Positions 1-64,000 of a DNA stretch of 64,000 nucleotides are shown here, one piece after another (the first letter of the stretch is position 1; each line of letters opens with the position of its first letter). The notes below the pieces were generated by a model. It made no database searches. It was not told where the DNA came from and was given only the letters and a program-made list of their open reading frames with translations. The DNA lies in NCBI GenBank assembly GCA_958295715.1, contig OY282371.1:186001-250000 (forward strand), in the 5' to 3' direction. Position numbers and translations under genes: made by a program. The stretch comes from an uncultured Dehalococcoidia bacterium. Its GTDB lineage: Bacteria; Chloroflexota; Dehalococcoidia; Lucifugimonadales; GCA-2712585.

Positions 1-1
1 T

Positions 2-1324
2 TCGACGACGCCGGCCCAGGCCCTGCGCGAGCGGTACGGCCACGACTGGGTTGTGGGGATGGTGCGGGACTGTGTGGAGGAAGCGCGCCTCAGCGTTCGC
101 AACGGCGCCGCCGCGCCATCCGTCGACGAAATAGCCGCCCTCTTGGAGGAGAAGGCCCGGCGGCTGGTCGAAAGCCACCCGCGCCGGGTGATAAACGCCA
201 CCGGGGTTATCATTCACACCAACCTGGGCCGCGCGCCGCTGAGCCGGGAGGCCACGGAGGCCATGACCGGGGTGGCTCAGGGCTACAGCAGCCTGGAGCT
301 CGACCTGGATTCGGGGCGCAGGGGGAGCCGCCAAGACCGGCTTCAGGCCATCCTGCGCCGGCTCACGGGCGCGGAGGCGGCCCTGGCGGTGAACAACAAC
401 GCCGCCGCGCTGCTGCTGGGCCTGTCGGCCATCGCCGCCGGGCGGGAGGTCATCGTGTCGCGGGGGGAGGCGGTGGAGATAGGCGGCGGGTTCCGCATTC
501 CCGACGTCCTCGCTCAAAGCGGGGCCACGCTGGTGGAGGTGGGAACCACCAACCGCACCTACGCGTCGGACTATGAGGCGGCCATATCGGAGAACACGGC
601 GGCCCTGCTGAAGGTCCATTCCAGCAACTTCAGGGTGACGGGGTTCACCCACTCGCCCGGTACCGGGGAGCTGGTGGAGTTGGGCAGGCGGCGCGGCGTT
701 CCTATCCTGCACGACGTCGGTAGCGGCTGCCTGCTAGACACCCGGCTCTACGGCCTGTCATCCGAGCCGCGTCCCCAGGACAGCGTGAGGGCCGGCGCGG
801 GGCTGGTCTTCTTCTCCACCGACAAGCTCTTGGGCGGGCCTCAGGGAGGGGTTATTGTGGGAAGCGAGGCCCTGGTGGGGCGGCTGTCACGGCATCCCCT
901 GGCCAGGGCCGTGCGGATAGACAAGATGAGCCTGGCCGCTCTGACGGCTACGCTATTGCACTATGTAAAGAGAGAGGCGCCTCGGATGATTCCCATATGG
1001 CGCATGATTTCGGCGTCTCCCCATGAGATTGGAGAGAGGGCGGCCCGGTGGCGGGAGGCGATAGGGGGGGATGCGGAGGTGTCGCCGGTGAAGTCGACCG
1101 TTGGCGGGGGCAGCCTGCCCGGAGAGACCCTCGACTCGTGGGCGGTGGTCATCCCCGGCGCCGGGATTTCGCAGGGAGCGCGGGGCATCGCCCGGCGTCT
1201 ACGGGAGCAGGACCCGCCGGTGATTGCCCGCATTGAGGATGAACGGGTTGTTCTAGACCCCCGCACCGTCCTGCCTGAAGAGGAGGACGCGGTGGTAAAG
1301 TCGGTAAGGGAGGCGGTATTGTAG
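2..1324 (+). CDS. selA: L-seryl-tRNA(Sec) selenium transferase (5' truncated by window edge)
   Basis: Converts seryl-tRNA(Sec) to selenocysteinyl-tRNA(Sec) with selenophosphate; a PLP enzyme of the cytoplasm. The reading frame is open from base 2, upstream of the ATG at 53, and the upstream codons fit the SelA N-terminal region, so the gene begins outside the window and about 440 codons are visible. The characteristic segment NATGVIIHTNLGRAPL follows near visible residue 65, and the PLP-binding lysine lies in FSTDKLLGGPQGG (visible residue about 275). The alpha/beta hydrolase gene starts 3 bases after the stop, so the two are probably co-transcribed. SelA implies that the organism makes selenoproteins, which matters for the in-frame TGA at 15736. 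selB, selC and selD are not in the window. Confidence 0.95.
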   Translation, partial: STTPAQALRERYGHDWVVGMVRDCVEEARLSVRNGAAAPSVDEIAALLEEKARRLVESHPRRVINATGVIIHTNLGRAPLSREATEAMTGVAQGYSSLELDLDSGRRGSRQDRLQAILRRLTGAEAALAVNNNAAALLLGLSAIAAGREVIVSRGEAVEIGGGFRIPDVLAQSGATLVEVGTTNRTYASDYEAAISENTAALLKVHSSNFRVTGFTHSPGTGELVELGRRRGVPILHDVGSGCLLDTRLYGLSSEPRPQDSVRAGAGLVFFSTDKLLGGPQGGVIVGSEALVGRLSRHPLARAVRIDKMSLAALTATLLHYVKREAPRMIPIWRMISASPHEIGERAARWREAIGGDAEVSPVKSTVGGGSLPGETLDSWAVVIPGAGISQGARGIARRLREQDPPVIARIEDERVVLDPRTVLPEEEDAVVKSVREAVL

Positions 1325-1327
1325 AGC

Positions 1328-2095
1328 ATGGCCAACTTTCTGCTGGTTCACGGCGAGTGGCACGACGCCACAATGTGGGACGGGGTGATACGGCATCTGG
1401 AGTCCGCCCGGGAAGGGCTAGACGTGGGGCGGGTGATAGCCGTAGACCTGCCGGGACACGGGGCGCGGCGCTCCTTTGACATCGGCCGCATCACCTTGGA
1501 CTACTACGTGGAGGCGGTGGTGACGCCGCCCCAGGTCGACCACCTGTCGGGGATTACCGTGGCGGCCCATTCCTTCGCCGCGGCCTTCATGCCCCAGGTC
1601 GCCGAACGGCTGGGCGACGCCCTGGAGCGGGTGGTGTTCATAGGAGGACTGATTCCTCCCGAAGGCTCTACGCCCTTTGAGGCCCTGCCCCTCCTGACTA
1701 GGAAGGCGACGGGGACCTTTAGGCCCACGGAGAAGGGCATCCGGCCCTCCGACGGGGTCTTGAAGAAGTCCCTCTATAACGACGTGGGCGGCGTGGAGGC
1801 GGAGAAGCGGGTGTCCCGCCTGGTGGCGGAGCCGTACCTGCCGTGGGTGACTCCGGCGCCGGCCCCCCAGTTCCCCGCCGGGGTCTCGCTGACCTACGTG
1901 GTCTTGGGGAAGGACCGGTTCTTGTCCCCGCAGAAGCAGCGCGCCTTCGCCGCGGCCCTGCCGGGCGCCGAGGTGGTGGAGGTGGACGCGGGGCGCCTGG
2001 CCCCCGTGGTGCGCCCGGAGCGGATAGGCGATATCCTGCTGAGGGGCGTGGGGCCTCGGCCCCTTGAGGAAGCGGCGGCCGGCGCGGAGAAGTAG
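1328..2095 (+). CDS. Alpha/beta hydrolase fold protein lacking the catalytic His
   Basis: 255-residue cytosolic protein of the plant esterase/hydroxynitrile-lyase-like branch of the alpha/beta hydrolases. The N-terminal strand and oxyanion region LLVHGEWHDATMW and the nucleophile elbow VAAHSFAA (Ser about residue 82) are clear, and the acid is likely the Asp of LGKDRFLSP. In this family the catalytic His normally sits in a C-terminal G-H-(M/L)-x-P motif; here the matching place reads DAGRLAPVVRPE, with Arg in place of His. No other His lies near the C-terminus. It may therefore be non-hydrolytic or use another mechanism. It begins 3 bases after selA; a role linked to selenium is not evident. 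Confidence 0.8.
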   Translation: MANFLLVHGEWHDATMWDGVIRHLESAREGLDVGRVIAVDLPGHGARRSFDIGRITLDYYVEAVVTPPQVDHLSGITVAAHSFAAAFMPQVAERLGDALERVVFIGGLIPPEGSTPFEALPLLTRKATGTFRPTEKGIRPSDGVLKKSLYNDVGGVEAEKRVSRLVAEPYLPWVTPAPAPQFPAGVSLTYVVLGKDRFLSPQKQRAFAAALPGAEVVEVDAGRLAPVVRPERIGDILLRGVGPRPLEEAAAGAEK

Positions 2096-2108
2096 TTAGG
2101 AAACGCGC

Positions 2109-2129
2109 GGAGGGCCTGACGCGCCCTCC
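2109..2129 (+). terminator. Short hairpin between the hydrolase and the small gene
   Basis: GGAGGGC and GCCCTCC form a perfect 7-bp stem with a 7-base loop, 13 bases after the hydrolase stop and about 17 bases before the next start. Only a G/T-rich tract follows, not a T run, so it is either a weak terminator or a leader hairpin. Confidence 0.3.
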
Positions 2130-2146
2130 CGGTTTGGGGGTTTGTC

Positions 2147-2410
2147 ATGGATGATTCTGAGTTCCTGGATAGGATGCAGGCCAAGATAGAGAGGCTTACG
2201 GGTAGGTCCATCTCTCTGGTTTTGGACGAGAACGACAGCGACAGGATGGAGGTGGAGCCGCGGGACGCGACGCCGCGGGTGGTGGTCGGCTCCGCGGCCC
2301 TCAAGTACCCCGGCTTTGCCCGGATGTGCGTCGAGTACGCCACGGCATCGATACGCCTGGGCCGGCCCATCAGCCGCCTGGAGTTTCACATGGCCCTGGG
2401 GCGCAACTAG
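2147..2410 (+). CDS. Small protein of unknown function (87 aa)
   Basis: I do not recognise the family. The protein is soluble and charged, with an acidic N-terminal half (MDDSEFLDRMQAKIERL) and a C-terminal half rich in aliphatic residues and arginine. There is no signal peptide, membrane segment or Cys pair. The ATG at 2147 is used because the frame is open, codon use matches the neighbours and no nearer start exists. It ends 13 bases before the UvrD-nuclease gene, so the two are probably translated from one message, and it could be an accessory to that helicase. The antisense ORFs here are shadows. Confidence 0.65.
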   Translation: MDDSEFLDRMQAKIERLTGRSISLVLDENDSDRMEVEPRDATPRVVVGSAALKYPGFARMCVEYATASIRLGRPISRLEFHMALGRN

Positions 2411-2423
2411 GGACGCCGTTTAG

Positions 2424-5192
2424 GTGAATCTAACCAAGGCCCAAGAGCGCTCGGTGAAGTATGGCGGGCGCAATCTCCAGCTAATCGCGTGCGCGGGTTC
2501 GGGGAAAACGGAGGTGGTGGCCCAGCGCGTGGCCCATCTTCTGACGAAACCCGGCGAGGGGCGGCTGAAACCGCGCAACATCGTGGCCTTCACCTTCACC
2601 AATAAGGCCGCGGCGGAACTCAAAGACCGCATTACGCAGCGGGCACGGGAGGCGGCCGGGGGAGACATTCCCGGCATGGCCGAGATGTACGTGGGGACCA
2701 TCCACGGATTTTGCCAGGAACTGCTCCAGAACGAGGCCCCGGAATATCTGAAGTACGAGGCCCTTGACCCCATTCGACAGGCCGTTTACGTGAATCGCAA
2801 GAGCAAGAAAACGGGCCTGACGGCATCGACAAGGCTGAACGGGAGCCAGTTGAGACGCTATACGGACACCGGAAGATACCTCCAGGCGCTGGCGGTGTTG
2901 CGCGAAGACGACGTAGACGAGGAGGAGTTGGGCGGTTGCTCCGTGGTGGAGGGACTAGAGTTGTACCGCGCTCAGACCACGGAGGACTCCTACTTGGACT
3001 TCTCATCTATGCTCGAGAGCGCCGTTGAACAACTGGACGGCAACGCCGGCTTCAGAGACCGGATAGCGGAGAGGATAAAGTACGTTGTCGTTGACGAATA
3101 CCAGGACGTGAACCCGATACAGGAACGGCTGGTGTGGCTGCTGCACGAGTTGGGCGCGGGCCTCTGTGTGGTGGGTGACGACGACCAGACGATTTACCAG
3201 TGGCGGGGAAGCTCCGTTGAGAACATCCTCAAATTTCAGGAACGATACCCAAAGGTTGAACAGATACGGCTTCAGGAGAACTTCCGCTCCAGTGAGGGCG
3301 TGATTGAGACGGCGCGTGAATTTGTGGAGAAGGTGTCTGAGCGGCTGCCCAAGGCGATGAAGTCCGTGGACGCCCAGCCCTATGAGCCGGGGGACGTGGT
3401 CGCCCTGTCTTTCGATTCGCCTGAGGAGGAGGCGAATTATATGGTGGAAACCATTAAGTCGTTGCGCGGCGTCGCTTTCAACGAAGGCGGCAGAGAGCGC
3501 GGCCTCTCCTGGTCCGACATGGCGGTCCTGCTGCGCACCGTCAAGGGCAACGGCACGGTTATTACTGAGGCCTTGAAGCGGGCCAACATCCCCTTTGTCG
3601 TTAGCGGGCTGGCCAATCTCTTCAGGACGGATGAGGCCCTTGCGGCGCGCGACCTATTCCACTACATCGCCGGCGAAGCCATCATTTCGTACTCCATTAA
3701 CGAAAAGCCGCCAAGCGCGCGGGCCCTCCGTCAATCATGGGAGGATTCCGACCTTGGCATCGGTAAGAATCAACTGACCCGCGCGCTGCGGTACGCGGAG
3801 GAGGTTCGCGACGACCTAGCCGTGAAAGAGGCCGCGGGTTCGTTGACCATCCAATACGCGTTTCTGAAGTTTCTGGAGTTGGCGGAGTTGCGTGAGGAGA
3901 ACGTTCCCAACGGGCGTGGGCAGGTCGTCCTATTTAATCTGGGGCGATTCAGTCAAGTGATATCGGACTGGGAGTCCATACACTTCAACTCGAAGCCCAT
4001 TGAGTCCTTTCAGGGGTTCTCAAAATTCCTCTACTATCAGGCTGACGACGCCTACAGCGAGGGCATGGAAGACGTGGATTACCTGGTCCCCGACGCGGTG
4101 CAGGTGATGACCGTCCACAAGGCCAAGGGACGCGAATGGCCTGTGGTGTTCCTGCCGGCCCTCCTGCGCAATCGCTTCCCGTCAACTAATAGGACAAGCC
4201 AGGTGTGGAATCTGATACCAAGGGATTCGGTGAGGAACGCTGAGCGGTATGACGGCTCCCGTGAAGACGAGCGGCGCCTGTTTTACGTGGCAATGACTCG
4301 AAGCAAGAAGTACCTGCACATGACCTGGGGGGCCATATCAGGCAGTAAATGGTATCGTAGGAAGTCCGCGTTCTGGGATGACGTTCTTTCGTCGCGGTGG
4401 GTGAAGCGGCGCAAACCCGACTATGCCAGGCGTAGGCGCCTGCCGCCGCAGCCGAGGGCCTCAATCTCCAACGTTGAGTTCTCCTTCTCCGACCTCAAGT
4501 ACATGCACCAGTGCGCCTACCAGTTCAAGCTGCGAGTCCTGTACGGATTCAACAGTCACATCGTCCAGCCGCTAGGCTACGGGAAATCGCTGCACGACGC
4601 CTTGGCGGAGGTGCACCAGCGCGCCATGCAGGGCGAGGCCGTAAGTGAGGCCGACGCGCCGGAACTGGTCGCCCGGCATCTGCGAACTCCCTACGCCTCT
4701 GAAGCCGTGCGGACGAGGCTTGAAGCGACGGCGCGTCGAGACGTCGCCAACTACATCCGCGATAACGCAGACAAGTTCCAATACATTGAGTTCTCGGAAC
4801 AGGACGTTGAGATAGACCTGGGCGATGGCGTAAGAATCAAGGGAAGGATAGACCTGGTCCGCCGCACGGACACGGATGAGACCACCATCGTTGACCTAAA
4901 GTCCAAAGAACTCAGCCAGGCGGAAGAGGTCAGCGAACTGCAACTGCACACCTACGCCCTCGGCTATCGAGACCTCACGGGGCGGGACGCTGACTACGTT
5001 GAGGTCTATGAATTGGAGGAGCGTCTACCCAAGAAACGGTCGGTGGACGAAGACTTCATTCACGACGTCCGCAAGAAGACCAGGGAAGCGGCCTTGGCCC
5101 TGCGAGAAATGGTGTTTGAACCGGCCCCCGGCGTCGCCACATGCTCGCGATGCGATTTCAGAATGCTTTGCAGCGCGTCTAAGGCCAAGTAG
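2424..5192 (+). CDS. UvrD/PcrA-family helicase fused to a Cas4/AddB-like Fe-S nuclease
   Basis: 922-residue SF1A helicase-nuclease with a GTG start. Helicase motifs in order: Walker A ACAGSGKTE (about 23-31), motif II VVDEYQDVNP (about 222), motif III GDDDQTIYQWRG, motif V MTVHKAKGREWP, motif VI YVAMTRSKK (about 620). From about residue 685 a PD-(D/E)XK nuclease domain follows: DLKYMHQCAYQF, then GRIDLV and IVDLKSK as the metal-binding D...D-x-K core. Near the C-terminus are three more cysteines in CSRCDFRMLC, which with the Cys of MHQC make the four ligands of an AddB/Cas4-type iron-sulphur cluster. The likely role is processing of DNA ends or foreign DNA. The gene looks somewhat less GC-rich than its neighbours. 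It ends 6 bases from the convergent ispG. Confidence 0.9.
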   Translation: MNLTKAQERSVKYGGRNLQLIACAGSGKTEVVAQRVAHLLTKPGEGRLKPRNIVAFTFTNKAAAELKDRITQRAREAAGGDIPGMAEMYVGTIHGFCQELLQNEAPEYLKYEALDPIRQAVYVNRKSKKTGLTASTRLNGSQLRRYTDTGRYLQALAVLREDDVDEEELGGCSVVEGLELYRAQTTEDSYLDFSSMLESAVEQLDGNAGFRDRIAERIKYVVVDEYQDVNPIQERLVWLLHELGAGLCVVGDDDQTIYQWRGSSVENILKFQERYPKVEQIRLQENFRSSEGVIETAREFVEKVSERLPKAMKSVDAQPYEPGDVVALSFDSPEEEANYMVETIKSLRGVAFNEGGRERGLSWSDMAVLLRTVKGNGTVITEALKRANIPFVVSGLANLFRTDEALAARDLFHYIAGEAIISYSINEKPPSARALRQSWEDSDLGIGKNQLTRALRYAEEVRDDLAVKEAAGSLTIQYAFLKFLELAELREENVPNGRGQVVLFNLGRFSQVISDWESIHFNSKPIESFQGFSKFLYYQADDAYSEGMEDVDYLVPDAVQVMTVHKAKGREWPVVFLPALLRNRFPSTNRTSQVWNLIPRDSVRNAERYDGSREDERRLFYVAMTRSKKYLHMTWGAISGSKWYRRKSAFWDDVLSSRWVKRRKPDYARRRRLPPQPRASISNVEFSFSDLKYMHQCAYQFKLRVLYGFNSHIVQPLGYGKSLHDALAEVHQRAMQGEAVSEADAPELVARHLRTPYASEAVRTRLEATARRDVANYIRDNADKFQYIEFSEQDVEIDLGDGVRIKGRIDLVRRTDTDETTIVDLKSKELSQAEEVSELQLHTYALGYRDLTGRDADYVEVYELEERLPKKRSVDEDFIHDVRKKTREAALALREMVFEPAPGVATCSRCDFRMLCSASKAK

Positions 5193-5198
5193 GGTCCG

Positions 5199-6320
5199 CT
5201 ACAGGCTCTCCACCTCGGCCATGAGGGCGGACAGCATCTCCGACTCCGGGACCACCCTCACCTTCTGCCCCTTGCGGAAGATTACGGCGCGGCCCGCCCC
5301 GGCGGCGATGCCCACGTCGGCGTCCTTGGCTTCCCCGGGGCCGTTGACCTCGCAGCCCATGACCGCCACCTTCACGTTCTTGTCTATCTTCTGCAAGAGT
5401 TCGTCCACGGTGTTGGAGAGTTTGATTACGTCCACGTCGGCGCGGCCGCAGCTTGGGCAGGCGATGAGGGTCGTCCCCTTCTGGCGCAGGTTCACGGACT
5501 TCAGTATCTCGTAGCCTGCCACCACCTCCTCCCGCGGCTGGCCGCTGAGGGAGACGCGGATGGTGTCGCCTATGCCTTCGTACAGTAGGAAGCCCAGTCC
5601 CACCGCGCTCCGGATGGATCCCGACTTGACGGTTCCCGCCTCGGTGATGCCCAGGTGCAGGGGGTAGGGGACCAGCCGGGAGAGGCGCCGGTAGGCCTCG
5701 ACGGTGGTGGGCACGTCGAAGGCCTTGAGGGATATCTTGATGAGGTCGAAGTCCAGAGACTCCAGCAGTCCCACCTCCCACAGGGCGGTGGCCACCATGT
5801 GGTCCACCACGCTGTACTCGCCCTCGACGGCGTCGCCGGCCTTGGGCAGCTTGTTCACCATGTCCATAACCCGTGAGAAGCCGCCGGACTTGCCGATGCC
5901 GCCCACGGGGGGCAGGCTGCCGAAGTTGACGCCGATGCGGATGGGGATGTCCCGCTCCTTGGCGGCCATGACCACCTGCTTCACCTTGCCGGGGTCGCGG
6001 ATGTTTCCGGGGTTGAGCCTGAGGCCGTCCACGCCGCCCTTGATGGACTCCAAGGCCAGATGGTGATGGAAGTGGATGTCGGCGATTAGGGGTATGTTTA
6101 TCCGCGCCCTAATCCTGGGTATGGCCTTGGCCGCCTCCATGTCGGGCACGGCGCACCGGATGATGTCGCAGCCCGCCTCCTCAACCAGGCGAATCTGGTC
6201 CACGGTGGCGTCAACGTTTGCGGTGTTGGTCTTGGTCATGGACTGGACGGCGATTTCGGCGTTCCCGCCTATCTTGACGCCGCCCACGAAGATGGGCTTG
6301 GAAACCCGGCGTTTGGTCAT
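5199..6320 (-). CDS. ispG: 4-hydroxy-3-methylbut-2-enyl diphosphate synthase
   Basis: 373-residue IspG (GcpE), the reductive step of the MEP isoprenoid pathway that makes HMBPP from the cyclic diphosphate with a [4Fe-4S] cluster. The TIM-barrel N-terminal half begins TKRRVSKPIFVGGVKIGG. The cluster-binding region at the C-terminus shows IACPSCGRADVDV and VMGCEVNGPGEAKDADVG. The length is that of the compact bacterial form. It is the last gene of the minus-strand run that also carries dxr, so two MEP enzymes are co-located. The gap to rseP is 53 bases. Confidence 0.97.
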   Translation of the reverse strand: MTKRRVSKPIFVGGVKIGGNAEIAVQSMTKTNTANVDATVDQIRLVEEAGCDIIRCAVPDMEAAKAIPRIRARINIPLIADIHFHHHLALESIKGGVDGLRLNPGNIRDPGKVKQVVMAAKERDIPIRIGVNFGSLPPVGGIGKSGGFSRVMDMVNKLPKAGDAVEGEYSVVDHMVATALWEVGLLESLDFDLIKISLKAFDVPTTVEAYRRLSRLVPYPLHLGITEAGTVKSGSIRSAVGLGFLLYEGIGDTIRVSLSGQPREEVVAGYEILKSVNLRQKGTTLIACPSCGRADVDVIKLSNTVDELLQKIDKNVKVAVMGCEVNGPGEAKDADVGIAAGAGRAVIFRKGQKVRVVPESEMLSALMAEVESL

Positions 6321-6373
6321 GTCTAGCGCGCCCCCGCGTCCGTTGTCATCGCCGTCTCCCTTCCTATGGCGGC

Positions 6374-7429
6374 CTATCTAATTAGGCTGTCGCCGCGGAT
6401 TAAACGGGCGATGTCACTGTAGCTTACCACCAGAACCAGGGTGATTAAAAGGGCAAAGCCGAGCATGTGAACCAGACCTTCCTTTTCGGGAGGAATCCGC
6501 TTGCCGCGCCGTATCCACTCGATGATTACAAACATCAGGCGTCCGCCGTCCAGGGCGGGGATGGGCAGGATGTTGAAGATGGCTAGGCTTATGCTCAGGA
6601 GGGCGGCCAGAGGGAAGAGGGCCGCCGGGCCGCCCACGTCCACCACCTCCTTGGAGCCGCTGACGATGCCCACGGGCCCGGAGAAGGGGGCCGGGGCGTC
6701 GGCGAAGGCCCACTGGCTGATGGCGCGCCAGGTGAGGTACAGCACGTCTCCAACCTGGCCGACGCCTCTGGGAACGGCCTCCCATATGGGATAGGAGCGG
6801 CTCTCCACCCTGGCGTTGTCCATGCGCAGAAGCACTCCCACCGCCCCTTCGCCCTCCGGCGGCCGCCACCGGGGCGTCACGGACACGTTGCTGGCCCGGC
6901 CGCCGCGCTCAAAGGTCAAGGCCAGGTCGGAGCCGAGGTTGCGGTTGATGCGGGAGGCCAGGTCGCCGATGTTTTCCACCTCCTGCCCGCCGGCGTGGGT
7001 CACCGCGTCGCCGGGCCGGAGGCCGGCCGCCGCGGCTGGAGAGTTGGCGCTCACGTCCTCTATAACCACGTCGCCAACGGTAACGTCCCTTGGGACCATG
7101 AACAGGGCGGTGAATATGGCCACGGCCAGGAACGCGTTCATAAAGGAGCCGGCGCTGAGGATGACGGCGCGAACGGCGGGGGACTTGCCGGCCAGGCTGC
7201 GGGACTCGGTCGGGTCGTTCTCGCCCTCCAGCTTGACGAACCCGCCCAGGGGGATGAGGTTCAGGGTGTACTCCGTTTCGCCCCGCCGGTATCCGAAGAG
7301 CTTGGGCGGGAAGCCCACGCCGAATTCGTTGACCTTAACGTTGAACAGCTTGGCCATGGCGAAGTGGCCCAGCTCGTGGATGACCACAAGGGCCACAACC
7401 ATGGCTATCATCTGGAGGGCGAATATCAT
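6374..7429 (-). CDS. rseP: Site-2 intramembrane zinc protease, RseP family
   Basis: 351-residue inner-membrane M50 metalloprotease that cuts transmembrane substrates such as anti-sigma factors and signal-peptide remnants. The zinc motif HELGH is in the first membrane helix (VVIHELGHF), a PDZ domain occupies the middle (about residues 100-190), and the third ligand lies in ILPIPALDGGR near the C-terminus. I place the start at the ATG at 7429-7427, which overlaps the dxr stop as ATGA, rather than at the longer frame that opens 18 codons upstream inside dxr with a non-hydrophobic tail. The overlap implies translational coupling to dxr. The order uppS-cdsA-dxr-rseP is typical of bacteria. Confidence 0.95.
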   Translation of the reverse strand: MIFALQMIAMVVALVVIHELGHFAMAKLFNVKVNEFGVGFPPKLFGYRRGETEYTLNLIPLGGFVKLEGENDPTESRSLAGKSPAVRAVILSAGSFMNAFLAVAIFTALFMVPRDVTVGDVVIEDVSANSPAAAAGLRPGDAVTHAGGQEVENIGDLASRINRNLGSDLALTFERGGRASNVSVTPRWRPPEGEGAVGVLLRMDNARVESRSYPIWEAVPRGVGQVGDVLYLTWRAISQWAFADAPAPFSGPVGIVSGSKEVVDVGGPAALFPLAALLSISLAIFNILPIPALDGGRLMFVIIEWIRRGKRIPPEKEGLVHMLGFALLITLVLVVSYSDIARLIRGDSLIR

Positions 7430-8571
7430 TTCAGCGAGGGGGGCAGGGAGCCCGCGACCTCCCCGGCCCTGGCGCGGGCCCACAGGTCGGCGCCGAGGAT
7501 GTCCTCCAAACTCTCGCCGGTGGAGGCTTGGTGGGCCTCCAAGGTCCCCTCAACGACCCTTGGTATGTCCGTGAAGGCGATGGAGCCGTCTAGGAAGAGC
7601 TGAACGGCCACCTCGTCGGCGGCGCAGAGGACCGCCGGAAAGGAGCCGCCCCGGCGCCCCGCCTCCAAGGCCAGGGAGAAGCAGGGATAGAGGCCGGGGT
7701 CCAGGGGTTCAAAGGTCATGGAGGTTGGAGATGAGGTGTCGAGCCTGGGTATGTCGCCGTTGGCCAGGCGCTGTGGGTAAAAGAGGGCGTACTGTATGGG
7801 CAAGCGCATGTCCGGCGGGCCGATCTGCGCCTTAACCGAGCCGTCGTCGAACTCCACCATGGAGTGGATGAGGCTTTGGGGATGCACCACCACCTCTATC
7901 CGCTCCCAGGGCGCGTCAAAGAGCCAGTGGGCCTCTATGACCTCAAACCCCTTGTTCATAAGGGTGGAGGAGTCAACGGTTATCCTCCGGCCCATCCGCC
8001 AGGTTGGATGGGCCAGGGCCTGCTCCGGCGTCACCGAGGATAGGCGCTCTTGGGGCAGGGAGCGGAAGGGGCCTCCCGATGCCGTGATGATGAGGCGGCG
8101 CAGGGAGCGCGGCTCCCCCTGAAGGCACTGCCATATGGCGCTGGGTTCGCTGTCCACGGGCAGCAGGGGGGCGTCTCGCCGGCGGGCCAGCCGGGTTATC
8201 GTCTCCCCCGCCATGATGATGACCTCCTTGTTGGCGAGACAGACGGCGCGGCGGCTCTCGAGGGCGCGGATAGTCGGGAGCAGGCCGGCGGCGCCGGTGG
8301 TTCCCACCATAACCACGTCCACCCCGTCGGCCTGGACCATATCCTCCATGGGCAGGAGGGCGGCTTCACCCGCCAGGCGGCGGGCGGCGGCCGGGTCGGC
8401 GCAGTAGAAGAAGGCCGGCTTGAACTCATCTATCTGCCGTTGGAGGAGGGCCGCGTTGTAGCCTGCCGCCAGTCCCACCACCGTGAACCTGTCCGGGAAG
8501 GCGCGAACGATGTCCAGGGTCTGGCGTCCGATGGACCCCGTGGAACCCAGCACAACCAGCCCCTTGGTCAC
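7426..8571 (-). CDS. dxr: 1-deoxy-D-xylulose 5-phosphate reductoisomerase
   Basis: NADPH-dependent enzyme that makes 2-C-methyl-D-erythritol 4-phosphate, the first committed step of the MEP pathway. Visible: dinucleotide-binding GSTGSIG at the N-terminus, ANKEVIIMAGE, the metal-binding PVDSEPSAIWQCL, the SGGPF loop and NKGFEVIEAHWLF. The GTG at 8571 is chosen as start because GGAGGAG lies about 8 bases upstream and the protein then opens directly at the Rossmann strand (TKGLVVLGSTGSIG, 381 aa). The longer frame would add a 24-residue Arg/Pro tail. Its stop overlaps the rseP start by 4 bases. Confidence 0.95.
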   Translation of the reverse strand: MTKGLVVLGSTGSIGRQTLDIVRAFPDRFTVVGLAAGYNAALLQRQIDEFKPAFFYCADPAAARRLAGEAALLPMEDMVQADGVDVVMVGTTGAAGLLPTIRALESRRAVCLANKEVIIMAGETITRLARRRDAPLLPVDSEPSAIWQCLQGEPRSLRRLIITASGGPFRSLPQERLSSVTPEQALAHPTWRMGRRITVDSSTLMNKGFEVIEAHWLFDAPWERIEVVVHPQSLIHSMVEFDDGSVKAQIGPPDMRLPIQYALFYPQRLANGDIPRLDTSSPTSMTFEPLDPGLYPCFSLALEAGRRGGSFPAVLCAADEVAVQLFLDGSIAFTDIPRVVEGTLEAHQASTGESLEDILGADLWARARAGEVAGSLPPSLK

Positions 8572-8789
8572 AGGGGTTCTCCTCCGGCGCGGCGGCGGTG
8601 TCCGTGGTCGGCTATGGCGGCCTCCTGTCGGTTGGAGCGGCAAGGCTCCCCCGCTTTTTTCAATGTCAAGGCCTTTTTAATTATAGGGGCAAGACCAGGG
8701 CAAGACTAGGGCAAGACTATAGTACGTCACGGCGGGTGACTGCGGGCCAACGCCGTCCCCAACGGGCCTAGTTGATTATAGGGGCAAGA
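8572..8789. repeat. Gap with a direct duplication of the cdsA 3' end
   Basis: Two near-identical 53-bp blocks, 8680-8732 and 8775-8827, differ at four positions and lie 42 bases apart. Each contains three short GGGCAAGAC-like subrepeats. The second block covers the last codons and stop of cdsA; the first is a detached copy in the gap. Short T runs (8655-8661, 8673-8678) lie beside the distal copy. Confidence 0.75.
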
Positions 8790-9599
8790 CTAAGACAAGA
8801 CTAGGGCAAGACTATAGTGCGTCACGGGTATAGTCAGCAGAAGGGAGTCCATCCTGTCCAGAAGGCCGCCGTGCCCCGGCAGCAGCCCGCCGGCGTCCTT
8901 CACCCCGGCCCTGCGCTTGAGGAGGGACTCCAGCATGTCGCCCCCTTGAGCCACGACGCCCAAGGCCAAGCCCAGAACCGGTTGCAGCCACGTCGCGACG
9001 GGGAGGTCGAGGAGGGCGCACAGGCCCATGGACGCCCCAGCCGCCAGGACAAGCCCTCCCAAGGCCCCCTCCCAGGTCTTGCTTGGGCTTATCGTGGGGG
9101 CCAGCCTGTGTCTGCCGAAGGCCCTTCCCACCAGGTAGGCCCCGGTGTCGGTGGCGAAGGTGGCGAACAGGGCGTAGAGGAGCCAGGCGCGGCCATCGTA
9201 GAGGCCGTTCCCCCCCTCGCGCAGCAGGAGGGCATGGGATAGGAGGAACCCGACGTACAGGGGGCCGGCGGCTGTGAGGAGCCACGAACGGAGGAAGGAT
9301 GCGCCGCGCCGCCGCGCCAAGGCCCACGCCAGGGTGACGATGAGACCCGCGCCAATGATATGAGGGGCGAGGCTGCCATGCTGGGAGGCGATTTGGCCGT
9401 TGACCACGAACGCCAGGGTCCATAACGCGCCGAGGGGCAGGTTGGGCCTTGCTTTTAGGGCGAGGGCAAGGCGGTGAAACTCCCACAGGCCCACGAGGGC
9501 GGCGCCGGCCACCAGGATGGTGAGGAAGGGGAAGCCGGCCCAGAGGATTCCAAGGAGGGCGGGAATTCCAACGAGACTGACCAGGAGCCTCGCCTTCAA
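8790..9599 (-). CDS. cdsA: Phosphatidate cytidylyltransferase (CDP-diglyceride synthase)
   Basis: 269-residue integral membrane enzyme that makes CDP-diacylglycerol from CTP and phosphatidate. It is almost entirely hydrophobic helices. The family signature region is seen as SPSKTWEGALGG (about residues 165-176) and the C-terminal LLPGHGGLLDRMDS. Translation probably begins at TTG (9599-9597), 3 bases after the uppS stop. The last ten residues (THYSLALVLS) are encoded by one copy of a 53-bp direct repeat whose other copy lies downstream, so the natural C-terminus may once have differed. Confidence 0.93.
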   Translation of the reverse strand: MKARLLVSLVGIPALLGILWAGFPFLTILVAGAALVGLWEFHRLALALKARPNLPLGALWTLAFVVNGQIASQHGSLAPHIIGAGLIVTLAWALARRRGASFLRSWLLTAAGPLYVGFLLSHALLLREGGNGLYDGRAWLLYALFATFATDTGAYLVGRAFGRHRLAPTISPSKTWEGALGGLVLAAGASMGLCALLDLPVATWLQPVLGLALGVVAQGGDMLESLLKRRAGVKDAGGLLPGHGGLLDRMDSLLLTIPVTHYSLALVLS

Positions 9600-9602
9600 G
9601 GG

Positions 9603-10325
9603 TTAGTCCCCGGGGTCTACGGCCCCAAACCGCCTCTTGCGCTTGTGGTAGGACCGGAGGGCTTCCTCTATCTCCTGAGGGCCGAACTCCGGCCACGGCA
9701 CGGGGGTGGTGTAGAACTCGCTGTAGGCGGACTGCCACAGCAGGAAGTTGCTCAGGCGAAGTTCGCCGCCCGTTCTTATTATCAGGTCCGGGTCCGGGAT
9801 GCCCGGGGTGTACAGGTAGCGGGCAAGGAGGTCTTCATCCACGGCCTCGGCGGGGACATTGTCGCGTATCAGGCCCCGCACCGCTTGGACAATCTCGCTG
9901 CGCCCGCCGTAGTCGAAGGCGACGCTTAGGGTCATGCGCGTGTTGTCTCTGGTCAGGTCTTGGGCGTGGTTGATGGCCTCTTTGAGGTCGGGGTCAAGGC
10001 GGTGGGTGGAACCCAGGTGCAGAATGCGGACGCCTATCTTGTGGAGGGCGCGGGTCTCGTCGTCAATCACCTCGCGGAGCACGGCCATAATGCCCGACAC
10101 CTCGTGCTGAGGCCGGTTCCAGTTCTCGGTGGAGAAGGCGTAAATGGTGACGTGCTTCACGTTGTGGGCGTCCATAAGCTCCAACACGGAGCGTATCCTA
10201 GACACGCCCACCCTGTGCCCCTCCACGCGGGGGAGGCTGCGCTCCCTGGCCCAGCGCCCGTTGCCGTCCATGATGAGGGCTACGTGGAGGGGGGCTTCAG
10301 GCTTGTTGCGGCGGTCCTGCTGCAT
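9603..10325 (-). CDS. uppS: Undecaprenyl diphosphate synthase (cis-prenyltransferase)
   Basis: 240-residue cytosolic enzyme that extends farnesyl diphosphate to the C55 carrier lipid of cell-wall synthesis. The catalytic Asp lies in IMDGNGRWA near the N-terminus. FSTENWNRP, the IRTGGELRLSNFLLWQ region and the C-terminal EF(Y) region are all present. It lies between frr and cdsA in the conserved operon order, with 3 bases to cdsA and about 80 bases from frr. Confidence 0.96.
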   Translation of the reverse strand: MQQDRRNKPEAPLHVALIMDGNGRWARERSLPRVEGHRVGVSRIRSVLELMDAHNVKHVTIYAFSTENWNRPQHEVSGIMAVLREVIDDETRALHKIGVRILHLGSTHRLDPDLKEAINHAQDLTRDNTRMTLSVAFDYGGRSEIVQAVRGLIRDNVPAEAVDEDLLARYLYTPGIPDPDLIIRTGGELRLSNFLLWQSAYSEFYTTPVPWPEFGPQEIEEALRSYHKRKRRFGAVDPGD

Positions 10326-10405
10326 AGTCCGTTCTCGCTGGCGGCCCTTGACGGGGGTTGGCTGGAGGCGCGTGGCGGGGCGCCAAGGCGTTCATCCCCC
10401 GGCGG

Positions 10406-11729
<1,324 letters not shown>

Positions 11730-12233
11730 CTACTCGCCCATGGCAAAGCGGGCAAAGCGGATGACGCGGATGTTCTCGCCCACCTTGCCGATGGCTTCTT
11801 GTACCACCTCTTCAACCCGGCGGCTGGGGTCTTTGATGAAGGTCTGCTTAAGCAGGCAGACCTCTTCCGGAGGGCGGGGCTCGTCGGGCTTCAGGCCCTC
11901 GTCGCCAACGTAGAGGGGGGCCATGGCCGCCACCTGCATGGCCAGGTCGTGGGCCAGGGCCTTAATCTCGGCGGTGCGAGCCACGAAGTCGGTCTCGCAA
12001 CCCACCTCCACCAGGGCGCCGAGTCGCGCCCCGCTGTGGACGTAGGCCTCCACCAGCCCCTCCTTCGTCTCTCTGCCGGACCGCTTGGCGGCGGCGGCAA
12101 GACCGGCCGCCTTCAGGATTTCTTCCGCTTTGTCTAGGTCTCCCTCCGCTTCCTGAAGGGCCCGCTTGCAGTCCATTATGCCAACGGCGGTCCTCTCGCG
12201 GAGGGTCTTGATAAGGGTTACGCTAACCTCCAA
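11730..12233 (-). CDS. tsf: Elongation factor Ts, short form
   Basis: Guanine-nucleotide exchange factor for EF-Tu. At 167 residues it is much shorter than the E. coli protein (283) and resembles the short forms that lack the second core subdomain. The N-terminal UBA-like module is clear (LRERTAVGIMDCKRALQEAEGDLDKA begins near residue 9, with the KR-A-L signature), followed by a single core segment ending in RVEEVVQEAIGKVGENI. The start is TTG (12233-12231) with AGGAG about 8 bases upstream. The gene follows rpsB by 20 bases. Confidence 0.95.
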   Translation of the reverse strand: MEVSVTLIKTLRERTAVGIMDCKRALQEAEGDLDKAEEILKAAGLAAAAKRSGRETKEGLVEAYVHSGARLGALVEVGCETDFVARTAEIKALAHDLAMQVAAMAPLYVGDEGLKPDEPRPPEEVCLLKQTFIKDPSRRVEEVVQEAIGKVGENIRVIRFARFAMGE

Positions 12234-12253
12234 GGGTCACTCCTGTCGGGGCG

Positions 12254-13096
12254 CTAGTTTCTTGGGGAAGGGGTCGCTGCCAACGCGGGCCGGCTCCCCT
12301 GAGGGGGAAGGTCTTCAATAGGCTCGCCGGTCTCGATTTCCGGGGCCGCCTCCTCTTCGGCTTCCCGCTCCGCGGCCCGCCTCTGAAGGAGTCCCTCCAG
12401 GGCGCCGGTGGCTATCCGGGAGGTGATGAGCCGGATGGAGCGTATGGCGTCGTCGTTGCCGGGTATGCGGTAGTCGATGAGGTCCGGGTCGCAGTCCGAG
12501 TCGATGATGGAGACCAGGGTTATGCCCAGCTTGCGGGCCTCGGCCACGCAGATGTCCTCCTTGGGCATGTCCACCACGAAGAGGGCAGCCGGTAGGGTCT
12601 TCATGCCGCGGACGCCGCCGAGGTACTTTTGGAGCCGCTTTAGGCGTTCCTCCAGCTTCAGGGCTTCCTTCTTAATCATTACGTCGAAGTGGCCCGACTC
12701 CTTCTTCGCCTCCAGTTCAAGCATGAAGTCGATGCGCTTGCGGATGGTGGCGAAGTTGGTGAGGGTGCCGCCCAGCCACCGCTGGTTGACGTAGGGCATT
12801 TCGCAGCGGGACGCCTCGGTGGAGATGGACTCCTGGGCCTGCTTCTTGGTGCCCACGAAGAGGATGTCCCCCTGGGTGGCCACGATGTCTCTAACGGCCT
12901 CCACGGCCCTCTCCAGATAGCGAAGGCTCTTTTGCAGGTCTATGATGTGGATGCCGTTCCTCTGGGTGAAGATGTAGGACTTCATCCGTGGGTTCCACCG
13001 GCGCGTCTGGTGCCCGAAGTGCACTCCCGCCTCGAGGAGGGACTTCATGGTGATAGGCTCCATCTGCACAGGCCTTCGAGCGGTCTCTTGAACCAT
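12254..13096 (-). CDS. rpsB: 30S ribosomal protein S2
   Basis: 280-residue S2. Diagnostic segments: [45 protein letters not shown] and [10 protein letters not shown], with a C-terminal acidic/proline tail. It is first in the minus-strand operon; a good promoter lies about 60 bases upstream (13154-13182). Confidence 0.98.
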
Positions 13097-13153
13097 AAAA
13101 CCTGCCTTTTGTCTGCGACTTTCCGAGAATTGGGGTGGATGCGTCGGCTTTGG

Positions 13154-13182
13154 AGTATAGCATAGTGGTTGACGGCGGGCAA
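13154..13182 (-). promoter_or_regulatory. Promoter of the rpsB-tsf-pyrH-frr-uppS-cdsA-dxr-rseP-ispG run
   Basis: Read on the minus strand: TTGCCC (-35), a 17-base spacer, TATACT (-10). Transcription would begin near 13147, about 50 bases before the rpsB start. No other clear promoter is seen in the short gaps downstream, so this may drive all nine genes. Confidence 0.65.
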
Positions 13183-13729
13183 CGGCCGCCGGCCTCCGGC
13201 CGGGGCCACTCTTCTATCCCGTCATTCCCCCTCTCGCCTTCGTCATTCCCGCGCAGGCGGGAAGGGCACGCGCGCCCACTTAGTTTTGAAGAGCGTTGGT
13301 CGCCTTCCATCCGTCATTCCCGTGAAAACGGGAATCCAGGAAGGCCCCAACCCCGAACGGCAAATGTGTCGCCCACATGCCCCCGGCCCTCTTTTGGTGG
13401 CGGGCCAGCGATGGCCGCCCAGACCCTCTTATCCGTCATTCCCGCGTAGGCGGGAATCCATCCCATCCCCCGCCCCCGGTGCGACGGGGCAACCGGACAT
13501 CGGCGCGGACGCCCCTCTCCTCTCCTGTCATTCCCGCGCAGGCGGGAAGGGCGCGAGCGCCCGTTTTAGTTTTGAAGAGCGTCGGTCCTGGGTTGTGGGC
13601 TTCCTGGATTCCCGCCTTCGCGGGAATGACGGAAAGGGGCGGGCGGCAATGACGGGAGGGAGCGGGAATCCAGGGGTGGGGGGCCGGTTGCGCGTATGGG
13701 AGCGTGGGGAAAGGAAGGGCCGGGCGCGG
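13183..13729. repeat. Repeat-filled gap: five dRS3-like palindromes and a 98-bp composite element
   Basis: Copies of the 20-bp palindrome ATTCCCGCNNNNGCGGGAAT or variants at 13245, 13316 (the T/A stem variant with GAAA loop), 13438, 13530 and 13608. The block 13530-13627 is a complete composite: palindrome, GGGCGC-GCGCCC module with TTTTGAAGAGCG, then the palindrome in the other orientation. No gene is supported; the ORFs through this gap exist only because the repeats are GC-rich. Confidence 0.85.
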
Positions 13730-13758
13730 TGGCTATGCCGCCCTCGCAGCGCTATACT
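13730..13758 (+). promoter_or_regulatory. Possible promoter of the aminotransferase gene
   Basis: TATACT at 13753-13758 is a good -10. The hexamer 17 bases upstream (TGGCTA) matches only three positions of the -35 consensus. The predicted start near 13765 leaves a leader of about 30 bases with the SD TAAGGAGG. Confidence 0.4.
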
Positions 13759-13793
13759 TAGGCCCATTCAGTCACCACGCTAAGGAGGCTTTT

Positions 13794-14990
13794 ATGGCGC
13801 GAGGCGTCTTTGACTTCAGCGACCGCATCGCCAAGGGGATACCCTCCCCTTCCGGCGGCCGGCCGGGGGGAAGGGTCCGGCACGACTTCACCACGGCCTT
13901 CCCCGACCCCGACTCGTTCCCGGCGGATGGTCTGCTGGAGGCCTTGGGCCGCGCCCTCAAGGATGAGGGGCGGGACCTGGTCTACTACCCCCATCCCCAG
14001 GGCCACCCGGCCATGCGCGAGTTCATCGCCGGCAAGCTGGAGCGGGAACGGGGCATGAAGGTGACTCCCGACCAGATAATCCTCACCACCGGTTCGGGCC
14101 AGGCGGTGGCGAGATACGTTGAACTCCTGACGGACCCCGGCGACGTGATTATCACCGAGAAGTTCAGCTACTCCGGCACCATGGGCATCATGCGGCGCCA
14201 CGGGGCCAGGCTGGTGGGCGTGGACATGGACGCGGAGGGACTCCTTCCCGATGCCCTCGACGACACGCTGAAGGGCCTCGAGACCAGGGGCGAGCGGGCC
14301 AAGTTCATCTACGTCATCCCCACCTTCCAGAACCCCACGGGCGCGGACATGGGGTTGGAGCGGCGCCGGCAGGTCCTGGCCGTGGCTCAACGGCATGGCG
14401 TCCCTATCTTTGAGGATGACTGCTACGCCGACCTGCGGTTCGGCGGCGAGCCGTCTCCCTCCATCCAGTCTCTGGACGAGGAGGGGTCGACGCTGTATTG
14501 CGGCTCCTTCTCCAAAATCGTGGCTCCCGGCATGAGGTTGGGGTTCATGGCGGCCCCGCCGTCCGTAATAGAGTCGGTGAAGGCCATTCATTTGGGGGCA
14601 ACCCCCAGCCAGTTCGCCGCCCTCGCCACCCTCTACTATCTGAGGGACCATCTGGATGAGCACGTGCAGGAGCTGCGGGACATCTTCAGAGCCAAGAAGG
14701 ACACCGCCGTGGCCGCCGTGGGGGAGCGCATGGGGTCGCGGGTGGAGTGCAGCGACCCGGACGGCGGCCTGTACCTGTGGCTGAGGCTTCCCGAGGGGGC
14801 CGACACGGCCGCGGCCCTGCCCAAGGCCAGGGAGCGGCAGATAAGTTACGGCCCCGGAACCAACTTCTCCCCGGGCCAAGACGCCTACAACTATCTGAGG
14901 CTGTGCTACGGCCACCTGACCCACGAGACCATTCGCGAGGGCATCGCAAGTCTCGCGGAGTTCTTTGAGGAGGAGGGACTGCTGAAGTAA
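13794..14990 (+). CDS. PLP-dependent aminotransferase, class I/II (MocR/LysN-type fold)
   Basis: 398-residue fold-type I aminotransferase resembling 2-aminoadipate and aromatic or branched-chain amino acid transaminases. Visible: YYPHPQGHPAMREFIAG, the cofactor segment TTGSGQAV, PTFQNPTGADM, FEDDCYADLRF with the pyridine-N Asp, and the Schiff-base lysine in GSFSKIVAPGMRLGF. The ATG at 13794 is the start because TAAGGAGG ends 6 bases before it; the frame is open for 30 more codons upstream but these are repeat-derived. It has no N-terminal GntR domain, so it is an enzyme rather than a MocR regulator. The substrate cannot be told from the sequence. Confidence 0.9.
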   Translation: MARGVFDFSDRIAKGIPSPSGGRPGGRVRHDFTTAFPDPDSFPADGLLEALGRALKDEGRDLVYYPHPQGHPAMREFIAGKLERERGMKVTPDQIILTTGSGQAVARYVELLTDPGDVIITEKFSYSGTMGIMRRHGARLVGVDMDAEGLLPDALDDTLKGLETRGERAKFIYVIPTFQNPTGADMGLERRRQVLAVAQRHGVPIFEDDCYADLRFGGEPSPSIQSLDEEGSTLYCGSFSKIVAPGMRLGFMAAPPSVIESVKAIHLGATPSQFAALATLYYLRDHLDEHVQELRDIFRAKKDTAVAAVGERMGSRVECSDPDGGLYLWLRLPEGADTAAALPKARERQISYGPGTNFSPGQDAYNYLRLCYGHLTHETIREGIASLAEFFEEEGLLK

Positions 14991-15036
14991 CCGTCCCCGT
15001 TTAGCCTGCGCGGGGCTGAATCCGACTCTGCCGGGG

Positions 15037-16047
15037 ATGCGTATTAGGGTTGTGATGAGCTTGTTGAAAACTGGATTGCGATGGACGGTCTTGGCCCTGG
15101 GCCTGTGGGCCCTTGGCGCGCTGCTAATCGCCTGCGGCGGCGCGGCGACGCCCGACGCGTCCACCCCGTCTCCGGTGGAAGAGCCGCTGCGGGCCACCGC
15201 CATGCCCACGGCGGCACAAGACACGGCTGTTCCGGCGGCGACCCCCGCCGCGGCGCGGCCGACTGACGCCCCGGCTTCCACGCCTCCGCCCATACCGCCG
15301 GCAGCCGTTCCGACAGCCACGTCCGCGGCGCCGCGGCCAACGAGCGCTCCCGCATCCACGCCTCCGCCGGCCCCTGGGACGACCGTTCCGGCGGCCACGT
15401 CCCCGCCGCCACAGCCGACGGCCCTTCCCGCATCCACGCCGCCGCCAGCCCCTGGGACAGCCGTACCGGCGGCCACGGCCCCGCCGCCACAGCCGACAGC
15501 CCTTCCCGCATCCACGCCTCCATCCGCCCCTGGGACGCCGGAGCCGACGATTCCCCCCACGCCCACCCCCGCCCCGCCGACGGTCGCGCCGACGCCAACG
15601 CCGCCCCCCGTAGAGGTGGGCCACCGGGTGGGGCAGATGGCCCCGGACTTCCGAGTTATCACCATTGACGGGGAGGAGGTGTCGCTGAGCAGCTTCCAAG
15701 GCCGTCCGGTAGTCCTGTATTTCTTCGCCACGTGGTGACCCGCCTGCCGCGCCGCGTTGCGGCGCCTCAAGGACATTCATCCCGACTACGCGGAGCAGGT
15801 GGATATCTTTTTGGTGGACACGGACCCGTCGGAGAGCGCGAGCCGCATTCGCTCCTACAAGGAGTCCCAGGGGTTCTACTGGCCCATGGCGGAGACGGAG
15901 CGGGAGATTCTGCGGAGCTATAACATAGTCAGCCAGGCCTCCAAGGTGGCGATTGACCGCAACGGCGTCATCGTGTCCCGCAGCAGTTATGAAAGCGACA
16001 GCGAGAGGAGTTGGCGGGAGCTTTTGGAGTCTCTGGCAGGCTCCTGA
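15037..16047 (+). CDS. Predicted selenoprotein: lipoprotein with TlpA/thioredoxin-like domain (TGA = Sec234)
   Basis: One 336-codon gene read through an in-frame TGA at 15736-15738. An N-terminal signal peptide ends in the lipobox LLIAC (Cys33), so the protein is probably membrane-anchored outside the cytoplasm. Residues about 40-190 are a Pro/Thr/Ala linker with four 26-residue repeats. From about 198 comes a TlpA/AhpC-type thioredoxin domain: VGQMAPDFRVITIDGEEVSL, then the active site W-Sec-P-A-C at 233-237, where relatives have WCPAC or WCPPC. After the TGA the frame stays open for 102 codons with family features (PVDTD-like FLVDTD, the YNIVSQASKVAIDRNG strand-turn). A GC-rich hairpin follows the TGA at SECIS distance, and selA is 14 kb away. 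The alternative is a Cys-to-stop nonsense mutation. The likely role is periplasmic or surface thiol/disulphide or peroxide chemistry. Confidence 0.85.
15274..15573 (+). repeat. Four imperfect 78-bp in-frame tandem repeats (Pro/Thr/Ala linker)
   Basis: Units begin at 15274, 15352, 15430 and 15508; the last is shortened and diverges. Each encodes ASTPPP-x-P followed by PT/PA-rich sequence ending in A-L-P or S-A-P. Units 2 and 3 are nearly identical in DNA, pointing to recent unit duplication in the linker of the selenoprotein. Confidence 0.85.
15736..15765 (+). promoter_or_regulatory. UGA codon with SECIS-like stem-loop
   Basis: Ten bases after the TGA a perfect 7-bp stem starts: GCGCCGC (15749-15755), loop GTT (15756-15758), GCGGCGC (15759-15765). 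Bacterial SECIS elements lie just 3' of the UGA with the apical loop roughly 16-37 bases away and a GU in the loop bound by SelB. Here the loop begins 17 bases after the codon and carries GU. The local GC content makes chance stems likely, so this alone is weak support. Confidence 0.5.
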
Positions 16048-16150
16048 ACCGGCGGGCGAGGGTGGGCCCGGCCAACCTCTGTTTCCACCTTTTTTCCCTC
16101 CCTTACCCGTGGCGTGGCGTGAGTTGGCGGCCCGCCGGCCCGGCTAGACC

Positions 16151-17458
16151 ATGACGAAAGCCCCAGCCACGCCATCCCCGGCTGTGGGGGAGCCGGCGGC
16201 CCGGTGGTGGGCCGTTGGGATGCTGTCGGCGGCGACGCTGATGGGCATTACCGTGTGGTTGAGCGTCAACGCCATCGCGCCGGGCCTGGAACTAGAAACG
16301 GGTTTCTCGAAGGGCGACGTCGCCTGGCTCACCGCGGGGGTGCAGCTTGGGTTCGTGGCCGGGACGCTCATAATCGCCGCCACCAACTTGTCGGACCTGA
16401 TGAACGCCCGCGCCATCTTCGCCGTCAGCGCGGTGACGGCCGGGGCCTTGAACGCCGCCCTAGTCTTCATGCCCGGCGACTTCGCCTATGCCCTGGCGCT
16501 GCGGATACTGGTGGGGGTCTCTCTGGGCGGCGTCTACCCCATAGGCATGAAGATACTGGCGGGATGGTTTCGTTCCGGCAGGGGCGTCGCCATCGGGATG
16601 ATGGTGGCGGCGTTGACCATCGGCTCCGGGGCGCCGAACCTCCTCAACTCCATATTCGCGGCCCAGTGGGAGACCACCCTTTACATAAGCTCCGCCCTGT
16701 CCGTCGCGGCGGGAGGCATGGTCTACTTTCTGGTGAGGGACGGCCCCTACGAGGTGCCCACCGCGCCGTTCAACCTGTTCAACCTGAAATCCACCGTCTA
16801 CCTCTTCCCGACGTACGTGTCCCGCGTCTTCCCCAGCTACATGGGCTACATATGGAGGAACCGCGGGTTGCGGCTGGTTATTCTGGGATACCTGGGGCAC
16901 GCATGGGAGCTTTACGGCATGTGGGTTTGGATACCCGCCTTCTTGGCGGTCCGGTACGCCGGCGACAGTTTGTTTGGCGGGTTCTTGGGTCTGGCCAGTC
17001 TCTTGGCCTTTCTAACCTTTGTCGCCGGGGCCGTTGGAAGCGTGGCCGCCGGTTACGCCGCCAAGCGGTGGGGCCGGTGCGCCATCACCGGCTGCGCCAT
17101 GGCCATGAGCGGTGGAATGGCCCTGTCCATAGGCTTCCTGCCCGTGGAGTGGGGATGGGTCATAGCCATAGCCGCCCTCGTGTGGGGGGCCTCGGCGATG
17201 GCTGACTCGGCCCAGTTTTCCACCGGCGCGACGGAGCTTTCCCACGAGTCCTTCCGCGGCACCACGTTGACCTTGGAAATGGGCTTGGGGACCGTGATCT
17301 CCTTTGCGACCATACGCCTGGTTCCCATCCTCTCCGACTGGGCCGGCTGGGGCGTGGCCTTCGCCTTCCTGGCCATAGGCCCGGCGGTGGGAATAGCGGC
17401 CATGCTGAAGCTCCGCTCGCTGCCGGAGTCGGCGGCCATGGCCATGGGGAAGCGGTAG
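16151..17458 (+). CDS. MFS transporter, tandem copy 1
   Basis: 435-residue major facilitator with about 12 hydrophobic segments. The conserved loop after helix 2-3 reads LADLMNAR-like (here LSDLMNAR), and after helix 4 GWFRSGRGVAIG, a typical cytoplasmic loop motif. Closest visible relatives are the two genes that follow; all three end SLPESAAMAMGKR or similar. The start at ATG 16151 follows CGGCTAGACC with no Shine-Dalgarno sequence, a context conserved in the other copies. The substrate cannot be inferred; the family resembles nitrate/cyanate-type MFS carriers only in general layout. This copy has extra residues in the mid-loop (about 200-230) compared with copy 3. Confidence 0.9.
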   Translation: MTKAPATPSPAVGEPAARWWAVGMLSAATLMGITVWLSVNAIAPGLELETGFSKGDVAWLTAGVQLGFVAGTLIIAATNLSDLMNARAIFAVSAVTAGALNAALVFMPGDFAYALALRILVGVSLGGVYPIGMKILAGWFRSGRGVAIGMMVAALTIGSGAPNLLNSIFAAQWETTLYISSALSVAAGGMVYFLVRDGPYEVPTAPFNLFNLKSTVYLFPTYVSRVFPSYMGYIWRNRGLRLVILGYLGHAWELYGMWVWIPAFLAVRYAGDSLFGGFLGLASLLAFLTFVAGAVGSVAAGYAAKRWGRCAITGCAMAMSGGMALSIGFLPVEWGWVIAIAALVWGASAMADSAQFSTGATELSHESFRGTTLTLEMGLGTVISFATIRLVPILSDWAGWGVAFAFLAIGPAVGIAAMLKLRSLPESAAMAMGKR

Positions 17459-17540
17459 CGTTGCAAATTTTCTTTCGATGGGATTACGTGAGGGGGATGG
17501 CGTGGACTCGCCGGTTCGTCGCGCCGCCGCCGGCTAGACC

Positions 17541-18845
17541 GTGATGAAGGAAATAGCCACGCCATCCTCCGCTGCGGGAGAGTCGCCGGGCCGGTGGTGG
17601 ACCGTTGGGATACTGGCGGCGGCGACGCTGATGGGCCTCAGCGTGTGGTTCAGCGCCAACGCCGTCGCGCCGTCCCTGGAGTTGGAAAAGGGTTTCTCGA
17701 CCAAGGGCGACGTGGCCTGGTTCACCATGGGCGTGCAGCTTGGGTTCGTGGCCGGGACGCTCCTAATCGCCGCCACCAACTTGGCCGACCTGATGAACGC
17801 CCGCGCCCTCTTCGCCATCAGCGCGGTGGCGGCCGGGGTCCTCAACGCCGCCCTGGTCTTCATGCCCGGCGGCTTCGCCTCCGCCCTGATACTGCGGATA
17901 CTGGCGGGGGCCTTTATCGGGGGCGTATATCCCATGAGCATGAAGATACTGTCGGGATGGTTTCGTTCCGGCAGGGGCGTCGCCATCGGGGTGATAGTGG
18001 CGGCGGGAACCACCGGCTGCGGGTCGCCCCACCTCCTCAACTCCATATTCGCGGCCCAGTGGGAGGCCACCCTTTACGTAAGCTCGGCCCTGTCCGTGGC
18101 GGCGGGAGGAGTGGTCTACTTCCTGGTGAAGGACGGCCCCTACGACACCTCCCCCCCGCGGTTCAACCCGAAGTACGTAGTCTACTACTTCCCGCAATTC
18201 GTGTTCAGCTTCTTCCCCAAGTACGTGGTTCACGTCGTGAGGAGCCGTGGGCAGCGGCTGGTCCTTCTGGGATACCTAGGGCACATATGGGAGCTTTACG
18301 CTACCTGGGCGTGGCTGCCCGTCTTTTTGTTGGCTGTCTACGACGGCGACGGCGGCATGTTCGGAGGGTTCTTGGGCTTTGCCAGTCTCTTGGCCTTCCT
18401 GACGTTCATCGCCGGGGCCGTTGGAAGCGTGGCCGCCGGTTACGCCGCCAAACGGTGGGGCCGGTGCGCCGTCTCCGTCTGCGCCATGGTCGTAAGCGGG
18501 GGAATGGCCCTGTCCATAGGGTTCATGCCGGTGGGCTGGGAATGGGTCATAGCCATAGCCGCCCTGGTGTGGGGAGGGACGGCGATAGCCGACTCCGCCC
18601 AGTTTTCAACCGGCATGACGGAGCTTTCCCACCCGGCCTTCCGCGGCACCGCGTTGACCTTTCAAACCGGTCTAGGAGTTCTGCTCTCCATTGTGACCAT
18701 ACGCCTGGTTCCCGTCCTCTCCGACTGGGCGGGTTGGGGCGTGGCCTTCGCCTTCCTGGCCATAGGCCCGGCGGTGGGAACAGCGGCCATGCTGAGGCTG
18801 CGCGCGCTGCCGGAGTCGGCGGCCATGGCCATGGGGAAGCGGTAG
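17541..18845 (+). CDS. MFS transporter, tandem copy 2
   Basis: 434-residue paralogue of the preceding gene, with the same 12-helix plan, the LADLMNAR loop and the KILSGWFRSGRGVAIG loop. It starts at GTG 17541 or the adjacent ATG 17544. The mid-loop has the sequence FNPKYVVYYFPQFVFSF where copy 3 is shorter. Intergenic DNA before and after it (stop-proximal GGGAAGCGGTAGCGTTG and start-proximal CGCCGCCGGCTAGACC) is repeated in the other gaps, so the duplicated unit is gene plus spacer. Confidence 0.9.
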   Translation: MMKEIATPSSAAGESPGRWWTVGILAAATLMGLSVWFSANAVAPSLELEKGFSTKGDVAWFTMGVQLGFVAGTLLIAATNLADLMNARALFAISAVAAGVLNAALVFMPGGFASALILRILAGAFIGGVYPMSMKILSGWFRSGRGVAIGVIVAAGTTGCGSPHLLNSIFAAQWEATLYVSSALSVAAGGVVYFLVKDGPYDTSPPRFNPKYVVYYFPQFVFSFFPKYVVHVVRSRGQRLVLLGYLGHIWELYATWAWLPVFLLAVYDGDGGMFGGFLGFASLLAFLTFIAGAVGSVAAGYAAKRWGRCAVSVCAMVVSGGMALSIGFMPVGWEWVIAIAALVWGGTAIADSAQFSTGMTELSHPAFRGTALTFQTGLGVLLSIVTIRLVPVLSDWAGWGVAFAFLAIGPAVGTAAMLRLRALPESAAMAMGKR

Positions 18846-18940
18846 CGTTGGAAATTTTCTTTCGATGGGATGGCGTGAGGGGGATGACGTGAGGGGGATG
18901 GCGTGAGGCGCCGGTTCGTCGCGCCGCCGCCGGCTAGACC

Positions 18941-20191
18941 GTGATGAAGGAAGTAGCCATGCCACCCCCGGCTGCGGGGGAGTCGCCGGCCCGGTGGCGG
19001 GCCCTCGCGATGCTGTCGGCGGCGACGCTGATGAGCCTCAGCGTGTGGTTCAGCGCCATCGCCGTCGCGCCGGCCCTGGAGTTGGAAAGGGGTTTCTCGA
19101 AGGGCGACTTGGCCTGGCTCGTCACGGGAGTGCAGCTTGGGTTCGTGGCCGGGACGCTCATAATCGCCGCCACCAACTTGGCGGACCTGATGAACACCCG
19201 GACGCTCTTCGCCATCTGCGCGGCGCTGGCCGGGGTCGTCAACGTCGCCCTGGTCTTCACGCCCGGCGGCTTCGCCTCCGACCTGGCGCTGCGGATACTG
19301 GCCGGGGCCTTTCTTGGAGGCGTCTATCCTCCCGCCATGAAGATACTTGCGGGATGGTTTCGTTCCGGCAGGGGCATCGCCATCGGGGTCATGGTGGGGG
19401 CGTTGACCATCGGCTCCGGGTCGCCCCACCTCCTCAACTCCATATTCGCGGCCCAGTGGGAGACCACCCTTTACATCAGTTCCGCGCTATCCGTCGCGGC
19501 CGGGGGCCTGGTCTACTTTCTGGTGAAGGATGGCCCCTACGACGTCCCTGCCGCGCGGTTCAACCCCAAGTACGTGATTCGTGTCCTGAGGAGCCGCGGG
19601 TCGCGGCTGGTCCTCCTGGGATACCTGGGCCACATGTGGGAGCTATACGCGGCGTGGGCGTGGATACCCACCTTTTTGGCGGCCGTGTACGGCGGCGGGA
19701 GTCTGTTCGGCGGGTTCCTGGGTCTGGCCGGCCTCGTGGCCTTTCTGGTGTTTCTCGCCGGGGCCGTTGGAAGCGCGGCCGCCGGTTACGCCGCCGAGCG
19801 GTGGGGCCGGTGCGCCGTCACCAGCTGCGCCCTCGCCGTAAGCGGGGGAACGGCCCTGTTCATAGGGTTCCTGCCCATGGACTTGGGGTGGGTCATAGCC
19901 ATAGCCGCCCTCGTGTGGGGGGCCGCGGCGATAGCCGACTCCGCCCAGTTTTCCACCGGCATGACGGAGCTTTCCGACGAGTCGTACCGCGGCACCGCGT
20001 TGACCTTTCAAACGGGCTTGGGGTTCCTGCTCACCATCGCGACCATACGCCTGGTTCCCGTCCTCTCCGACTGGGCCGGCTGGGGCGCGGCCTTCGCCTT
20101 CCTGGCCATAGGCCCGGCGGTGGGAATAGCGGCCATGCTGAGGCTGCGCTCCCTGCCGGAGTCGAAGGCCATGGCCATGGGGAAGCGGTAG
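18941..20191 (+). CDS. MFS transporter, tandem copy 3
   Basis: 416-residue paralogue and the shortest of the three: the loop between the two six-helix halves lacks about 18 residues found in copies 1 and 2. Start at GTG 18941 or ATG 18944. The GWFRSGRGIAIG loop and a C-terminal SLPESKAMAMGKR match the other copies. The array may broaden substrate range or raise dosage; the sequence does not decide. Confidence 0.9.
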   Translation: MMKEVAMPPPAAGESPARWRALAMLSAATLMSLSVWFSAIAVAPALELERGFSKGDLAWLVTGVQLGFVAGTLIIAATNLADLMNTRTLFAICAALAGVVNVALVFTPGGFASDLALRILAGAFLGGVYPPAMKILAGWFRSGRGIAIGVMVGALTIGSGSPHLLNSIFAAQWETTLYISSALSVAAGGLVYFLVKDGPYDVPAARFNPKYVIRVLRSRGSRLVLLGYLGHMWELYAAWAWIPTFLAAVYGGGSLFGGFLGLAGLVAFLVFLAGAVGSAAAGYAAERWGRCAVTSCALAVSGGTALFIGFLPMDLGWVIAIAALVWGAAAIADSAQFSTGMTELSDESYRGTALTFQTGLGFLLTIATIRLVPVLSDWAGWGAAFAFLAIGPAVGIAAMLRLRSLPESKAMAMGKR

Positions 20192-20265
20192 CGTTGCAAA
20201 CATCCATTCTATGCCCTAGACTGGACAGGCTCTCTGCTCTACACTTCAGTTTAGAAGGCGGCGAC

Positions 20266-20310
20266 CATGACTAGGAGAGTAGCGTCAACGGCGGTTATGA
20301 GGCGGTTATA
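20266..20310 (+). CDS. Possible 14-aa leader peptide before lhr
   Basis: ATG at 20266 preceded by GAAGGCGGCGACC opens a 14-codon frame ([14 protein letters not shown]) that ends 2 bases before the lhr ATG. It could couple translation into lhr, or be chance. Confidence 0.2.
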
Positions 20311-20312
20311 AG

Positions 20313-23300
20313 ATGGAAACGGGTGGGGTCAACCCCATAGCGGCCTTTCATCCCGCCGTTCAAAAGTGGTTCCTTGGCAGGTTCGAGGGGCCGACGGCGC
20401 CCCAGCTCCGGGGTTGGCCCTCCATCCAGGCGGGGAAGGACACCCTCATAGCGGCGTCGACGGGGTCGGGCAAGACCTTGGCGGCCTTCCTAGCCGCCGT
20501 GGACTCGCTGATTCGCCAGGGAGCGGCGGGCCAACTCCCGGACCGGTGCCAGGTGGTGTACGTGTCGCCACTGAAGGCCTTGAGCAACGACGTTCAGAAG
20601 AACCTCGCCCAACCCCTGGAGGAGATCCGGGAAGCGGCGGCGGCCATGGGCCTGGAGACGCCGGAGATCCGGGCCTTGGTGCGGACGGGGGACACCCCTT
20701 CATCCAAGCGTCAGGCCATGACCCGCAAGCCGCCCCACATTCTGGTGACCACCCCCGAGTCGCTGTACCTGCTCCTGACCTCGGTTAAGGGCCGGGAGAT
20801 GCTGCGGGACGTCGGCACGTTGATAGTTGACGAGATTCACGCCGTGGCCCGCGACAAGCGCGGCTCCCACCTGGCCCTGAGCCTGGAGCGGCTGGAGGCC
20901 CTGACAAGCGTGAGGCCGGTCCGAATCGGCCTATCGGCGACCCAACGCCCCATCAAGGAGGTGGCGCGGTTTCTGGTGGGTTCCGGGCGCGTGGACGGGG
21001 CCGGGGAGCCGCGTTGCGTCATAGTGGACGAGGGCCACGGCCGGGAGATGGACCTGGCCCTTGAGCTTCCCGGCTCTCCCCTGGAAGCGGTCTGCTCCAA
21101 CGAGACCTGGGAGGAGAACTACGACCGGCTGGCGGAGCTCATCGGCCGGGAGCGGACGACCTTGGTGTTCGTGAACACCCGCCGCTTGGCCGAGCGGGTC
21201 GCCTTCCATCTAAGCAAGCGCCTGGGAGAGGACAACGTCACCTCTCACCACGGCAGCCTCTCGCGGGAGCAGCGGCTCAACGCGGAGGAGCGGCTGAAGT
21301 CGGGCCGCTTGAAGGCGTTGGTGGCCACGGCCTCCCTGGAGCTTGGCATCGACATCGGAGACGTGGACCTGGTGTGCCAACTGGCCTCCACCCGCTCCAT
21401 CGCCACCCTGCTTCAGAGGGTGGGACGGTCGGGCCACGCCCTGGGCCGGACGCCGCGGGGCCGGCTCTTTCCCCTGACCCGGGATGACCTGGTGGAGTGC
21501 GCCGCCCTGCTGGCGTCGGCGAAAAAGGGCCTCCTTGACCGCCTCACCATCCCGGAGAAGCCCTTGGACATCCTCGCCCAGCAGATGGTGGCGGCGGCGT
21601 CCATGGAGGAGTGGGACGAGGATGAGCTTTTCGACCTGTGCCGCCGGGCCTACCCCTATCGCGGCCTCACCAGGGATGAGTTCGACCAGGTGGGCCGGAT
21701 GCTCTCCCAGGGCTTCTCCACCCGGCGGGGGCGCCGCGCCGCCTATCTGCACTACGACGGCATCGGACGCCGCTTCAACGCCCGGCGCGGGGCGCGGCTG
21801 GCCGCCGTCACGTCCGGCGGGGCAATACCCGAAACGGCGGACTACCGGGTGGTCCTGGAGCCTCAGGACCTGGTCGTCGGTTCAGTCAACGAGGACTTCG
21901 CCATTGAGAGCCTGCCGGGGGACATCTTCCAACTGGGCATATCCTCGTGGCGCATACTGAAGGTTGAGCAGGGCAAGGTGCGGGTGGAGGACGCCCGGGG
22001 CCTGCCGCCGACCATCCCCTTCTGGCTGGGAGAGGCCCCGGCCCGCACCGGCGAGCTTTCCACCGCCGTTTCCGACCTGCGCCGTGGCGTCGAGGCCCGC
22101 CTGCCCGGCGCGCAGGAGGCCATGGCCTGGGTGACCGCAGAGACCGGGGTGGATGGCGCGGCGGCCCAGCAGATTGTTGAGTACCTGTGGGCCACCAAGA
22201 AGGCCCTCGGCGCGATGCCAAGCCAGCGCGTCGTGGTGTTCGAGCGGTTCTTCGACGAGAGCGGCGGTATGCAGCTGGTGGTCCACTCGCCCTTTGGCGC
22301 GCGGGTCAACCGCGCATGGGGCTTGGCCCTGCGCAAGCGGTTCTGCCGCACCTTCAACTTCGAGCTCCAGGCCGCGGCCAACGACGACGCCATGCTCTTC
22401 TCTCTGGGGCCGCAGCACAGCTTCCCCCTGGAAGACGTGTTCTCCTATCTGAAGCCTCCCACGGCCCGGGAAACCCTGGCCCAGGCCCTCCTGGCCGCGC
22501 CCATGTTTCAAACCCGGTGGCGCTGGAACGCCACCCGCTCCCTGGCCGTTCTGCGCCACGAGGCGGGAAGGAAGGTTCCCATGCCCATCCAGCGCATGAG
22601 GGCCGACGACCTCCTGACCGCCGTGTTCCCGGAGCAGACGGCCTGCCAGGAGAACCTGGTTGGCGACGTTGAGATACCCGACCATCCCCTGGTGAACGAG
22701 GTGGTGCGGGACTGCCTGACGGAGGCCATGGACGTTGACGGGTTCTTGGAGCTCCTGCGCTCCACCCTAGACGAGCGGGTGAAGCTGGTGGCGGTGGACT
22801 CGGTGGAGCCTTCGCCCATGGCCCACGAGATTCTAACGGTCAAGCCATACGCCTTCTTGGATGACGCGCCCCTGGAGGAACGCCGCGCCCAGGCCGTGTT
22901 CATGCGCCGCTCCCTAGACGTCCAGTCATCCGACGACGTGGGCAAGCTGGACCCCGACGCCATCCAGCGGGTGCGGGAGCAGGCGTGGCCCGAGGCGGCC
23001 AACGCCGACGAGCTCCACGACGCCCTCCTCCTGCTCGGCTGCCTAACCACGGAGGAGATGCGGCCCTTTGAGGCGTTTCTGGGAGAGCTTATCGTCCAGA
23101 GGAGGGCCGCGAAGCTGTGGACGGGCGACGGCGCGCCGGTCTTCATTCCCTGCGAGCGAGCGCCACAGTTCGAGGCGGTCTTCTCGGAGGCCCGGCTTGA
23201 ACCCCGCGTCCAGGCCCCGCCGCGGGAGCGCGCCGTGGTCTGGGTCCCTGAAGACGCCCTCCGGGAGATAGTCAGGAGCCGCTTGGAGTGCCTGGGGCCT

Positions 23301-24614
23301 GTCACCGCCGGGCGGTTGGCCCGTTCCCTGGGCGTAGAGGAGGGAGGAGTGGACGGCGCCCTGGCGGCCCTGGAGTCGGAGGGCTTCGTTCTGAGGGGGC
23401 GGTTCGAGTTCCAAAACGGCCCCATAGAGTGGTGCGACCGTCGCCTCCTGGCCCGCATCCACCGGTACACCCTGGACCGCCTGCGGAAGGAGATAGAACC
23501 CGTGTCGGCGGCTGACATGATGCGGTTCCTATTCATATGGCACCACGTGGACCCGGAGCATAGGCTGGAAGGGCCAATGGGGTTGTCGGCCATACTTGAG
23601 ACGCTGGAGGGGTACGAGGCCCCCGCCGCGGCGTGGGAGGGCCACGTCCTCCCGGCGCGGATGCGACGCTACAACCCCGCATGGCTGGACCAGCTGTGCC
23701 TATCGGGACAGGTGGCGTGGGCCAGGCTCCACCCCGCCCCGGCGCCGTCGGGCCGCAGGTCGGTAAGCCCCCGGACCCTCCCCACGGCCCTGATATTTAG
23801 GGACAACCTGCCCCTTCACCTATCCCTCGCGCCACAGGCCGGCGTTGAGGAGGTCAAGCTGAGCGGCCCGGCGCGGCAGATTCTGGAGGCCTTGGATGAG
23901 CGGGGGGCCTGCTTCTTTCAGGAGTTGGCGCAGAGGTCCCGGCAGGTGTCCAGCAACGTGAGGAGCGGCCTGGCGGAGTTGGCGTCGTGGGGGCTGGTGA
24001 CCTGCGACGGCTTCGCGGGACTGCGAGGGCTGTCCTCCCCCGCCCGGAGGGACGGCCTGCGGGGGCGCAGCGTCAGGGCGCGGCGGCTGAATCTGAGGCC
24101 ACCCCACGAGACGGCGGAGGGTCGCTGGTCCAGGCTGGACCGCCCTCCGGAGGACTCGGTGGCCGAGGCCGACCGGATGGAGTTCGCGGCCCGCCGTCTG
24201 CTGCGACGCTACGGCGTGGTGTTTCACCGTCTGCTCCAGCGCGAGACCGGCGCCCCGGCGTGGCGCGACCTGACGCGGGTATATCGAAGGTTGGAGGCCC
24301 GGGGGGAGATACGGGGCGGCCGGTTCGTGGCCGGCTTCTCCGGCGAGCAGTACGCCCTCCCCGAGGCGGTGCGGCATCTCCGGGCCGTGCGCCGGGCCAA
24401 GCCCCAAGGCGCCCTCATAACCGTGAACGGCGCCGACCCCCTCAATCTGTTGGGCATCCTCACGCCGGGGCAGAGGGCGCCGTCCCTCCCCGGCAACCGG
24501 GTTCTCTTCCGCGACGGCGTCCCCGTGGCCGTCAAGGCCGGCGGCAGACTCACCTATCTTAACGGGTTGGACAGGACGGGTTCCCCCGCCGTGGAGGCGG
24601 CCCTCAGGGGGTAG
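20313..24614 (+). CDS. lhr: Lhr-type large superfamily 2 helicase
   Basis: 1433-residue ATP-dependent 3'-5' helicase of the Lhr (large helicase-related) family linked to DNA repair. Motifs: Walker [10 protein letters not shown] (about 47-55), motif II VDEIHAV (DEIH, about 172), motif III LSATQRP, motif [10 protein letters not shown] (about 368). The Lhr-specific winged-helix and beta-barrel region and the DEAD/H-associated domain (around [22 protein letters not shown]) follow. A long C-terminal region (about 860-1433) with winged-helix-like stretches corresponds to the extension of full-length Lhr, which is about 1500 residues in E. coli. The downstream SnoaL-like gene is separated by 51 bases and is unrelated in function. 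Confidence 0.93.
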
Positions 24615-24665
24615 CCGGCGCCCTGGAAATTCCCACCGGAAATCTCGCAAATCTAAGGAGGCGGC

Positions 24666-25112
24666 ATGGAAACTCAAAGGGACATAGAGGCGGTGAAGGC
24701 GGTAATCGAGGAGTGGAAGGCGGCCCTCAGCGCCTGTGACGTGGAGAGGGTGAAAAGGGTTTGGGACGAGTCCTACGACGGCCTGACCTACATCGCCGAG
24801 GAGAATAACGACGCCCTGCACGGCTGGGCCGGGGTGGAGGGGTACTACAACGGGCTGGCCGACGTGACCCAGGCCGACTGGGAGATGGATAACCTGAAGA
24901 TTGACGTGTTGGGAGACGCGGCCTGGGTGTACATCACCTACGTGGTGGAGGCCCACCTGCAAAACTTTGGGCGGACTATGGTCTTCCCCGGCCGCAACAC
25001 CTTCATCCTAAGGAGGGTTGGCGGCGAGTGGAAGATAATCCACTACCACGAGTCCCTGTCCAGGGACCGCAGCCGCGAGACGTGGGACTGGTTCTTTAAG
25101 AAGGGGTCCTAG
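24666..25112 (+). CDS. SnoaL/NTF2-like fold protein
   Basis: 148-residue single-domain protein with the NTF2-like cone fold pattern: a helical start (AVKAVIEEWKAALSACDVERV), then LHGWAGVEGYYNGL and beta strands WVYITYVVEAHLQ, TFILRRVGGEWKIIHYHES. It resembles ketosteroid-isomerase-like or SgcJ/DUF4440-type proteins that bind small hydrophobic molecules. The ATG has a strong SD (TAAGGAGG). No catalytic residues can be assigned. Confidence 0.8.
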   Translation: METQRDIEAVKAVIEEWKAALSACDVERVKRVWDESYDGLTYIAEENNDALHGWAGVEGYYNGLADVTQADWEMDNLKIDVLGDAAWVYITYVVEAHLQNFGRTMVFPGRNTFILRRVGGEWKIIHYHESLSRDRSRETWDWFFKKGS

Positions 25113-25773
25113 GCAGGAACTCGGCGCGCAACGCCCCTCTGCCTGCCCCCGGGAGAGGGCCGGGGGACTGAGGGGTGAACAGCGCCCAACGGGGCCTTAC
25201 CCCGTCAAACCCGCCCCACTCCCGTCATTCCCCCTTTCCCCTCCGTCATTCCCGTGAAAACGGGAATCCAGGAAGGCAACGCCAAAGAACCGACCCCATT
25301 GGCCGCGCCGCGGCTCTCCCCTACCAACGAGATGACGGGGCAATGGGAAGCCTGGCCCTTACGGATGGGTGATGCGCCCCGCGCCACGCTGCGCGGTTGG
25401 CCCGGCGCAATGCGAGGCGGAGGGGATGGATTCCCGCCCTCTTATTCCGTCATTCCCGCGTAGGCGGGAATCCATCTTCTCTTACCGCCGTTGCGACAAG
25501 GCAGCGGCGACGGTAAGAGCCGCCCCGTTACGGCGATCCCCGCGTTAGGGGCGCACCCACAGTGACACTGGAGTTTCGGGCCTTGGTTTTGGAATGAAGG
25601 GTTCCTGGATTCCCGCCTGCGCGGGAATGACGGAAAGGGGCGGGAGCCGAGGCACCGAACGCAGAACCAACGCTCTTCAAAACTTAAGAGGGCGCGCGGC
25701 GCGGCTCTCCCCTACCAGCGAGATGACGGGGGAAGGGAGGGGCGACGCGCCGGCGGGGCGGTGAAAACTGCCA
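25113..25773. repeat. Repeat-filled gap: three dRS3-like palindromes plus one reverse module
   Basis: Palindromes at 25248 (GAAA-loop variant), 25452 and 25609. The module CGCTCTTCAAAACTTAAGAGGGCGCGC, part of the MITE-like element in reverse orientation, lies near 25669-25697. The phrase GCGCGGCTCTCCCCTACCA(A/G)CGAGATGACGGGG occurs twice (near 25309 and 25699). No gene is supported. Confidence 0.8.
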
Positions 25774-25802
25774 TTGCCAACAGTGGCGCTCATGCTTATA
25801 AT
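25774..25802 (+). promoter_or_regulatory. Strong sigma-70-type promoter of the cox operon
   Basis: TTGCCA (25774-25779), 17-base spacer, TATAAT (25797-25802, perfect consensus). Transcription should begin near 25809. This lies inside the longest coxM frame and so excludes its GTG at 25761 for this transcript. Confidence 0.8.
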
Positions 25803-25832
25803 CTACCTATCCCCGCGCTAGGAGGCGACCCT

Positions 25833-26708
25833 CTGCAAGACTTCGAATACGCAGCCCCAAAGAACCTAAAAGACGCCGTTCAGCTTATGGCTGAGAAGGG
25901 ACCCAAGGCGCGCGCCCTCGCCGGCGGCACCGATATCCTGGTGCAGCTGCGGGGCGGCCGCTTCCGCATAGACAGGCTGGTGGACGTCAAGGACGTTCCC
26001 GAAATGAACCAACTCTCCTGCTCCGACGAGGAGGGGCTGACCCTGGGCGCCGCCGTGCCCTGTTACCGCGTTTACGAGGACCCCGTCATTCAAAGGATGT
26101 ACCCCGGCTTGGTGGACGTGGCAACCCTGATAGGCGGCATTCAGATACAGGGCCGGGCCACCTTTGGAGGGAACCTGTGCAACGCCTCGCCCAGCGGCGA
26201 CACCATCCCCGCCCTCATCGCCCTGGAGGCGTCCTGCCTTATTGAGGGTCCCGGGGGAGGGCGCGTCCTGCCGGTGGAGGAGTTCTGCTTGGCCCCGGGC
26301 AAGAACGCCCTCGGCGACGGCGAGCTTCTCACGGCCCTGCGCTTCCCGCCGCCGGCCCCGCGCTCCGGCGCCCACTACCTGCGGTTCATACCGCGCAACG
26401 AGATGGACATAGCCGTCGCCGGGGCGGGGGCCTCCGTGACGCTGGAGGAGGACCGGCTCCACATCAAGTCGGCGCGGATAGCCTTGGCCGCCGTGGGGCC
26501 GACGCCCATATACGCCATCGAAGCCGGCGGCCTGTTGACGGGCAGGGAGGCCAACGAGGAGTCCTTTGAGGCCGCCGCCGAGGCCGCCAAGGCCGTCGCC
26601 AAGCCCATAAGCGACATGCGCGGCACGGCCCGCCAGCGCGTACATCTAACGGGGGTCCTCACCAAGCGGGCCCTCCGCAAAGCCGCAGCCAGAGCCAAAG
26701 AGGCATAA
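25833..26708 (+). CDS. Molybdenum hydroxylase FAD-binding (medium) subunit, CoxM family
   Basis: FAD subunit of a CO-dehydrogenase/xanthine-dehydrogenase-family enzyme, passing electrons from the 2Fe-2S subunit to the acceptor. FAD-binding segments ALAGGTDILVQLRGG, IGGIQIQGRATFGGNLCNASPSGDTIPAL are visible. I place the start at CTG 25833: the promoter is at 25774-25802, AGGAGG (25820-25825) lies 7 bases before this CTG, and the family normally begins close to (D)FEYAAPKNLKDAV. That gives 291 codons; the longer frame from GTG 25761 adds 24 residues that the promoter would leave untranscribed. The coxS gene follows 2 bases after the stop. Confidence 0.9.
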   Translation: MQDFEYAAPKNLKDAVQLMAEKGPKARALAGGTDILVQLRGGRFRIDRLVDVKDVPEMNQLSCSDEEGLTLGAAVPCYRVYEDPVIQRMYPGLVDVATLIGGIQIQGRATFGGNLCNASPSGDTIPALIALEASCLIEGPGGGRVLPVEEFCLAPGKNALGDGELLTALRFPPPAPRSGAHYLRFIPRNEMDIAVAGAGASVTLEEDRLHIKSARIALAAVGPTPIYAIEAGGLLTGREANEESFEAAAEAAKAVAKPISDMRGTARQRVHLTGVLTKRALRKAAARAKEA

Positions 26709-26710
26709 AC

Positions 26711-27190
26711 ATGAGCAAAAAGACCCACGTAACCACCAACATAAACGGCTCCGACGTAGAGTTCCTGTGTGAGAGTCGCCAGAGTCTGTTGGAAGTCCTG
26801 CGGGACGTTCTGAACATGACGGGAACCAAGGAGGGATGCAACGACGGCAACTGCGGAGCGTGCAGCGTCATCGTCGAGGGCAGGCTCATAGACTCCTGCC
26901 TGATGCTGGCGGTGGAGACGGAGGGCAAGAGCGTGACGACTATCGAAGGGGTGGCGTCCACCGACGGCCTGCACCCCATCCAGCAGGCCTTCTTGGAACA
27001 CGCCGCCCTCCAGTGCGGCATCTGCACCCCGGGCTTCATCGTGGCGGCCAAGGCCCTGCTGGAAAGGGAGCCGGAGGTCGACGAGGGCCGTGTCCGTCAC
27101 TGGCTGGCGGGCAACCTGTGCCGCTGCACCGGATACGACAAGATTGTGCGGGCGGTGTTGGACGCCGGGCAACGGATGAAGGGAGGCTAG
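26711..27190 (+). CDS. Molybdenum hydroxylase iron-sulphur (small) subunit, CoxS family
   Basis: 159-residue protein with two [2Fe-2S] domains: the plant-ferredoxin-type cluster CNDGNCGACSV with its fourth Cys in DSCLMLA, and the all-helical second cluster QCGICTPGF plus NLCRCTGYDKI. It carries electrons from the molybdenum site to FAD. The next gene starts at the base after the stop. Confidence 0.95.
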   Translation: MSKKTHVTTNINGSDVEFLCESRQSLLEVLRDVLNMTGTKEGCNDGNCGACSVIVEGRLIDSCLMLAVETEGKSVTTIEGVASTDGLHPIQQAFLEHAALQCGICTPGFIVAAKALLEREPEVDEGRVRHWLAGNLCRCTGYDKIVRAVLDAGQRMKGG

Positions 27191-27191
27191 A

Positions 27192-29525
27192 GTGACCATA
27201 ACAGCAGAACCCAGGGTGGAGGGCAAGGGCGGCTACAAGGTGGTCGGAACCCGGCCCATCCGTCACGACGGACTGGAAAAAGTCACGGGGCAGGCGCGGT
27301 ACGGCGCCGACGTGCACCTCCCCGGCATGTTGCACGGCAAGGTACTGAGGAGTCCCCACGCCCACGCCCGGATAGTGTCCATAGACGCGCGGCGGGCCTT
27401 GGCCCACCCCGGCGTCGAGGCGGTCATAACCTCGGCGGAGTTCCCCCAGCCCTCGGGCAAGGTGGCCGACCTGGGCGAAGGGGCCATGATGAATCCCAAG
27501 TTCCTCAGCAACAACACCATGGCCGTCGGCAAGGTCCTGTACAAGGGGCACCCCGTCGCCGCCGTCTGCGCCGTCAGCCAGCACGTGGCCGAAGAGGCCC
27601 TCTCCCTCATAGACGTGGAGTACGAGGTCCTGCCGCCGGTCCTCAACGCCATGGACGCCATGAAGGATGACGCCCCCGTCCTCCACGAGAGGCTGTTCAC
27701 CGCCGACACGCCCTTCGTTCGCCCCGGAGGACTCCGGGATGACGACGATTCGGCCAAAGGCTCCAACGTGTCCAGCCACTTCGTATTTGAGATAGGCGAC
27801 CTTGACAAGGGGTTCGCCGAGGCCGACGTGGTCGTGGAGCGGGAGTACCGCACCAAGGCGGTGCATCAGGGGTACATTGAGCCCCACGCGGCCACGGCCA
27901 CGTGGAACAGGGACGGCAGGATAACTATATGGTGCAGTTCCCAGGGGCAGTTCGCCATGAGGGACCAAACGGCCCTTGTCCTGGGCGTGCCGGCCTCGCA
28001 AATAAAGGTGATTCCCTTGGAGATTGGCGGCGGGTTCGGCGGCAAGACGCTGATTTACCTGGAACCCGTCGCGGCCCTCCTCTCAAAGAAGACGGGGCGG
28101 CCCGTTAAAGTCGCCATGAGCCGGCAGGAGGTGTTCGAAGGCACCGGGCCAACGTCGGGTTCCTTTATGAAGGTGAAGATGGGGGCCACCAAGGAGGGAC
28201 GCCTCACGGCGGCCAAGGCCACCCTCATATATGAAGCGGGGGCCTATCCGGGCTCGCCGGTGAACCCCGGCGCCCAGTGCATGTTGGGGCCTTACGACAT
28301 CCCCAACGGGCGGGTGGAGGCCTACGACGTGGTGATAAACGCGCCCAAGGTGGCCGCCTACCGGGCCCCCGGCGCCCCGGCCGCGGCCTACGCCGCCGAA
28401 AGCGTTGTCGACGAGTTGGCGGAGAAGCTGAACATGGACCCCATCGACTTCCGCCTCCTCAACGGCGCCAAGGAGGGGACGCGGCGCATCACCGGGCCGG
28501 TGTTCCCCCGAATCGGCTACCTCGAAACCCTGCGGGCCACCAAGGACCATCCCCACTACTCGGCCCCCCTTGAGGGCGCCTACCGGGGCAGGGGCGTGGC
28601 CAGCGGGTTCTGGTTCAACGGGTCGGGGCCGTCCAGCGCCACGGCCAGCGTCGACCACGACGGCACCGTCAGCCTGCTGGAGGGGTCGCCGGATATTGGA
28701 GGAACGCGGGCGGCGGTGGCCATGCAGATGGCCGAGGTCTTGGGGCTGCCCGCCGAGGACGTCCACCCGTCCATAGGCGACACCGACTCCATAGGCTTCA
28801 CCTCCAACACCGGGGGCAGCAGCGTCGCCTTCAAGACCGGCTGGGCCTGCTACGAGGCCGCCCAGGACATCAAGAGGCAGATGATAGAGAGGGCCGCCGC
28901 CATTTGGGACGTTTCCCCCGGCGACGTGGACCTGGCCGACGGGGTGTTCCTGCACAAGTCCGACCCGGAGCTTAGGTTCACCTTCAAGGAGTTGGCGGGA
29001 TTGCTGCTGGAGACGGGCGGTCCCATCGTGGGACGCGCCGCCGTCGACCCCAGGGGGGTGGGCGGGGCCTTCGCCGCGCATGTCGTCGACGTGGAGGTGG
29101 ACCCGGAGACGGGCAAGACCCAGATCCTGCGCTACACGGCCTTGCAGGACGCGGGAACGGCCGTGCATCCCAGCTACGTCGAGGGGCAAATGCAGGGCGG
29201 CGCCGTCCAGGGCATTGGCTGGGCCCTCAACGAGGAGTATTTCTTTGACGACGACGGCAGGATGTCCAACGCCAGTTTCCTGGACTACCGTATGCCCACC
29301 AGCTTGGACCTGCCGATGATTGACACGGAGATTGTGGAGGTGCCCAACCCCGGGCATCCCTATGGCGTTAGGGGAACGGGCGAGATACCCATCGTCCCGC
29401 CCATGGCCGCCATAGCCAACGCCATTTACAAGGCCACCGGCGTCCGGATGACGCAACTGCCCATGTCCCCCGGGGCCGTCCTCGACGCCTTGGGGCGTTG
29501 CGAGGGGAAACAGGACGGAGGCTAG
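27192..29525 (+). CDS. Molybdenum hydroxylase catalytic (large) subunit, CoxL/XdhA-like
   Basis: 777-residue molybdopterin-cytosine-dinucleotide-type subunit with a GTG start. N-terminal IRHDGLEKVTGQARYGADV is characteristic. The form I CO-dehydrogenase loop AYXCSFR is absent; the corresponding loop reads AAYRAPGAPAAAYAAES, so the substrate is probably not CO but an aldehyde, purine or other heterocycle. The catalytic Glu lies in VRGTGEIPIVPP near the C-terminus. GGGFGGKT is the molybdopterin-binding glycine stretch. The MoaD-like gene begins 5 bases downstream. Confidence 0.93.
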   Translation: MTITAEPRVEGKGGYKVVGTRPIRHDGLEKVTGQARYGADVHLPGMLHGKVLRSPHAHARIVSIDARRALAHPGVEAVITSAEFPQPSGKVADLGEGAMMNPKFLSNNTMAVGKVLYKGHPVAAVCAVSQHVAEEALSLIDVEYEVLPPVLNAMDAMKDDAPVLHERLFTADTPFVRPGGLRDDDDSAKGSNVSSHFVFEIGDLDKGFAEADVVVEREYRTKAVHQGYIEPHAATATWNRDGRITIWCSSQGQFAMRDQTALVLGVPASQIKVIPLEIGGGFGGKTLIYLEPVAALLSKKTGRPVKVAMSRQEVFEGTGPTSGSFMKVKMGATKEGRLTAAKATLIYEAGAYPGSPVNPGAQCMLGPYDIPNGRVEAYDVVINAPKVAAYRAPGAPAAAYAAESVVDELAEKLNMDPIDFRLLNGAKEGTRRITGPVFPRIGYLETLRATKDHPHYSAPLEGAYRGRGVASGFWFNGSGPSSATASVDHDGTVSLLEGSPDIGGTRAAVAMQMAEVLGLPAEDVHPSIGDTDSIGFTSNTGGSSVAFKTGWACYEAAQDIKRQMIERAAAIWDVSPGDVDLADGVFLHKSDPELRFTFKELAGLLLETGGPIVGRAAVDPRGVGGAFAAHVVDVEVDPETGKTQILRYTALQDAGTAVHPSYVEGQMQGGAVQGIGWALNEEYFFDDDGRMSNASFLDYRMPTSLDLPMIDTEIVEVPNPGHPYGVRGTGEIPIVPPMAAIANAIYKATGVRMTQLPMSPGAVLDALGRCEGKQDGG

Positions 29526-29530
29526 GCGCG

Positions 29531-29824
29531 GTGGCCCGGGTGTTCATACCCACCATGCTGCAACCCGCGGCCGGGGGCGTTAAAGAGGTGAGCCTGGAGG
29601 CCCGCAACGTGCGGCAGGTTGTGCAGGGGCTGGAGGAGCGGTTCCCCGGCATCGGCCAGTGGCTCCTGGAGGACGGGAAGATTAAGCCCAACTTGGTGGT
29701 GGCCGTCGACGGCGAGACCAGCAGCATGGGCCTTCTCACCAAGGTTAGCCCCGACTCTGAGGTGCACTTCATACCCGCCATCGGCGGCGGCGCGACCACC
29801 GGATTGGGAGGAATCACGGCTTGA
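29531..29824 (+). CDS. MoaD/ThiS-family ubiquitin-like sulphur carrier
   Basis: About 97 residues from GTG 29531, beta-grasp fold, with TMLQPAAGG near the start, the VRQVVQGLEERFPG helix and VHFIPAIGGG at the end. MoaD and ThiS end in a Gly-Gly that is adenylated and thiocarboxylated; here ten residues (ATTGLGGITA) follow the IGGG, so the tail would need trimming, or the protein has another role. The upstream frame extends to 29498 but overlaps coxL heavily. Its position at the end of a molybdenum hydroxylase operon suggests a role in cofactor sulphur supply for that enzyme. Confidence 0.75.
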   Translation: MARVFIPTMLQPAAGGVKEVSLEARNVRQVVQGLEERFPGIGQWLLEDGKIKPNLVVAVDGETSSMGLLTKVSPDSEVHFIPAIGGGATTGLGGITA

Positions 29825-29850
29825 CAAGGGTGAAGGGGCTGTGGTAGAAC
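29821..29850 (+). promoter_or_regulatory. Promoter of the VOC-protein gene
   Basis: TTGACA (29821-29826, overlapping the stop codon of the MoaD-like gene), 18-base spacer, TAGAAC (29845-29850). It gives a leader of about 30 bases. Confidence 0.5.
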
Positions 29851-29886
29851 TATTGTGTTGACTAAAAGATTGGGAGGAATGAAGGA

Positions 29887-30666
29887 ATGACGACGGCAAT
29901 GAAGCACGACCCAGGCGCCTTCTGTTGGGCCGACCTGGCCACGACGGACGCGGAGGGGGCCAAGGCGTTCTACACCGGCCTCTTGGGCTGGACGCCTATC
30001 GATATGCCCGTGGGCGACACGGGGATGCTCTACTCCATGATGACCAAGGACGGCAAGAATGTCTGCGCCATGTACCAGATGACCCCCGACATGGGGCCGC
30101 ATCCCTGCTGGAACAACTACGTGTCGGTGGAGAACGCCGACGAGAGCGTGGAGAGGGCGCGGCAGCTGGGCGGAACCGTCCTAATGCCGCCCGCAGACGT
30201 TCTGGAGGCCGGCCGGATGGCCGTTCTCCAGGACCCCACCGGGGCGGTCATCAGCATATGGCAGCCCAAGGCCCACGCCGGGGCCGAGGTCATGGGCGAG
30301 TTGAACTCCCTCTGCTGGCACGAGCTTTACACCAGGGACACGGGGGCGGCCTCCGCCTTCTACTCCGGCCTCTTTGGCTGGACGGTCAAGGACAGCGCGG
30401 CGAACCCCGACGGCGCCTACACCGAGTTTTCAAATAATGGGCGCCCCATAGCCGGGATGCTGGAAATCCGGGAGGAATGGGGCGACATGCCCCCCAACTG
30501 GTCCCTCTACTTCTCCGTTGCGGACTGCGACGGCGCCCTGAAGAAGGCCGAGGAGTTGGGCGGAAGTAGGGTTATGCCGCCCATGGACATAGAGGGGATA
30601 GGCCGGTTGGTGTTCATCAAGGACCCGCAAGGGGCCTACTTCGCCGTCATCCGGCTGGCCTTCTAA
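29887..30666 (+). CDS. Two-domain VOC (glyoxalase/bleomycin-resistance fold) protein
   Basis: 259 residues made of two vicinal-oxygen-chelate domains: the first starts FCWADLATTDAEGAKAFYTGLLGW, the second LCWHELYTRDTGAASAFYSGLFGW (about residue 139). The repeated W-(A/H)-(D/E)-L and F-x-x-D-P-(T/Q)-G-A elements mark the paired beta-alpha-beta-beta-beta units; the residues D/H and E are candidate metal ligands. It resembles the group annotated as hydroxylase or glyoxalase-like in actinobacteria. The substrate is unknown. Preceded by its own promoter. Confidence 0.85.
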   Translation: MTTAMKHDPGAFCWADLATTDAEGAKAFYTGLLGWTPIDMPVGDTGMLYSMMTKDGKNVCAMYQMTPDMGPHPCWNNYVSVENADESVERARQLGGTVLMPPADVLEAGRMAVLQDPTGAVISIWQPKAHAGAEVMGELNSLCWHELYTRDTGAASAFYSGLFGWTVKDSAANPDGAYTEFSNNGRPIAGMLEIREEWGDMPPNWSLYFSVADCDGALKKAEELGGSRVMPPMDIEGIGRLVFIKDPQGAYFAVIRLAF

Positions 30667-30958
30667 CCCGCCCCCGCTGGCCCGCTGACGCCAAGGGGAA
30701 GGGAAGCCTCCCGCGTAACGTTACGCAGCGGCCTGACAAGCCTGTGTCCCGCCCTCCCCCATTCCGTCATTCCCACGCCGGCGGGAAAGGCGCGTGCCAT
30801 CCGTCCATCCGTCATTCCCGCGCCGGCGGGAATCCATCCCCCGCCTCGCGTTGCGCCGGGGCAACCGCGGCATGGCGCGTTGAGGCGCCAGCGAGCAGTT
30901 TCCTGGTCATGGCGTCAATGCCCGGCACTGCGCTAGGTCGTCCAGGGGAAGGGGAACG
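30667..30958. repeat. Gap with two dRS3-like palindromes and a 14-bp palindrome
   Basis: A perfect palindrome GCGTAACGTTACGC lies at 30713-30726, 47 bases after the VOC gene; it could be an operator or a terminator stem without a T run. dRS3-like palindromes begin at 30769 (imperfect end) and 30814. The 30836-30890 stretch carries the GTTGCGCCGGGGCAACCGCG(G/C)CATGGCGCG module that accompanies these repeats elsewhere. Confidence 0.7.
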
Positions 30959-31105
30959 CTAGAATATCCAGGCGGCGGTGCAGTTACCGATGATGAAGAT
31001 AACTAGGATGATTACGAAAATCAAGCATCCGCAACTGCAGGGGCTCCCGAATCCTAGTTCGTGACTGTCGTATCGGCCTGAGATTGTACTACCTCCTCCT
31101 CTGGC
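30959..31105 (-). pseudogene. Remnant of a small tail-anchored protein (module A)
   Basis: A 48-codon open stretch on the minus strand ends GCLIFVIILVIFIIGNCTAAWIF, closely matching the C-terminus of the gene at 31313-31510. There is no ATG, GTG or TTG before the hydrophobic part; a strong SD-like GGAGGAGGT is followed 6 bases later by ATC where a start codon would be expected. I read it as a decayed copy, or less likely a gene with a non-standard start. The DNA around it is also duplicated at 31260-31400. Confidence 0.45.
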
Positions 31106-31312
31106 TTACCTAGGCTGCCCACGGCGGCCTTGATGCGCCCTCAGTCTCTAGGCGGTGTGTGGTAATGCGGCTACTGTTCCGTGCCTTGCTCCTTCACGCA
31201 GATGTGGGGATGGACGATTGCGTGGCGTAGGTATGACAAGGCGGGCGGGCGGTTTTCCGTTCAAGGCGTCAATGTCCATCATTGTGCTAGGTACTCTGGG
31301 GGAAAGGGAACG

Positions 31313-31510
31313 CTAGAATATCCAGACCACGGCGGCAGCGCAGTTACTAGCGATGATGATGATTAGGATAATTACGAAACCCAAGCATCCTAAACAGCAG
31401 CCCCAACCTGTACGCGTGGAGGCATAATGCTGGTTTAATAGAATTGCCTTCTCCTGCTCGAAATTTAGGCGGTTGTAGATCTCCATTTCGTTTTTAGGGG
31501 TTCGTCGCAT
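31313..31510 (-). CDS. Small membrane-tailed protein (module B, 65 aa)
   Basis: Unknown family. A charged N-terminal half (MRRTPKNEMEIYNRLNFEQE) leads to a Cys-rich turn WGCCLGCLG and a C-terminal hydrophobic helix FVIILIIIIASNCAAAVVWIF that runs to the end: a C-tail-anchored layout. ATG has GAGGGAG upstream. The hydrophobic tail is repeated in module A and, more loosely, in the gene at 31572. Base composition is clearly lower in GC than the flanking chromosome. Confidence 0.5.
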   Translation of the reverse strand: MRRTPKNEMEIYNRLNFEQEKAILLNQHYASTRTGWGCCLGCLGFVIILIIIIASNCAAAVVWIF

Positions 31511-31571
31511 GGGATACTCCCTCAGTGATGGTTCCTGCTCCTGCTGGCATACTCTCGGCTTCTCACGGTTT

Positions 31572-32141
31572 CTAGGCGGCGGAACAGATATTAACGATGA
31601 TTAAGACGATGACTAAAATTACAATCCCGCGTAGTCTCAATCTAAACAGTGCCCACCCTAAACGTCCGGATGGCGCGCCCCCTCTTGGGGCATTCCCGGG
31701 CATGCCCGTCTCCTTCTGGTAGCCGTAGGCAGCAGCGAGGCCATACAGGTAGCAGATAGCTATGTTCTCGTCGTGCGGCTTGGCGGCGGCTAGAATGGCG
31801 GGAATCCACATATTAACGAGGGTTCCATAGTCAACCCCTATTTTTATCCCTTCCGTTTCTTCCCAATCCTTCATTCCACGGAGTACGGCCCCCTGGGGGT
31901 CAAGGCCATAGCTCTTCTTATAGGCCAATAGCAACGCATCGGGACTAAAGGAATCCACCCTTAACTCTGGGACGGGAAGGCTGGTTGTCGTAACGCGGTC
32001 GTCGTCTACTAGCTTTAGGCATTTTGGGCAGGTGGTCAGGCGTGGGTCGGTAACAGGATTCACTCGAACGCGGATACGCTGACGCCCGCACAGGGTCAGA
32101 CGGTCGTCCTGATACCTCACCAGGTGAACGGGAGTCTGCAT
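31572..32141 (-). CDS. Zinc-ribbon-like protein with C-terminal membrane helix (module C, 189 aa)
   Basis: Three parts can be seen. Residues 1-45 carry LCGRQ and, about 23 residues later, TTCPKCLKL, a pattern like the short zinc-binding modules at the N-terminus of various actinobacterial and phage-associated small proteins. Residues 50-135 are a soluble domain I do not recognise (LLAYKKSYGLDP, WEETEGIKIGVDYG). The C-terminus is one hydrophobic helix, GIVILVIVLIIVNICSAA, matching the tails of modules A and B. It probably sits in the membrane with its bulk in the cytoplasm. Low GC relative to the neighbourhood; likely acquired. Confidence 0.6.
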   Translation of the reverse strand: MQTPVHLVRYQDDRLTLCGRQRIRVRVNPVTDPRLTTCPKCLKLVDDDRVTTTSLPVPELRVDSFSPDALLLAYKKSYGLDPQGAVLRGMKDWEETEGIKIGVDYGTLVNMWIPAILAAAKPHDENIAICYLYGLAAAYGYQKETGMPGNAPRGGAPSGRLGWALFRLRLRGIVILVIVLIIVNICSAA

Positions 32142-32379
32142 GGTCTAGCCCAGGCTCCTCACTACCCGAAGAAGAGGATGATTAAGATTATCCTTGCCCA
32201 TCTGTCCAACCAAAGCATTGTCCTGCCCTGGCCGTGCCTTGCCCTTCACCCAGGTGGAGCAAGGGGATGGACGATTGCATGGCGCAGGTATGACGAGGCC
32301 GGCGGTGGCGCGCGTGGATGCCCGGACGGGATAGGTCCCAGTCCTCTGGCGATAGCTTAGTGAAGACGTGTGACAAAGA
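32142..32379. repeat. Duplicated segment with a further tail remnant
   Basis: The stretch GGGGATGGACGATTGC(G/A)TGGCG(T/C)AGGTATGAC(A/G)AGGC occurs at about 31208-31243 and again at about 32263-32299, showing segmental duplication across this region. On the minus strand just upstream of the 31572-32141 gene, a short frame reads RIILIILFFG then stop (near 32152-32184), looking like a fourth hydrophobic tail. No intact gene is supported here. Confidence 0.5.
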
Positions 32380-32556
32380 AGCCCCCTCTCCGACTTAGGC
32401 TTGAGACCCTCTGTCACAACGGTTCAACCCTGGGCAAGTCAGCAAAGGGGGCATGGCTGTAGAGCCTCTGCCCGCACGGATACTGACTTGCCGCGTGAAC
32501 TGGGAAGTGGGTTGAAGCGGCCCGTTGTGACCGCCTCAATCTATCAGGGGGATGCT
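32380..32556. ncRNA. Candidate rod-shaped structured RNA
   Basis: The segment folds on itself with little choice. 32413-32430 pairs with 32509-32531 (18 bp with a 5-base bulge at 32517-32521), 32433-32442 pairs with 32483-32492 (10 bp), and the apex pairs GGGCA with TGCCC and GGCT with AGCC. Outside, TTGAG/CTCAA and CCCCT/AGGGG extend the rod to about 177 bases. A 2-versus-16-base asymmetric internal loop interrupts it. The size and layout recall bacterial 6S RNA, but I see no diagnostic sequence, and the strand cannot be fixed. It could also be the folded remains of an inverted repeat of a mobile element. No ORF of substance covers it. Confidence 0.4.
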
Positions 32557-33188
32557 ACGAAGTCAAATTGCTATTCCTGGCAATAGGCGCGTTATTGCAG
32601 GGGTAGAGCGCGCGCAATCACGCAGTTCTCGTTGCAAAGGTCCTGCCAAAGGAGGGGGGCGCCTGCGCGTCATATTAAGTAACGACCCGCCAAGCCGACC
32701 GCTCCTTTTCCCCCTCCGCCATTCCCGCGAAGGCGGGAATCCATCCCCTCCCCTCCGTTGCGCCGAGGCCGATGGCGCCATGGCGCGCCCCGCCCCATTC
32801 CGTCATTCCCGCGCAGGCGGGAAGGGCGCGTGCGCCCACTTAAGTTTTGAAGAGCGTTGGTCCTGCGTTGCAGCCTTCCTGGATTCCCGCCTACGCGGGA
32901 ATGACGGATAAGAGGGCGGGAATCCATCTTCCCTCTTCTACTACGCCAAGAGAACGAGTCGAATCATGGAGGCGCTCCCCTTCCCCCTTCTTAGCGGTTA
33001 GGAGCGAGAGAAGGGTTGCCGACTAGCGACGCTCCTACGGGTGCCTTGGAATTCGGGGCGTTGGCTTTGGGATGAAGGGTTCCTAGATTCCCGCCTGCGC
33101 GGGAATGACGGAATGGGGAGCGCAGGGCGACATGACGGAGGGCGTGGTTGCGCCAGCACTCGCCATGGCGCGCGTTCCCATCCGGGCG
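32557..33188. repeat. Repeat-filled gap: four dRS3-like palindromes, one complete 98-bp composite
   Basis: Palindromes at 32721, 32805, 32883 and 33087. The block 32805-32902 is a complete MITE-like composite matching 13530-13627 in length and order. 32585-32650 contains further small stems (CAATA/TATTG) but nothing I can name. No gene is supported. Confidence 0.8.
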
Positions 33189-33232
33189 CAAGGGTAGCCT
33201 TTGGCGAGAGTGTTCGCCTGAAGCTACCCTTG
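33189..33232 (-). terminator. Two-part hairpin downstream of the amidohydrolase
   Basis: CAAGGGTAGC (33189-33198) pairs with GCTACCCTTG (33223-33232), and inside it GGCGA pairs with TCGCC around the loop GAGTGT. It lies 22 bases beyond the stop of the minus-strand amidohydrolase. There is no T run, so it may protect the 3' end or act with Rho rather than terminate alone. Confidence 0.45.
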
Positions 33233-33253
33233 GAAAGACCCGGGCTGGGCGGC

Positions 33254-34369
33254 CTAGCTGATCTGGAACATCTTGGCGCAGTTCTCGCCGGCGATGAGGA
33301 CCTTCTCCTCCTCCGGGACGCCCTCAAGAATGCGGTCCACTATCTCGCGGGACTTGGGGAAGGTGGACTCGGCGTGGGGGTAATCGGAGCCCCACATGAG
33401 GGTCTCCACGCCCACGTAGTCCCGCATCGTGATGCCGAGGTCGTCCTCCTGGAAGCTGAGGAACATGTTGCTCTTGAAGAAGTCGCTGGGCAGGGCGCCG
33501 TTCTTGTACCTGCGGGCGAACCGGTTGGGCCGCTCCTCGTACACCTTGTCCATCCGGTTCAGCAGGTAGGGCGCCCAGGCTATCTCGTACTCGGCCACGC
33601 CTATCCTGAGGTCGGGATGGTCCTCAAAGAGGCCGGAGTACAGGATGGCCGTAACGTTGTCCTTCATGTCGTATTCCTGGTTGGTGAACTCCACCAAACC
33701 CTTGTCGGTTCCAAAGGAGGGGGCGCCGCCGGGACGCCACCGGGAGGTGCCGATGTGGATGGCCAGGGGCATGTCCAACTCCTCGGCGGCCTGCCACAGG
33801 GGTTCGTACATGGGGCTGTTGTAGCGGCCAAAGACGGGACGCTGGGGAATCATGGCGCCGGCCAGCCCTATCTCCTTGGCGCGCCTTAGCTCCCTGACCC
33901 CCTCCTCCACGCTGTCAACGTTGAGCATGGCCAGACCGCGCAGGCGGTCGGGGTAGGGGGCGCAGAAGTTGGCCAGCCAGTCGTTGTAGGCGCGGAAGAC
34001 GGCGGAGAGGAGGTCGGATGAGGGGATTACCCAGGTGGTTAGGCCCATGGAGGGGAAGATGACGCCCCCCGCCACGGTGTCGAGGTCCATGTCCTTGACG
34101 TGGGCGTGGGGGTCCATGCCGCCGAGGATAACGTCCTCGTAAACGCCCTCGCTTTGGATGGTCTCGGGGGCGTCGAAGCGCCGGCCCGCCTGGGTGTTGG
34201 AGCCGACGATGCCGAACTTGATGTCACCGTCGGCGTACCACTGGTCGAACTCGCCCTCGCGCACCACGTGAGGGGCGCGGGTCCGGTATTCGGGGTCTAT
34301 GTGGTTGGTCCACAGGTCGGGTGGTTCCATGATGTGGGAGTCTGAAGACACCAGCTTGTAATCTGACAT
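33254..34369 (-). CDS. Amidohydrolase, family 2 (TIM-barrel metal-dependent hydrolase/decarboxylase)
   Basis: 371-residue cytosolic enzyme of the ACMSD/amidohydrolase-2 group. The N-terminal VSSDSHIMEPPDLW corresponds to the metal-binding start of the barrel (often DxH). LAIHIG supplies a further His, EYEIAWAPYLLNRMD follows, and WGSDYPHAESTFPKS carries the late metal/catalytic Asp. It is paralogous to the gene at 44560-45690, which shares DYKL(V/I)S-x-DSHI and GSDYPH. SD AGGAGG lies ahead of the ATG. It stands alone with its own promoter and 3' hairpin, GC-rich between AT-rich accessory DNA. The substrate is unknown; relatives act on aromatic or oxoacid carboxylates. Confidence 0.88.
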   Translation of the reverse strand: MSDYKLVSSDSHIMEPPDLWTNHIDPEYRTRAPHVVREGEFDQWYADGDIKFGIVGSNTQAGRRFDAPETIQSEGVYEDVILGGMDPHAHVKDMDLDTVAGGVIFPSMGLTTWVIPSSDLLSAVFRAYNDWLANFCAPYPDRLRGLAMLNVDSVEEGVRELRRAKEIGLAGAMIPQRPVFGRYNSPMYEPLWQAAEELDMPLAIHIGTSRWRPGGAPSFGTDKGLVEFTNQEYDMKDNVTAILYSGLFEDHPDLRIGVAEYEIAWAPYLLNRMDKVYEERPNRFARRYKNGALPSDFFKSNMFLSFQEDDLGITMRDYVGVETLMWGSDYPHAESTFPKSREIVDRILEGVPEEEKVLIAGENCAKMFQIS

Positions 34370-34446
34370 TTTAGGGCCTCCTATTCGTATAAGTGGGAGC
34401 CATCTTTGAGATGAATGCGCGATTTCAACGCGTTATGCGTCAATTT

Positions 34447-34475
34447 ATTATGGATACGCGGGGAATCTCTGTCAA
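34447..34475 (-). promoter_or_regulatory. Promoter of the amidohydrolase gene
   Basis: On the minus strand: TTGACA (perfect -35), 17-base spacer, CATAAT (5 of 6 for -10). The start would be near 34440, giving a leader of about 70 bases to the ATG at 34369. Confidence 0.7.
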
Positions 34476-34506
34476 CACGCGGCCACTTGCTGGGGTGGGG
34501 GGACTG

Positions 34507-34535
34507 CTTAGATTAGACGCCAAGACTACTATACC
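34507..34535 (+). promoter_or_regulatory. Weak candidate promoter of the defence cassette
   Basis: CTTAGA (weak -35), 17-base spacer, TATACC (4 of 6 for -10). Start would fall near 34542, just ahead of the inverted repeat. Confidence 0.3.
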
Positions 34536-34549
34536 GGGATAAACACTGA

Positions 34550-34568
34550 TACACTGAAGCTCAGTGTA
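34550..34568 (+). promoter_or_regulatory. Inverted repeat immediately before druA (operator or leader hairpin)
   Basis: TACACTGA-AGC-TCAGTGTA is a perfect 8-bp inverted repeat with a 3-base centre, ending 3 bases before the ATG at 34572. A direct half-site ACACTGAT lies just upstream (34543-34550). As DNA it could bind a dimeric regulator; as RNA it would hide the translation start region, where no SD is seen. Confidence 0.5.
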
Positions 34569-34571
34569 ACC

Positions 34572-35726
34572 ATGGAAGATACTAATGCGTCAGGCGTGAT
34601 CAACTCTGTAGAGTTGAAGTCTATGATTCTCCGGTCACTGCAAGACCAGGGATTCCGCATTGACGGAACGCAGCGGCTATCACCCGTTAATCAATGGGAC
34701 AAAACCCACTTGCGGGCCTTACATTCGACTGCGGTTAGGCACAAGCGGGAGCGGTCTCGAAAAGGACTGCAACGGCATGAGAGCCGGCTCCTCACCATGT
34801 TGGCTGATGGCCGGGAAGTAGATCCCCAATCCATCTCACCTCGGCTTGTGGAGGTTACGCCGGGCTCGGTGAACGAGTTGCTGTTCCGGTATGCAGCCCT
34901 CCATTGGAGCATCCCCGTCTCTTCCGGGTATGGACGGCGCATCCGATTCCTTGTGATAGACGAGCACAACGGCAAGCTAATGGGCATATTCGGTCTTGGC
35001 GACCCGGTCTTTAATCTCGGAGCGCGAGACCGGTGGGTTGGCTGGAATAAGCCCGCCGCAAGACAACGGCTGAGGCACGTTATGGAGCTTTTCGTGCTGG
35101 GAGCGGTCCCGCCATACACCTCTCTATTATGCGGCAAACTCGTCGGGCTGATAGCCGGCAGCGACGAAGTGCGCCAGAGCTTCATTAGCAAGTATTCCGG
35201 TCGCAGGGCGTTAATCTCCGCGAATGTCCGGGATGCAAGGCTGGCCATGTTGACTACAACTTCCGCTTTGGGACGCTCATCAATATACAACCGCCTTAAA
35301 TTCAAGGGGAGACGCGCCTTTGTCAGTGTGGGGTTTACCAGGGGGTACGGAGAGTTTCATTTCTCGAACGGATTGTATTCAGTGATTTCGGAGTATGCCT
35401 TGCGCCATCTGAAACCCACGGCAAAACAAGCTGCCTGGGGCGTTGGGTTCAGAAACCGGAGGGAATTGGTCGGGAAATGCCTAGCCCATATCGGTCTGTC
35501 CGGGGAGTGGCTGCATCATGGCATCAGCAGAGAGGTGTTTGTTGTGCCGTTGGCCGACAACGCCCAGGAGTTTTTGCGCGGTGACCAGTCAGAGTTGCGA
35601 GAGTTCCGACGGCCAATGTCCGAGGTGTTTGATTTCTTTAGGGAGAGATGGTTGATGCCGCGCAGCAGGTGGGACCTGCGTTACCGGGAATGGCGGCCTG
35701 AAGAGTGGCGACTATGGGGCGAGTGA
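34572..35726 (+). CDS. druA: DUF4338 (Druantia DruA-like) protein
   Basis: 384 residues. The DUF4338 core, known from DruA of type I Druantia anti-phage systems, is clear: LHSTAVRHKRERSRKGLQ (about 48-65), RIRFLVIDEHNGKLMGIFGLGDPVF (starts near 126), DRWVGW, MELFVLGAVPPYTSLLCGKLV and VRQSFISKYSGR. The second half has the typical GYGEFHFSNGLY and IGLSGEWLHHGISREVFVVPL. The biochemical activity of DUF4338 is not established to my knowledge. The gene starts a three-gene run with NurA-like and HerA-like genes (13-base gap, then 1-base overlap). No DruE helicase, DruB, DruC or DruD is nearby. Lower GC than the chromosome suggests acquisition. Confidence 0.85.
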   Translation: MEDTNASGVINSVELKSMILRSLQDQGFRIDGTQRLSPVNQWDKTHLRALHSTAVRHKRERSRKGLQRHESRLLTMLADGREVDPQSISPRLVEVTPGSVNELLFRYAALHWSIPVSSGYGRRIRFLVIDEHNGKLMGIFGLGDPVFNLGARDRWVGWNKPAARQRLRHVMELFVLGAVPPYTSLLCGKLVGLIAGSDEVRQSFISKYSGRRALISANVRDARLAMLTTTSALGRSSIYNRLKFKGRRAFVSVGFTRGYGEFHFSNGLYSVISEYALRHLKPTAKQAAWGVGFRNRRELVGKCLAHIGLSGEWLHHGISREVFVVPLADNAQEFLRGDQSELREFRRPMSEVFDFFRERWLMPRSRWDLRYREWRPEEWRLWGE

Positions 35727-35739
35727 TGGAGCGGTAGCA

Positions 35740-36852
35740 TTGCGCGAGCCTTTTTCAGACCTCCCGGACGCTCTGGTTAAAGACCTGTTAGAGGCCGCCA
35801 TGCCGGTATCCGCGGAGGTCCGCGCCCGTTTTAACAAACTCAGGAATGATCGCGCAGGCTATAGGCGTAATGCTGTTGCTTGCGGCTTGATCCGGCGGAA
35901 GGCCGACCTTGACGTGCCCCGGGAGCCATCCGTGGCCGGCATTGACGGATCCTACCAACTCCACCGGCTGACGTCTTTGGACTTGTGCGCTGCCGCGGCT
36001 GTAGCTGTCGAAGGGACTTCTAAAGAAGCTATCCGGCATTGGCCTGAACCTTATCACCGGATTTGGGTGAGGGGAGTTCCCCACGCCGATGAGACCAGCC
36101 TGGTATTGCGTGGCTTGATGGTTGGCATGGAGTTGGAGTTGGCCAACCTTTCGCCCCATGACTTGACCTTGATAGATGGCGCGTTCGGGTCTCTAATCAT
36201 CTATTTGAACCAGGGTTTATCCAACGTTGGCGCCCGCCGCGCCGTTCTGAGCGCTGAACTGAAGGAGCGCTGGGAAAACCAGCAAATTTTAAGTCGTCTC
36301 TTGGCCCTCCTTCGCAGTGACCGCGCGGTGGCTGTCCCCAAATTCACGTCACGAAATGAACTGGCTAAGCCCCTGGGTATTAGCTCATCGGATGCTATTG
36401 ATGGCCGGACCCTCGCCACCCTCATCCTCAAATCCGGGGAATACACGGCCCCTCTGCCTGTGTACGAGGAGGAATATCATCTGCCCCGCGCCTTTTGCTC
36501 AGAAGGAGATGACTTAGCCATGAACCACGCCCTTCAAGCAGTTAGGGTCGTGTATTACAGGCCCTATGAATGGGTCCCATCAGTTAGGCTTGAGTTGCCA
36601 GGGCCCATCGCCAACAGCCTAACCCGTCTATCCATAGCCTTAGAGGGGATACACCGGCAGTTCTTTTCCCCGGCGGTATTGGAACCATATCCTCTTTTCT
36701 TGGCGGACCGGATGGTGAAGAGCCTTGGCGCCGGGGTTAGTGTGGTTGAGCAAACAGTGTCGCAACAGGTTGTAGATACGGGCGTTGATCTTGAACTGAC
36801 AATGCTTCTCCTTCAAAATTATCGCACAGAAGGAGGTAGAGGAGGGGTTTGA
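35740..36852 (+). CDS. nurA: NurA-like 5'-3' nuclease
   Basis: 370 residues from TTG 35740; GGAG lies 8-11 bases upstream and no ATG fits. The NurA domain begins with VAGIDGSYQLHR, whose Asp (residue 69) is the first metal ligand, and the second acidic site is in TLIDGAFGS (Asp146). Late segments HLPRAFCSEGDD and a long C-terminal part fit the NurA barrel, with YPLFLADRMVKSLGAGV and other family features near the end. NurA works with the HerA translocase in DNA end processing in archaea; in bacteria such pairs occur in defence loci. Its stop overlaps the HerA-like ATG (TGATG). Confidence 0.82.
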   Translation: MREPFSDLPDALVKDLLEAAMPVSAEVRARFNKLRNDRAGYRRNAVACGLIRRKADLDVPREPSVAGIDGSYQLHRLTSLDLCAAAAVAVEGTSKEAIRHWPEPYHRIWVRGVPHADETSLVLRGLMVGMELELANLSPHDLTLIDGAFGSLIIYLNQGLSNVGARRAVLSAELKERWENQQILSRLLALLRSDRAVAVPKFTSRNELAKPLGISSSDAIDGRTLATLILKSGEYTAPLPVYEEEYHLPRAFCSEGDDLAMNHALQAVRVVYYRPYEWVPSVRLELPGPIANSLTRLSIALEGIHRQFFSPAVLEPYPLFLADRMVKSLGAGVSVVEQTVSQQVVDTGVDLELTMLLLQNYRTEGGRGGV

Positions 36853-38621
36853 TGACATCGGGGCCGAATCAGGACATTGGCGTAATAGGTAGTCCGTCAA
36901 CCAATACTGAGTTGACTATAGACTTGTTAATGGAGGCGACTGAGGAGCGGATAGTGGGAGCGCTGGTGGCCTTCGATTCTACTCAAAATGGAAAGCATAT
37001 CAAGTCTGTTGGGCAGATTGTGGGAATAGAGTTGAAGAACCGGTGGCATGAGGACTCGGTGTTTCGGAACCTCATTAAACGCACTGGTGAGATACCCCCC
37101 ATCACCAACCGTCAGGATACCCGTATCGCTGATTTGGTGGTAGGCGCGACCTTCAAAGAGGAAAACCAAGGATATGAGCCCGATGTCCTTGGCATGGTCC
37201 CATCCACCGGAACCAGGATAGTCAGGGTAGACCAAGGGGTTCTTGACACCCTGCTAGAGGTGTACCAGAAAGAGATTTTTTACCTCGGCATGGCCTACGC
37301 CAACGACGTGAGGTATCCCATGTGGTTCAAGCACTTTGGCAGTGGCCCGCAAGGAGCGGGAGAGGCGTACCACATGGGCGTTTTCGGCAAGACCGGATCA
37401 GGCAAGTCGGGGCTGGCCAAGATGCTGCTATTGGCCTATGCCCGCCATCCGGAGATGGGGATTCTCATCATTGACCCGCAGGGTGAGTTCTCATTAGAGC
37501 TATCCGGGTCAATGGTTGGACAGCAACGACTTCCAGTCAAAGGAGTTCTGGATGGGCTGGGGCGTCCTGCTAAGGTCTATCGCATTCAGAACTTGCAATT
37601 GGACGAATGGAATCTTTTTGAGGAGTTGCTAGTTGCGCTCCGGTTTACAGAGCATCTGGGTATACCATCGACATCCGCCGATAATTCAAGGAAGGCCGCC
37701 GAAAAAATCTGCGGTGACCTAAGAAAGAAGAAGTATCGTCTCGACTCCCTTGACTCAGAGGATGCCCTGAAGCAAGCGTTGCGCGCCGTGATTACGCCTC
37801 AGAACTCCGCGTATATTTATGCTACCAGGGAAAGGGCAAACCAGCTTGTAAGTTATGTGCAAGACATCCTTCAGAACCGGTTAAGGGAGGTGTACAACAG
37901 CGGGTGGAGTCCCATTGCCGGGCTCTTTGGAACTGCTCCAGAGCGGCGTACTCTATATGGCATCGTATCCGATCTGATAGGCGCCAACCCTGCGGGAACA
38001 CGGAAACCGTCCATCATCGCCGTAGACCTCTCCGAGCAAGGAAACAGCAAATTTTGGTCTGAGGGTCTTCAGCGTAGGCTTATCGATAAGCTTTTGAACA
38101 TTCTTGTCACGCAATCTTCAGGGCAACTGGGGACTAATGACTCGGCCAACACTCTGGTCTTATTGGATGAAGCCGCGCGTCTCGCGCCATCCGGCAGCCT
38201 TGAAAGGGGAAGTGAAGCGGAGCGACTGAGGGCTACTCTCCGGCGCGCGGTGAGGGAGACTCGCAAGTATGGAATCGGCTGGTTCTTCGTTAGCCAGACG
38301 CTGGGCGGCATTGACAACGATATACTTCAGCAGTTGCGCATCCTGTTCTTTGGGTTTGGCCTGTCTTTGGGAGATGAGTTCCGCAAACTGCGTGAGTTTG
38401 CTGGCGGAGATAACCGGTCAATGGATCTCTACCGGTCATTTAGGGACCCACACAGCGCGCCGCGTCCTGATTTGCGAGAATTTCCGTTCATGGCGGTGGG
38501 CCCGGCCTCTCCCCTAGCTTTCAGCGGCCGTCCCCTGTTCTTCTCCGCATTCAGCAGTTCTGATGAATTTCTCACGGCTAATCAGTTGTTAGCGGTGGGC
38601 CAACTGCAAATGTCGCCATAA
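36852..38621 (+). CDS. herA: HerA-like hexameric ATPase/translocase
   Basis: About 589 residues. The N-terminal HAS-barrel segment (IVGALVAFDS...GQIVGIEL) is followed by Walker A GKTGSGKS (about 179-186), ILIIDPQGEFSLE, Walker B LVLLDEAARLAP (about 435-446), and RKYGIGWFFVSQTLGGID, with the sensor/arginine region typical of the FtsK-HerA group. HerA forms a hexamer that moves on double-stranded DNA and drives NurA. I take ATG 36852, overlapping the nurA stop; TTG 36849 is just upstream in frame. The overlap with nurA argues for a fixed-ratio complex. The cassette ends here; the next genes converge from the other strand. Confidence 0.88.
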   Translation: MTSGPNQDIGVIGSPSTNTELTIDLLMEATEERIVGALVAFDSTQNGKHIKSVGQIVGIELKNRWHEDSVFRNLIKRTGEIPPITNRQDTRIADLVVGATFKEENQGYEPDVLGMVPSTGTRIVRVDQGVLDTLLEVYQKEIFYLGMAYANDVRYPMWFKHFGSGPQGAGEAYHMGVFGKTGSGKSGLAKMLLLAYARHPEMGILIIDPQGEFSLELSGSMVGQQRLPVKGVLDGLGRPAKVYRIQNLQLDEWNLFEELLVALRFTEHLGIPSTSADNSRKAAEKICGDLRKKKYRLDSLDSEDALKQALRAVITPQNSAYIYATRERANQLVSYVQDILQNRLREVYNSGWSPIAGLFGTAPERRTLYGIVSDLIGANPAGTRKPSIIAVDLSEQGNSKFWSEGLQRRLIDKLLNILVTQSSGQLGTNDSANTLVLLDEAARLAPSGSLERGSEAERLRATLRRAVRETRKYGIGWFFVSQTLGGIDNDILQQLRILFFGFGLSLGDEFRKLREFAGGDNRSMDLYRSFRDPHSAPRPDLREFPFMAVGPASPLAFSGRPLFFSAFSSSDEFLTANQLLAVGQLQMSP

Positions 38622-38654
38622 GCCGGAGGACGCGCGGGTGACTATGGCCTTAGC

Positions 38655-39866
38655 TCAGCTGAGGACGCCGGCGTTGGCGAGGGCGTCGATTTGGGAGTCG
38701 GGGAGGCCCAGGACCTCCCGGCACACGCGGCGGGTGTGCTCGCCCAGGAGGGGCGCGGGCCTGTACCTGGCCTGGCTTTCCGATAGGTGGAAACAGTTGG
38801 CGTCGTAGGCGTGGCGGCCTATCTCCTTGTGCTCCAAGGAGACGTAGTGGCCACGATGCCGGAGTTGAGGGTCGTTGAACAGGTCCTCGCAGGTCTGGGC
38901 CACCCCCGCCGGGACCCCTGCGGCCTGGCACCGGGCCATGAGGTCGAAGGGCTCCTGATCCCGGGTCCACCCGGCGATGACCTCGTCCAGCGACTCCTCG
39001 TTATCCTTACGGGCCTGGGCGTCGCGAAACCTTGGGTCGCCGGCCAAAGCGGGTCGTCCCATGAGGCGGCAGAGGGCGCGCCACTCCGCGTCGCTGCGGC
39101 AGACGATGGCGCACCACCGGTCGGCGCCGGAGCAGGGGTAGGCGTTGTGGGGGGCGTACACGTCGTGCCTGTTCCCCCGGCGCGTCCCAACCCGGTTATT
39201 GGCGGCGTAGTCCATGAGGGCCGGGGCCACGAAGTAGAGGGAACCTTCCAACTGGGAAAGGTCGATATGCTGTCCCCCGCCGGTGCGGCGCCGGTGGTCT
39301 AGGGCCGCGGCGATGGCGGATACGGCCAGGTGAGGCAGCAGGAAGTCGGTATAGGCGCCGTAGGGGCTGGTGGGCGTGCGGTCGGGCCAGCCGGTTAGGT
39401 GTGTGTGGCTGGATAGGGCGGTGAGGACGGGGCCAAAGCCGGGGTGGTTGGAGTAGGGGCCTCCCCTGCCCTGCATGGAGGCGCTGAACATGATAACGCC
39501 GGGGTTCGTCTTCTTCACGTCGTCGTAGCCCAGGCCCCACCGCTCCATGACGCCGGGGGTGAAATTTTCTGTGACCACGTCGGCCCAGCGAGCCAGGGAA
39601 CGGGCCAACTCCCTGGCCTGGGGCATGGCCATGTTCAGGGCCATGCTATGTTTGCCGCCGTTGTAGTTGGCGAAGTAGCCGCTGCGGTTGACGCCGGGGA
39701 CGCCGTCCTTGTGGGGCGTGGCCGTTCGGAGGGTGTCGATGCGGTGAATGGACTCGACCCGCGTCACGGTGGCCCCGAAATCGGCCAGGTAGCGGGTGGT
39801 CATGGGTCCGATGGCCACCCAGCAGAAGTCGAGGACCTTTACGCCCGACAGTGGAGCCACGGTCAT
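38655..39866 (-). CDS. Type III CoA-transferase (CaiB/BaiF family), copy 1
   Basis: 403 residues. Family III CoA-transferases move CoA between carboxylic acids through an Asp-anchored intermediate. LSGVKVLDFCWVAIGPMTTRYLADFGATVTRVES opens the Rossmann-like domain (quoted positions 5-38 in part), NYNGGKHSMALNM follows and the catalytic Asp lies in the WADVVTENFTPGVM region. The ATG overlaps the stop of copy 2 upstream (ATGA), so both are coupled and may form a heteromer. It is the last gene of the minus-strand catabolic run. Confidence 0.9.
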   Translation of the reverse strand: MTVAPLSGVKVLDFCWVAIGPMTTRYLADFGATVTRVESIHRIDTLRTATPHKDGVPGVNRSGYFANYNGGKHSMALNMAMPQARELARSLARWADVVTENFTPGVMERWGLGYDDVKKTNPGVIMFSASMQGRGGPYSNHPGFGPVLTALSSHTHLTGWPDRTPTSPYGAYTDFLLPHLAVSAIAAALDHRRRTGGGQHIDLSQLEGSLYFVAPALMDYAANNRVGTRRGNRHDVYAPHNAYPCSGADRWCAIVCRSDAEWRALCRLMGRPALAGDPRFRDAQARKDNEESLDEVIAGWTRDQEPFDLMARCQAAGVPAGVAQTCEDLFNDPQLRHRGHYVSLEHKEIGRHAYDANCFHLSESQARYRPAPLLGEHTRRVCREVLGLPDSQIDALANAGVLS

Positions 39867-41104
39867 ATCACCCCGTCCTCCTTCAGCTTGGCCAACTGCC
39901 GGTCGGAGAGTCCCATCTCGTCCCGGTACACATCATTGTTGTGCTGTCCGATACGGGGCGCCCCCCTAAAAGCCGGCCCCGGGCCAACGGTGGACTTGAA
40001 GAATGGCCCAAGGGCCTTCATAACGCCCGGCGCTTCGCCCTCGGGCGACGGCAGGGGGACTTCCCCGAAGAAGCCGCGGGCCAGCAACTGAGGATAGGCG
40101 AACACGTCCTTGGGGTCGTGCACGGGAAACAACAGTATGCGCCGCTCCAGGGCCTCCCGCGCCAGCTGCGCCTTGGTCTTGGTCATAAAGAACCGCTCCA
40201 AGGGCGGCGTCATCTCCTCCAGAAGCTCCCTGCTCAACTGGCCGAAGCCAATGTCGCCCCAGTTGGTGTCGCGGAGCACGGCGTGTCCAAGGCCCTCTTC
40301 ATCCATCCAGTTGGAAAGGTTGGTCATGCTGAGGCCGCCGGTGTGGCCGCCGGGCTGGATGAAGTTCACGTATCCATCCCGGCACTCCCAGTTGATGCGC
40401 AGGTTCACGCTTCCCACAGGACGGAATGGCCCCTGGCGCTGCATGTTCAAGCGGTTCATGTCCCATAGCATGGGGGCGTGGGAGAGGGCGCGGGCCACGG
40501 CCTGTTGGCAGGACACGTCGACGCGCTGTCCCCTTCCCGTGAGGAGGCGGTAGTGGTTGGCGATGGTGGCCCCGGCCGCCGCCGCCGCCGAGCCGGTGGC
40601 CCAGAACTGGGGCGTGGAGATCCTGACGGGGGGACGGTCCGGGTCGCCGGTGAGGTGCATCATGCCGCTCAGGGCCATGCCGATTAGGTCCGTGGCCTGG
40701 TAGTCCCTATAAGGCCCGTTCTGCCCGAAGGGGGTGATGGAGACGTAGATGAGGGACGGGTTTTCGCCTTTCAGGTCGTCCCAGCCCAGGCCGAGGTTGT
40801 CTAGGTGGCCGGGGCGGAAGGACTCGATGAGGAAGTGGGAGGAGGCCAGGAGCTTTTCCAAAACCGGTCGGCCCGCCGGGGCGGTGAGGTCGAGGGTGAC
40901 GCTGCGCTTGTTGGCGGCGCAGAAGGCCCAGAAGAGGCTCTTCTCCGGGTGGGGGTCGTCCTGGTAGAAGGGGCCAATGCGCCTTGCCGGGTCGCCCCAA
41001 GGCGGCTCCAGCTTTATGACGTCGGCCCCCAGGTCGGCCAGGGCGCGGCCGCAGAGGGCGCCCCGCCCGTCGCTGAGGTCTAGAACCCGGTAGGGAGACA
41101 GCAT
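39863..41104 (-). CDS. Type III CoA-transferase (CaiB/BaiF family), copy 2
   Basis: 413 residues from ATG 41104; the frame is open 94 codons further upstream but that stretch is Arg/Pro/Gly-rich noise antisense to nothing useful, while the family start MLSPYRVLDLSDGRGALCGR is here. CoA-transferase signatures: LADLGADVIKLEPPWGDPAR, NKRSVTLDL and the Asp-bearing SHFLIESFRPGHLD. Overlaps copy 1 by 4 bases; 50 bases separate it from the acyl-CoA dehydrogenase upstream. Together the pair would activate a carboxylate as its CoA ester for the dehydrogenases next door. Confidence 0.9.
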   Translation of the reverse strand: MLSPYRVLDLSDGRGALCGRALADLGADVIKLEPPWGDPARRIGPFYQDDPHPEKSLFWAFCAANKRSVTLDLTAPAGRPVLEKLLASSHFLIESFRPGHLDNLGLGWDDLKGENPSLIYVSITPFGQNGPYRDYQATDLIGMALSGMMHLTGDPDRPPVRISTPQFWATGSAAAAAGATIANHYRLLTGRGQRVDVSCQQAVARALSHAPMLWDMNRLNMQRQGPFRPVGSVNLRINWECRDGYVNFIQPGGHTGGLSMTNLSNWMDEEGLGHAVLRDTNWGDIGFGQLSRELLEEMTPPLERFFMTKTKAQLAREALERRILLFPVHDPKDVFAYPQLLARGFFGEVPLPSPEGEAPGVMKALGPFFKSTVGPGPAFRGAPRIGQHNNDVYRDEMGLSDRQLAKLKEDGVI

Positions 41105-41154
41105 TGAGAGGCCGCCACCGGGCGGCCCCCCACGGGACGTGAGATTGGCCGGGT

Positions 41155-42276
41155 TCACAGGGCCAGGGCCTCGGCGAGGCGGCCCTTGTGGTGGGCGGGG
41201 TCGCCCAGGTAGTGGTAGAGGGCGCGGGACATCTTGGTGTGCAGGGTGAGGCCGTACTCCCGCATGATTCCCAGGCCGGCGTGGACCTCGTGGGCTGCGT
41301 TGCACGCCTGGTAGTAGGCCTCGCTGGCCACTATCTTGGCCGTGTGGACCTCCGCGGCCGCCGGGCGTCCGGCGTCCAGCTTCCACAGGGCCTCGTAAGC
41401 GGTCAACCGGGCCGCGTCCAGAAGGTTCACGATGTCAATCACGTGGTCCTGAACGCGTTGGAAGCGTCCGATGGGAAGGCCGAACTGGACGCGGGACCTG
41501 CTGTAGTCCAGGGTCATCTCAAAGACCCGCTCGCACCCGCCCACCTGGTAGGCGCAGAGGACGGGGATGGCCTTCATCATGGCCCGTTCCAGGCTCTGCC
41601 AACCGTTCACCGCGCCGCCGCCCAGCAGGGCCGAGTGTGGAACCTCCACGTTATCCAGCCGCGCCTCGCAGTCGCCTGAGGAGAACCCATCCATTGGCCG
41701 GACCTCCACGCCGGGCAGGGATGCGTCCACCAGGAAGAGCCCCAGCCCGCCGCCGTCCACCGCCGCGGGGCAAATTAGATGGGTGGCGCCAAAGGCGTTC
41801 TGCGCGAAGAGCTTGACGCCCTTCAGCAGGAAGCCGCCGCCAAGCCGGGAGGCCGTGGTTCCGGTGAAATAATCAGGCTCCCAGCCGTAGTCCGGCTCCG
41901 TGATGGCGGGGGCCAGAATGCGGCGGCCCGTGGGAACGTCCGTCAGGATGACGCGCTTCTGCTCGGGGGTGGCGGCCTCCATCACTATTAGCGGCCCCAG
42001 GACCGCCGCGGAGAGGTGGGAACCCGGCACGGGGCCGCGGCCCAACTCTTGGAACAGGATGGCGGCGTCGGTGAGGGAGCCGCCCTCGCCGCCGTATTCG
42101 GCGGGCGTCAACGCGCCCAGCCAGCCGGCGTCGACCAGCTTACCCCACAGGTCGGGCCGGAAGCCGCCCGCCGAGGCGTCCAGGTCCAGCAGGACCTCCT
42201 TGGGAAACTCCCGCTCCACCAACTCCCTGGCGGCGGCCTTCAGCATCTCCTGGCTTTCGGTCAGCGATAGGTCCAT
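41155..42276 (-). CDS. Acyl-CoA dehydrogenase family protein, copy 1
   Basis: 373 residues from ATG 42276 (MDLSLTESQEMLKAAARELV); a longer frame starts 20 codons earlier inside the spacer. FAD-dependent alpha-beta-dehydrogenation fold. LFQELGRGPVPGSHL, the middle beta domain and the C-terminal helical SRVQFGLPIGRFQRVQDHVIDI are visible. The usual catalytic Glu region reads EVHAGLGIMREYGLTLHT, a common variant. Forms a likely heteromeric pair with the next gene, as in the side-chain or cyclic-acid dehydrogenases of actinobacteria. Confidence 0.9.
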   Translation of the reverse strand: MDLSLTESQEMLKAAARELVEREFPKEVLLDLDASAGGFRPDLWGKLVDAGWLGALTPAEYGGEGGSLTDAAILFQELGRGPVPGSHLSAAVLGPLIVMEAATPEQKRVILTDVPTGRRILAPAITEPDYGWEPDYFTGTTASRLGGGFLLKGVKLFAQNAFGATHLICPAAVDGGGLGLFLVDASLPGVEVRPMDGFSSGDCEARLDNVEVPHSALLGGGAVNGWQSLERAMMKAIPVLCAYQVGGCERVFEMTLDYSRSRVQFGLPIGRFQRVQDHVIDIVNLLDAARLTAYEALWKLDAGRPAAAEVHTAKIVASEAYYQACNAAHEVHAGLGIMREYGLTLHTKMSRALYHYLGDPAHHKGRLAEALAL

Positions 42277-42292
42277 GGTCAGAGGCCGCGGC

Positions 42293-43528
42293 CTAGCCTT
42301 GGCCGTCCGGCTTCCCGGCCGCGGCCCTGCCGACACCCAAGGCCCGGGCCATTATCACCTTCTGAATCTCCACGGTGCCGCCCGGGTGCTGGGCCACGAT
42401 GCTGCCGCGCTGCTGCGTCTCCAGGTGGCCGTCCTCAAGGCGCCAGTGGGGGTCGGTGGTCAGGGCATAGGGGCCTAGTATCTTGTGAAGGGCCTTGGAA
42501 GTGCGCAGGGCGGCGCGCTTCATGTGGAGGTACGCCTGGGGGCCTTCGTAGGAGATGGGGCGTCCGGTGGACTGGAGCCAGTAGTTCCTGAGATGGAAGA
42601 GGCGGCCTATCTGGGCGTCTACGTGCATGTCCGCCAGGAGGTCCCGCGTCCGGGGGTTGGAGGCGAGGGGCCGGCCCCGGCGGAGCCGCTCTTTGCACAG
42701 GCGGAAGACGCGCTCCATAAGCTGGTTCCGACCCAGGGAGGTCTGCATGAGCCCGTGCTCCAACTCCAAGTGGGTGCCGGCCACCTTCCAGCCGTTGTTC
42801 TCGCCGCCTATGAGGTTGAAGGCGGGCAGCCTAACGTTGTCGAAGTAGACCGTCTGCTTCAGGCCGCTGGCGGCCCCGCGCTCGTTCCCGGCGAACAGCA
42901 GGTCCATCGGAGCCCAGGAGACGCCGGGCAGGTCCATGGGCACGATGAACCAGCTGAGGTTCTGATGCCGCCGGCCGCCGGGGTCGGTGTTGACTATCAT
43001 CCACGACTGGTCGGCGCCGTGAGCGCTTCCCACAAATATCTTCTGGCCGTTGACAAGGTAGGCGTCGCCGTCCCTGATGGCGGTGGTCTTCACGTTGGCC
43101 AGGTCGGAACCGGCCTCCGGCTCCGTGAGGAGCTGCCAGGTGCGGACGCGGCCCTTGAGGATGGGCGGCAGGAAGCGGGCCTTCTGCTCCTCAGCGCCCC
43201 ATACCATTATGGATGCCGCGCCCAGCTTGCCGCCGGAGTCGTAGTAGGGCGGCAGCGTGAAGCCGAGGCGGTCCAACTCCTGCTCGATTACCAGGGCCTC
43301 CGGCGGGGAGAGGCCGCCGCCGCCGTACTCCCGCGGATAGGTGGGATAGAGCCAGCCCTCGTCGCCCAACTCCCGGCCCAACCTACGCTGCTTTAGGTAG
43401 TCGGCCTCGGTCAGAAGGACGGGGTCGGCAAGGTCGGGGAAGTCCTTGGGAGCGTGGGCGTCAAGCCAAGACCTGACCCGCGCGCGGAAGCGTTCCTGCT
43501 CCGGGGTGAAGGTGATGTCAAAGTCCAC
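42293..43528 (-). CDS. Acyl-CoA dehydrogenase family protein, copy 2
   Basis: 411 residues, GTG start (43528). FTPEQERFRARVRSWLDAHAPKDF is the family N-terminus. YPREYGGGGLSPPEALVIEQEL, LTEPEAGSDLANVKTTA (FAD/substrate loop) and GSAHGADQSWMIVNTDP follow. The C-terminal part ends QHPGGTVEIQKVIMARALG. Pairs with copy 1 (16-base gap); two different subunits are the pattern of alpha2-beta2 acyl-CoA dehydrogenases acting on bulky substrates. Confidence 0.9.
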   Translation of the reverse strand: MDFDITFTPEQERFRARVRSWLDAHAPKDFPDLADPVLLTEADYLKQRRLGRELGDEGWLYPTYPREYGGGGLSPPEALVIEQELDRLGFTLPPYYDSGGKLGAASIMVWGAEEQKARFLPPILKGRVRTWQLLTEPEAGSDLANVKTTAIRDGDAYLVNGQKIFVGSAHGADQSWMIVNTDPGGRRHQNLSWFIVPMDLPGVSWAPMDLLFAGNERGAASGLKQTVYFDNVRLPAFNLIGGENNGWKVAGTHLELEHGLMQTSLGRNQLMERVFRLCKERLRRGRPLASNPRTRDLLADMHVDAQIGRLFHLRNYWLQSTGRPISYEGPQAYLHMKRAALRTSKALHKILGPYALTTDPHWRLEDGHLETQQRGSIVAQHPGGTVEIQKVIMARALGVGRAAAGKPDGQG

Positions 43529-43536
43529 CGGTGGAT

Positions 43537-44391
43537 TTACCGCCCTTCGAACTTGGGGCTGCGCTTCTCCAAAAAGGCCCTGACCGCCTCCCTGTGGTCG
43601 CCGGTGGAGCGGGCTATCTCCTGGGCGGCGTGGGCCAGTTCCAGGCTCTCCTCCAACCCCAGATTCAGGGAGTTATGGACCAGGTACTTGGTTAGGGAGA
43701 TGGCGTAGGCGGGGCCGCGGGCCAGCCGCGCGGCGAGCTCCGTGGCGGCCTCCATTAGCTGGGCGTGGGGAAGCGCCCTGCTGACCAGGCCGATGCGGTG
43801 GGCCTCGGCGGCGTCCAGCCGGTCGCCGGTGTACTGGAGAAGGAGGGTGTGGCTGAGGCCGATGAGCCTGGGAAGCTGCCAGCAGCTGCCGTCTCCCGGC
43901 ACAAGTCCCATGCGTACAAAGGCCTCGGAGAAGATGGCCGACTCCGAGGCGAACCGGATGTCGCAGGCTAGGGCCAGGCCCATGCCGACGCCGATGGCGT
44001 GGCCGTTGACGGCGGCGATGGTGGGCTTTTGCAGCTTGTGAAGGCGCAGGGGCATCAGCGCCCCGGAGCCGGGGTCGATGGTCACCTTCCTACCCCGCCG
44101 GGCGTCCATGCGGCTCCAGGGAGAGCCGCCTTCGTCAGGCGCCGCATCCTCCGCCGGGTTGGCCTCCTCTATAGTCCGGTTGAAGCCCTTCACGTTGGCC
44201 CCGGAGCAGAAGGAGGGGTCCGTTCCCGTGAGGAGCAGGACCCGGTCCTCCGGGTCCTCTTCGAACCGGCGCAGCTGGGCCTCAAGCTCCCGGAGCATGT
44301 CGGGCCCCAGAGCGTTGCGGGTGGCGGGGTCGTTGAGGGTGAGGGTCAGCACCCCCCGGTCTCGCTCAACTTTAAGGGGCTGGTGAGCCAA
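43537..44391 (-). CDS. Enoyl-CoA hydratase/isomerase (crotonase) family
   Basis: 284 residues with a TTG start (44391). Crotonase fold: TLNDPATRNALGPDML, the oxyanion-hole segment FCSGANVKGF, and VNGHAIGVGMGLALACDIRFA with the second Gly turn. The general-base region reads FVRMGLVPGDGS, so one of the two Glu of hydratases is not obvious and isomerase or other crotonase chemistry is possible. First gene of the run; it should act after the dehydrogenases. A promoter is found 40 bases upstream. Confidence 0.9.
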   Translation of the reverse strand: MAHQPLKVERDRGVLTLTLNDPATRNALGPDMLRELEAQLRRFEEDPEDRVLLLTGTDPSFCSGANVKGFNRTIEEANPAEDAAPDEGGSPWSRMDARRGRKVTIDPGSGALMPLRLHKLQKPTIAAVNGHAIGVGMGLALACDIRFASESAIFSEAFVRMGLVPGDGSCWQLPRLIGLSHTLLLQYTGDRLDAAEAHRIGLVSRALPHAQLMEAATELAARLARGPAYAISLTKYLVHNSLNLGLEESLELAHAAQEIARSTGDHREAVRAFLEKRSPKFEGR

Positions 44392-44433
44392 GATAACCGT
44401 TCATCCGTTGAATTAGCCCTCAGGCTTGGCCAT

Positions 44434-44462
44434 ACTATAGAGCAAGGCGCCAGGCGTCACAA
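44434..44462 (-). promoter_or_regulatory. Promoter of the acyl-CoA catabolic run
   Basis: On the minus strand: TTGTGA, 17-base spacer, TATAGT (5 of 6). It gives a leader of roughly 36 bases to the crotonase gene. The divergent amidohydrolase at 44560 must have its own signal, which I cannot place. Confidence 0.6.
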
Positions 44463-44559
44463 GTCCACGGGGCTGTGTTGACTGCTGCTGTAGTATGGTG
44501 TTAGAAGGTTGGAAGTCGCGTGTCCCATTACGCAGGGCTTTTCGCGGAAGGAGGCGGAA

Positions 44560-45690
44560 ATGGATTACAAGCTGATATCAGGTGATTCCCACATAGACAT
44601 GACGTGGATGCCGGGGAACGTTTTCGTCGAGAACGCGCCCGCCCAGCACCGGGACGCCGTGCCCCGGGTGGTGGAAACGGATGCCGGGCCTCACTGGCGC
44701 GCCGAGGGCAGGGACCTGGGGGTGTACGGCGGGCTGGGGTTCGGGTTCTCCAAGCCCGCCCGCGGCCACTCGAAGCACGTGGACATGATGTACGACGCGG
44801 GTTTCTACGAGGGCGGTCCCCATCCCACCACCCCCGACCTTCGCCTGAAGGACATGGAGGTTGACGGCATTGACGCGGAGGTCATTTACGGCATCCTGGG
44901 GGTGGGGCTGCGCTTTGAGAGCGCGGAGATGACGCGGGTTGTGTACGAAATCTACAACACGTGGGCCGCCGACTTCTGCAACTCGAAGCGGGGGCGATGG
45001 GCGGCCCTGGCCTGCATTCCCTGCCACGACCCGGCGGTGGCCGCCGCGGAGCTCCGACGGTCGGCCAAGCTGGGACTGAAGGGCGCCGACTTCGCCGTGG
45101 CCGCCGCGGTGAAACCCATTTGGCACCGGGACTGGGACCCGCTATGGCAGGCGGCGGCTGAGTGCGACATGCCCATATCCTTTCACACCACCGGCCCCAA
45201 CGTTAGGGAGCCGAACGACGAGGCCATGGCTCTGGAGTACGACATCGAGCATCGCATGACCAAGATAAGCCTGTTTCAGGTGGCCGGCGCCGAGTACCTG
45301 GCCAGCATCATCTTCTCCGGGGCCTGCGAACGGTTCCCGGGGCTGAGGTTTGTTCTGGGGGAGTGCGGCGTCACGTGGCTGCCCCACGTGCTCAACCGCA
45401 TGGATGAGGAGTACGAGGACCGCCGCGACCACATGAAGGGGATGCCCAACAGGCCCAGCGAGTACTGGAGCCGCCAGGGGTACACGACCTATCAGCACGA
45501 GTTGGGGCTGCCGGCCTTCCTTCCCATAGTTGGCGAGGACAACGTGATTTGGGGTTCCGACTACCCCCATCCCGACGGCATATGGCCGGAGTCGGCCAAG
45601 TGGATAGAGGAGGACCTGGCGGGGGTTGCGCCGGAGGCCCGCCGGAAGATAACGCGGGACAACACGGGCAAGCTGTACGGCTTCTTGTAG
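44560..45690 (+). CDS. Amidohydrolase, family 2, second paralogue
   Basis: 376 residues from ATG 44560, which has GGAGG 7 bases upstream; the frame opens 17 codons earlier without a signal. DYKLISGDSHIDM is the barrel's first strand, ISFHTTGP carries a metal-binding His, FVLGECGVTWLPHVLNRMDEEYE and IWGSDYPHPDGIWPES carry the later sites. Same family as 33254-34369, but with a different insertion near residue 55-85 (GFGFSKPARGHSKHVDMM). Divergent from the acyl-CoA catabolic run, so it may feed or follow that pathway. Confidence 0.88.
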   Translation: MDYKLISGDSHIDMTWMPGNVFVENAPAQHRDAVPRVVETDAGPHWRAEGRDLGVYGGLGFGFSKPARGHSKHVDMMYDAGFYEGGPHPTTPDLRLKDMEVDGIDAEVIYGILGVGLRFESAEMTRVVYEIYNTWAADFCNSKRGRWAALACIPCHDPAVAAAELRRSAKLGLKGADFAVAAAVKPIWHRDWDPLWQAAAECDMPISFHTTGPNVREPNDEAMALEYDIEHRMTKISLFQVAGAEYLASIIFSGACERFPGLRFVLGECGVTWLPHVLNRMDEEYEDRRDHMKGMPNRPSEYWSRQGYTTYQHELGLPAFLPIVGEDNVIWGSDYPHPDGIWPESAKWIEEDLAGVAPEARRKITRDNTGKLYGFL

Positions 45691-46400
45691 GAGGGGTTGG
45701 CGGCTGGGAGCGCGGCGCCGGGATTCCCGGGTGGCGGTAGCCGGTATACGCCCCGGGGCGTCGGCCTGCCGCGTCGGCGCCAACCCACCGTCATTCCGGC
45801 CCTTGACGCCGTAGGAATCGTTCGCGCCTGGATTCCCGGTTGGTGATAACCGTGTGCGCCCGCGGCGCGGGGGGGGCCGCGCCTTCGCCACCCCATTCCG
45901 TCATTCCCGTGAAAACGGGAATCCAGGAACCCTTCATCCCAAAACCAAGGCTTCAAACACCAGCGTCAGCCCGTAGGCGCGCGCCCTCCCGCCCTCGCGC
46001 ATTTCCCCCATTCCGTCATTCCCGCGCAGGCGGGAATCCATCTTCTCCCCTCGGTTACGCCAAGGGAACCGCACAACGGCGCGAATCACCGGTAAGAGCT
46101 AGTCCCGGTATGGCCAGGCGCCTGAAGCCCGCCATTCCTCGTTAAGGAGAGAGAGTGGGGTGTTCCTGTTAGCCGCCCCTGCGGCTGACGCCGGCGTTTG
46201 GGGGCGTTGGCTTTGGGGGGAGAAGATGGATTCCCGCCTACGCGGGAATGACGGAAAGGGGAGTGGGAATGACGGAGGGTTGGCAGGAATGCAAAGCCCC
46301 CAGCGCTCTTCAAAACTAAGAGGGCGCACGCGCCCTTCCCGCCTGCGCGGGAATGACGGATAAGAGGGCGCGGGGGGGCCTGAGGCGTTGGGCCGCCGGC
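45691..46400. repeat. Repeat-filled gap: four dRS3-like palindromes
   Basis: Palindromes at 45903 (GAAA-loop variant), 46018, 46230 and 46336. GGATTCCCG(G)-GTGGCGGTAGCCGG and GGATTCCCGGTTGGTGATAACCG (45720-45850) are a different, looser pair of direct repeats. The reverse module with CGCTCTTCAAAACTAAGAGGGCGCACGCGCCC lies at 46309-46340. No gene is supported. Confidence 0.8.
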
Positions 46401-47501
46401 CTAGAACTCCATGATTACGCCGCGGCCCACCTCGCCCCGGTTCAGGTCCTGGTAGGCCTCGTTGATGTCCTCCAGGCGGTAGCTGCGGGTTATGAGGTCG
46501 TCCAGGTTGAGGCGGCCCGTCTGGTAGAGTTCGACCATGCGGGGCATGTCCACCTGCAACTGGGCAGAGCCGTAGTAGGTTCCCTTGAGGGTCTTTTCCT
46601 GCCGGACCAGGGCCACCGCGTCAATGGACGGGTCGTCGCCGTCCGGGGGGATGCCCACGATGGTCACCGTGCCGCCCTTGCGCGCCATGTTGTAGGCCAT
46701 CTCCACCGTTTTTCCTGAGCCGAAGACCTCGAAGGTGTAGTCGGCGCCGAGGCCGCCGGTAATCTCCCGCACCCGCGCCTCGGCGTCCTGCTGAGAGGGG
46801 TTGACCGAGTGGGTGGCGCCGAACTGCATGGCGAACTCCAAGGCGCCCTCGTTGATGTCCACGGCGATAATCCTGGTGGCCCCGGCCAGCCGCGCGCCCT
46901 GGAGCACGTTGAGGCCGACGCCGCCGCAGCCCACCACGGCCACCGTGGTTCCCGGCTTAACCTCGGCGGCGTTCACTACGGCCCCGACCCCCGTCGTGAC
47001 GCAGCAGCCGATGACCGCCGCCTTGTCCATGGGCAGGTCGGTGGGGCAGGGGACGCAGGCGGTCTCCGGCGTAACCGAGTACTGGGAGAAGCAGGCCAGC
47101 TTTGACAGGGGCGTGTAGTTGGTGGAGCCTTTGTGCAGGCGGTGGGTGCCGTCCAGCATGGTGGTTGAGGTGGCCATGTGCAGGTCGCACAGGTTGGGCT
47201 TGCCGGTGGTGCAGAAGTGGCAGCGTCCGCACCGGGAGACGAAGGAGAGTATCACCGGGTCGCCGGGCTTTACGGAGGTGACGCCGCGGCCCACCTCCGC
47301 CACCACGCCGGAGCCCTCGTGTCCCAGGACGGCGGGCAGGGCCGTCTTCGCCTCCCCCGCCATGAAGTGCCAGTCGCTGCGGCAGATGCCGGCGGCGCCT
47401 ATCTTCACCAGGACCTCCCCCTCCTTGGGGTCGTCCAAGTCCAACTCCTCAATCACCAGTGGCGTATTGGCCTCGTACAAAACGGCGGCTTTGGTCTTCA
47501 T
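46401..47501 (-). CDS. Zinc-dependent alcohol dehydrogenase (class III-like MDR)
   Basis: 366-residue medium-chain dehydrogenase. Catalytic zinc: Cys in GICRSDWHF, His in LGHEGSGVV, Cys in CCVTTG; structural zinc: the four Cys around SRCGRCHFCTTGKPNLC. Rossmann motif VVGCGGVGLNVLQGA. The length and NADB pattern fit the class III/aryl-alcohol branch (366-375 aa). SD AAGGAG before the ATG. Followed, on the same strand, by an FAH-family and a ThDP-enzyme gene upstream, a likely small catabolic operon. Confidence 0.93.
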   Translation of the reverse strand: MKTKAAVLYEANTPLVIEELDLDDPKEGEVLVKIGAAGICRSDWHFMAGEAKTALPAVLGHEGSGVVAEVGRGVTSVKPGDPVILSFVSRCGRCHFCTTGKPNLCDLHMATSTTMLDGTHRLHKGSTNYTPLSKLACFSQYSVTPETACVPCPTDLPMDKAAVIGCCVTTGVGAVVNAAEVKPGTTVAVVGCGGVGLNVLQGARLAGATRIIAVDINEGALEFAMQFGATHSVNPSQQDAEARVREITGGLGADYTFEVFGSGKTVEMAYNMARKGGTVTIVGIPPDGDDPSIDAVALVRQEKTLKGTYYGSAQLQVDMPRMVELYQTGRLNLDDLITRSYRLEDINEAYQDLNRGEVGRGVIMEF

Positions 47502-47522
47502 GCTGTGGCTCCTTTCACGGGT

Positions 47523-48323
47523 CTATTGGTTTGGGATGGCGGGTTCCTCCCGCGACACGGGGTTTCTCAAGGCGCCGATGCCGGTTACGCTCACCTGCAC
47601 CGAGTCGCCATCCTTGAGGTTCTGAGTGGGGCCGTCGGTTCCCATCCAGATGACGTCGCCGGGGTAGAGGGTCAGATACCGGCTCATGGCGCTTATGTAG
47701 GCCGCGACGCCGAAGATCATGTTCGCGGTGGGAAACTCCGACACCAACTCGTCGTTAATCCTAACGGACGTGACCATGCGGTTGAAGTTCACCTTGGTCT
47801 CTATCCACGGGCCCATGGGCTTGAAGGTGTCGGTGTTCTTGGAACGCCACATGGTCCGGTCGCTGCGCTGCCAGGAACGCTCGCTGACGTCGTTGCCGAT
47901 GGTGTAGCCGAGGACGGCGCCCAGGGCCTCGTCCTCCGACACGCGGTGGGTCTTCCTGCCTATGACCGCCACCAACTCCCCCTCGTACTGCACCTCCTCG
48001 GTGGCGTCGCTGGGAATCACGATAGTCTCCTCGTGGGCGATGAGGGCGTTGATGGCCCTGTAGCCTACGTCAGGCTTGTCCGGCGCCTTCACCTCCTCGC
48101 CGATGGCCGCCGCCGTCTCCGTGATGTGGGAGAGGTAGTTCATACCGGCGGCGTAGAAGGTCCCGGGGATGCAGGGCGTCAGCAGCTTCACCCTATCCAG
48201 GGGACGGCGGACGCTGGTGAGTTCGTAACGCTCGAAGGGGCTGCCCCGCAGCTCCGTCACGATGGGGCCGTCCACGAGGCCGTAGCGCACTCTGTCGAGG
48301 GCTTTGAACCGGCAAAACTTCAT
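47523..48323 (-). CDS. Fumarylacetoacetate hydrolase family protein
   Basis: 266 residues. FAH-fold hydratase/hydrolase for C-C bond or ketoacid chemistry. The N-terminal domain is short; the catalytic domain starts at FYAAGMNYLSHI, has the metal-binding Glu pair in VQYEGELVAVIGRK, and LGYTIGNDVSERSWQ, and the C-terminal TLYPGDVIWMGT. Relatives include 2-keto-4-pentenoate hydratase and 5-carboxymethyl-2-oxo-hex-3-ene-dioate decarboxylase. Together with the ADH and ThDP enzyme it would serve catabolism of an aromatic or ketoacid compound. Confidence 0.92.
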   Translation of the reverse strand: MKFCRFKALDRVRYGLVDGPIVTELRGSPFERYELTSVRRPLDRVKLLTPCIPGTFYAAGMNYLSHITETAAAIGEEVKAPDKPDVGYRAINALIAHEETIVIPSDATEEVQYEGELVAVIGRKTHRVSEDEALGAVLGYTIGNDVSERSWQRSDRTMWRSKNTDTFKPMGPWIETKVNFNRMVTSVRINDELVSEFPTANMIFGVAAYISAMSRYLTLYPGDVIWMGTDGPTQNLKDGDSVQVSVTGIGALRNPVSREEPAIPNQ

Positions 48324-48329
48324 AACCGT

Positions 48330-50030
48330 CTACTCCTTGGGCGAGGGATGCTGGTCCCGGCGTTCCAGCCACCGGCCTATGGCCGCCTCCGCTCGTGGGC
48401 TAATGGCGTTCTGAATCTCCACGTTCACCAGGCTGGGCCTGCCGGAGTCAAGGGCCCGCTTCAGGGCCGGGGCCAACTCCTCCGGCCTCGTCACGCGCTC
48501 CCCGTGCCCGCCCAGGCCCTCAACCACCCTATCGTAGCGGGTGGGAAGCAACCTTGTCGCGGTGTCGCGTCCGTAGAGACCCATTTGGATGTGGTAGTCG
48601 ATGCCCCACGTGGCGTCGTTGCCCAGAATCGCGGTCACGGGCAGGTTGTGCCTGACGGCCGTGTCGAACTCCATGGCGGTGAAGCCGAAGCCGCCGTCCC
48701 CGGCTAGGAGGACGACCCGTGAGTCCGGGTGGGCCACCTGAGCGGCCAGGGCCGTGGGCAGCCCGTTGCCCAGGGTTCCGAACTGGGAGAAGTAGAACCA
48801 CCGCCGGGGCGAGCGGGCGGGAAGGGTCATGCGCCCGAAGTGGCCGAAGTCGCCCCCGTCCCAGACCAGGATGTCGTCGGGTCGGAGGAGGGATTTCAGG
48901 GTCTTGTGGACGAAGGCCGCGTGGATGGGCGTCGATGGTGCGGCCACGGTTTCGAACCACTCGGCTTGGGCCTCACGCTGGGCGCGCAGTTCCCGGAGCC
49001 AGGGAAGCTCCCGCCACCGCCGCTTGGAGGCCTCGTCCGATAGCTGGTCGACGATGGCGGCCACGTCGCCGGCCATGCCCGCGTCCACCCGGCGATTGCG
49101 GCCTATCTCCGTGGCCTCGGGGTCTATCTGAATTATGCGCGCGCCGGGATCAAAAATCTCCCCGTACCGGATGCTGTTGTCCAGCTTCTTCCCCAGCAGC
49201 AGCACGGCGTCGGCCTGGCCCACCAGCTTGGCGGCCCAGTTTAGGGCGGTGTCGAAGAAGCCCAGGCAGTAGGGATGTTCATCGGAGACTATCCCGCGGG
49301 CCAAGTCCGCCGTCATCACGGGGATTTTGGTGGTCTCGATGAACCGCTCAAGCCACGAGCCGTCCCCCCCATAGCCGGCGGAGGCCGCGGCGATGATGAG
49401 GGGCCGCTCGGCCCGGCTCAGCAGGTCGACGGCCAGCTTCACCTGCCCGGCGTCGGCGAGGGCGGCGTTGCCGACGTGGTTGGACATGACAGGGTGGTAC
49501 GGCGGCGCCTGGCCCTCCTCCACGGGCTGCTCCTGGACGTCCAGGGGCACGGTGAGATGGGTCGGGCCCCGGCGTCCGGCGTAGGCCGCGCGGACGGCCC
49601 CGGCCACCAGATCCGGAATGCGGCGGGCGTCGTGGACCAGCCAGGATCCCTTGGTCACGGCCTTGGCCAGGGCAACCTGGTCGATCTCCTGGTTGGCCCC
49701 CTTCCCCAACTCGGACACCTCCGCCGAGCCGCCAATGGAGAGCACGGGGCTTTCGCTGTGGAGGGCGTTGGCCAGCCCCGGAATCGCGTTGGCCACGCCG
49801 GGCGTGGTGGCCATCACCACCCCAAGCCCTCCGGTGACGCGGCCCCAGGCGTCGGCCATGAAGGAGGCCGCCTGCTCGTGGCGGGTGTCGATGAACCTGA
49901 ACCCCATGCCGGCCATCACGTCCATCAGGGGGAGGGTATGGTCTCCCGCGATGGTGAAGACGGTGGTCACCCCCTCCTCCTTCAGGGCGTGGGCCAGGAG
50001 GTGGCTGCCGGTGAGGGGCGAGGCGCTCAT
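48330..50030 (-). CDS. ThDP-dependent enzyme (acetolactate synthase/2-hydroxyacyl-CoA lyase-like)
   Basis: 566 residues in the three-domain ThDP layout. The catalytic Glu is in IDTRHEQAASFMADAWGR; the middle domain follows at about 190-330; the ThDP motif is AGDGGFGFTAMEF with the Asn of LGNDATWG at the C-terminal domain. The sequence resembles acetolactate synthase large subunits and oxalyl/2-hydroxyacyl-CoA enzymes; it is not next to an ilvN or ilvC gene, so branched-chain synthesis is unlikely. The gene is first of the three and starts at ATG 50030. Confidence 0.88.
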   Translation of the reverse strand: MSASPLTGSHLLAHALKEEGVTTVFTIAGDHTLPLMDVMAGMGFRFIDTRHEQAASFMADAWGRVTGGLGVVMATTPGVANAIPGLANALHSESPVLSIGGSAEVSELGKGANQEIDQVALAKAVTKGSWLVHDARRIPDLVAGAVRAAYAGRRGPTHLTVPLDVQEQPVEEGQAPPYHPVMSNHVGNAALADAGQVKLAVDLLSRAERPLIIAAASAGYGGDGSWLERFIETTKIPVMTADLARGIVSDEHPYCLGFFDTALNWAAKLVGQADAVLLLGKKLDNSIRYGEIFDPGARIIQIDPEATEIGRNRRVDAGMAGDVAAIVDQLSDEASKRRWRELPWLRELRAQREAQAEWFETVAAPSTPIHAAFVHKTLKSLLRPDDILVWDGGDFGHFGRMTLPARSPRRWFYFSQFGTLGNGLPTALAAQVAHPDSRVVLLAGDGGFGFTAMEFDTAVRHNLPVTAILGNDATWGIDYHIQMGLYGRDTATRLLPTRYDRVVEGLGGHGERVTRPEELAPALKRALDSGRPSLVNVEIQNAISPRAEAAIGRWLERRDQHPSPKE

Positions 50031-50175
50031 TTTATCAGTGCTCCAGCAGGGCCGGCCCGGGGATGGGCGGCCCTTGGCTACGGGTTGGACTGTGGCCTGA
50101 TTATGGAATCAGGAGCTATGGGCGTCAAGTGGGGAATCCCCCCCGCCCAAAGGGTCGTCGGATTCCTGCGCCGTG

Positions 50176-50204
50176 TTGAGGCGGCGGCGTCCGTCCGGTA
50201 GAAT
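50176..50204 (+). promoter_or_regulatory. Promoter of the asparaginase gene
   Basis: TTGAGG, 17-base spacer, TAGAAT (5 of 6). Predicted start near 50211, a leader of about 23 bases containing the SD GAGGAGG. Confidence 0.6.
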
Positions 50205-50233
50205 GGCCTCATCCCACAGAGGAGGACGCGGCA

Positions 50234-51238
50234 GTGGCAGCCAGACCCGTCGTTCGCGTCATAGGCACCGGGGGCACCATAGCCACCATCGCCGCCAACC
50301 GGCTCGACCTCACCCGGTACCCCGAGACCGGCCACAGGATACCCATCGAGGAGTCGCTGGCGCGGATACCGGAGGTTCACGACCTGGCGGAGGTGCGGAG
50401 CGAGGACCTGATGAGCGAGGCCAGCAGCTTCATCGGGCCCGGCCAGTGGCCCCGCATCGCCCGGCGCGTCAATAAGGCCTTCCGAGAGGAGCCTGACGTG
50501 GATGGGGTGGTCCTGACTCACGGCACCGGGACTATGGAGGAGACGGCCTACTTCCTCCATCTAACGGTCGACTCCCCCAAGCCCGTGGTCATGACCGGGG
50601 CCATGCGGCCGGCTTCAGCCCTGGGCACCGACGCCGACCTCAACCTGTACAACGCCATCCGCGCCGCCGCCGACCCCAACGCCGTGGGCCGCGGCGTGAT
50701 GGTGGCCATGAACAACCAGATTCACAGCGGCAGGGACGTTTCCAAGACCGACCCCCTTCACGTCGAGACCTTTAAGGATAACGACATGGGGCTTTTGGGG
50801 TACGTTGACCCGGATGGCCAGGTGGTCTTCTACCGCTCCACCGTGCGCAAGCACACCACCGAGACCCCCTTTGTCGTTGAGCGCATCGGCATTCTGCCCA
50901 GGGTGGACATCGTTTCCACCTACGCAGGCTCCGACGAGCTTCTGGTGGAGGCCGTGCGCCGCAACCGTTCGGCGGGCCTGGTGTTGGCGGGCGTTGGGGG
51001 TGGAAGCGGGAACGCCGCCGCGACTCAAACGGCCCTGGACGCCATCAGGGAGGGAATGACGATTGTCCTCGCCTCCCGCACCGCCAACGGGCGTGTGGTC
51101 ATGACCCCGTCCAAGGAGCGGCAGGGGTTCATAGTCGCCGATAACCTGCTGCCCCACAAGGCCCGGATCCTGCTGATGCTCGCCTTGACGGTCACCAAGA
51201 ACCGGGGCGCCATCCAGCAGATGTTCTACGACTACTAG
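50234..51238 (+). CDS. L-asparaginase (type I/II fold)
   Basis: 334-residue asparaginase/glutaminase-family amidohydrolase, hydrolysing Asn to Asp. GTG start with GAGGAGG upstream. The two active-site Thr are in VIGTGGTIATIA (about 13) and VVLTHGTGTMEETAYFLH (TGTMEE, with the Thr-Asp-like site). MTGAMRPASALGTD and GVGGGSGN follow. There is no signal peptide, so it is cytosolic. Confidence 0.92.
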   Translation: MAARPVVRVIGTGGTIATIAANRLDLTRYPETGHRIPIEESLARIPEVHDLAEVRSEDLMSEASSFIGPGQWPRIARRVNKAFREEPDVDGVVLTHGTGTMEETAYFLHLTVDSPKPVVMTGAMRPASALGTDADLNLYNAIRAAADPNAVGRGVMVAMNNQIHSGRDVSKTDPLHVETFKDNDMGLLGYVDPDGQVVFYRSTVRKHTTETPFVVERIGILPRVDIVSTYAGSDELLVEAVRRNRSAGLVLAGVGGGSGNAAATQTALDAIREGMTIVLASRTANGRVVMTPSKERQGFIVADNLLPHKARILLMLALTVTKNRGAIQQMFYDY

Positions 51239-51360
51239 CCGGCTGGAACCGGCGCCGTCGCGCCCCCTGCGTCCCATTAAATACCCTGTTCACTGCCGCC
51301 AATTCCGTTTTTTCCCAACGCGGCCCTGGGTTATCATAGAGTGAACTAGGGTGACTCCAC

Positions 51361-52410
51361 ATGCGAAACGCGCTATCCATTAGACCATTGCGGCGACTAT
51401 CAGGGGGACGATTAGGCGGGCCGGCGGCCCTGCGCCTCGGCTTCATTGCCCTGCTGGTGGTGGCCCTCGCCCTTACGGCGGCCTGCGGCCCCCAGGAGAA
51501 GCGCATCGTTTTTGTGTCGGACCGGGGCGGGCTGGTGAAGATCTACAGCGTGGCGCGCGACGGCTCCGAGGAGACCCGCCTCTCCGAGAGTCGCGGTTCC
51601 GACAGGGAGCCGCGGTGGTCTTCCGACAGGGCCTGGATAGCCTATCTGACCGACTTGCCCGATGGCGCCCGCCTTTACGTTATGGACAGGGAAGGGGGGC
51701 GGCCGGTTAGGTTGAGCGCTCAAACGGGTGATTCCGTGCTCCAGTACAGTTGGTCGCCGGAAGGAGACCGCGTCGCCTTCCTGTCCGGGACCGAGGAGGC
51801 ATCGGACATCTTCGTAGCCGACCGGGATGGGGCGAACCTTATCCAGGTGACGGACACCGGCTCTCCGAAGACCCTGGGCAACTGGTCCTCCGACGGGCAA
51901 TGGCTGGCCTACTCGATATCGGAGGGCGAAAAGCAGGGTGTCTACTTCAGAAACCCCGATGGCGTGGACAGTTCCCAGGTCAGTTCAAGTCCGGGGTGGG
52001 AGCTTTCCTGGGCCCCAAGGGGCGACCTGATGGTCTTCCTCTCCCGCGAGGCCGACGGGGCCAAGGTGTGGTCGGCCAGCCGGGAGGAGAGTTGGCCCGT
52101 TAGCGTCTCCGAACAGGTCCACCCCGATTCTGCCCTGGCCTGGTCGCCGGACGGGGAACGCATAGCCTTCGTGTCTGACCGGGACGGCGACATGGAGATC
52201 TACACCATGAAGGCCGACGGCTCCGACGTGCAGCAGCTAACCAACAACGAGACGCCCGACTTTGACCCCGCCTGGTCTTCCAACGGCAAGAGCCTGGTGT
52301 TCGTGTCCCGGCTCCACGACAACGAGGACATCTTCGTGATGGACGCCGACGGCTCCAACCAGAAGCGCCTCACCAACAACCCCGCCCGCGACGCGTCCCC
52401 CCACTGGTAA
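51361..52410 (+). CDS. TolB-like beta-propeller lipoprotein
   Basis: 349 residues. A basic N-terminus, hydrophobic stretch and lipobox LTAAC (Cys42) mark a lipoprotein exported to the outer face. The mature part is repeated WD40/PD40 strands of TolB type: RIVFVSDRGGLVKIYSVARDGS begins the first, and later repeats read GERIAFVSDRDGDMEIYTMKADGS and GKSLVFVSRLHDNEDIFVMDADGSN, with LAWSPDG and PAWSSNG motifs. Six or so blades are seen. It probably binds a partner protein at the surface. The TolB of Gram-negative bacteria is periplasmic; no Pal or TolA is nearby. Confidence 0.9.
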   Translation: MRNALSIRPLRRLSGGRLGGPAALRLGFIALLVVALALTAACGPQEKRIVFVSDRGGLVKIYSVARDGSEETRLSESRGSDREPRWSSDRAWIAYLTDLPDGARLYVMDREGGRPVRLSAQTGDSVLQYSWSPEGDRVAFLSGTEEASDIFVADRDGANLIQVTDTGSPKTLGNWSSDGQWLAYSISEGEKQGVYFRNPDGVDSSQVSSSPGWELSWAPRGDLMVFLSREADGAKVWSASREESWPVSVSEQVHPDSALAWSPDGERIAFVSDRDGDMEIYTMKADGSDVQQLTNNETPDFDPAWSSNGKSLVFVSRLHDNEDIFVMDADGSNQKRLTNNPARDASPHW

Positions 52411-52992
52411 GGGCGTTCCCCCCTTCGCCGGGGCTTGCCGGCTTGTGCCATTTCCTGTCGAGATGCAGGCGCCCTCGGTACACTGAGCGTTCAGCGCGGC
52501 TTGCCGTGCCTTGCCGCCCATACGCTGTTCCTGCCCCCCTTTCTGGCATTCCTGCCCCTCCCATCCGTCATTCCCGCGCAGGCGGGAATCCATCCTCCTT
52601 GCATCCCAAAGCCAGCCACGGCAGGAACGTCCCTCACCCCCCATCCGTCATTCCCGCGCAGGCGGGAATCCATCCCATCCCCGCTGCGCCGGGCCAACCG
52701 CGCCACGGCGCGCCCCCCTTATCCGTCATTCCCGCGCAGGCGGGAATCCATCCCCCTTGCATCCCAAAGCCAGCCACGGCAGGCGCGTCCCTCACCCTCC
52801 ATCCGTCATTCCCGCGCAGGCGGGAATCCATCCTTCCCCCTGGGCGCAAGGGCAGATAACGGGCGCTAGGGATGCCCCGACGGGTTGACGCAGGGGTTTG
52901 TGGCGCTGGCCCTGCAACGTGGCGTTCCTGGATTCCCGCCTGCGCGGGAACGGCCGAGCGGGAGGGAATGCCGGTAAGGGCGCGGCTAAGCC
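52411..52992. repeat. Repeat-filled gap: five dRS3-like palindromes
   Basis: Palindromes at 52570, 52650, 52728, 52808 and 52932, four of them in the same orientation and spaced 78-80 bases apart, with the sequence CATCCTTGCATCCCAAAGCCAGCCACGGCAGG(A/C) repeated between (near 52590 and 52752). The 80-base spacing is a near-tandem array. No gene is supported. Confidence 0.85.
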
Positions 52993-53021
52993 TTGCCAAC
53001 TTGGGCTGAGGCGTCTAACAT
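52993..53021 (+). promoter_or_regulatory. Promoter of ccmE
   Basis: TTGCCA, 17-base spacer, TAACAT (4 of 6). Leader of about 35 bases to TTG 53063. Confidence 0.5.
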
Positions 53022-53062
53022 TTAGGGATGAACTGCCGCGGTCATAGGGAGGGCAAGAGGGT

Positions 53063-53530
53063 TTGACTCAACACACGCCTGATACGGTCGCCGACCTTTC
53101 ATCCCCCAAGCGGGGCATTACCGGCGGGCAGGGTCGCCTCTTGCTGGTGGGGGTGGTCCTGCTGCTGGCCGTGGCCTATCTGGTTTACGCCGCCTTTCCC
53201 GGCAGCGCCAGCTACTACTTCACGGTGGATGAGTTGGCCGTCTTCGATGGCGAGGTTGAGGGCAGGACCCTACGAGTGAAGGGGAAGCTGGCCCCCGACT
53301 CATTCACCCGCGAGGAAGGCGGCACCATGGCGGCCTTCGCCCTCATTTCGGGCGACAGCGTTCTGCCCGCGACCTACGACGGGGTTGTTCCCGACCTCTT
53401 CTTCAACGCGCACTCGGAGATAATTCTCCAGGGCAGCTACAAGGTCGGAGAGGCCTTTCACGCCGACACGGTGAGTGTGTTGTGTCCCACGAAGTACCAA
53501 GCCTTGGAAGAGGCGGGAGAGACCGCCTAA
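53063..53530 (+). CDS. ccmE: Cytochrome c maturation haem chaperone CcmE (CXXXY type)
   Basis: 155 residues, TTG start. One N-terminal membrane helix (about 25-45) anchors an OB-fold domain outside the cytoplasm: YYFTVDELAVFDGEVEGRTLRVKG, LPATYDGVVPDLFFNAHSEIILQGSY. In most CcmE the haem is held covalently by His in HXXXY; here the matching place is CPTKY (Cys141, Tyr145), the CXXXY form described in archaea and sulphate reducers. Other ccm genes are not in the window, so it is away from a ccm operon. Confidence 0.9.
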   Translation: MTQHTPDTVADLSSPKRGITGGQGRLLLVGVVLLLAVAYLVYAAFPGSASYYFTVDELAVFDGEVEGRTLRVKGKLAPDSFTREEGGTMAAFALISGDSVLPATYDGVVPDLFFNAHSEIILQGSYKVGEAFHADTVSVLCPTKYQALEEAGETA

Positions 53531-53555
53531 GGGCCTATCGCGCCCCGGTTCCCGG

Positions 53556-54422
53556 CTAAATGTCGTAGGCGTCCAGCAACTCCTGAGTCGTCTTCTGCTT
53601 CACCTTAGACTGGATGGCCTGAATCCGTTGGTTCAGCGTCGGGCGGTCGGCGTTGCGGTAGACGATTCCCACGGGCCACCCGCCGGAGTGTATGGCCTGG
53701 TAGGCCGACGCGTAGTCGGAGGAGTCGTGCTCTTCGGAGATGTCCCACAGCAGAGGGGCAATGCCCTTCCTGGGGTTCCCCTTAAGTATCTGGTAGGTGT
53801 CGTTGTAGGTGGTGCAGGGTGACTGGACGTGAACGATGGCGAAGCCCGGATGGTCCATTCCCGCCGTTATCAGCTTGGCCAGGTCGCGGGGCTTCCCGGA
53901 GAAGCCCGAGGCGATGAAGGAGGCCCCAAGGGTTAGGTAGAGGTCCAAGGGGTTTATGGACTGCTCCAGCTTGCCGTAGGGGGTGGAGCTGGTGGTTACG
54001 CCCAACTCGGTGGTGGGCGAGCTCTGGCCCTTGGTGAGGCCGTAAACGGCGTTATCCATGACCACGGCGGTGATGTCCAGGTTGCGGGCGGCTTGGGGGC
54101 CGATGTGCTCCATGCCGATGCTGAGGAAGTCGCCGTCTCCCGCCACGACGACCACGTTCAGGTCGGGGCGTCCCATCTTGACGCCCATGGCGATGGGCAG
54201 GGTCCTGCCGTGGATGCCGTGGAAGCCGTAGGGCTGGTCTCCCTCCAGGAGGTGGACCAGGTTGCCGGAGCAGCCGATGCCCGCGACGACCACGTTGTTC
54301 TCCATGGGTATCTCCCGGTTGATAATCCTGTCCGACATGGCGAACTCCAAGGCCCGGCGGACGCCGAAGTCGCCGCAGCCGGGGCACCACTTGAAGTCGT
54401 ACTCTGGGTTCTTGGCGCTCAT
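53556..54422 (-). CDS. korB: 2-oxoacid:ferredoxin oxidoreductase beta subunit
   Basis: 288 residues from ATG 54422, overlapping the alpha stop by 4 bases. ThDP/cluster subunit of an enzyme that decarboxylates a 2-oxoacid to its CoA ester and reduces ferredoxin. FKWCPGCGDFGV, VVAGIGCSG and GDGDFLSIGMEH (ThDP motif GDGD) are present. The frame is open far upstream but that part is the alpha gene's antisense overlap and is discarded. Works with the alpha subunit as a two-subunit KorAB-type complex. Confidence 0.93.
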   Translation of the reverse strand: MSAKNPEYDFKWCPGCGDFGVRRALEFAMSDRIINREIPMENNVVVAGIGCSGNLVHLLEGDQPYGFHGIHGRTLPIAMGVKMGRPDLNVVVVAGDGDFLSIGMEHIGPQAARNLDITAVVMDNAVYGLTKGQSSPTTELGVTTSSTPYGKLEQSINPLDLYLTLGASFIASGFSGKPRDLAKLITAGMDHPGFAIVHVQSPCTTYNDTYQILKGNPRKGIAPLLWDISEEHDSSDYASAYQAIHSGGWPVGIVYRNADRPTLNQRIQAIQSKVKQKTTQELLDAYDI

Positions 54423-56134
54423 GCTCTGACCGTCCTCTTGATGCTGGCGTTCACCCGTTCTTTGATGCGCTCCGCAAGCTCGCCCACCTTGAAGGGCAGG
54501 CCGGTGTACTGGGTAATGGCCTCTGCCTTCACCCCTTGGGACCGGAGGGTGGAGGCCCATTGGCCCTGGTAGTTCAGTTCCGGGACTAGGACCAACTCCT
54601 TCTGCCGCAACTCCTCCAGGAGGGCCGGGGGCAGGGGGTGCAGGTACATGGTGAAGTACCAGCCCAGGGGCGTTCCCTCCTCCATTAGGAGTTTGTACGC
54701 CTCGGAGGCCGGGCCTTTGGAGCCGCCCCAGGGCATAACCGCGATGGGTTCCTCCGTGTTCATTCGCTCGTAGGAGCCGTCTTCCAAGAGCTTCAGCTTG
54801 TTGAAGCGGCGCTCGGTCATTTGCACGTGACGCTCGGGCAGGTGGGTGGTGTCCCCAATGGGGTCGTGCTCGCTGCCGTTGGCCACGTAGGAGCCGGGGC
54901 GGCCGGGGATGGGCATGGGGGACGCCCCGGGGCCGTCGTAGCGCATGTACCCGTTGTTGCCGGTGTACACCCTGCGGTTTTCGACCACCACCTTGGAGAG
55001 GTCCGGCTTGGGGATGTTCTGGGCGCGCTCGGCCAGGGACATTTCGCTCATTAGGATGACGGGGCCTTGGTATCGCTCCGCCCAGTTGAAGGCCTGAACG
55101 GTGGCGTAGAAGCACTCCTCCACGGTGCCGGGGGCTATCACCGGGAGGCTAACGTCCCCGTGGGCCGGCCGCATACAGCAGAAGAGGTCCGATTGCTCGG
55201 TCTTGGTGGGGAGGCCCGTGGCGGGGCCGCCGCGCTGCACGTCTACGACAACCATGGGTATCTCCGCCATCCAGGCGAGGCCCAGGCCCTCATTCATAAG
55301 GCTGAAGCCCGGCCCGGCGGTGGCCGTCATGGCCTTCCTGCCGGCGAACCCGGCCCCCAAAAGGGCGGTGAGGGCTTCAATTTCCGAGCTTACCTGGTAG
55401 GCGAACTTACCCGGCCCCACCAGGTTGTGCTCCATCCACACCAGTATGGTGGTGGCGGGGGAGATGGGGTATCCCACGTATATGTCGATGCCGGCGGCCA
55501 TGGCCCCCAGGGATACGGCGTCGTTGCCCTTGACCAGGATTTGTTGGCCCTCCGGCCTCTGGGGGTGGGGAATCGTTCCCAGGCTGAAGCCGCTGCTGAC
55601 GGCCTGCTCTCGGCCCAGAGCCAGGGCCTTGATGTTGGATTCGATGATGGCCTGGTCGTTGGCCCGCCCTCGCGTGAACCGCCTGGTGACGAACTGGACC
55701 AGGTAGTCGTGGGGCATGTTGACCAGGCTTGCGACGGCCCCCAAGACCACCATGTTGGCGGCCCGGGTGTTGCCGGTGGACTTGGCCAGCTTCTCAATGG
55801 GCATTCCGAAGCTCTTCCCGTCGTCCTCCAACTGGAAGTCTTCGGAGTTGTAGATGATTACGCCCTTAGCCCCCACCTCGGAGAGGTGGTTTTCGTAGGC
55901 CGCCTTGTTGAAGGCGACGAGAACGTCCAACTCGTCGCCGGCGCTGAGGATGGGGGAGGTGGAGACGTGGGTTTGGGTCCAGGTGGGGCCTCCCAGTATC
56001 TGGGATGGGAAGGTCGCGAAGGTCTGGGCGTTGTAACCGGCGTGGGCCGCGGCCTGAGCCATGGCCTCCGCCGAGGTGACCATGCCCTGTCCACCCTCAC
56101 CCGCAAAACGGACTACTAGGTCTGTCTTATCCAC
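54419..56134 (-). CDS. korA: 2-oxoacid:ferredoxin oxidoreductase gamma-alpha fusion subunit
   Basis: 571 residues, GTG start (56134), SD GGAGAAG. N-terminal gamma domain: VVRFAGEGGQGMVTSAEAMA, PSQILGGPTWTQTHVS; the alpha domain follows from about 200 with AVSLGAMAAGIDIYVGYPISPATTI, AGPGFSLMNEGLGLAWMAEIPMVVVDVQRGGPATGLPT. Fusion of gamma and alpha is usual for the KorAB class in these bacteria. Preceded by a strong promoter 230 bases upstream and a long leader. Physiologically it feeds low-potential ferredoxin or runs reductive carboxylation. Confidence 0.93.
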   Translation of the reverse strand: MDKTDLVVRFAGEGGQGMVTSAEAMAQAAAHAGYNAQTFATFPSQILGGPTWTQTHVSTSPILSAGDELDVLVAFNKAAYENHLSEVGAKGVIIYNSEDFQLEDDGKSFGMPIEKLAKSTGNTRAANMVVLGAVASLVNMPHDYLVQFVTRRFTRGRANDQAIIESNIKALALGREQAVSSGFSLGTIPHPQRPEGQQILVKGNDAVSLGAMAAGIDIYVGYPISPATTILVWMEHNLVGPGKFAYQVSSEIEALTALLGAGFAGRKAMTATAGPGFSLMNEGLGLAWMAEIPMVVVDVQRGGPATGLPTKTEQSDLFCCMRPAHGDVSLPVIAPGTVEECFYATVQAFNWAERYQGPVILMSEMSLAERAQNIPKPDLSKVVVENRRVYTGNNGYMRYDGPGASPMPIPGRPGSYVANGSEHDPIGDTTHLPERHVQMTERRFNKLKLLEDGSYERMNTEEPIAVMPWGGSKGPASEAYKLLMEEGTPLGWYFTMYLHPLPPALLEELRQKELVLVPELNYQGQWASTLRSQGVKAEAITQYTGLPFKVGELAERIKERVNASIKRTVRA

Positions 56135-56359
56135 AGGTTCTTCTCCGGCGCGATGCAGGCTGATTTGTTGATAGGTGTTTGGTTGTGTGAGTAATGAATG
56201 TCCGAAGGGTTTTAGGCGAGGCCGCCCCTTGGGATTGGGTATTCGGGAGCCGCCGAGGGTGACTTGATAGCGTCATATATTGGGTTTCCGGAGCAAGTCC
56301 GGCTATGTCGAGACATTCTCCCCCGTCTTGGGCGGTGACGATGCGCAAATGGCTAATCC
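56135..56359 (-). promoter_or_regulatory. Long 5' leader of the korAB operon
   Basis: About 220 bases lie between the promoter-derived start (near 56353) and the korA GTG. A short stem CCGGA/TCCGG occurs in it. The 9-bp inverted repeat ATATATTGG (56275-56283) and CCAATATAT (56358-56366) links the leader to the -10 region. I recognise no known riboswitch class. A 73-codon frame on this strand (to 56348) overlaps it and has no family. Confidence 0.4.
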
Positions 56360-56388
56360 AATATATCAGTGTCTTGTTGGGGTGTCAA
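56360..56388 (-). promoter_or_regulatory. Strong promoter of the korAB operon
   Basis: On the minus strand: TTGACA (perfect), 17-base spacer, TATATT (5 of 6). The -10 lies inside one half of a 9-bp inverted repeat whose partner is 75 bases downstream, so a regulator could block the polymerase here. Confidence 0.7.
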
Positions 56389-57084
56389 TCGCCCCCTCCT
56401 CCGTCATTCCCGCTTCTTTCCCCTCTCGTCATTCCCGCGTAGGCGGGAATCCATCCCCAAAGGGCTTGGCACGCTCCCTACGACACTACCGCGTACCACC
56501 TCATCATTCCCACGCAGGCGGGAAGGGCGCGTGCGCCCATTTTTGTTTTGCGGAGCGTTGGGGGCTTCCGAATTCCCGCCCGTTCTTTCCGTCATTCCCG
56601 TGAAAACGGGAATCCATCCCCTCCTACCGCCGGCGTTGCGACAGGCCAACCGCGCCACGGCGCGCTCCCGTCCCCTTTCCGTCATTCCCGTGAAAACGGG
56701 AATGACGGAACCCTACACAGCAGAACCAACGCCCCAACTCCGGCGTCATCCGTAGGCGCCCTAAACGCGGGTGTGGCCGTAACGGGACCGGCTCTTACCG
56801 CCGAGGCGCGGTTGGCCCGGCGCAACGGGGATGGGATGGATTCCCGCCTGCGCGGGAATGACGGAGAGGGAGCAGGAATGACGGATAAGAGGGCGGGAAG
56901 TCGAAGCCGCAACGCAGAACCAACGCTCTTCAAAACATAAGTGGGCGCACGCGCCCTTCCCGCCTGCGCGGGAATGACGGAAAGGGAGTGGGGAGTGGGA
57001 AGGATGGGCCGGCGCGTGCGGTTATGGCGGTCATGGTGGGATGCGACGGGGCGGGCGGTGTGACAGCGACGCGCGAGTTGTGGG
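56389..57084. repeat. Repeat-filled gap: six dRS3-like palindromes
   Basis: Palindromes at 56431, 56506, 56594 and 56684 (both GAAA-loop variants), 56840 and 56957. The module with TTTTGTTTTGCGGAGCGTTGG follows the copy at 56506; a reverse module precedes the copy at 56957. The GTTGCG...CCAACCGCGCCACGGCGCGC companion module lies near 56634-56665. No gene is supported. Confidence 0.85.
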
Positions 57085-57951
57085 TTAGGGGAGGGTTTGG
57101 GCGAAGTCGAGGATGATTCGCGCGAGGTCGCGGGGTCGTTGGAGGGGGACGTCGTGAATGGAGTCCTCCAGCCAACGGACCCGTCCGCGGGGCAGCAGGG
57201 CCCCGGCCTGGGACACTAGCCGCGCCTTGGTCTCGCTGGGCGGGTCCTTGGCGTTCCTGGCGGCGAGGACCAGGGCGGGGCAGCGAACGCGCGGGAAGAG
57301 GAGGGAGGGCTTGTGCTCCCACAGGGCCCTCACTATCTTCATGTGGTTTTCCCTGCTCAGGTTCGGCTTGGCGAAGCCGTCGGCGGCGACGTGGAAGTTG
57401 GACGCTATGATTCCTTCTATCTCCGGGGTCGCGTAGGGGGCCAGGGCGCCCCTTCTTATCCGTTGCGTGACGGCCTCGAGGGTGACGCGTCCGAACCGCG
57501 GCGGGGCCAACTCCGCCTCTGCGCGCTCCCACGTCCAGCCCGGGTTTGCGGAGGGCTCGATGAAGCCGCCGTCCACCATCACCAGGCCGGACACCAGGCC
57601 GGGGCAGGCCGCGGCGCAGTGCAGGGCCACGTTCCCGCCCCAGGAGTGGCCCACCAGCAGGGGGCGTTCAAGGCCCAGGGCCCCCCAGGCCCGCTTCACG
57701 TCGCCGGCCACGGTGTCGAAGTCGTAGCCGTGGCCGGGCTTGTCGCTCTTGCCGTGACCCCGCAGGTCCAGGGCCACCACCCGCCCTTGGGCGGCCAGGA
57801 GGGGGGCCGTTAGGTCCCAGATGCCGCTGTGGGAGGCGAGGCCGTGGAGCAGCAGTACCGGGCGTCCCTGCCCGCCCCAGTCCCGGCGGCGCAGACGGAT
57901 GTCATCGAGGGTTACGACGCCGTCCCTTGGCAGTCCTCCAGACACGGCCAA
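57085..57951 (-). CDS. Alpha/beta hydrolase
   Basis: 288 residues. VLLLHGLASHSGIWD, the nucleophile in VGHSWGGNVALH (Ser about 102), and the C-terminal SIHDVPLQRP with the catalytic His. Triad residues are present, unlike in the hydrolase at 1328. Resembles the epoxide hydrolase/haloalkane-type and lipase-like esterases; the substrate is unknown. SD region before the ATG is poor. Confidence 0.88.
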   Translation of the reverse strand: MAVSGGLPRDGVVTLDDIRLRRRDWGGQGRPVLLLHGLASHSGIWDLTAPLLAAQGRVVALDLRGHGKSDKPGHGYDFDTVAGDVKRAWGALGLERPLLVGHSWGGNVALHCAAACPGLVSGLVMVDGGFIEPSANPGWTWERAEAELAPPRFGRVTLEAVTQRIRRGALAPYATPEIEGIIASNFHVAADGFAKPNLSRENHMKIVRALWEHKPSLLFPRVRCPALVLAARNAKDPPSETKARLVSQAGALLPRGRVRWLEDSIHDVPLQRPRDLARIILDFAQTLP

Positions 57952-57967
57952 ACCTCGTGGGACGGCC

Positions 57968-58063
57968 CTAGAAGGGCGCCCCTTGCAGGCGGCAGGTGAG
58001 CAGCCAGGTCAGCAGCAGAAGGGTTAGGAGGACGGAGACGACTAGGAAGGCGTGCCTAGACAC
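57968..58063 (-). CDS. Possible 31-aa single-helix membrane protein
   Basis: GTG start (58063) preceded by GAAGGAAGGA at the correct distance; the frame reads MSRHAFLVVSVLLTLLLLTWLL then a short Cys-Arg tail. It lies between the alpha/beta hydrolase and tRNA-Gly. It has the form of a small membrane protein but no known family. Confidence 0.35.
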   Translation of the reverse strand: MSRHAFLVVSVLLTLLLLTWLLTCRLQGAPF

Positions 58064-58154
58064 GGGGTCCTTCCTTCATAAAAGATGGGCATAAAAGATG
58101 GGCCTTCAGGGCAGACGAGCATGGGGGCCGGGGTTCTAAAGAGGCTAGTGGGGG

Positions 58155-58228
<74 letters not shown>

Positions 58229-58241
58229 GAGTGACCGTCTC

Positions 58242-58247
58242 ATTATA
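58242..58247 (-). promoter_or_regulatory. -10 element of the tRNA-Gly gene
   Basis: TATAAT on the minus strand, 13 bases before the tRNA's first base. No -35 match at 16-18 bases. Confidence 0.5.
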
Positions 58248-58315
58248 CCTCATTGGTTTAGGGGCGGCGCCGCCGTGAGGCGTCTTGGCGCCATGCGGTT
58301 GGGGTCTTCGCCGCC

Positions 58316-60400
58316 CTAGCCTCCAATCAACGGCGTGGCGTCCTTGATGACCGGGGCGAAGACCAGGGCCACTATGGCCATGAGCTTTAGGAGGATGTTG
58401 AGGGACGGCCCTGAGGTGTCCTTGAACGGGTCGCCGATGGTGTCTCCCACCACGGAGGCCTTGTGGGCCTCCGAACCCTTCCCGCCAAAGTGTCCGAGTT
58501 CAATATACTTCTTGGCGTTGTCCCAAGAGCCGCCGGCGTTGGCCATGGTTATGGCCAGGAGGAAACCGGCGGCCACCGCGCCGAATAGGAGGCCGCCCAG
58601 GGCGTCTTTCCCCAGGACGAGTCCGATGACTATGGGGACCACAATGGCTATGACGCCGGGGAGTATCATCTCGCGGAGGGCGGCCCTGGTGCTAATGTCC
58701 ACGCACTGCACGTAGTCGGGCTTACCCTCGCCGGTCATAATGCCCGGTATCTCCCGGAACTGGCGGCGCACCTCGTTGACGATGTTGAAGGCGGCGCGGC
58801 CCACGGCCTTCATGGTGAGGGCGGAGAACATGAAGGGCAGCATGGCCCCGATGAGCAGTCCCACCAGGGTGCGGTGGTTGAGGAGGTTTAGGACGAGGCT
58901 GCTGTCGTCGTCGGCGGTCTCAAAGAGGCCGACGGCTATGGCGTAGGCGGCCATCAGGGCCAGGGAGGTGAGGGCCGCGGAGCCGATGGCGAAACCCTTG
59001 CCCGTGGCCGCCGTGGTGTTTCCGAGGGCGTCTAGGGCGTCGGTGCGCCGGCGGGCCTCCGGGGCCATGTGGGCCTGTTCGGCTATGCCGCCGGCGTTGT
59101 CGGCCACGGGGCCGTAGGCGTCGGTGGCCAGGGTGATGCCAAGGGTCGACAGCATCCCCACGCCGGCCAGGGCTATCCCGTAGAACCCAAAGAGCTCAAA
59201 GGCCGCCAGGATGGCCCCGGCCACGGCCAGGACCGGGATAACGGTGCTCTGCATCCCCGTGGCCAAGCCGCTGATGACCATGGTGGCGTGTCCCGTTTGG
59301 CTGGTCTCGGCTATGGCCTTGGTGGGGGAGTAGTCGTAGGAGGTGTAGTACTCGGTGATGAGGCCGATTATCACGCCGGCGGCAAGTCCAACCACCACGG
59401 CCCAGAAGGCGTTGAAGTCCACGTCCAGCCAGAGGATGGAGCCAAGGGAAAAGAGGACCACCAGCAGGGCGGAGGCCAGGATGCCTCGTCGCAAGGCCCA
59501 TAGGAGGTCGGAGAAGTTGGCCTTCTCATGACTCCTGACCAGAAAGGTGCCGATGATGGAGGCGACGATGCCTGAGGCGGCGATGAGGAGGGGAAGAACG
59601 ATGAGGTCGTGGTCGTAGGGCAGCCTCTCCCCGATGGAGCCGCCAACGAAGACGATGTTGACGGTGGCCCCCGCCAGGACGATGGCGGCGATGATGGAGC
59701 TTACGTAGGACTCGAAGAGGTCGGCCCCCATGCCCGCCACGTCGCCCACGTTGTCGCCCACGTTATCGGCGATGACGGCGGGGTTCCGGGGGTCGTCTTC
59801 GGGGATGCCGGCCTCAACCTTTCCAACCAGGTCGGCCCCCACGTCGGCGGCCTTGGTGTAGATGCCGCCGCCCACCCTGGCGAACAGGGCGATGGACGAG
59901 GCGCCCAGGCCGAATCCCGCCACGTAGGTGATGTCTTGGTAGATAGCGTACAGGATGGTGATGCCCAAGATGCCGAGGCCCACCACGGTTAGGCCCATTA
60001 CCGCGCCGGAGTTGAAGGCGAGCCGCAGCGCGGGGTTGAAGCCGATTAGGGCGATGGAGGCGGTCCTGGTGTTGGCCCGGATGGCCATGTTCATGCCCAG
60101 GAAGCCGGCCAAGGCCGAGGTGAAGCTGCCCGCCAGGTAGGCTATGGCCGTTCGCGGCACGAGGGAGTCGAACTGTAAGAAGTCGATGACTACCCAGAGG
60201 ACCGCCGCCACGACGATGACGAAGGGCAGGAGCACGAGGTACTCCCGGCGGAGGAAGGCCATGGAGCCGGACTCTATGGCGGCGCCGATGTCGTGGACCT
60301 GGCGGCTGCCCTCCTTCGCCTGCATTATGCGGTAGGCCAGGATGGCGGCAACGCACAGGGCCCCCACTCCCGTTAGGACTGCTATTAGAAAGGTTGGCAT
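58316..60400 (-). CDS. hppA: Membrane-bound pyrophosphatase (H+- or Na+-pumping)
   Basis: 694 residues with about 16 membrane helices. PPi hydrolysis drives ion pumping. Substrate-site motifs DVGADLVGKVEAGIPEDDPRNPAVIADNVGDNVGD (positions about 190-225, shortened here) and DAYGPVADNAGGIAEQ are visible. The GNTTAATGKG stretch has Ala where K+-independent enzymes have Lys, so a K+-dependent type is likely. Whether it pumps H+ or Na+ cannot be read reliably. ATG 60400; the gene follows the translin gene by 52 bases with a candidate promoter between. Confidence 0.95.
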   Translation of the reverse strand: MPTFLIAVLTGVGALCVAAILAYRIMQAKEGSRQVHDIGAAIESGSMAFLRREYLVLLPFVIVVAAVLWVVIDFLQFDSLVPRTAIAYLAGSFTSALAGFLGMNMAIRANTRTASIALIGFNPALRLAFNSGAVMGLTVVGLGILGITILYAIYQDITYVAGFGLGASSIALFARVGGGIYTKAADVGADLVGKVEAGIPEDDPRNPAVIADNVGDNVGDVAGMGADLFESYVSSIIAAIVLAGATVNIVFVGGSIGERLPYDHDLIVLPLLIAASGIVASIIGTFLVRSHEKANFSDLLWALRRGILASALLVVLFSLGSILWLDVDFNAFWAVVVGLAAGVIIGLITEYYTSYDYSPTKAIAETSQTGHATMVISGLATGMQSTVIPVLAVAGAILAAFELFGFYGIALAGVGMLSTLGITLATDAYGPVADNAGGIAEQAHMAPEARRRTDALDALGNTTAATGKGFAIGSAALTSLALMAAYAIAVGLFETADDDSSLVLNLLNHRTLVGLLIGAMLPFMFSALTMKAVGRAAFNIVNEVRRQFREIPGIMTGEGKPDYVQCVDISTRAALREMILPGVIAIVVPIVIGLVLGKDALGGLLFGAVAAGFLLAITMANAGGSWDNAKKYIELGHFGGKGSEAHKASVVGDTIGDPFKDTSGPSLNILLKLMAIVALVFAPVIKDATPLIGG

Positions 60401-60418
60401 TAGTTGATGGTTTAGCTC

Positions 60419-60447
60419 CTTTTGTTGGATGTTGGGCCGGTTGTCAA
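60419..60447 (-). promoter_or_regulatory. Candidate promoter of hppA
   Basis: TTGACA (perfect -35) on the minus strand, 17-base spacer, but CAAAAG as -10 (3 of 6). Confidence 0.3.
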
Positions 60448-60452
60448 ATCGC

Positions 60453-61133
60453 CTAGTCGCCGCCGCCGTTGGGTCCGCCGGGGCCGTTGGATTGGGCGGC
60501 GGCCTCCCATGAGGCCAGCTTCTTTTCCAGGGAGCGCTGCCTCAAGGCCATGGTGAAGTCGCCGCGGGTGCGCTCCAGGGTCCCGCGCACCATGTCGGTG
60601 GTGTGGCGCAGGCCGCCGGTCACGCCCTCCGGGAAGTCTATGGTCACCAGCAGGGCGTAGATGGCGTCCATAACCTCCATCATCTCCTCGCAGTGGCCCC
60701 AGTCGTCCTTGCGGAGGGAGTCTAGGATGTACCGCCGCATCTCTCCGGCGGCGTCCCCCAGCCCCTTCAGGTAGGCCCCCACGTCCACGCCCAGGGGTTC
60801 AGGCTGGGGCAGGCTGCCGCCCGACAGCAGGGCCAGGGTGATGTTGGCCTCGCTGAACTCCTTGCGGGCGTCGGCCAGGAACCCGGCGTGGTATATCTCC
60901 GGGTTGGTCTCCAGGAGGGAAGCCGACTTCCCCAGGCTGGCCCTGCCCTCTGCGATAAGGGCCTTGGCCCGGTCGAATTCGGCGCGGTGAGCGGCGCGGA
61001 TGGCGTTGGCCGACAGGCGGATGACCTGCCTGGAAATGCGGAGGCCCCGCTCCCGGGCGGCGTGGCGCCGTCCGAAGGCGTCCAGGGCCTTGGCCGACAG
61101 GTCGGCGAAGCCGTTGGCGTGGGGAGAAGGCAT
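60453..61133 (-). CDS. Translin-family protein
   Basis: 226 residues, all helical. Features of the translin/TRAX fold: ISRQVIRLSANAIRAAHR, YHAGFLADARKEFSEANITLAL, PLGVDVGAYLKGLGDAAGEMRRY, and a C-terminal helix with RGTLERTRGDF. The acidic residues of ARKEFSEA and GEMRR correspond in position to the nuclease residues of TRAX, so RNA- or ssDNA-cleaving activity is possible. This family is best known in eukaryotes and archaea; bacterial members are rarer. The start codon ATG directly follows the thiE stop (TAGATG), so the two are coupled. Confidence 0.75.
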   Translation of the reverse strand: MPSPHANGFADLSAKALDAFGRRHAARERGLRISRQVIRLSANAIRAAHRAEFDRAKALIAEGRASLGKSASLLETNPEIYHAGFLADARKEFSEANITLALLSGGSLPQPEPLGVDVGAYLKGLGDAAGEMRRYILDSLRKDDWGHCEEMMEVMDAIYALLVTIDFPEGVTGGLRHTTDMVRGTLERTRGDFTMALRQRSLEKKLASWEAAAQSNGPGGPNGGGD

Positions 61134-62135
61134 CTAGCCTCTGCCTCCGGCCCGCCGCATCGCCTCAACCATGCCTTCGGCGGCGTCGCGGGGATTGGCG
61201 GCTAGCCCGACGGCGCTTATGACGCATACGGCGTCGGCGCCGGCCCGCGCCACCTCCTCCACCCGCTCTTGGGTGATGCCGCCAATGGCCGCGACGGGGG
61301 CGTCCACCGACTCCTTGACGGCCCTCAGCAGGGAGACGCCGCCCACTATGGGCTGGTCCTTGGACGTGGTGGGATACATGGCCCCCACCGCGATATAGTC
61401 GGCGCCCTGGGCTTGAGACTCAATGGCCTCCTCCAATAGGTGGTTGGACCTGCCGACAATCTGCCCAGCGTCCAGAGAACGCCGGGCGTCGCTCACGGAG
61501 AGGTCGTCCTGGCCCAGATGCAGGCCGTGGGCCTGGACCGCGGCGGCCAGGTCGGCGTGGTCGTTTACTATGAAGAGGGCGTCTTTCTCGTCACACATGC
61601 TTTTAATGGCGGCGGCCAAGGGGTGACTCCGGCCCTTGTCCCGTTCTTTGTCCCTCAGTTGGAGGATGGCGGCGCCGCCTTCAAGGGCCTGCTCCGCTAT
61701 CTGCTCAGGCTCCCGGCCGCCGGTCACAAGGGGGTCAATGATAACATATAGGCCGCGGAAGCGGTGGAGGGTCCGGGACCTTAGGCGCTGGCCCAGCCGG
61801 CCCGCCAGGGTTTCCAGGGTGGACTTCAGGCCGCCGGCCACCCGCTCCCCCAGGCTGCTCAACTGGCGGGTCTCGCATAGAAAGTCCAGTGACGCCACGG
61901 CGCCGCGGGTCAGGGGCAGGGCCTCTTCTATGGACAGGGTGGAACCGGCTTCCTCCTCGTCGGGGGGCAGCGGGCCGGGCAGCCTGCTGGCCAGTTGGTG
62001 GAGCCGGACGCCCAGCGCCCGGTCCGACAGCAGCCTCTCCGACACGCCGCCGAGGGCGATGCAGGAGCGTTGAAGCGAGGTCAACTGGAGCTGGGGCAGG
62101 CTGGCGTTCATCTCCTTGAGGCTAGACGGTCGCAT
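61134..62135 (-). CDS. thiE: Thiamine-phosphate synthase with N-terminal extension
   Basis: 333 residues, of which the last about 205 are ThiE (makes thiamine phosphate from HMP-PP and THZ-P): GLYVIIDP, ILQLRDK, FIVNDHADLAAAVQAHGLHLGQDDL, the TTSK-P pyrophosphate loop, and AIGGIT. The first about 128 residues are an additional helical domain (LQRSCIALGGVSERLLSDRALGVRLHQLASRLPG, quoted in part), perhaps a degenerate ThiD2-like domain, which is often fused here. The start is ATG 62135 without a clear SD; ATG 62111 is the alternative. Confidence 0.85.
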   Translation of the reverse strand: MRPSSLKEMNASLPQLQLTSLQRSCIALGGVSERLLSDRALGVRLHQLASRLPGPLPPDEEEAGSTLSIEEALPLTRGAVASLDFLCETRQLSSLGERVAGGLKSTLETLAGRLGQRLRSRTLHRFRGLYVIIDPLVTGGREPEQIAEQALEGGAAILQLRDKERDKGRSHPLAAAIKSMCDEKDALFIVNDHADLAAAVQAHGLHLGQDDLSVSDARRSLDAGQIVGRSNHLLEEAIESQAQGADYIAVGAMYPTTSKDQPIVGGVSLLRAVKESVDAPVAAIGGITQERVEEVARAGADAVCVISAVGLAANPRDAAEGMVEAMRRAGGRG

Positions 62136-62191
62136 TATCCGGACAATTCAATAATAGGGCCGATGATAGGGCCGATGATGGGGCTGAGGCG

Positions 62192-62548
62192 TTACGGCAG
62201 GTCGTCGGAGTTGTCGTAATCATCCTCCAAGGCCTTTCCCGACTCCAGGTCCTCGACCATCTCCTCAAACTCCGGGGTAGACTCCTCCCCCATCTCCTTT
62301 TGCATACGCCGCATCCAATCGGCCATAGCCCTGGGGTCCTCCCCGTCCAAGCCGTCAAGGTCATCGGAGTCGTAGGAGTCCTCCGAGCCCCCGCCGCGGG
62401 AGCGGTGGACGGCGAACCGCGATATGAGCCGGGATAGGTCGGCGCTGCCGCACCGGTCGCATACAGGCGCGTCGTCCCGTCCCGCCGCTCTGACAAGCAC
62501 GGTTACCCGGCGGCGACAGTTTTGGCACCGGTATTCAAAGATTGGCAT
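62192..62548 (-). CDS. FmdB-family zinc ribbon protein
   Basis: 118 residues. N-terminal MPIFEYRCQNCRR and VCDRCGSADL make the two CxxC knuckles of the FmdB regulatory-protein family. The remainder is acidic and disordered-looking, ending in a run of Asp/Glu. FmdB proteins are linked to transcription control of amidase/formamidase genes in some bacteria, but most are of unknown role. Confidence 0.85.
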   Translation of the reverse strand: MPIFEYRCQNCRRRVTVLVRAAGRDDAPVCDRCGSADLSRLISRFAVHRSRGGGSEDSYDSDDLDGLDGEDPRAMADWMRRMQKEMGEESTPEFEEMVEDLESGKALEDDYDNSDDLP

Positions 62549-62631
62549 GGGTTGGAGGCGCGTTTAGTCAATGGCTGGGGGTATTTTAACACACGGCGGG
62601 GGTAAGTGAGTAATGGCCGGGCCGGTTCTGC

Positions 62632-63012
62632 TCAGGACGCCGGCGGCCCTTCAATGGCGTTTTGCAGGTGGCGTAGGGCCTTGACCCTGCCGCCGCGGTC
62701 CATCTCCACGGAGACCAGGTCGATGCGCCACTGGGCCGCCGGGGTTTGGCGCTCCTCCAAGTAGGTCTCCGCCGCGGCGATGAGCCGCTGGGCCTTGGCC
62801 TTGGTCACCGACTCCTCGGGGGAGCCGTAGGAGTGGCTGCGGCGGGTCTTCACCTCCACAAACACCAGGAAGTCGCCGTTGCGGGCCACAATGTCCACCT
62901 CTCCCCACCGGCAACGGTAGTTGGTCTCGATAATCCGGTAGCCGGCGCCGCCCAGGTATTCCAAGGCCCGCCTCTCCCCCAGGGAGCCTAGGCGGCTTCT
63001 GCCGGTGGGCAC
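62632..63012 (-). CDS. yraN: YraN/UPF0102 family nuclease
   Basis: 126 residues, GTG start. Restriction-endonuclease-like fold: LGERRALEYLGGAGYRIIETNYRCRWGEVDIVARNGDFLVFVEVKTRRS (parts quoted shorter in sites: GEVDIVA and FVEVKTR), giving the PD-(D/E)XK core. It overlaps the 3' end of rnhB by 25 bases, the usual neighbour. Confidence 0.9.
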   Translation of the reverse strand: MPTGRSRLGSLGERRALEYLGGAGYRIIETNYRCRWGEVDIVARNGDFLVFVEVKTRRSHSYGSPEESVTKAKAQRLIAAAETYLEERQTPAAQWRIDLVSVEMDRGGRVKALRHLQNAIEGPPAS

Positions 63013-63650
63013 TTCGGGGCCTTGCGGTGAATTTCTTGGGCCTGCCTGACGGGGGCGAAGGAGAGGCGGTGGATGGATGACGGCCCCAACCGGCGGAGGC
63101 TTTCCAGGTGGACACGGGTCCCGTAGCCCTTGTGCAGGTGGAATCCGTAGCCGGGGCAGAGGGCCGCAGCGTCCACCATGAGGCGGTCCCGGGCCACCTT
63201 GGCGGCAATCGATGCGGCGGCTATGGAGTAGGAGCGGCTGTCTCCCCCCATGACGGACGTGAAGGGCAGGTTGGCCTCCTTGAGGGGGAGGTAGTCGATG
63301 AGGAGGCGTTGGGGCGCTGAGGGCAGCCGTTCGACGGCCCTGACCATTGCCAGCTTGGTGGCGGCGACGATGCCGATGGCGTCTATCTCCGACGGGGCCG
63401 CGGCTCCTATGCCCACGGCCACGGCGCGGGCGTGAATCTCCCGGGCGGCCCCTTCCCGCCGGAGGGCGGTGAGCTTCTTGCTGTCGTTTACGCCTCGGAG
63501 CCAGGGTTCTGAGGGAAGCAGGTCCGGCGGCAGGATTACGGCGGCGGCCATGACGGGGCCGGCCAGGGCGCCCCGGCCCACCTCGTCAACGCCGGCTATC
63601 AGGAGGCTTCCCTCCCGGTGAAGCTCCCGTTCGATGTCAAGGGATGGCAT
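62988..63650 (-). CDS. rnhB: Ribonuclease HII
   Basis: 220 residues. Removes RNA from RNA-DNA hybrids, including single ribonucleotides. LLIAGVDEVGRGALAGPV carries the first two acidic residues (DEVGRG), VNDSKKLT and the later DYLPLK / ARDRLMVDAA segments the others. Overlaps yraN and mnmA, and so is translationally coupled to both. Confidence 0.95.
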   Translation of the reverse strand: MPSLDIERELHREGSLLIAGVDEVGRGALAGPVMAAAVILPPDLLPSEPWLRGVNDSKKLTALRREGAAREIHARAVAVGIGAAAPSEIDAIGIVAATKLAMVRAVERLPSAPQRLLIDYLPLKEANLPFTSVMGGDSRSYSIAAASIAAKVARDRLMVDAAALCPGYGFHLHKGYGTRVHLESLRRLGPSSIHRLSFAPVRQAQEIHRKAPKCPPAEAA

Positions 63651-63999
63651 TGCCCGCCGCGGCGCCGGTGGTCTGCGCCGCCGTTGGTCCTTCAGGCGTC
63701 CGGACGATGCGCCCGCCGCCCAGGACCTCCTGACCCCGGTAGAAAACCGCCGCCTGACCCGGCGTTACGGCCCTCTGCGGCTCGTCGAATCTGACGAGGG
63801 CGTCGGGGCCGCGGGGGTGGAGGGTGGCGGCGACCGGCTCCGACTTGTAGCGTATCTTGACGGATACCCGGACGCCTTGGGGCGGCTCTAGGCCGGAGGG
63901 GTAGTTGGCCCCGGAGACCCAGAGGTCCCTTCGATAGAGCTCCGGCTCCGGGCCGACGGTGACGTCGCCGGTTCCGGGGTTGATGTCCGTCACGTAAAG
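63637..63999 (-). CDS. mnmA: tRNA-specific 2-thiouridylase, C-terminal part (truncated by window edge)
   Basis: Only the C-terminal barrel domain is in the window, the N-terminal PP-loop ATPase part being beyond the right edge. LYVTDINPGTGDVTVG, RRDLWVSGANYPSG, VKIRYKSEPVAATLHP and AVTPGQAAVFYRGQEVLGGGRI are the conserved C-terminal segments of MnmA, which thiolates U34 of tRNA-Lys, Glu and Gln. The reading frame continues to the last base of the window. Confidence 0.92.
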   Translation of the reverse strand, partial: LYVTDINPGTGDVTVGPEPELYRRDLWVSGANYPSGLEPPQGVRVSVKIRYKSEPVAATLHPRGPDALVRFDEPQRAVTPGQAAVFYRGQEVLGGGRIVRTPEGPTAAQTTGAAAGNAIP

Positions 64000-64000
64000 G

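Follow-up and report, generated by a model that had tools for sequence, protein, structure and literature searches.

The 64,000-nucleotide window, which is the whole stretch of DNA analysed, carried a cassette of three genes encoding a DruA-family protein, a NurA-type nuclease and a HerA/FtsK-type ATPase, and comparative analysis supported the trio as a conserved, horizontally spread three-gene unit. The cassette is probably a horizontally spread system that destroys invader DNA, in which a constant NurA-HerA engine is combined with an exchangeable DruA for recognition or licensing.

Organization of the cassette and its products

The DruA gene (34572..35726, + strand) encoded 384 aa from an ATG start and contained PF14236/DUF4338. 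It was followed after a gap of 13 bases by the NurA gene (35740..36852, + strand; 370 aa, TTG start), the stop codon of which overlapped the HerA start by 1 base (TGATG). The HerA gene (36852..38621, + strand) encoded 589 aa from the ATG in TGATG, from which all HerA residue numbers were counted; an alternative start was a TTG at 36849. A purine-rich, Shine-Dalgarno-like stretch recognized from the sequence, aaggaggtagaggaggg (36830..36846, + strand), lay 5' of the HerA start. The three genes form a single operon, and its GC content was 53-58% vs 64-69% in the surroundings. The open reading frames and the composition both bore out the first-pass annotation, which had described three coupled genes with a 13-base gap and then a 1-base overlap in DNA richer in AT than its high-GC surroundings. 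The number of sites in a promoter and terminator scan was not above that in shuffled sequences, and an Rfam search gave no match.

The cassette was flanked by an amidohydrolase-like gene upstream (33254..34369, - strand) and a CoA-transferase-like gene downstream (38655..39866, - strand), which lie outside the system and form the flanks of the empty site described below. Like this one, many copies of the cassette have metabolic genes as neighbours.

The NurA gene product matched PF09376 with 39.1 bits (Pfam cut-off 21) and the HerA gene product matched DUF87/HerA with 52 bits (cut-off 23.2). Among the PADLOC models, none matched NurA, and the HerA/mad8 matches were weak. In 63 complete cassettes, D69 and D146 of NurA were invariant (63/63) and E131 was present in 62/63; in an alignment, D69 corresponded to the Asp in YAVDGS, a motif of P. 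furiosus NurA. The Walker A (179-186), Walker B (D439-E440), R471-K472 and Q482 of HerA were invariant or nearly so in 63 homologues. R471-K472 aligned with R466-K467 of T. kodakarensis HerA (9x1l), which are critical for ATP hydrolysis (PMC12977600). The AF2 model of NurA had a pLDDT of 92.9 and matched the solved NurA 9x1m (T. kodakarensis) in Foldseek with an E of 4.8e-11, and also 2ygk and 3tai; the NurA structures matched came from Thermococcus, Sulfolobus and others (E 4.8e-11 to 1.8e-7). At the level of the predicted model, the NurA fold of the cassette nuclease was confirmed. No HAS barrel (PF09378) was detected in the cassette HerA at E up to 1; a diverged barrel below the sensitivity of the HMM is possible.

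DruA matched PF14236 with 367.5 bits (Pfam cut-off 27) and the PADLOC model PDLC00002 (DruA1) with 365.9 bits. These Pfam matches and the conserved residues confirmed the DruA core, NurA acidic sites and HerA Walker motifs that had been read by eye. Strictly invariant residues of DruA in the 63 cassettes were W112, R122, D130, R152, P180-P181-Y182, G188-K189, S236-S237, Y239 and R241. To our knowledge, no biochemical activity has been demonstrated for DruA in any system. The AF2 model of DruA (pLDDT 91.4) gave weak Foldseek matches in the PDB, nearly all of them to GNAT acyltransferases (best E 0.036), and a sequence search of the PDB gave no convincing match. The model weakly suggests a GNAT-like core, and DUF4338 is listed as a GNAT domain in a comparative-genomics paper (PMC10853773). 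Residue 184, which by our own mapping of the loop is the position of the GNAT cofactor-loop Arg/Gln, was not conserved in DruA (R in 15, D in 12, F in 7 and Q in 6 of 63).

These data bear on whether DruA itself is the effector, a GNAT-like enzyme that would modify some molecule of the host or the invader after NurA-HerA engages foreign DNA. The acyltransferase neighbours, the GNAT listing of DUF4338 and the many strictly invariant residues agree with such a role. However, the fold matches were weak, the cofactor-loop equivalent was not conserved, a nuclease effector is already present as NurA, and the swapping of DruA while the engine stays constant (see below) suits recognition better than effector duty, so that an effector role of DruA is considered quite improbable.

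Distribution of the trio and exchange of DruA

In a survey of 301 Chloroflexota genomes with the cassette NurA as query (E < 1e-30), 14 contained close NurA relatives. HerA followed NurA in every neighbourhood fetched from these genomes, and DruA preceded NurA in the fetched neighbourhoods, with the exception of members of family f61. Searching in the other direction, with the DruA family, found 19 genomes, 11 of which were common to the NurA set, and the genes were adjacent in 11/11. The co-occurrence of DruA with cassette-type NurA in the 301 genomes of the phylum gave a Fisher p of 6.7e-13, beyond chance, which answered the co-occurrence check proposed in the first-pass annotation.

The NurA alignment was then searched against 84,980 species genomes, and the best 80 of 164 loci were taken, some of which duplicate genomes already sampled (L129, L137 and L141). 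These 80 loci spanned about 20 phyla, archaea included, in assemblies that were mostly metagenomic. The trio in the same order was present in 71 of the 78 evaluable loci, two loci cut by contig ends (L093 and L103) being excluded; the 71 consisted of 68 with all three genes by HMM, L129 and L141 with a divergent DruA, and L095, in which DruA is a fragment at the contig edge. The same order across about 20 phyla, together with the Fisher test, argues that the arrangement is not due to chance. NurA-HerA occurred without DruA in seven loci (L092, L131, L134, L135, L148, L149 and L150), so DruA is not strictly required. An independent NurA-HerA-DruA arrangement with a different gene order was found in L070, and in L066 DruA was accompanied by another HerA.

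The correlation of pairwise distances was high for NurA and HerA (r = 0.89) and lower for DruA and NurA (0.54) and for DruA and HerA (0.39); by this measure, NurA and HerA co-evolve tightly. The NurA clade of the cassette (N1) formed a single clade, at 100%, whether the tree was built from NurA or from HerA. Membership of N1 required 1 change in the NurA and HerA trees vs 6 on the DruA tree, at least two of these six being forced by starred branches in what were quick trees. Between L083 and L100, DruA was 78% identical, NurA 38% and HerA 41%; between L119 and L034, DruA was 35% identical, NurA 81% and HerA 77%. These comparisons indicate that DruA is repeatedly replaced while the NurA-HerA pair persists. 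Single chimeras cannot explain the exchange signal, because it rests on many independent contigs. A DruA that is swapped, a pair that stays constant and the presence of DruA with almost every pair are what would be expected of an exchangeable subunit for recognition or licensing.

The first-pass annotation had stated that no DruE-type helicase was present. This held for the cassette but not for the genome, in which a DruE lies 1.45 Mb away in a Druantia-type locus of its own (DruE/DruF/DruL/DruM-like genes, C1 about 1.672-1.683 Mb). DruA could in principle act in trans with this DruE, NurA-HerA being an unrelated neighbour, and the presence of these genes in the genome is what speaks for it. 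On the other side, DruA adjoined NurA-HerA in 71/78 loci and in 11/11 of the co-occurring sampled genomes, and the DruAs that are linked to DruE formed a separate clade on the DruA tree (96*, three rows); DruA was paired with DruE-like helicases in L067, L068 and plasmid Druantia loci. Action in trans with DruE is therefore regarded as extremely unlikely.

Accessory status and genomic context

Comparison with relatives showed that the cassette is an accessory. In G303, of the same family, the two flanking genes were adjacent and 217 bp apart with no cassette; in G304, also of this family, they were ~920 bp apart, and the gap held a pair of genes that by eye reads as an antitoxin/PIN-toxin pair. 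The cassette NurA was found in 2/147 relatives (E < 1e-30), namely G000 and G439, and G439 also carried the complete trio. A second NurA-HerA pair in the genome (C1 1.638-1.642 Mb, in the order NurA then HerA) scored 101 bits for NurA and 94.5 bits for HerA, with a HAS barrel, and its NurA was present in 34/40 relatives. BLASTP between the cassette NurA and this core NurA gave no significant similarity (18.5 bits, E 0.34). The patchy distribution, the empty sites and the separate core pair make the cassette an extra, specialised NurA-HerA, and a housekeeping repair or resection pair was judged unlikely, since the genome has its own core NurA-HerA.

An auxiliary role in DNA repair or end processing was also weighed, in which NurA-HerA would trim broken ends and DruA would act in regulation or in the recognition of ends. 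In its favour are the original description of NurA-HerA as a pair for repair, the intact NurA fold and HerA motifs, and the frequent location of the cassette among metabolic genes. However, the genome has a separate core pair, whose NurA is common among relatives and dissimilar to the cassette NurA, and a cassette that is patchy, leaves empty sites, crosses phyla and exchanges its DruA is unusual for repair genes. We consider the repair role unlikely.

The edges of the cassette contained no integrase, relaxase, tRNA, terminal repeats or convincing flanking repeats, and defined mobile-element boundaries were rejected on the lack of repeats, integrase or tRNA. There were no cassette copies in 50,697 phage records and 2 weak NurA matches in 72,556 plasmids; one copy was on a viral contig. 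The spread across phyla, the empty sites and the lower GC would agree with a part of a mobile element, with HerA and NurA serving its transfer, excision or maintenance and DruA as an element-encoded accessory protein. The edges of this copy and the near-absence from phage and plasmid records speak against such a part, which is held to be very improbable.

Genes of known defence types were found inside or beside some copies. DruA was separated from NurA by TmtA-like GHKL proteins in L098 and L101 and by an ATPase-like pentapeptide-repeat protein in L099. In L103, NurA and HerA were separated by a GmrSD restriction protein, and in L134 type I restriction genes adjoined the NurA-HerA pair. Such neighbours support a candidate defence role. 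The Chloroflexota flanks matched 23 PADLOC models in 124 proteins vs 57 in 125 in the matched control of random regions, a control count driven by one CRISPR-Cas locus; among the top 25 models listed, this comparison showed no clear enrichment of defence islands. The wider locus set matched 123 PADLOC models in 120 flank proteins, a count that has no matched control.

Proposed mechanism and comparison with known systems

In the favoured reading, a destroyer of invader DNA, the HerA ring would pump duplex DNA into the NurA dimer, which would cut both strands of it. DruA would recognise the invader or license the engine, deciding which DNA is cut or when; this role on NurA-HerA would be akin to the one that DruA possibly has for DruE, the helicase of type I Druantia. 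We infer that DruA, NurA and HerA form a physical complex, that the cassette NurA-HerA pair degrades DNA and that the purpose of the cassette is anti-phage or anti-plasmid. The proposal that HerA feeds NurA is based on analogy with T. kodakarensis HerA-NurA and with DUF4297-HerA. The T. kodakarensis pair, which is the best-studied HerA-NurA, uses ATP and Mn in degrading both dsDNA strands; the authors of that work doubt that it serves resection and suggest an antiviral role (PMC12977600). The first-pass annotation had proposed DruA as the recognition part feeding a HerA-NurA resection engine; the swapping data suggest the first half of this proposal, and "resection" is probably the wrong word, because the T. 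kodakarensis pair cuts both strands and the genome carries a core NurA-HerA apart from the cassette.

More generally, and only tentatively, DruA may be a plug-in recognition module that is exchanged between NurA-HerA engines and is elsewhere placed on DruE or part of a fusion with Dnd-type proteins. The exchange of DruA can be likened to that of the specificity subunits in type I restriction. The DruE of Druantia III is described as a helicase-nuclease effector (PMC13192584), and on that description DruA may work with motor-nuclease engines of two kinds. If the plug-in reading is true, the trio would be a separate, widespread defence system with recombining specificity. A compact three-gene system with a swapped DruA isolates the role of DruA and makes it testable through the exchange of this one gene. 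Bacterial and archaeal NurA-HerA would gain a plausible role against foreign DNA, as proposed for T. kodakarensis (PMC12977600).

Both HerA-nuclease pairs and Druantia are established kinds of defence, and type I Druantia consists of DruA-DruB-DruC-DruD-DruE. The cassette resembles it in its DruA, which is a member of that family along its full length, as the DruA1 score indicates, and shares 39% identity with a DruA encoded at a Pseudomonas putida plasmid locus, where a DEAD/DEAH helicase lies downstream. It differs in having NurA and HerA in place of the DruE helicase, and no open reading frames for DruB, DruC or DruD were found between or beside its genes. A full type I Druantia was rejected, as no DruB-E was present in the operon, in agreement with the earlier statement that this is not a full Druantia system.

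Like SIR2-HerA and DUF4297-HerA, the cassette combines an effector gene with a HerA-type ATPase carrying Walker A/B motifs and an arginine finger; the two proteins of DUF4297-HerA form one dsDNA-degrading anti-phage complex (PMC11291478). Unlike these systems, its nuclease is a NurA (RNase H-like fold) and a DruA is added. No SIR2 or DUF4297 domain was matched in the cassette by Pfam or PADLOC, and its HerA scored 16.8 and 16.5 bits vs cut-offs of 800 and 850 for the NCBIfam anti-phage HerA families. Both systems were rejected on the NurA partner and these scores.

With the canonical HerA-NurA of archaea, Deinococcus and the genome's own core pair, the cassette shares the NurA fold, the acidic site and the HerA motifs, and its order of NurA then HerA is that of the core pair. 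In contrast to them, it is very divergent, accessory and accompanied by DruA. A canonical core pair was rejected on its presence in 2/147 relatives, vs 34/40 for the core NurA, and on the lack of a HAS barrel match.

Some DndFGH variants combine DUF4338/GNAT domains with HerA/FtsK ATPases (PMC10853773). Unlike the cassette, DndFGH and "HerA/FtsK capture" systems are large multidomain fusions with REase and kinase domains and no NurA; in L073, a large DruA-domain protein lay near a HerA-like gene.

The trio was not found as a named system in the openly accessible literature, and PADLOC 2.0, which recognised DruA and, weakly, HerA in the defence-classifier check called for earlier, has no system model for it. 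No published or PADLOC-listed DruA-NurA-HerA system was thus at odds with the first-pass label of an undescribed cassette. Since each fails a defining feature that was tested, the cassette is not type I Druantia, SIR2-HerA, DUF4297-HerA or canonical HerA-NurA. The trio is provisionally regarded as an undescribed system, which would be widespread (about 20 phyla) and additional to those in PADLOC-DB 2.0.

Flanking DNA and the slot of the cassette

At window positions 32552-33330, the peptides DSRLRGNDG and SFPRRRESR recurred in ORF translations of both strands, which suggests a dispersed palindromic DNA repeat. A 189-aa ORF (31572-32141, minus strand), 2.4 kb upstream of the cassette, had no match in Pfam, PADLOC or NCBIfam and lay within a lower-GC patch (53%). 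In a genome of a related genus (G304), the intergenic slot occupied by the cassette in the window was instead filled by an apparent antitoxin and PIN-domain toxin pair (locus L178, ~4730-5550).

Related loci in the same genome

The genome containing the window also encoded a separate Druantia-type locus (L208, G000:C1:1664001-1684000, 8198-18816). Its DruE was matched by PADLOC DruE2/DruE4 at ~1800 bits; the locus further encoded DruF4, DruL4, a nicking-endonuclease-like HhH protein and a DruM-like C5 methyltransferase. The core NurA-HerA pair of the genome (L207, G000:C1:1630001-1650000, 8040-11547) was widely conserved within the order, and its HerA carried a HAS-barrel.

Insertions and decay in relatives

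Extra genes were found within the operon in relatives, namely TmtA-like GHKL genes (L098, 2833-5964; L101, 2769-5933), a GmrSD restriction gene (L103, 1435-3201) and a gene for a pentapeptide-repeat ATPase-like protein (L099, 3666-5963). The NurA-HerA copy of genome G190 (L074) was decayed, with several stop codons, and thus loss of the system is also under way.

Other arrangements of DruA, NurA and HerA

Rhizobium leguminosarum pRlX5 carried a divergent NurA-HerA pair without DruA (L183, 4851-11081), which lay between an unknown 387-aa protein upstream and a protein with a GHKL ATPase domain downstream; this is possibly a different module on the same NurA-HerA engine. A possible further DruA-HerA arrangement was L066 (9667-15186), where DruA was followed by two unknown proteins and then a HerA-like ATPase. 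In L073 (5896-15855), a 1247-aa DruA-domain protein was encoded upstream of a 1596-aa HerA-like protein, and this pair resembled DndFGH-type systems.
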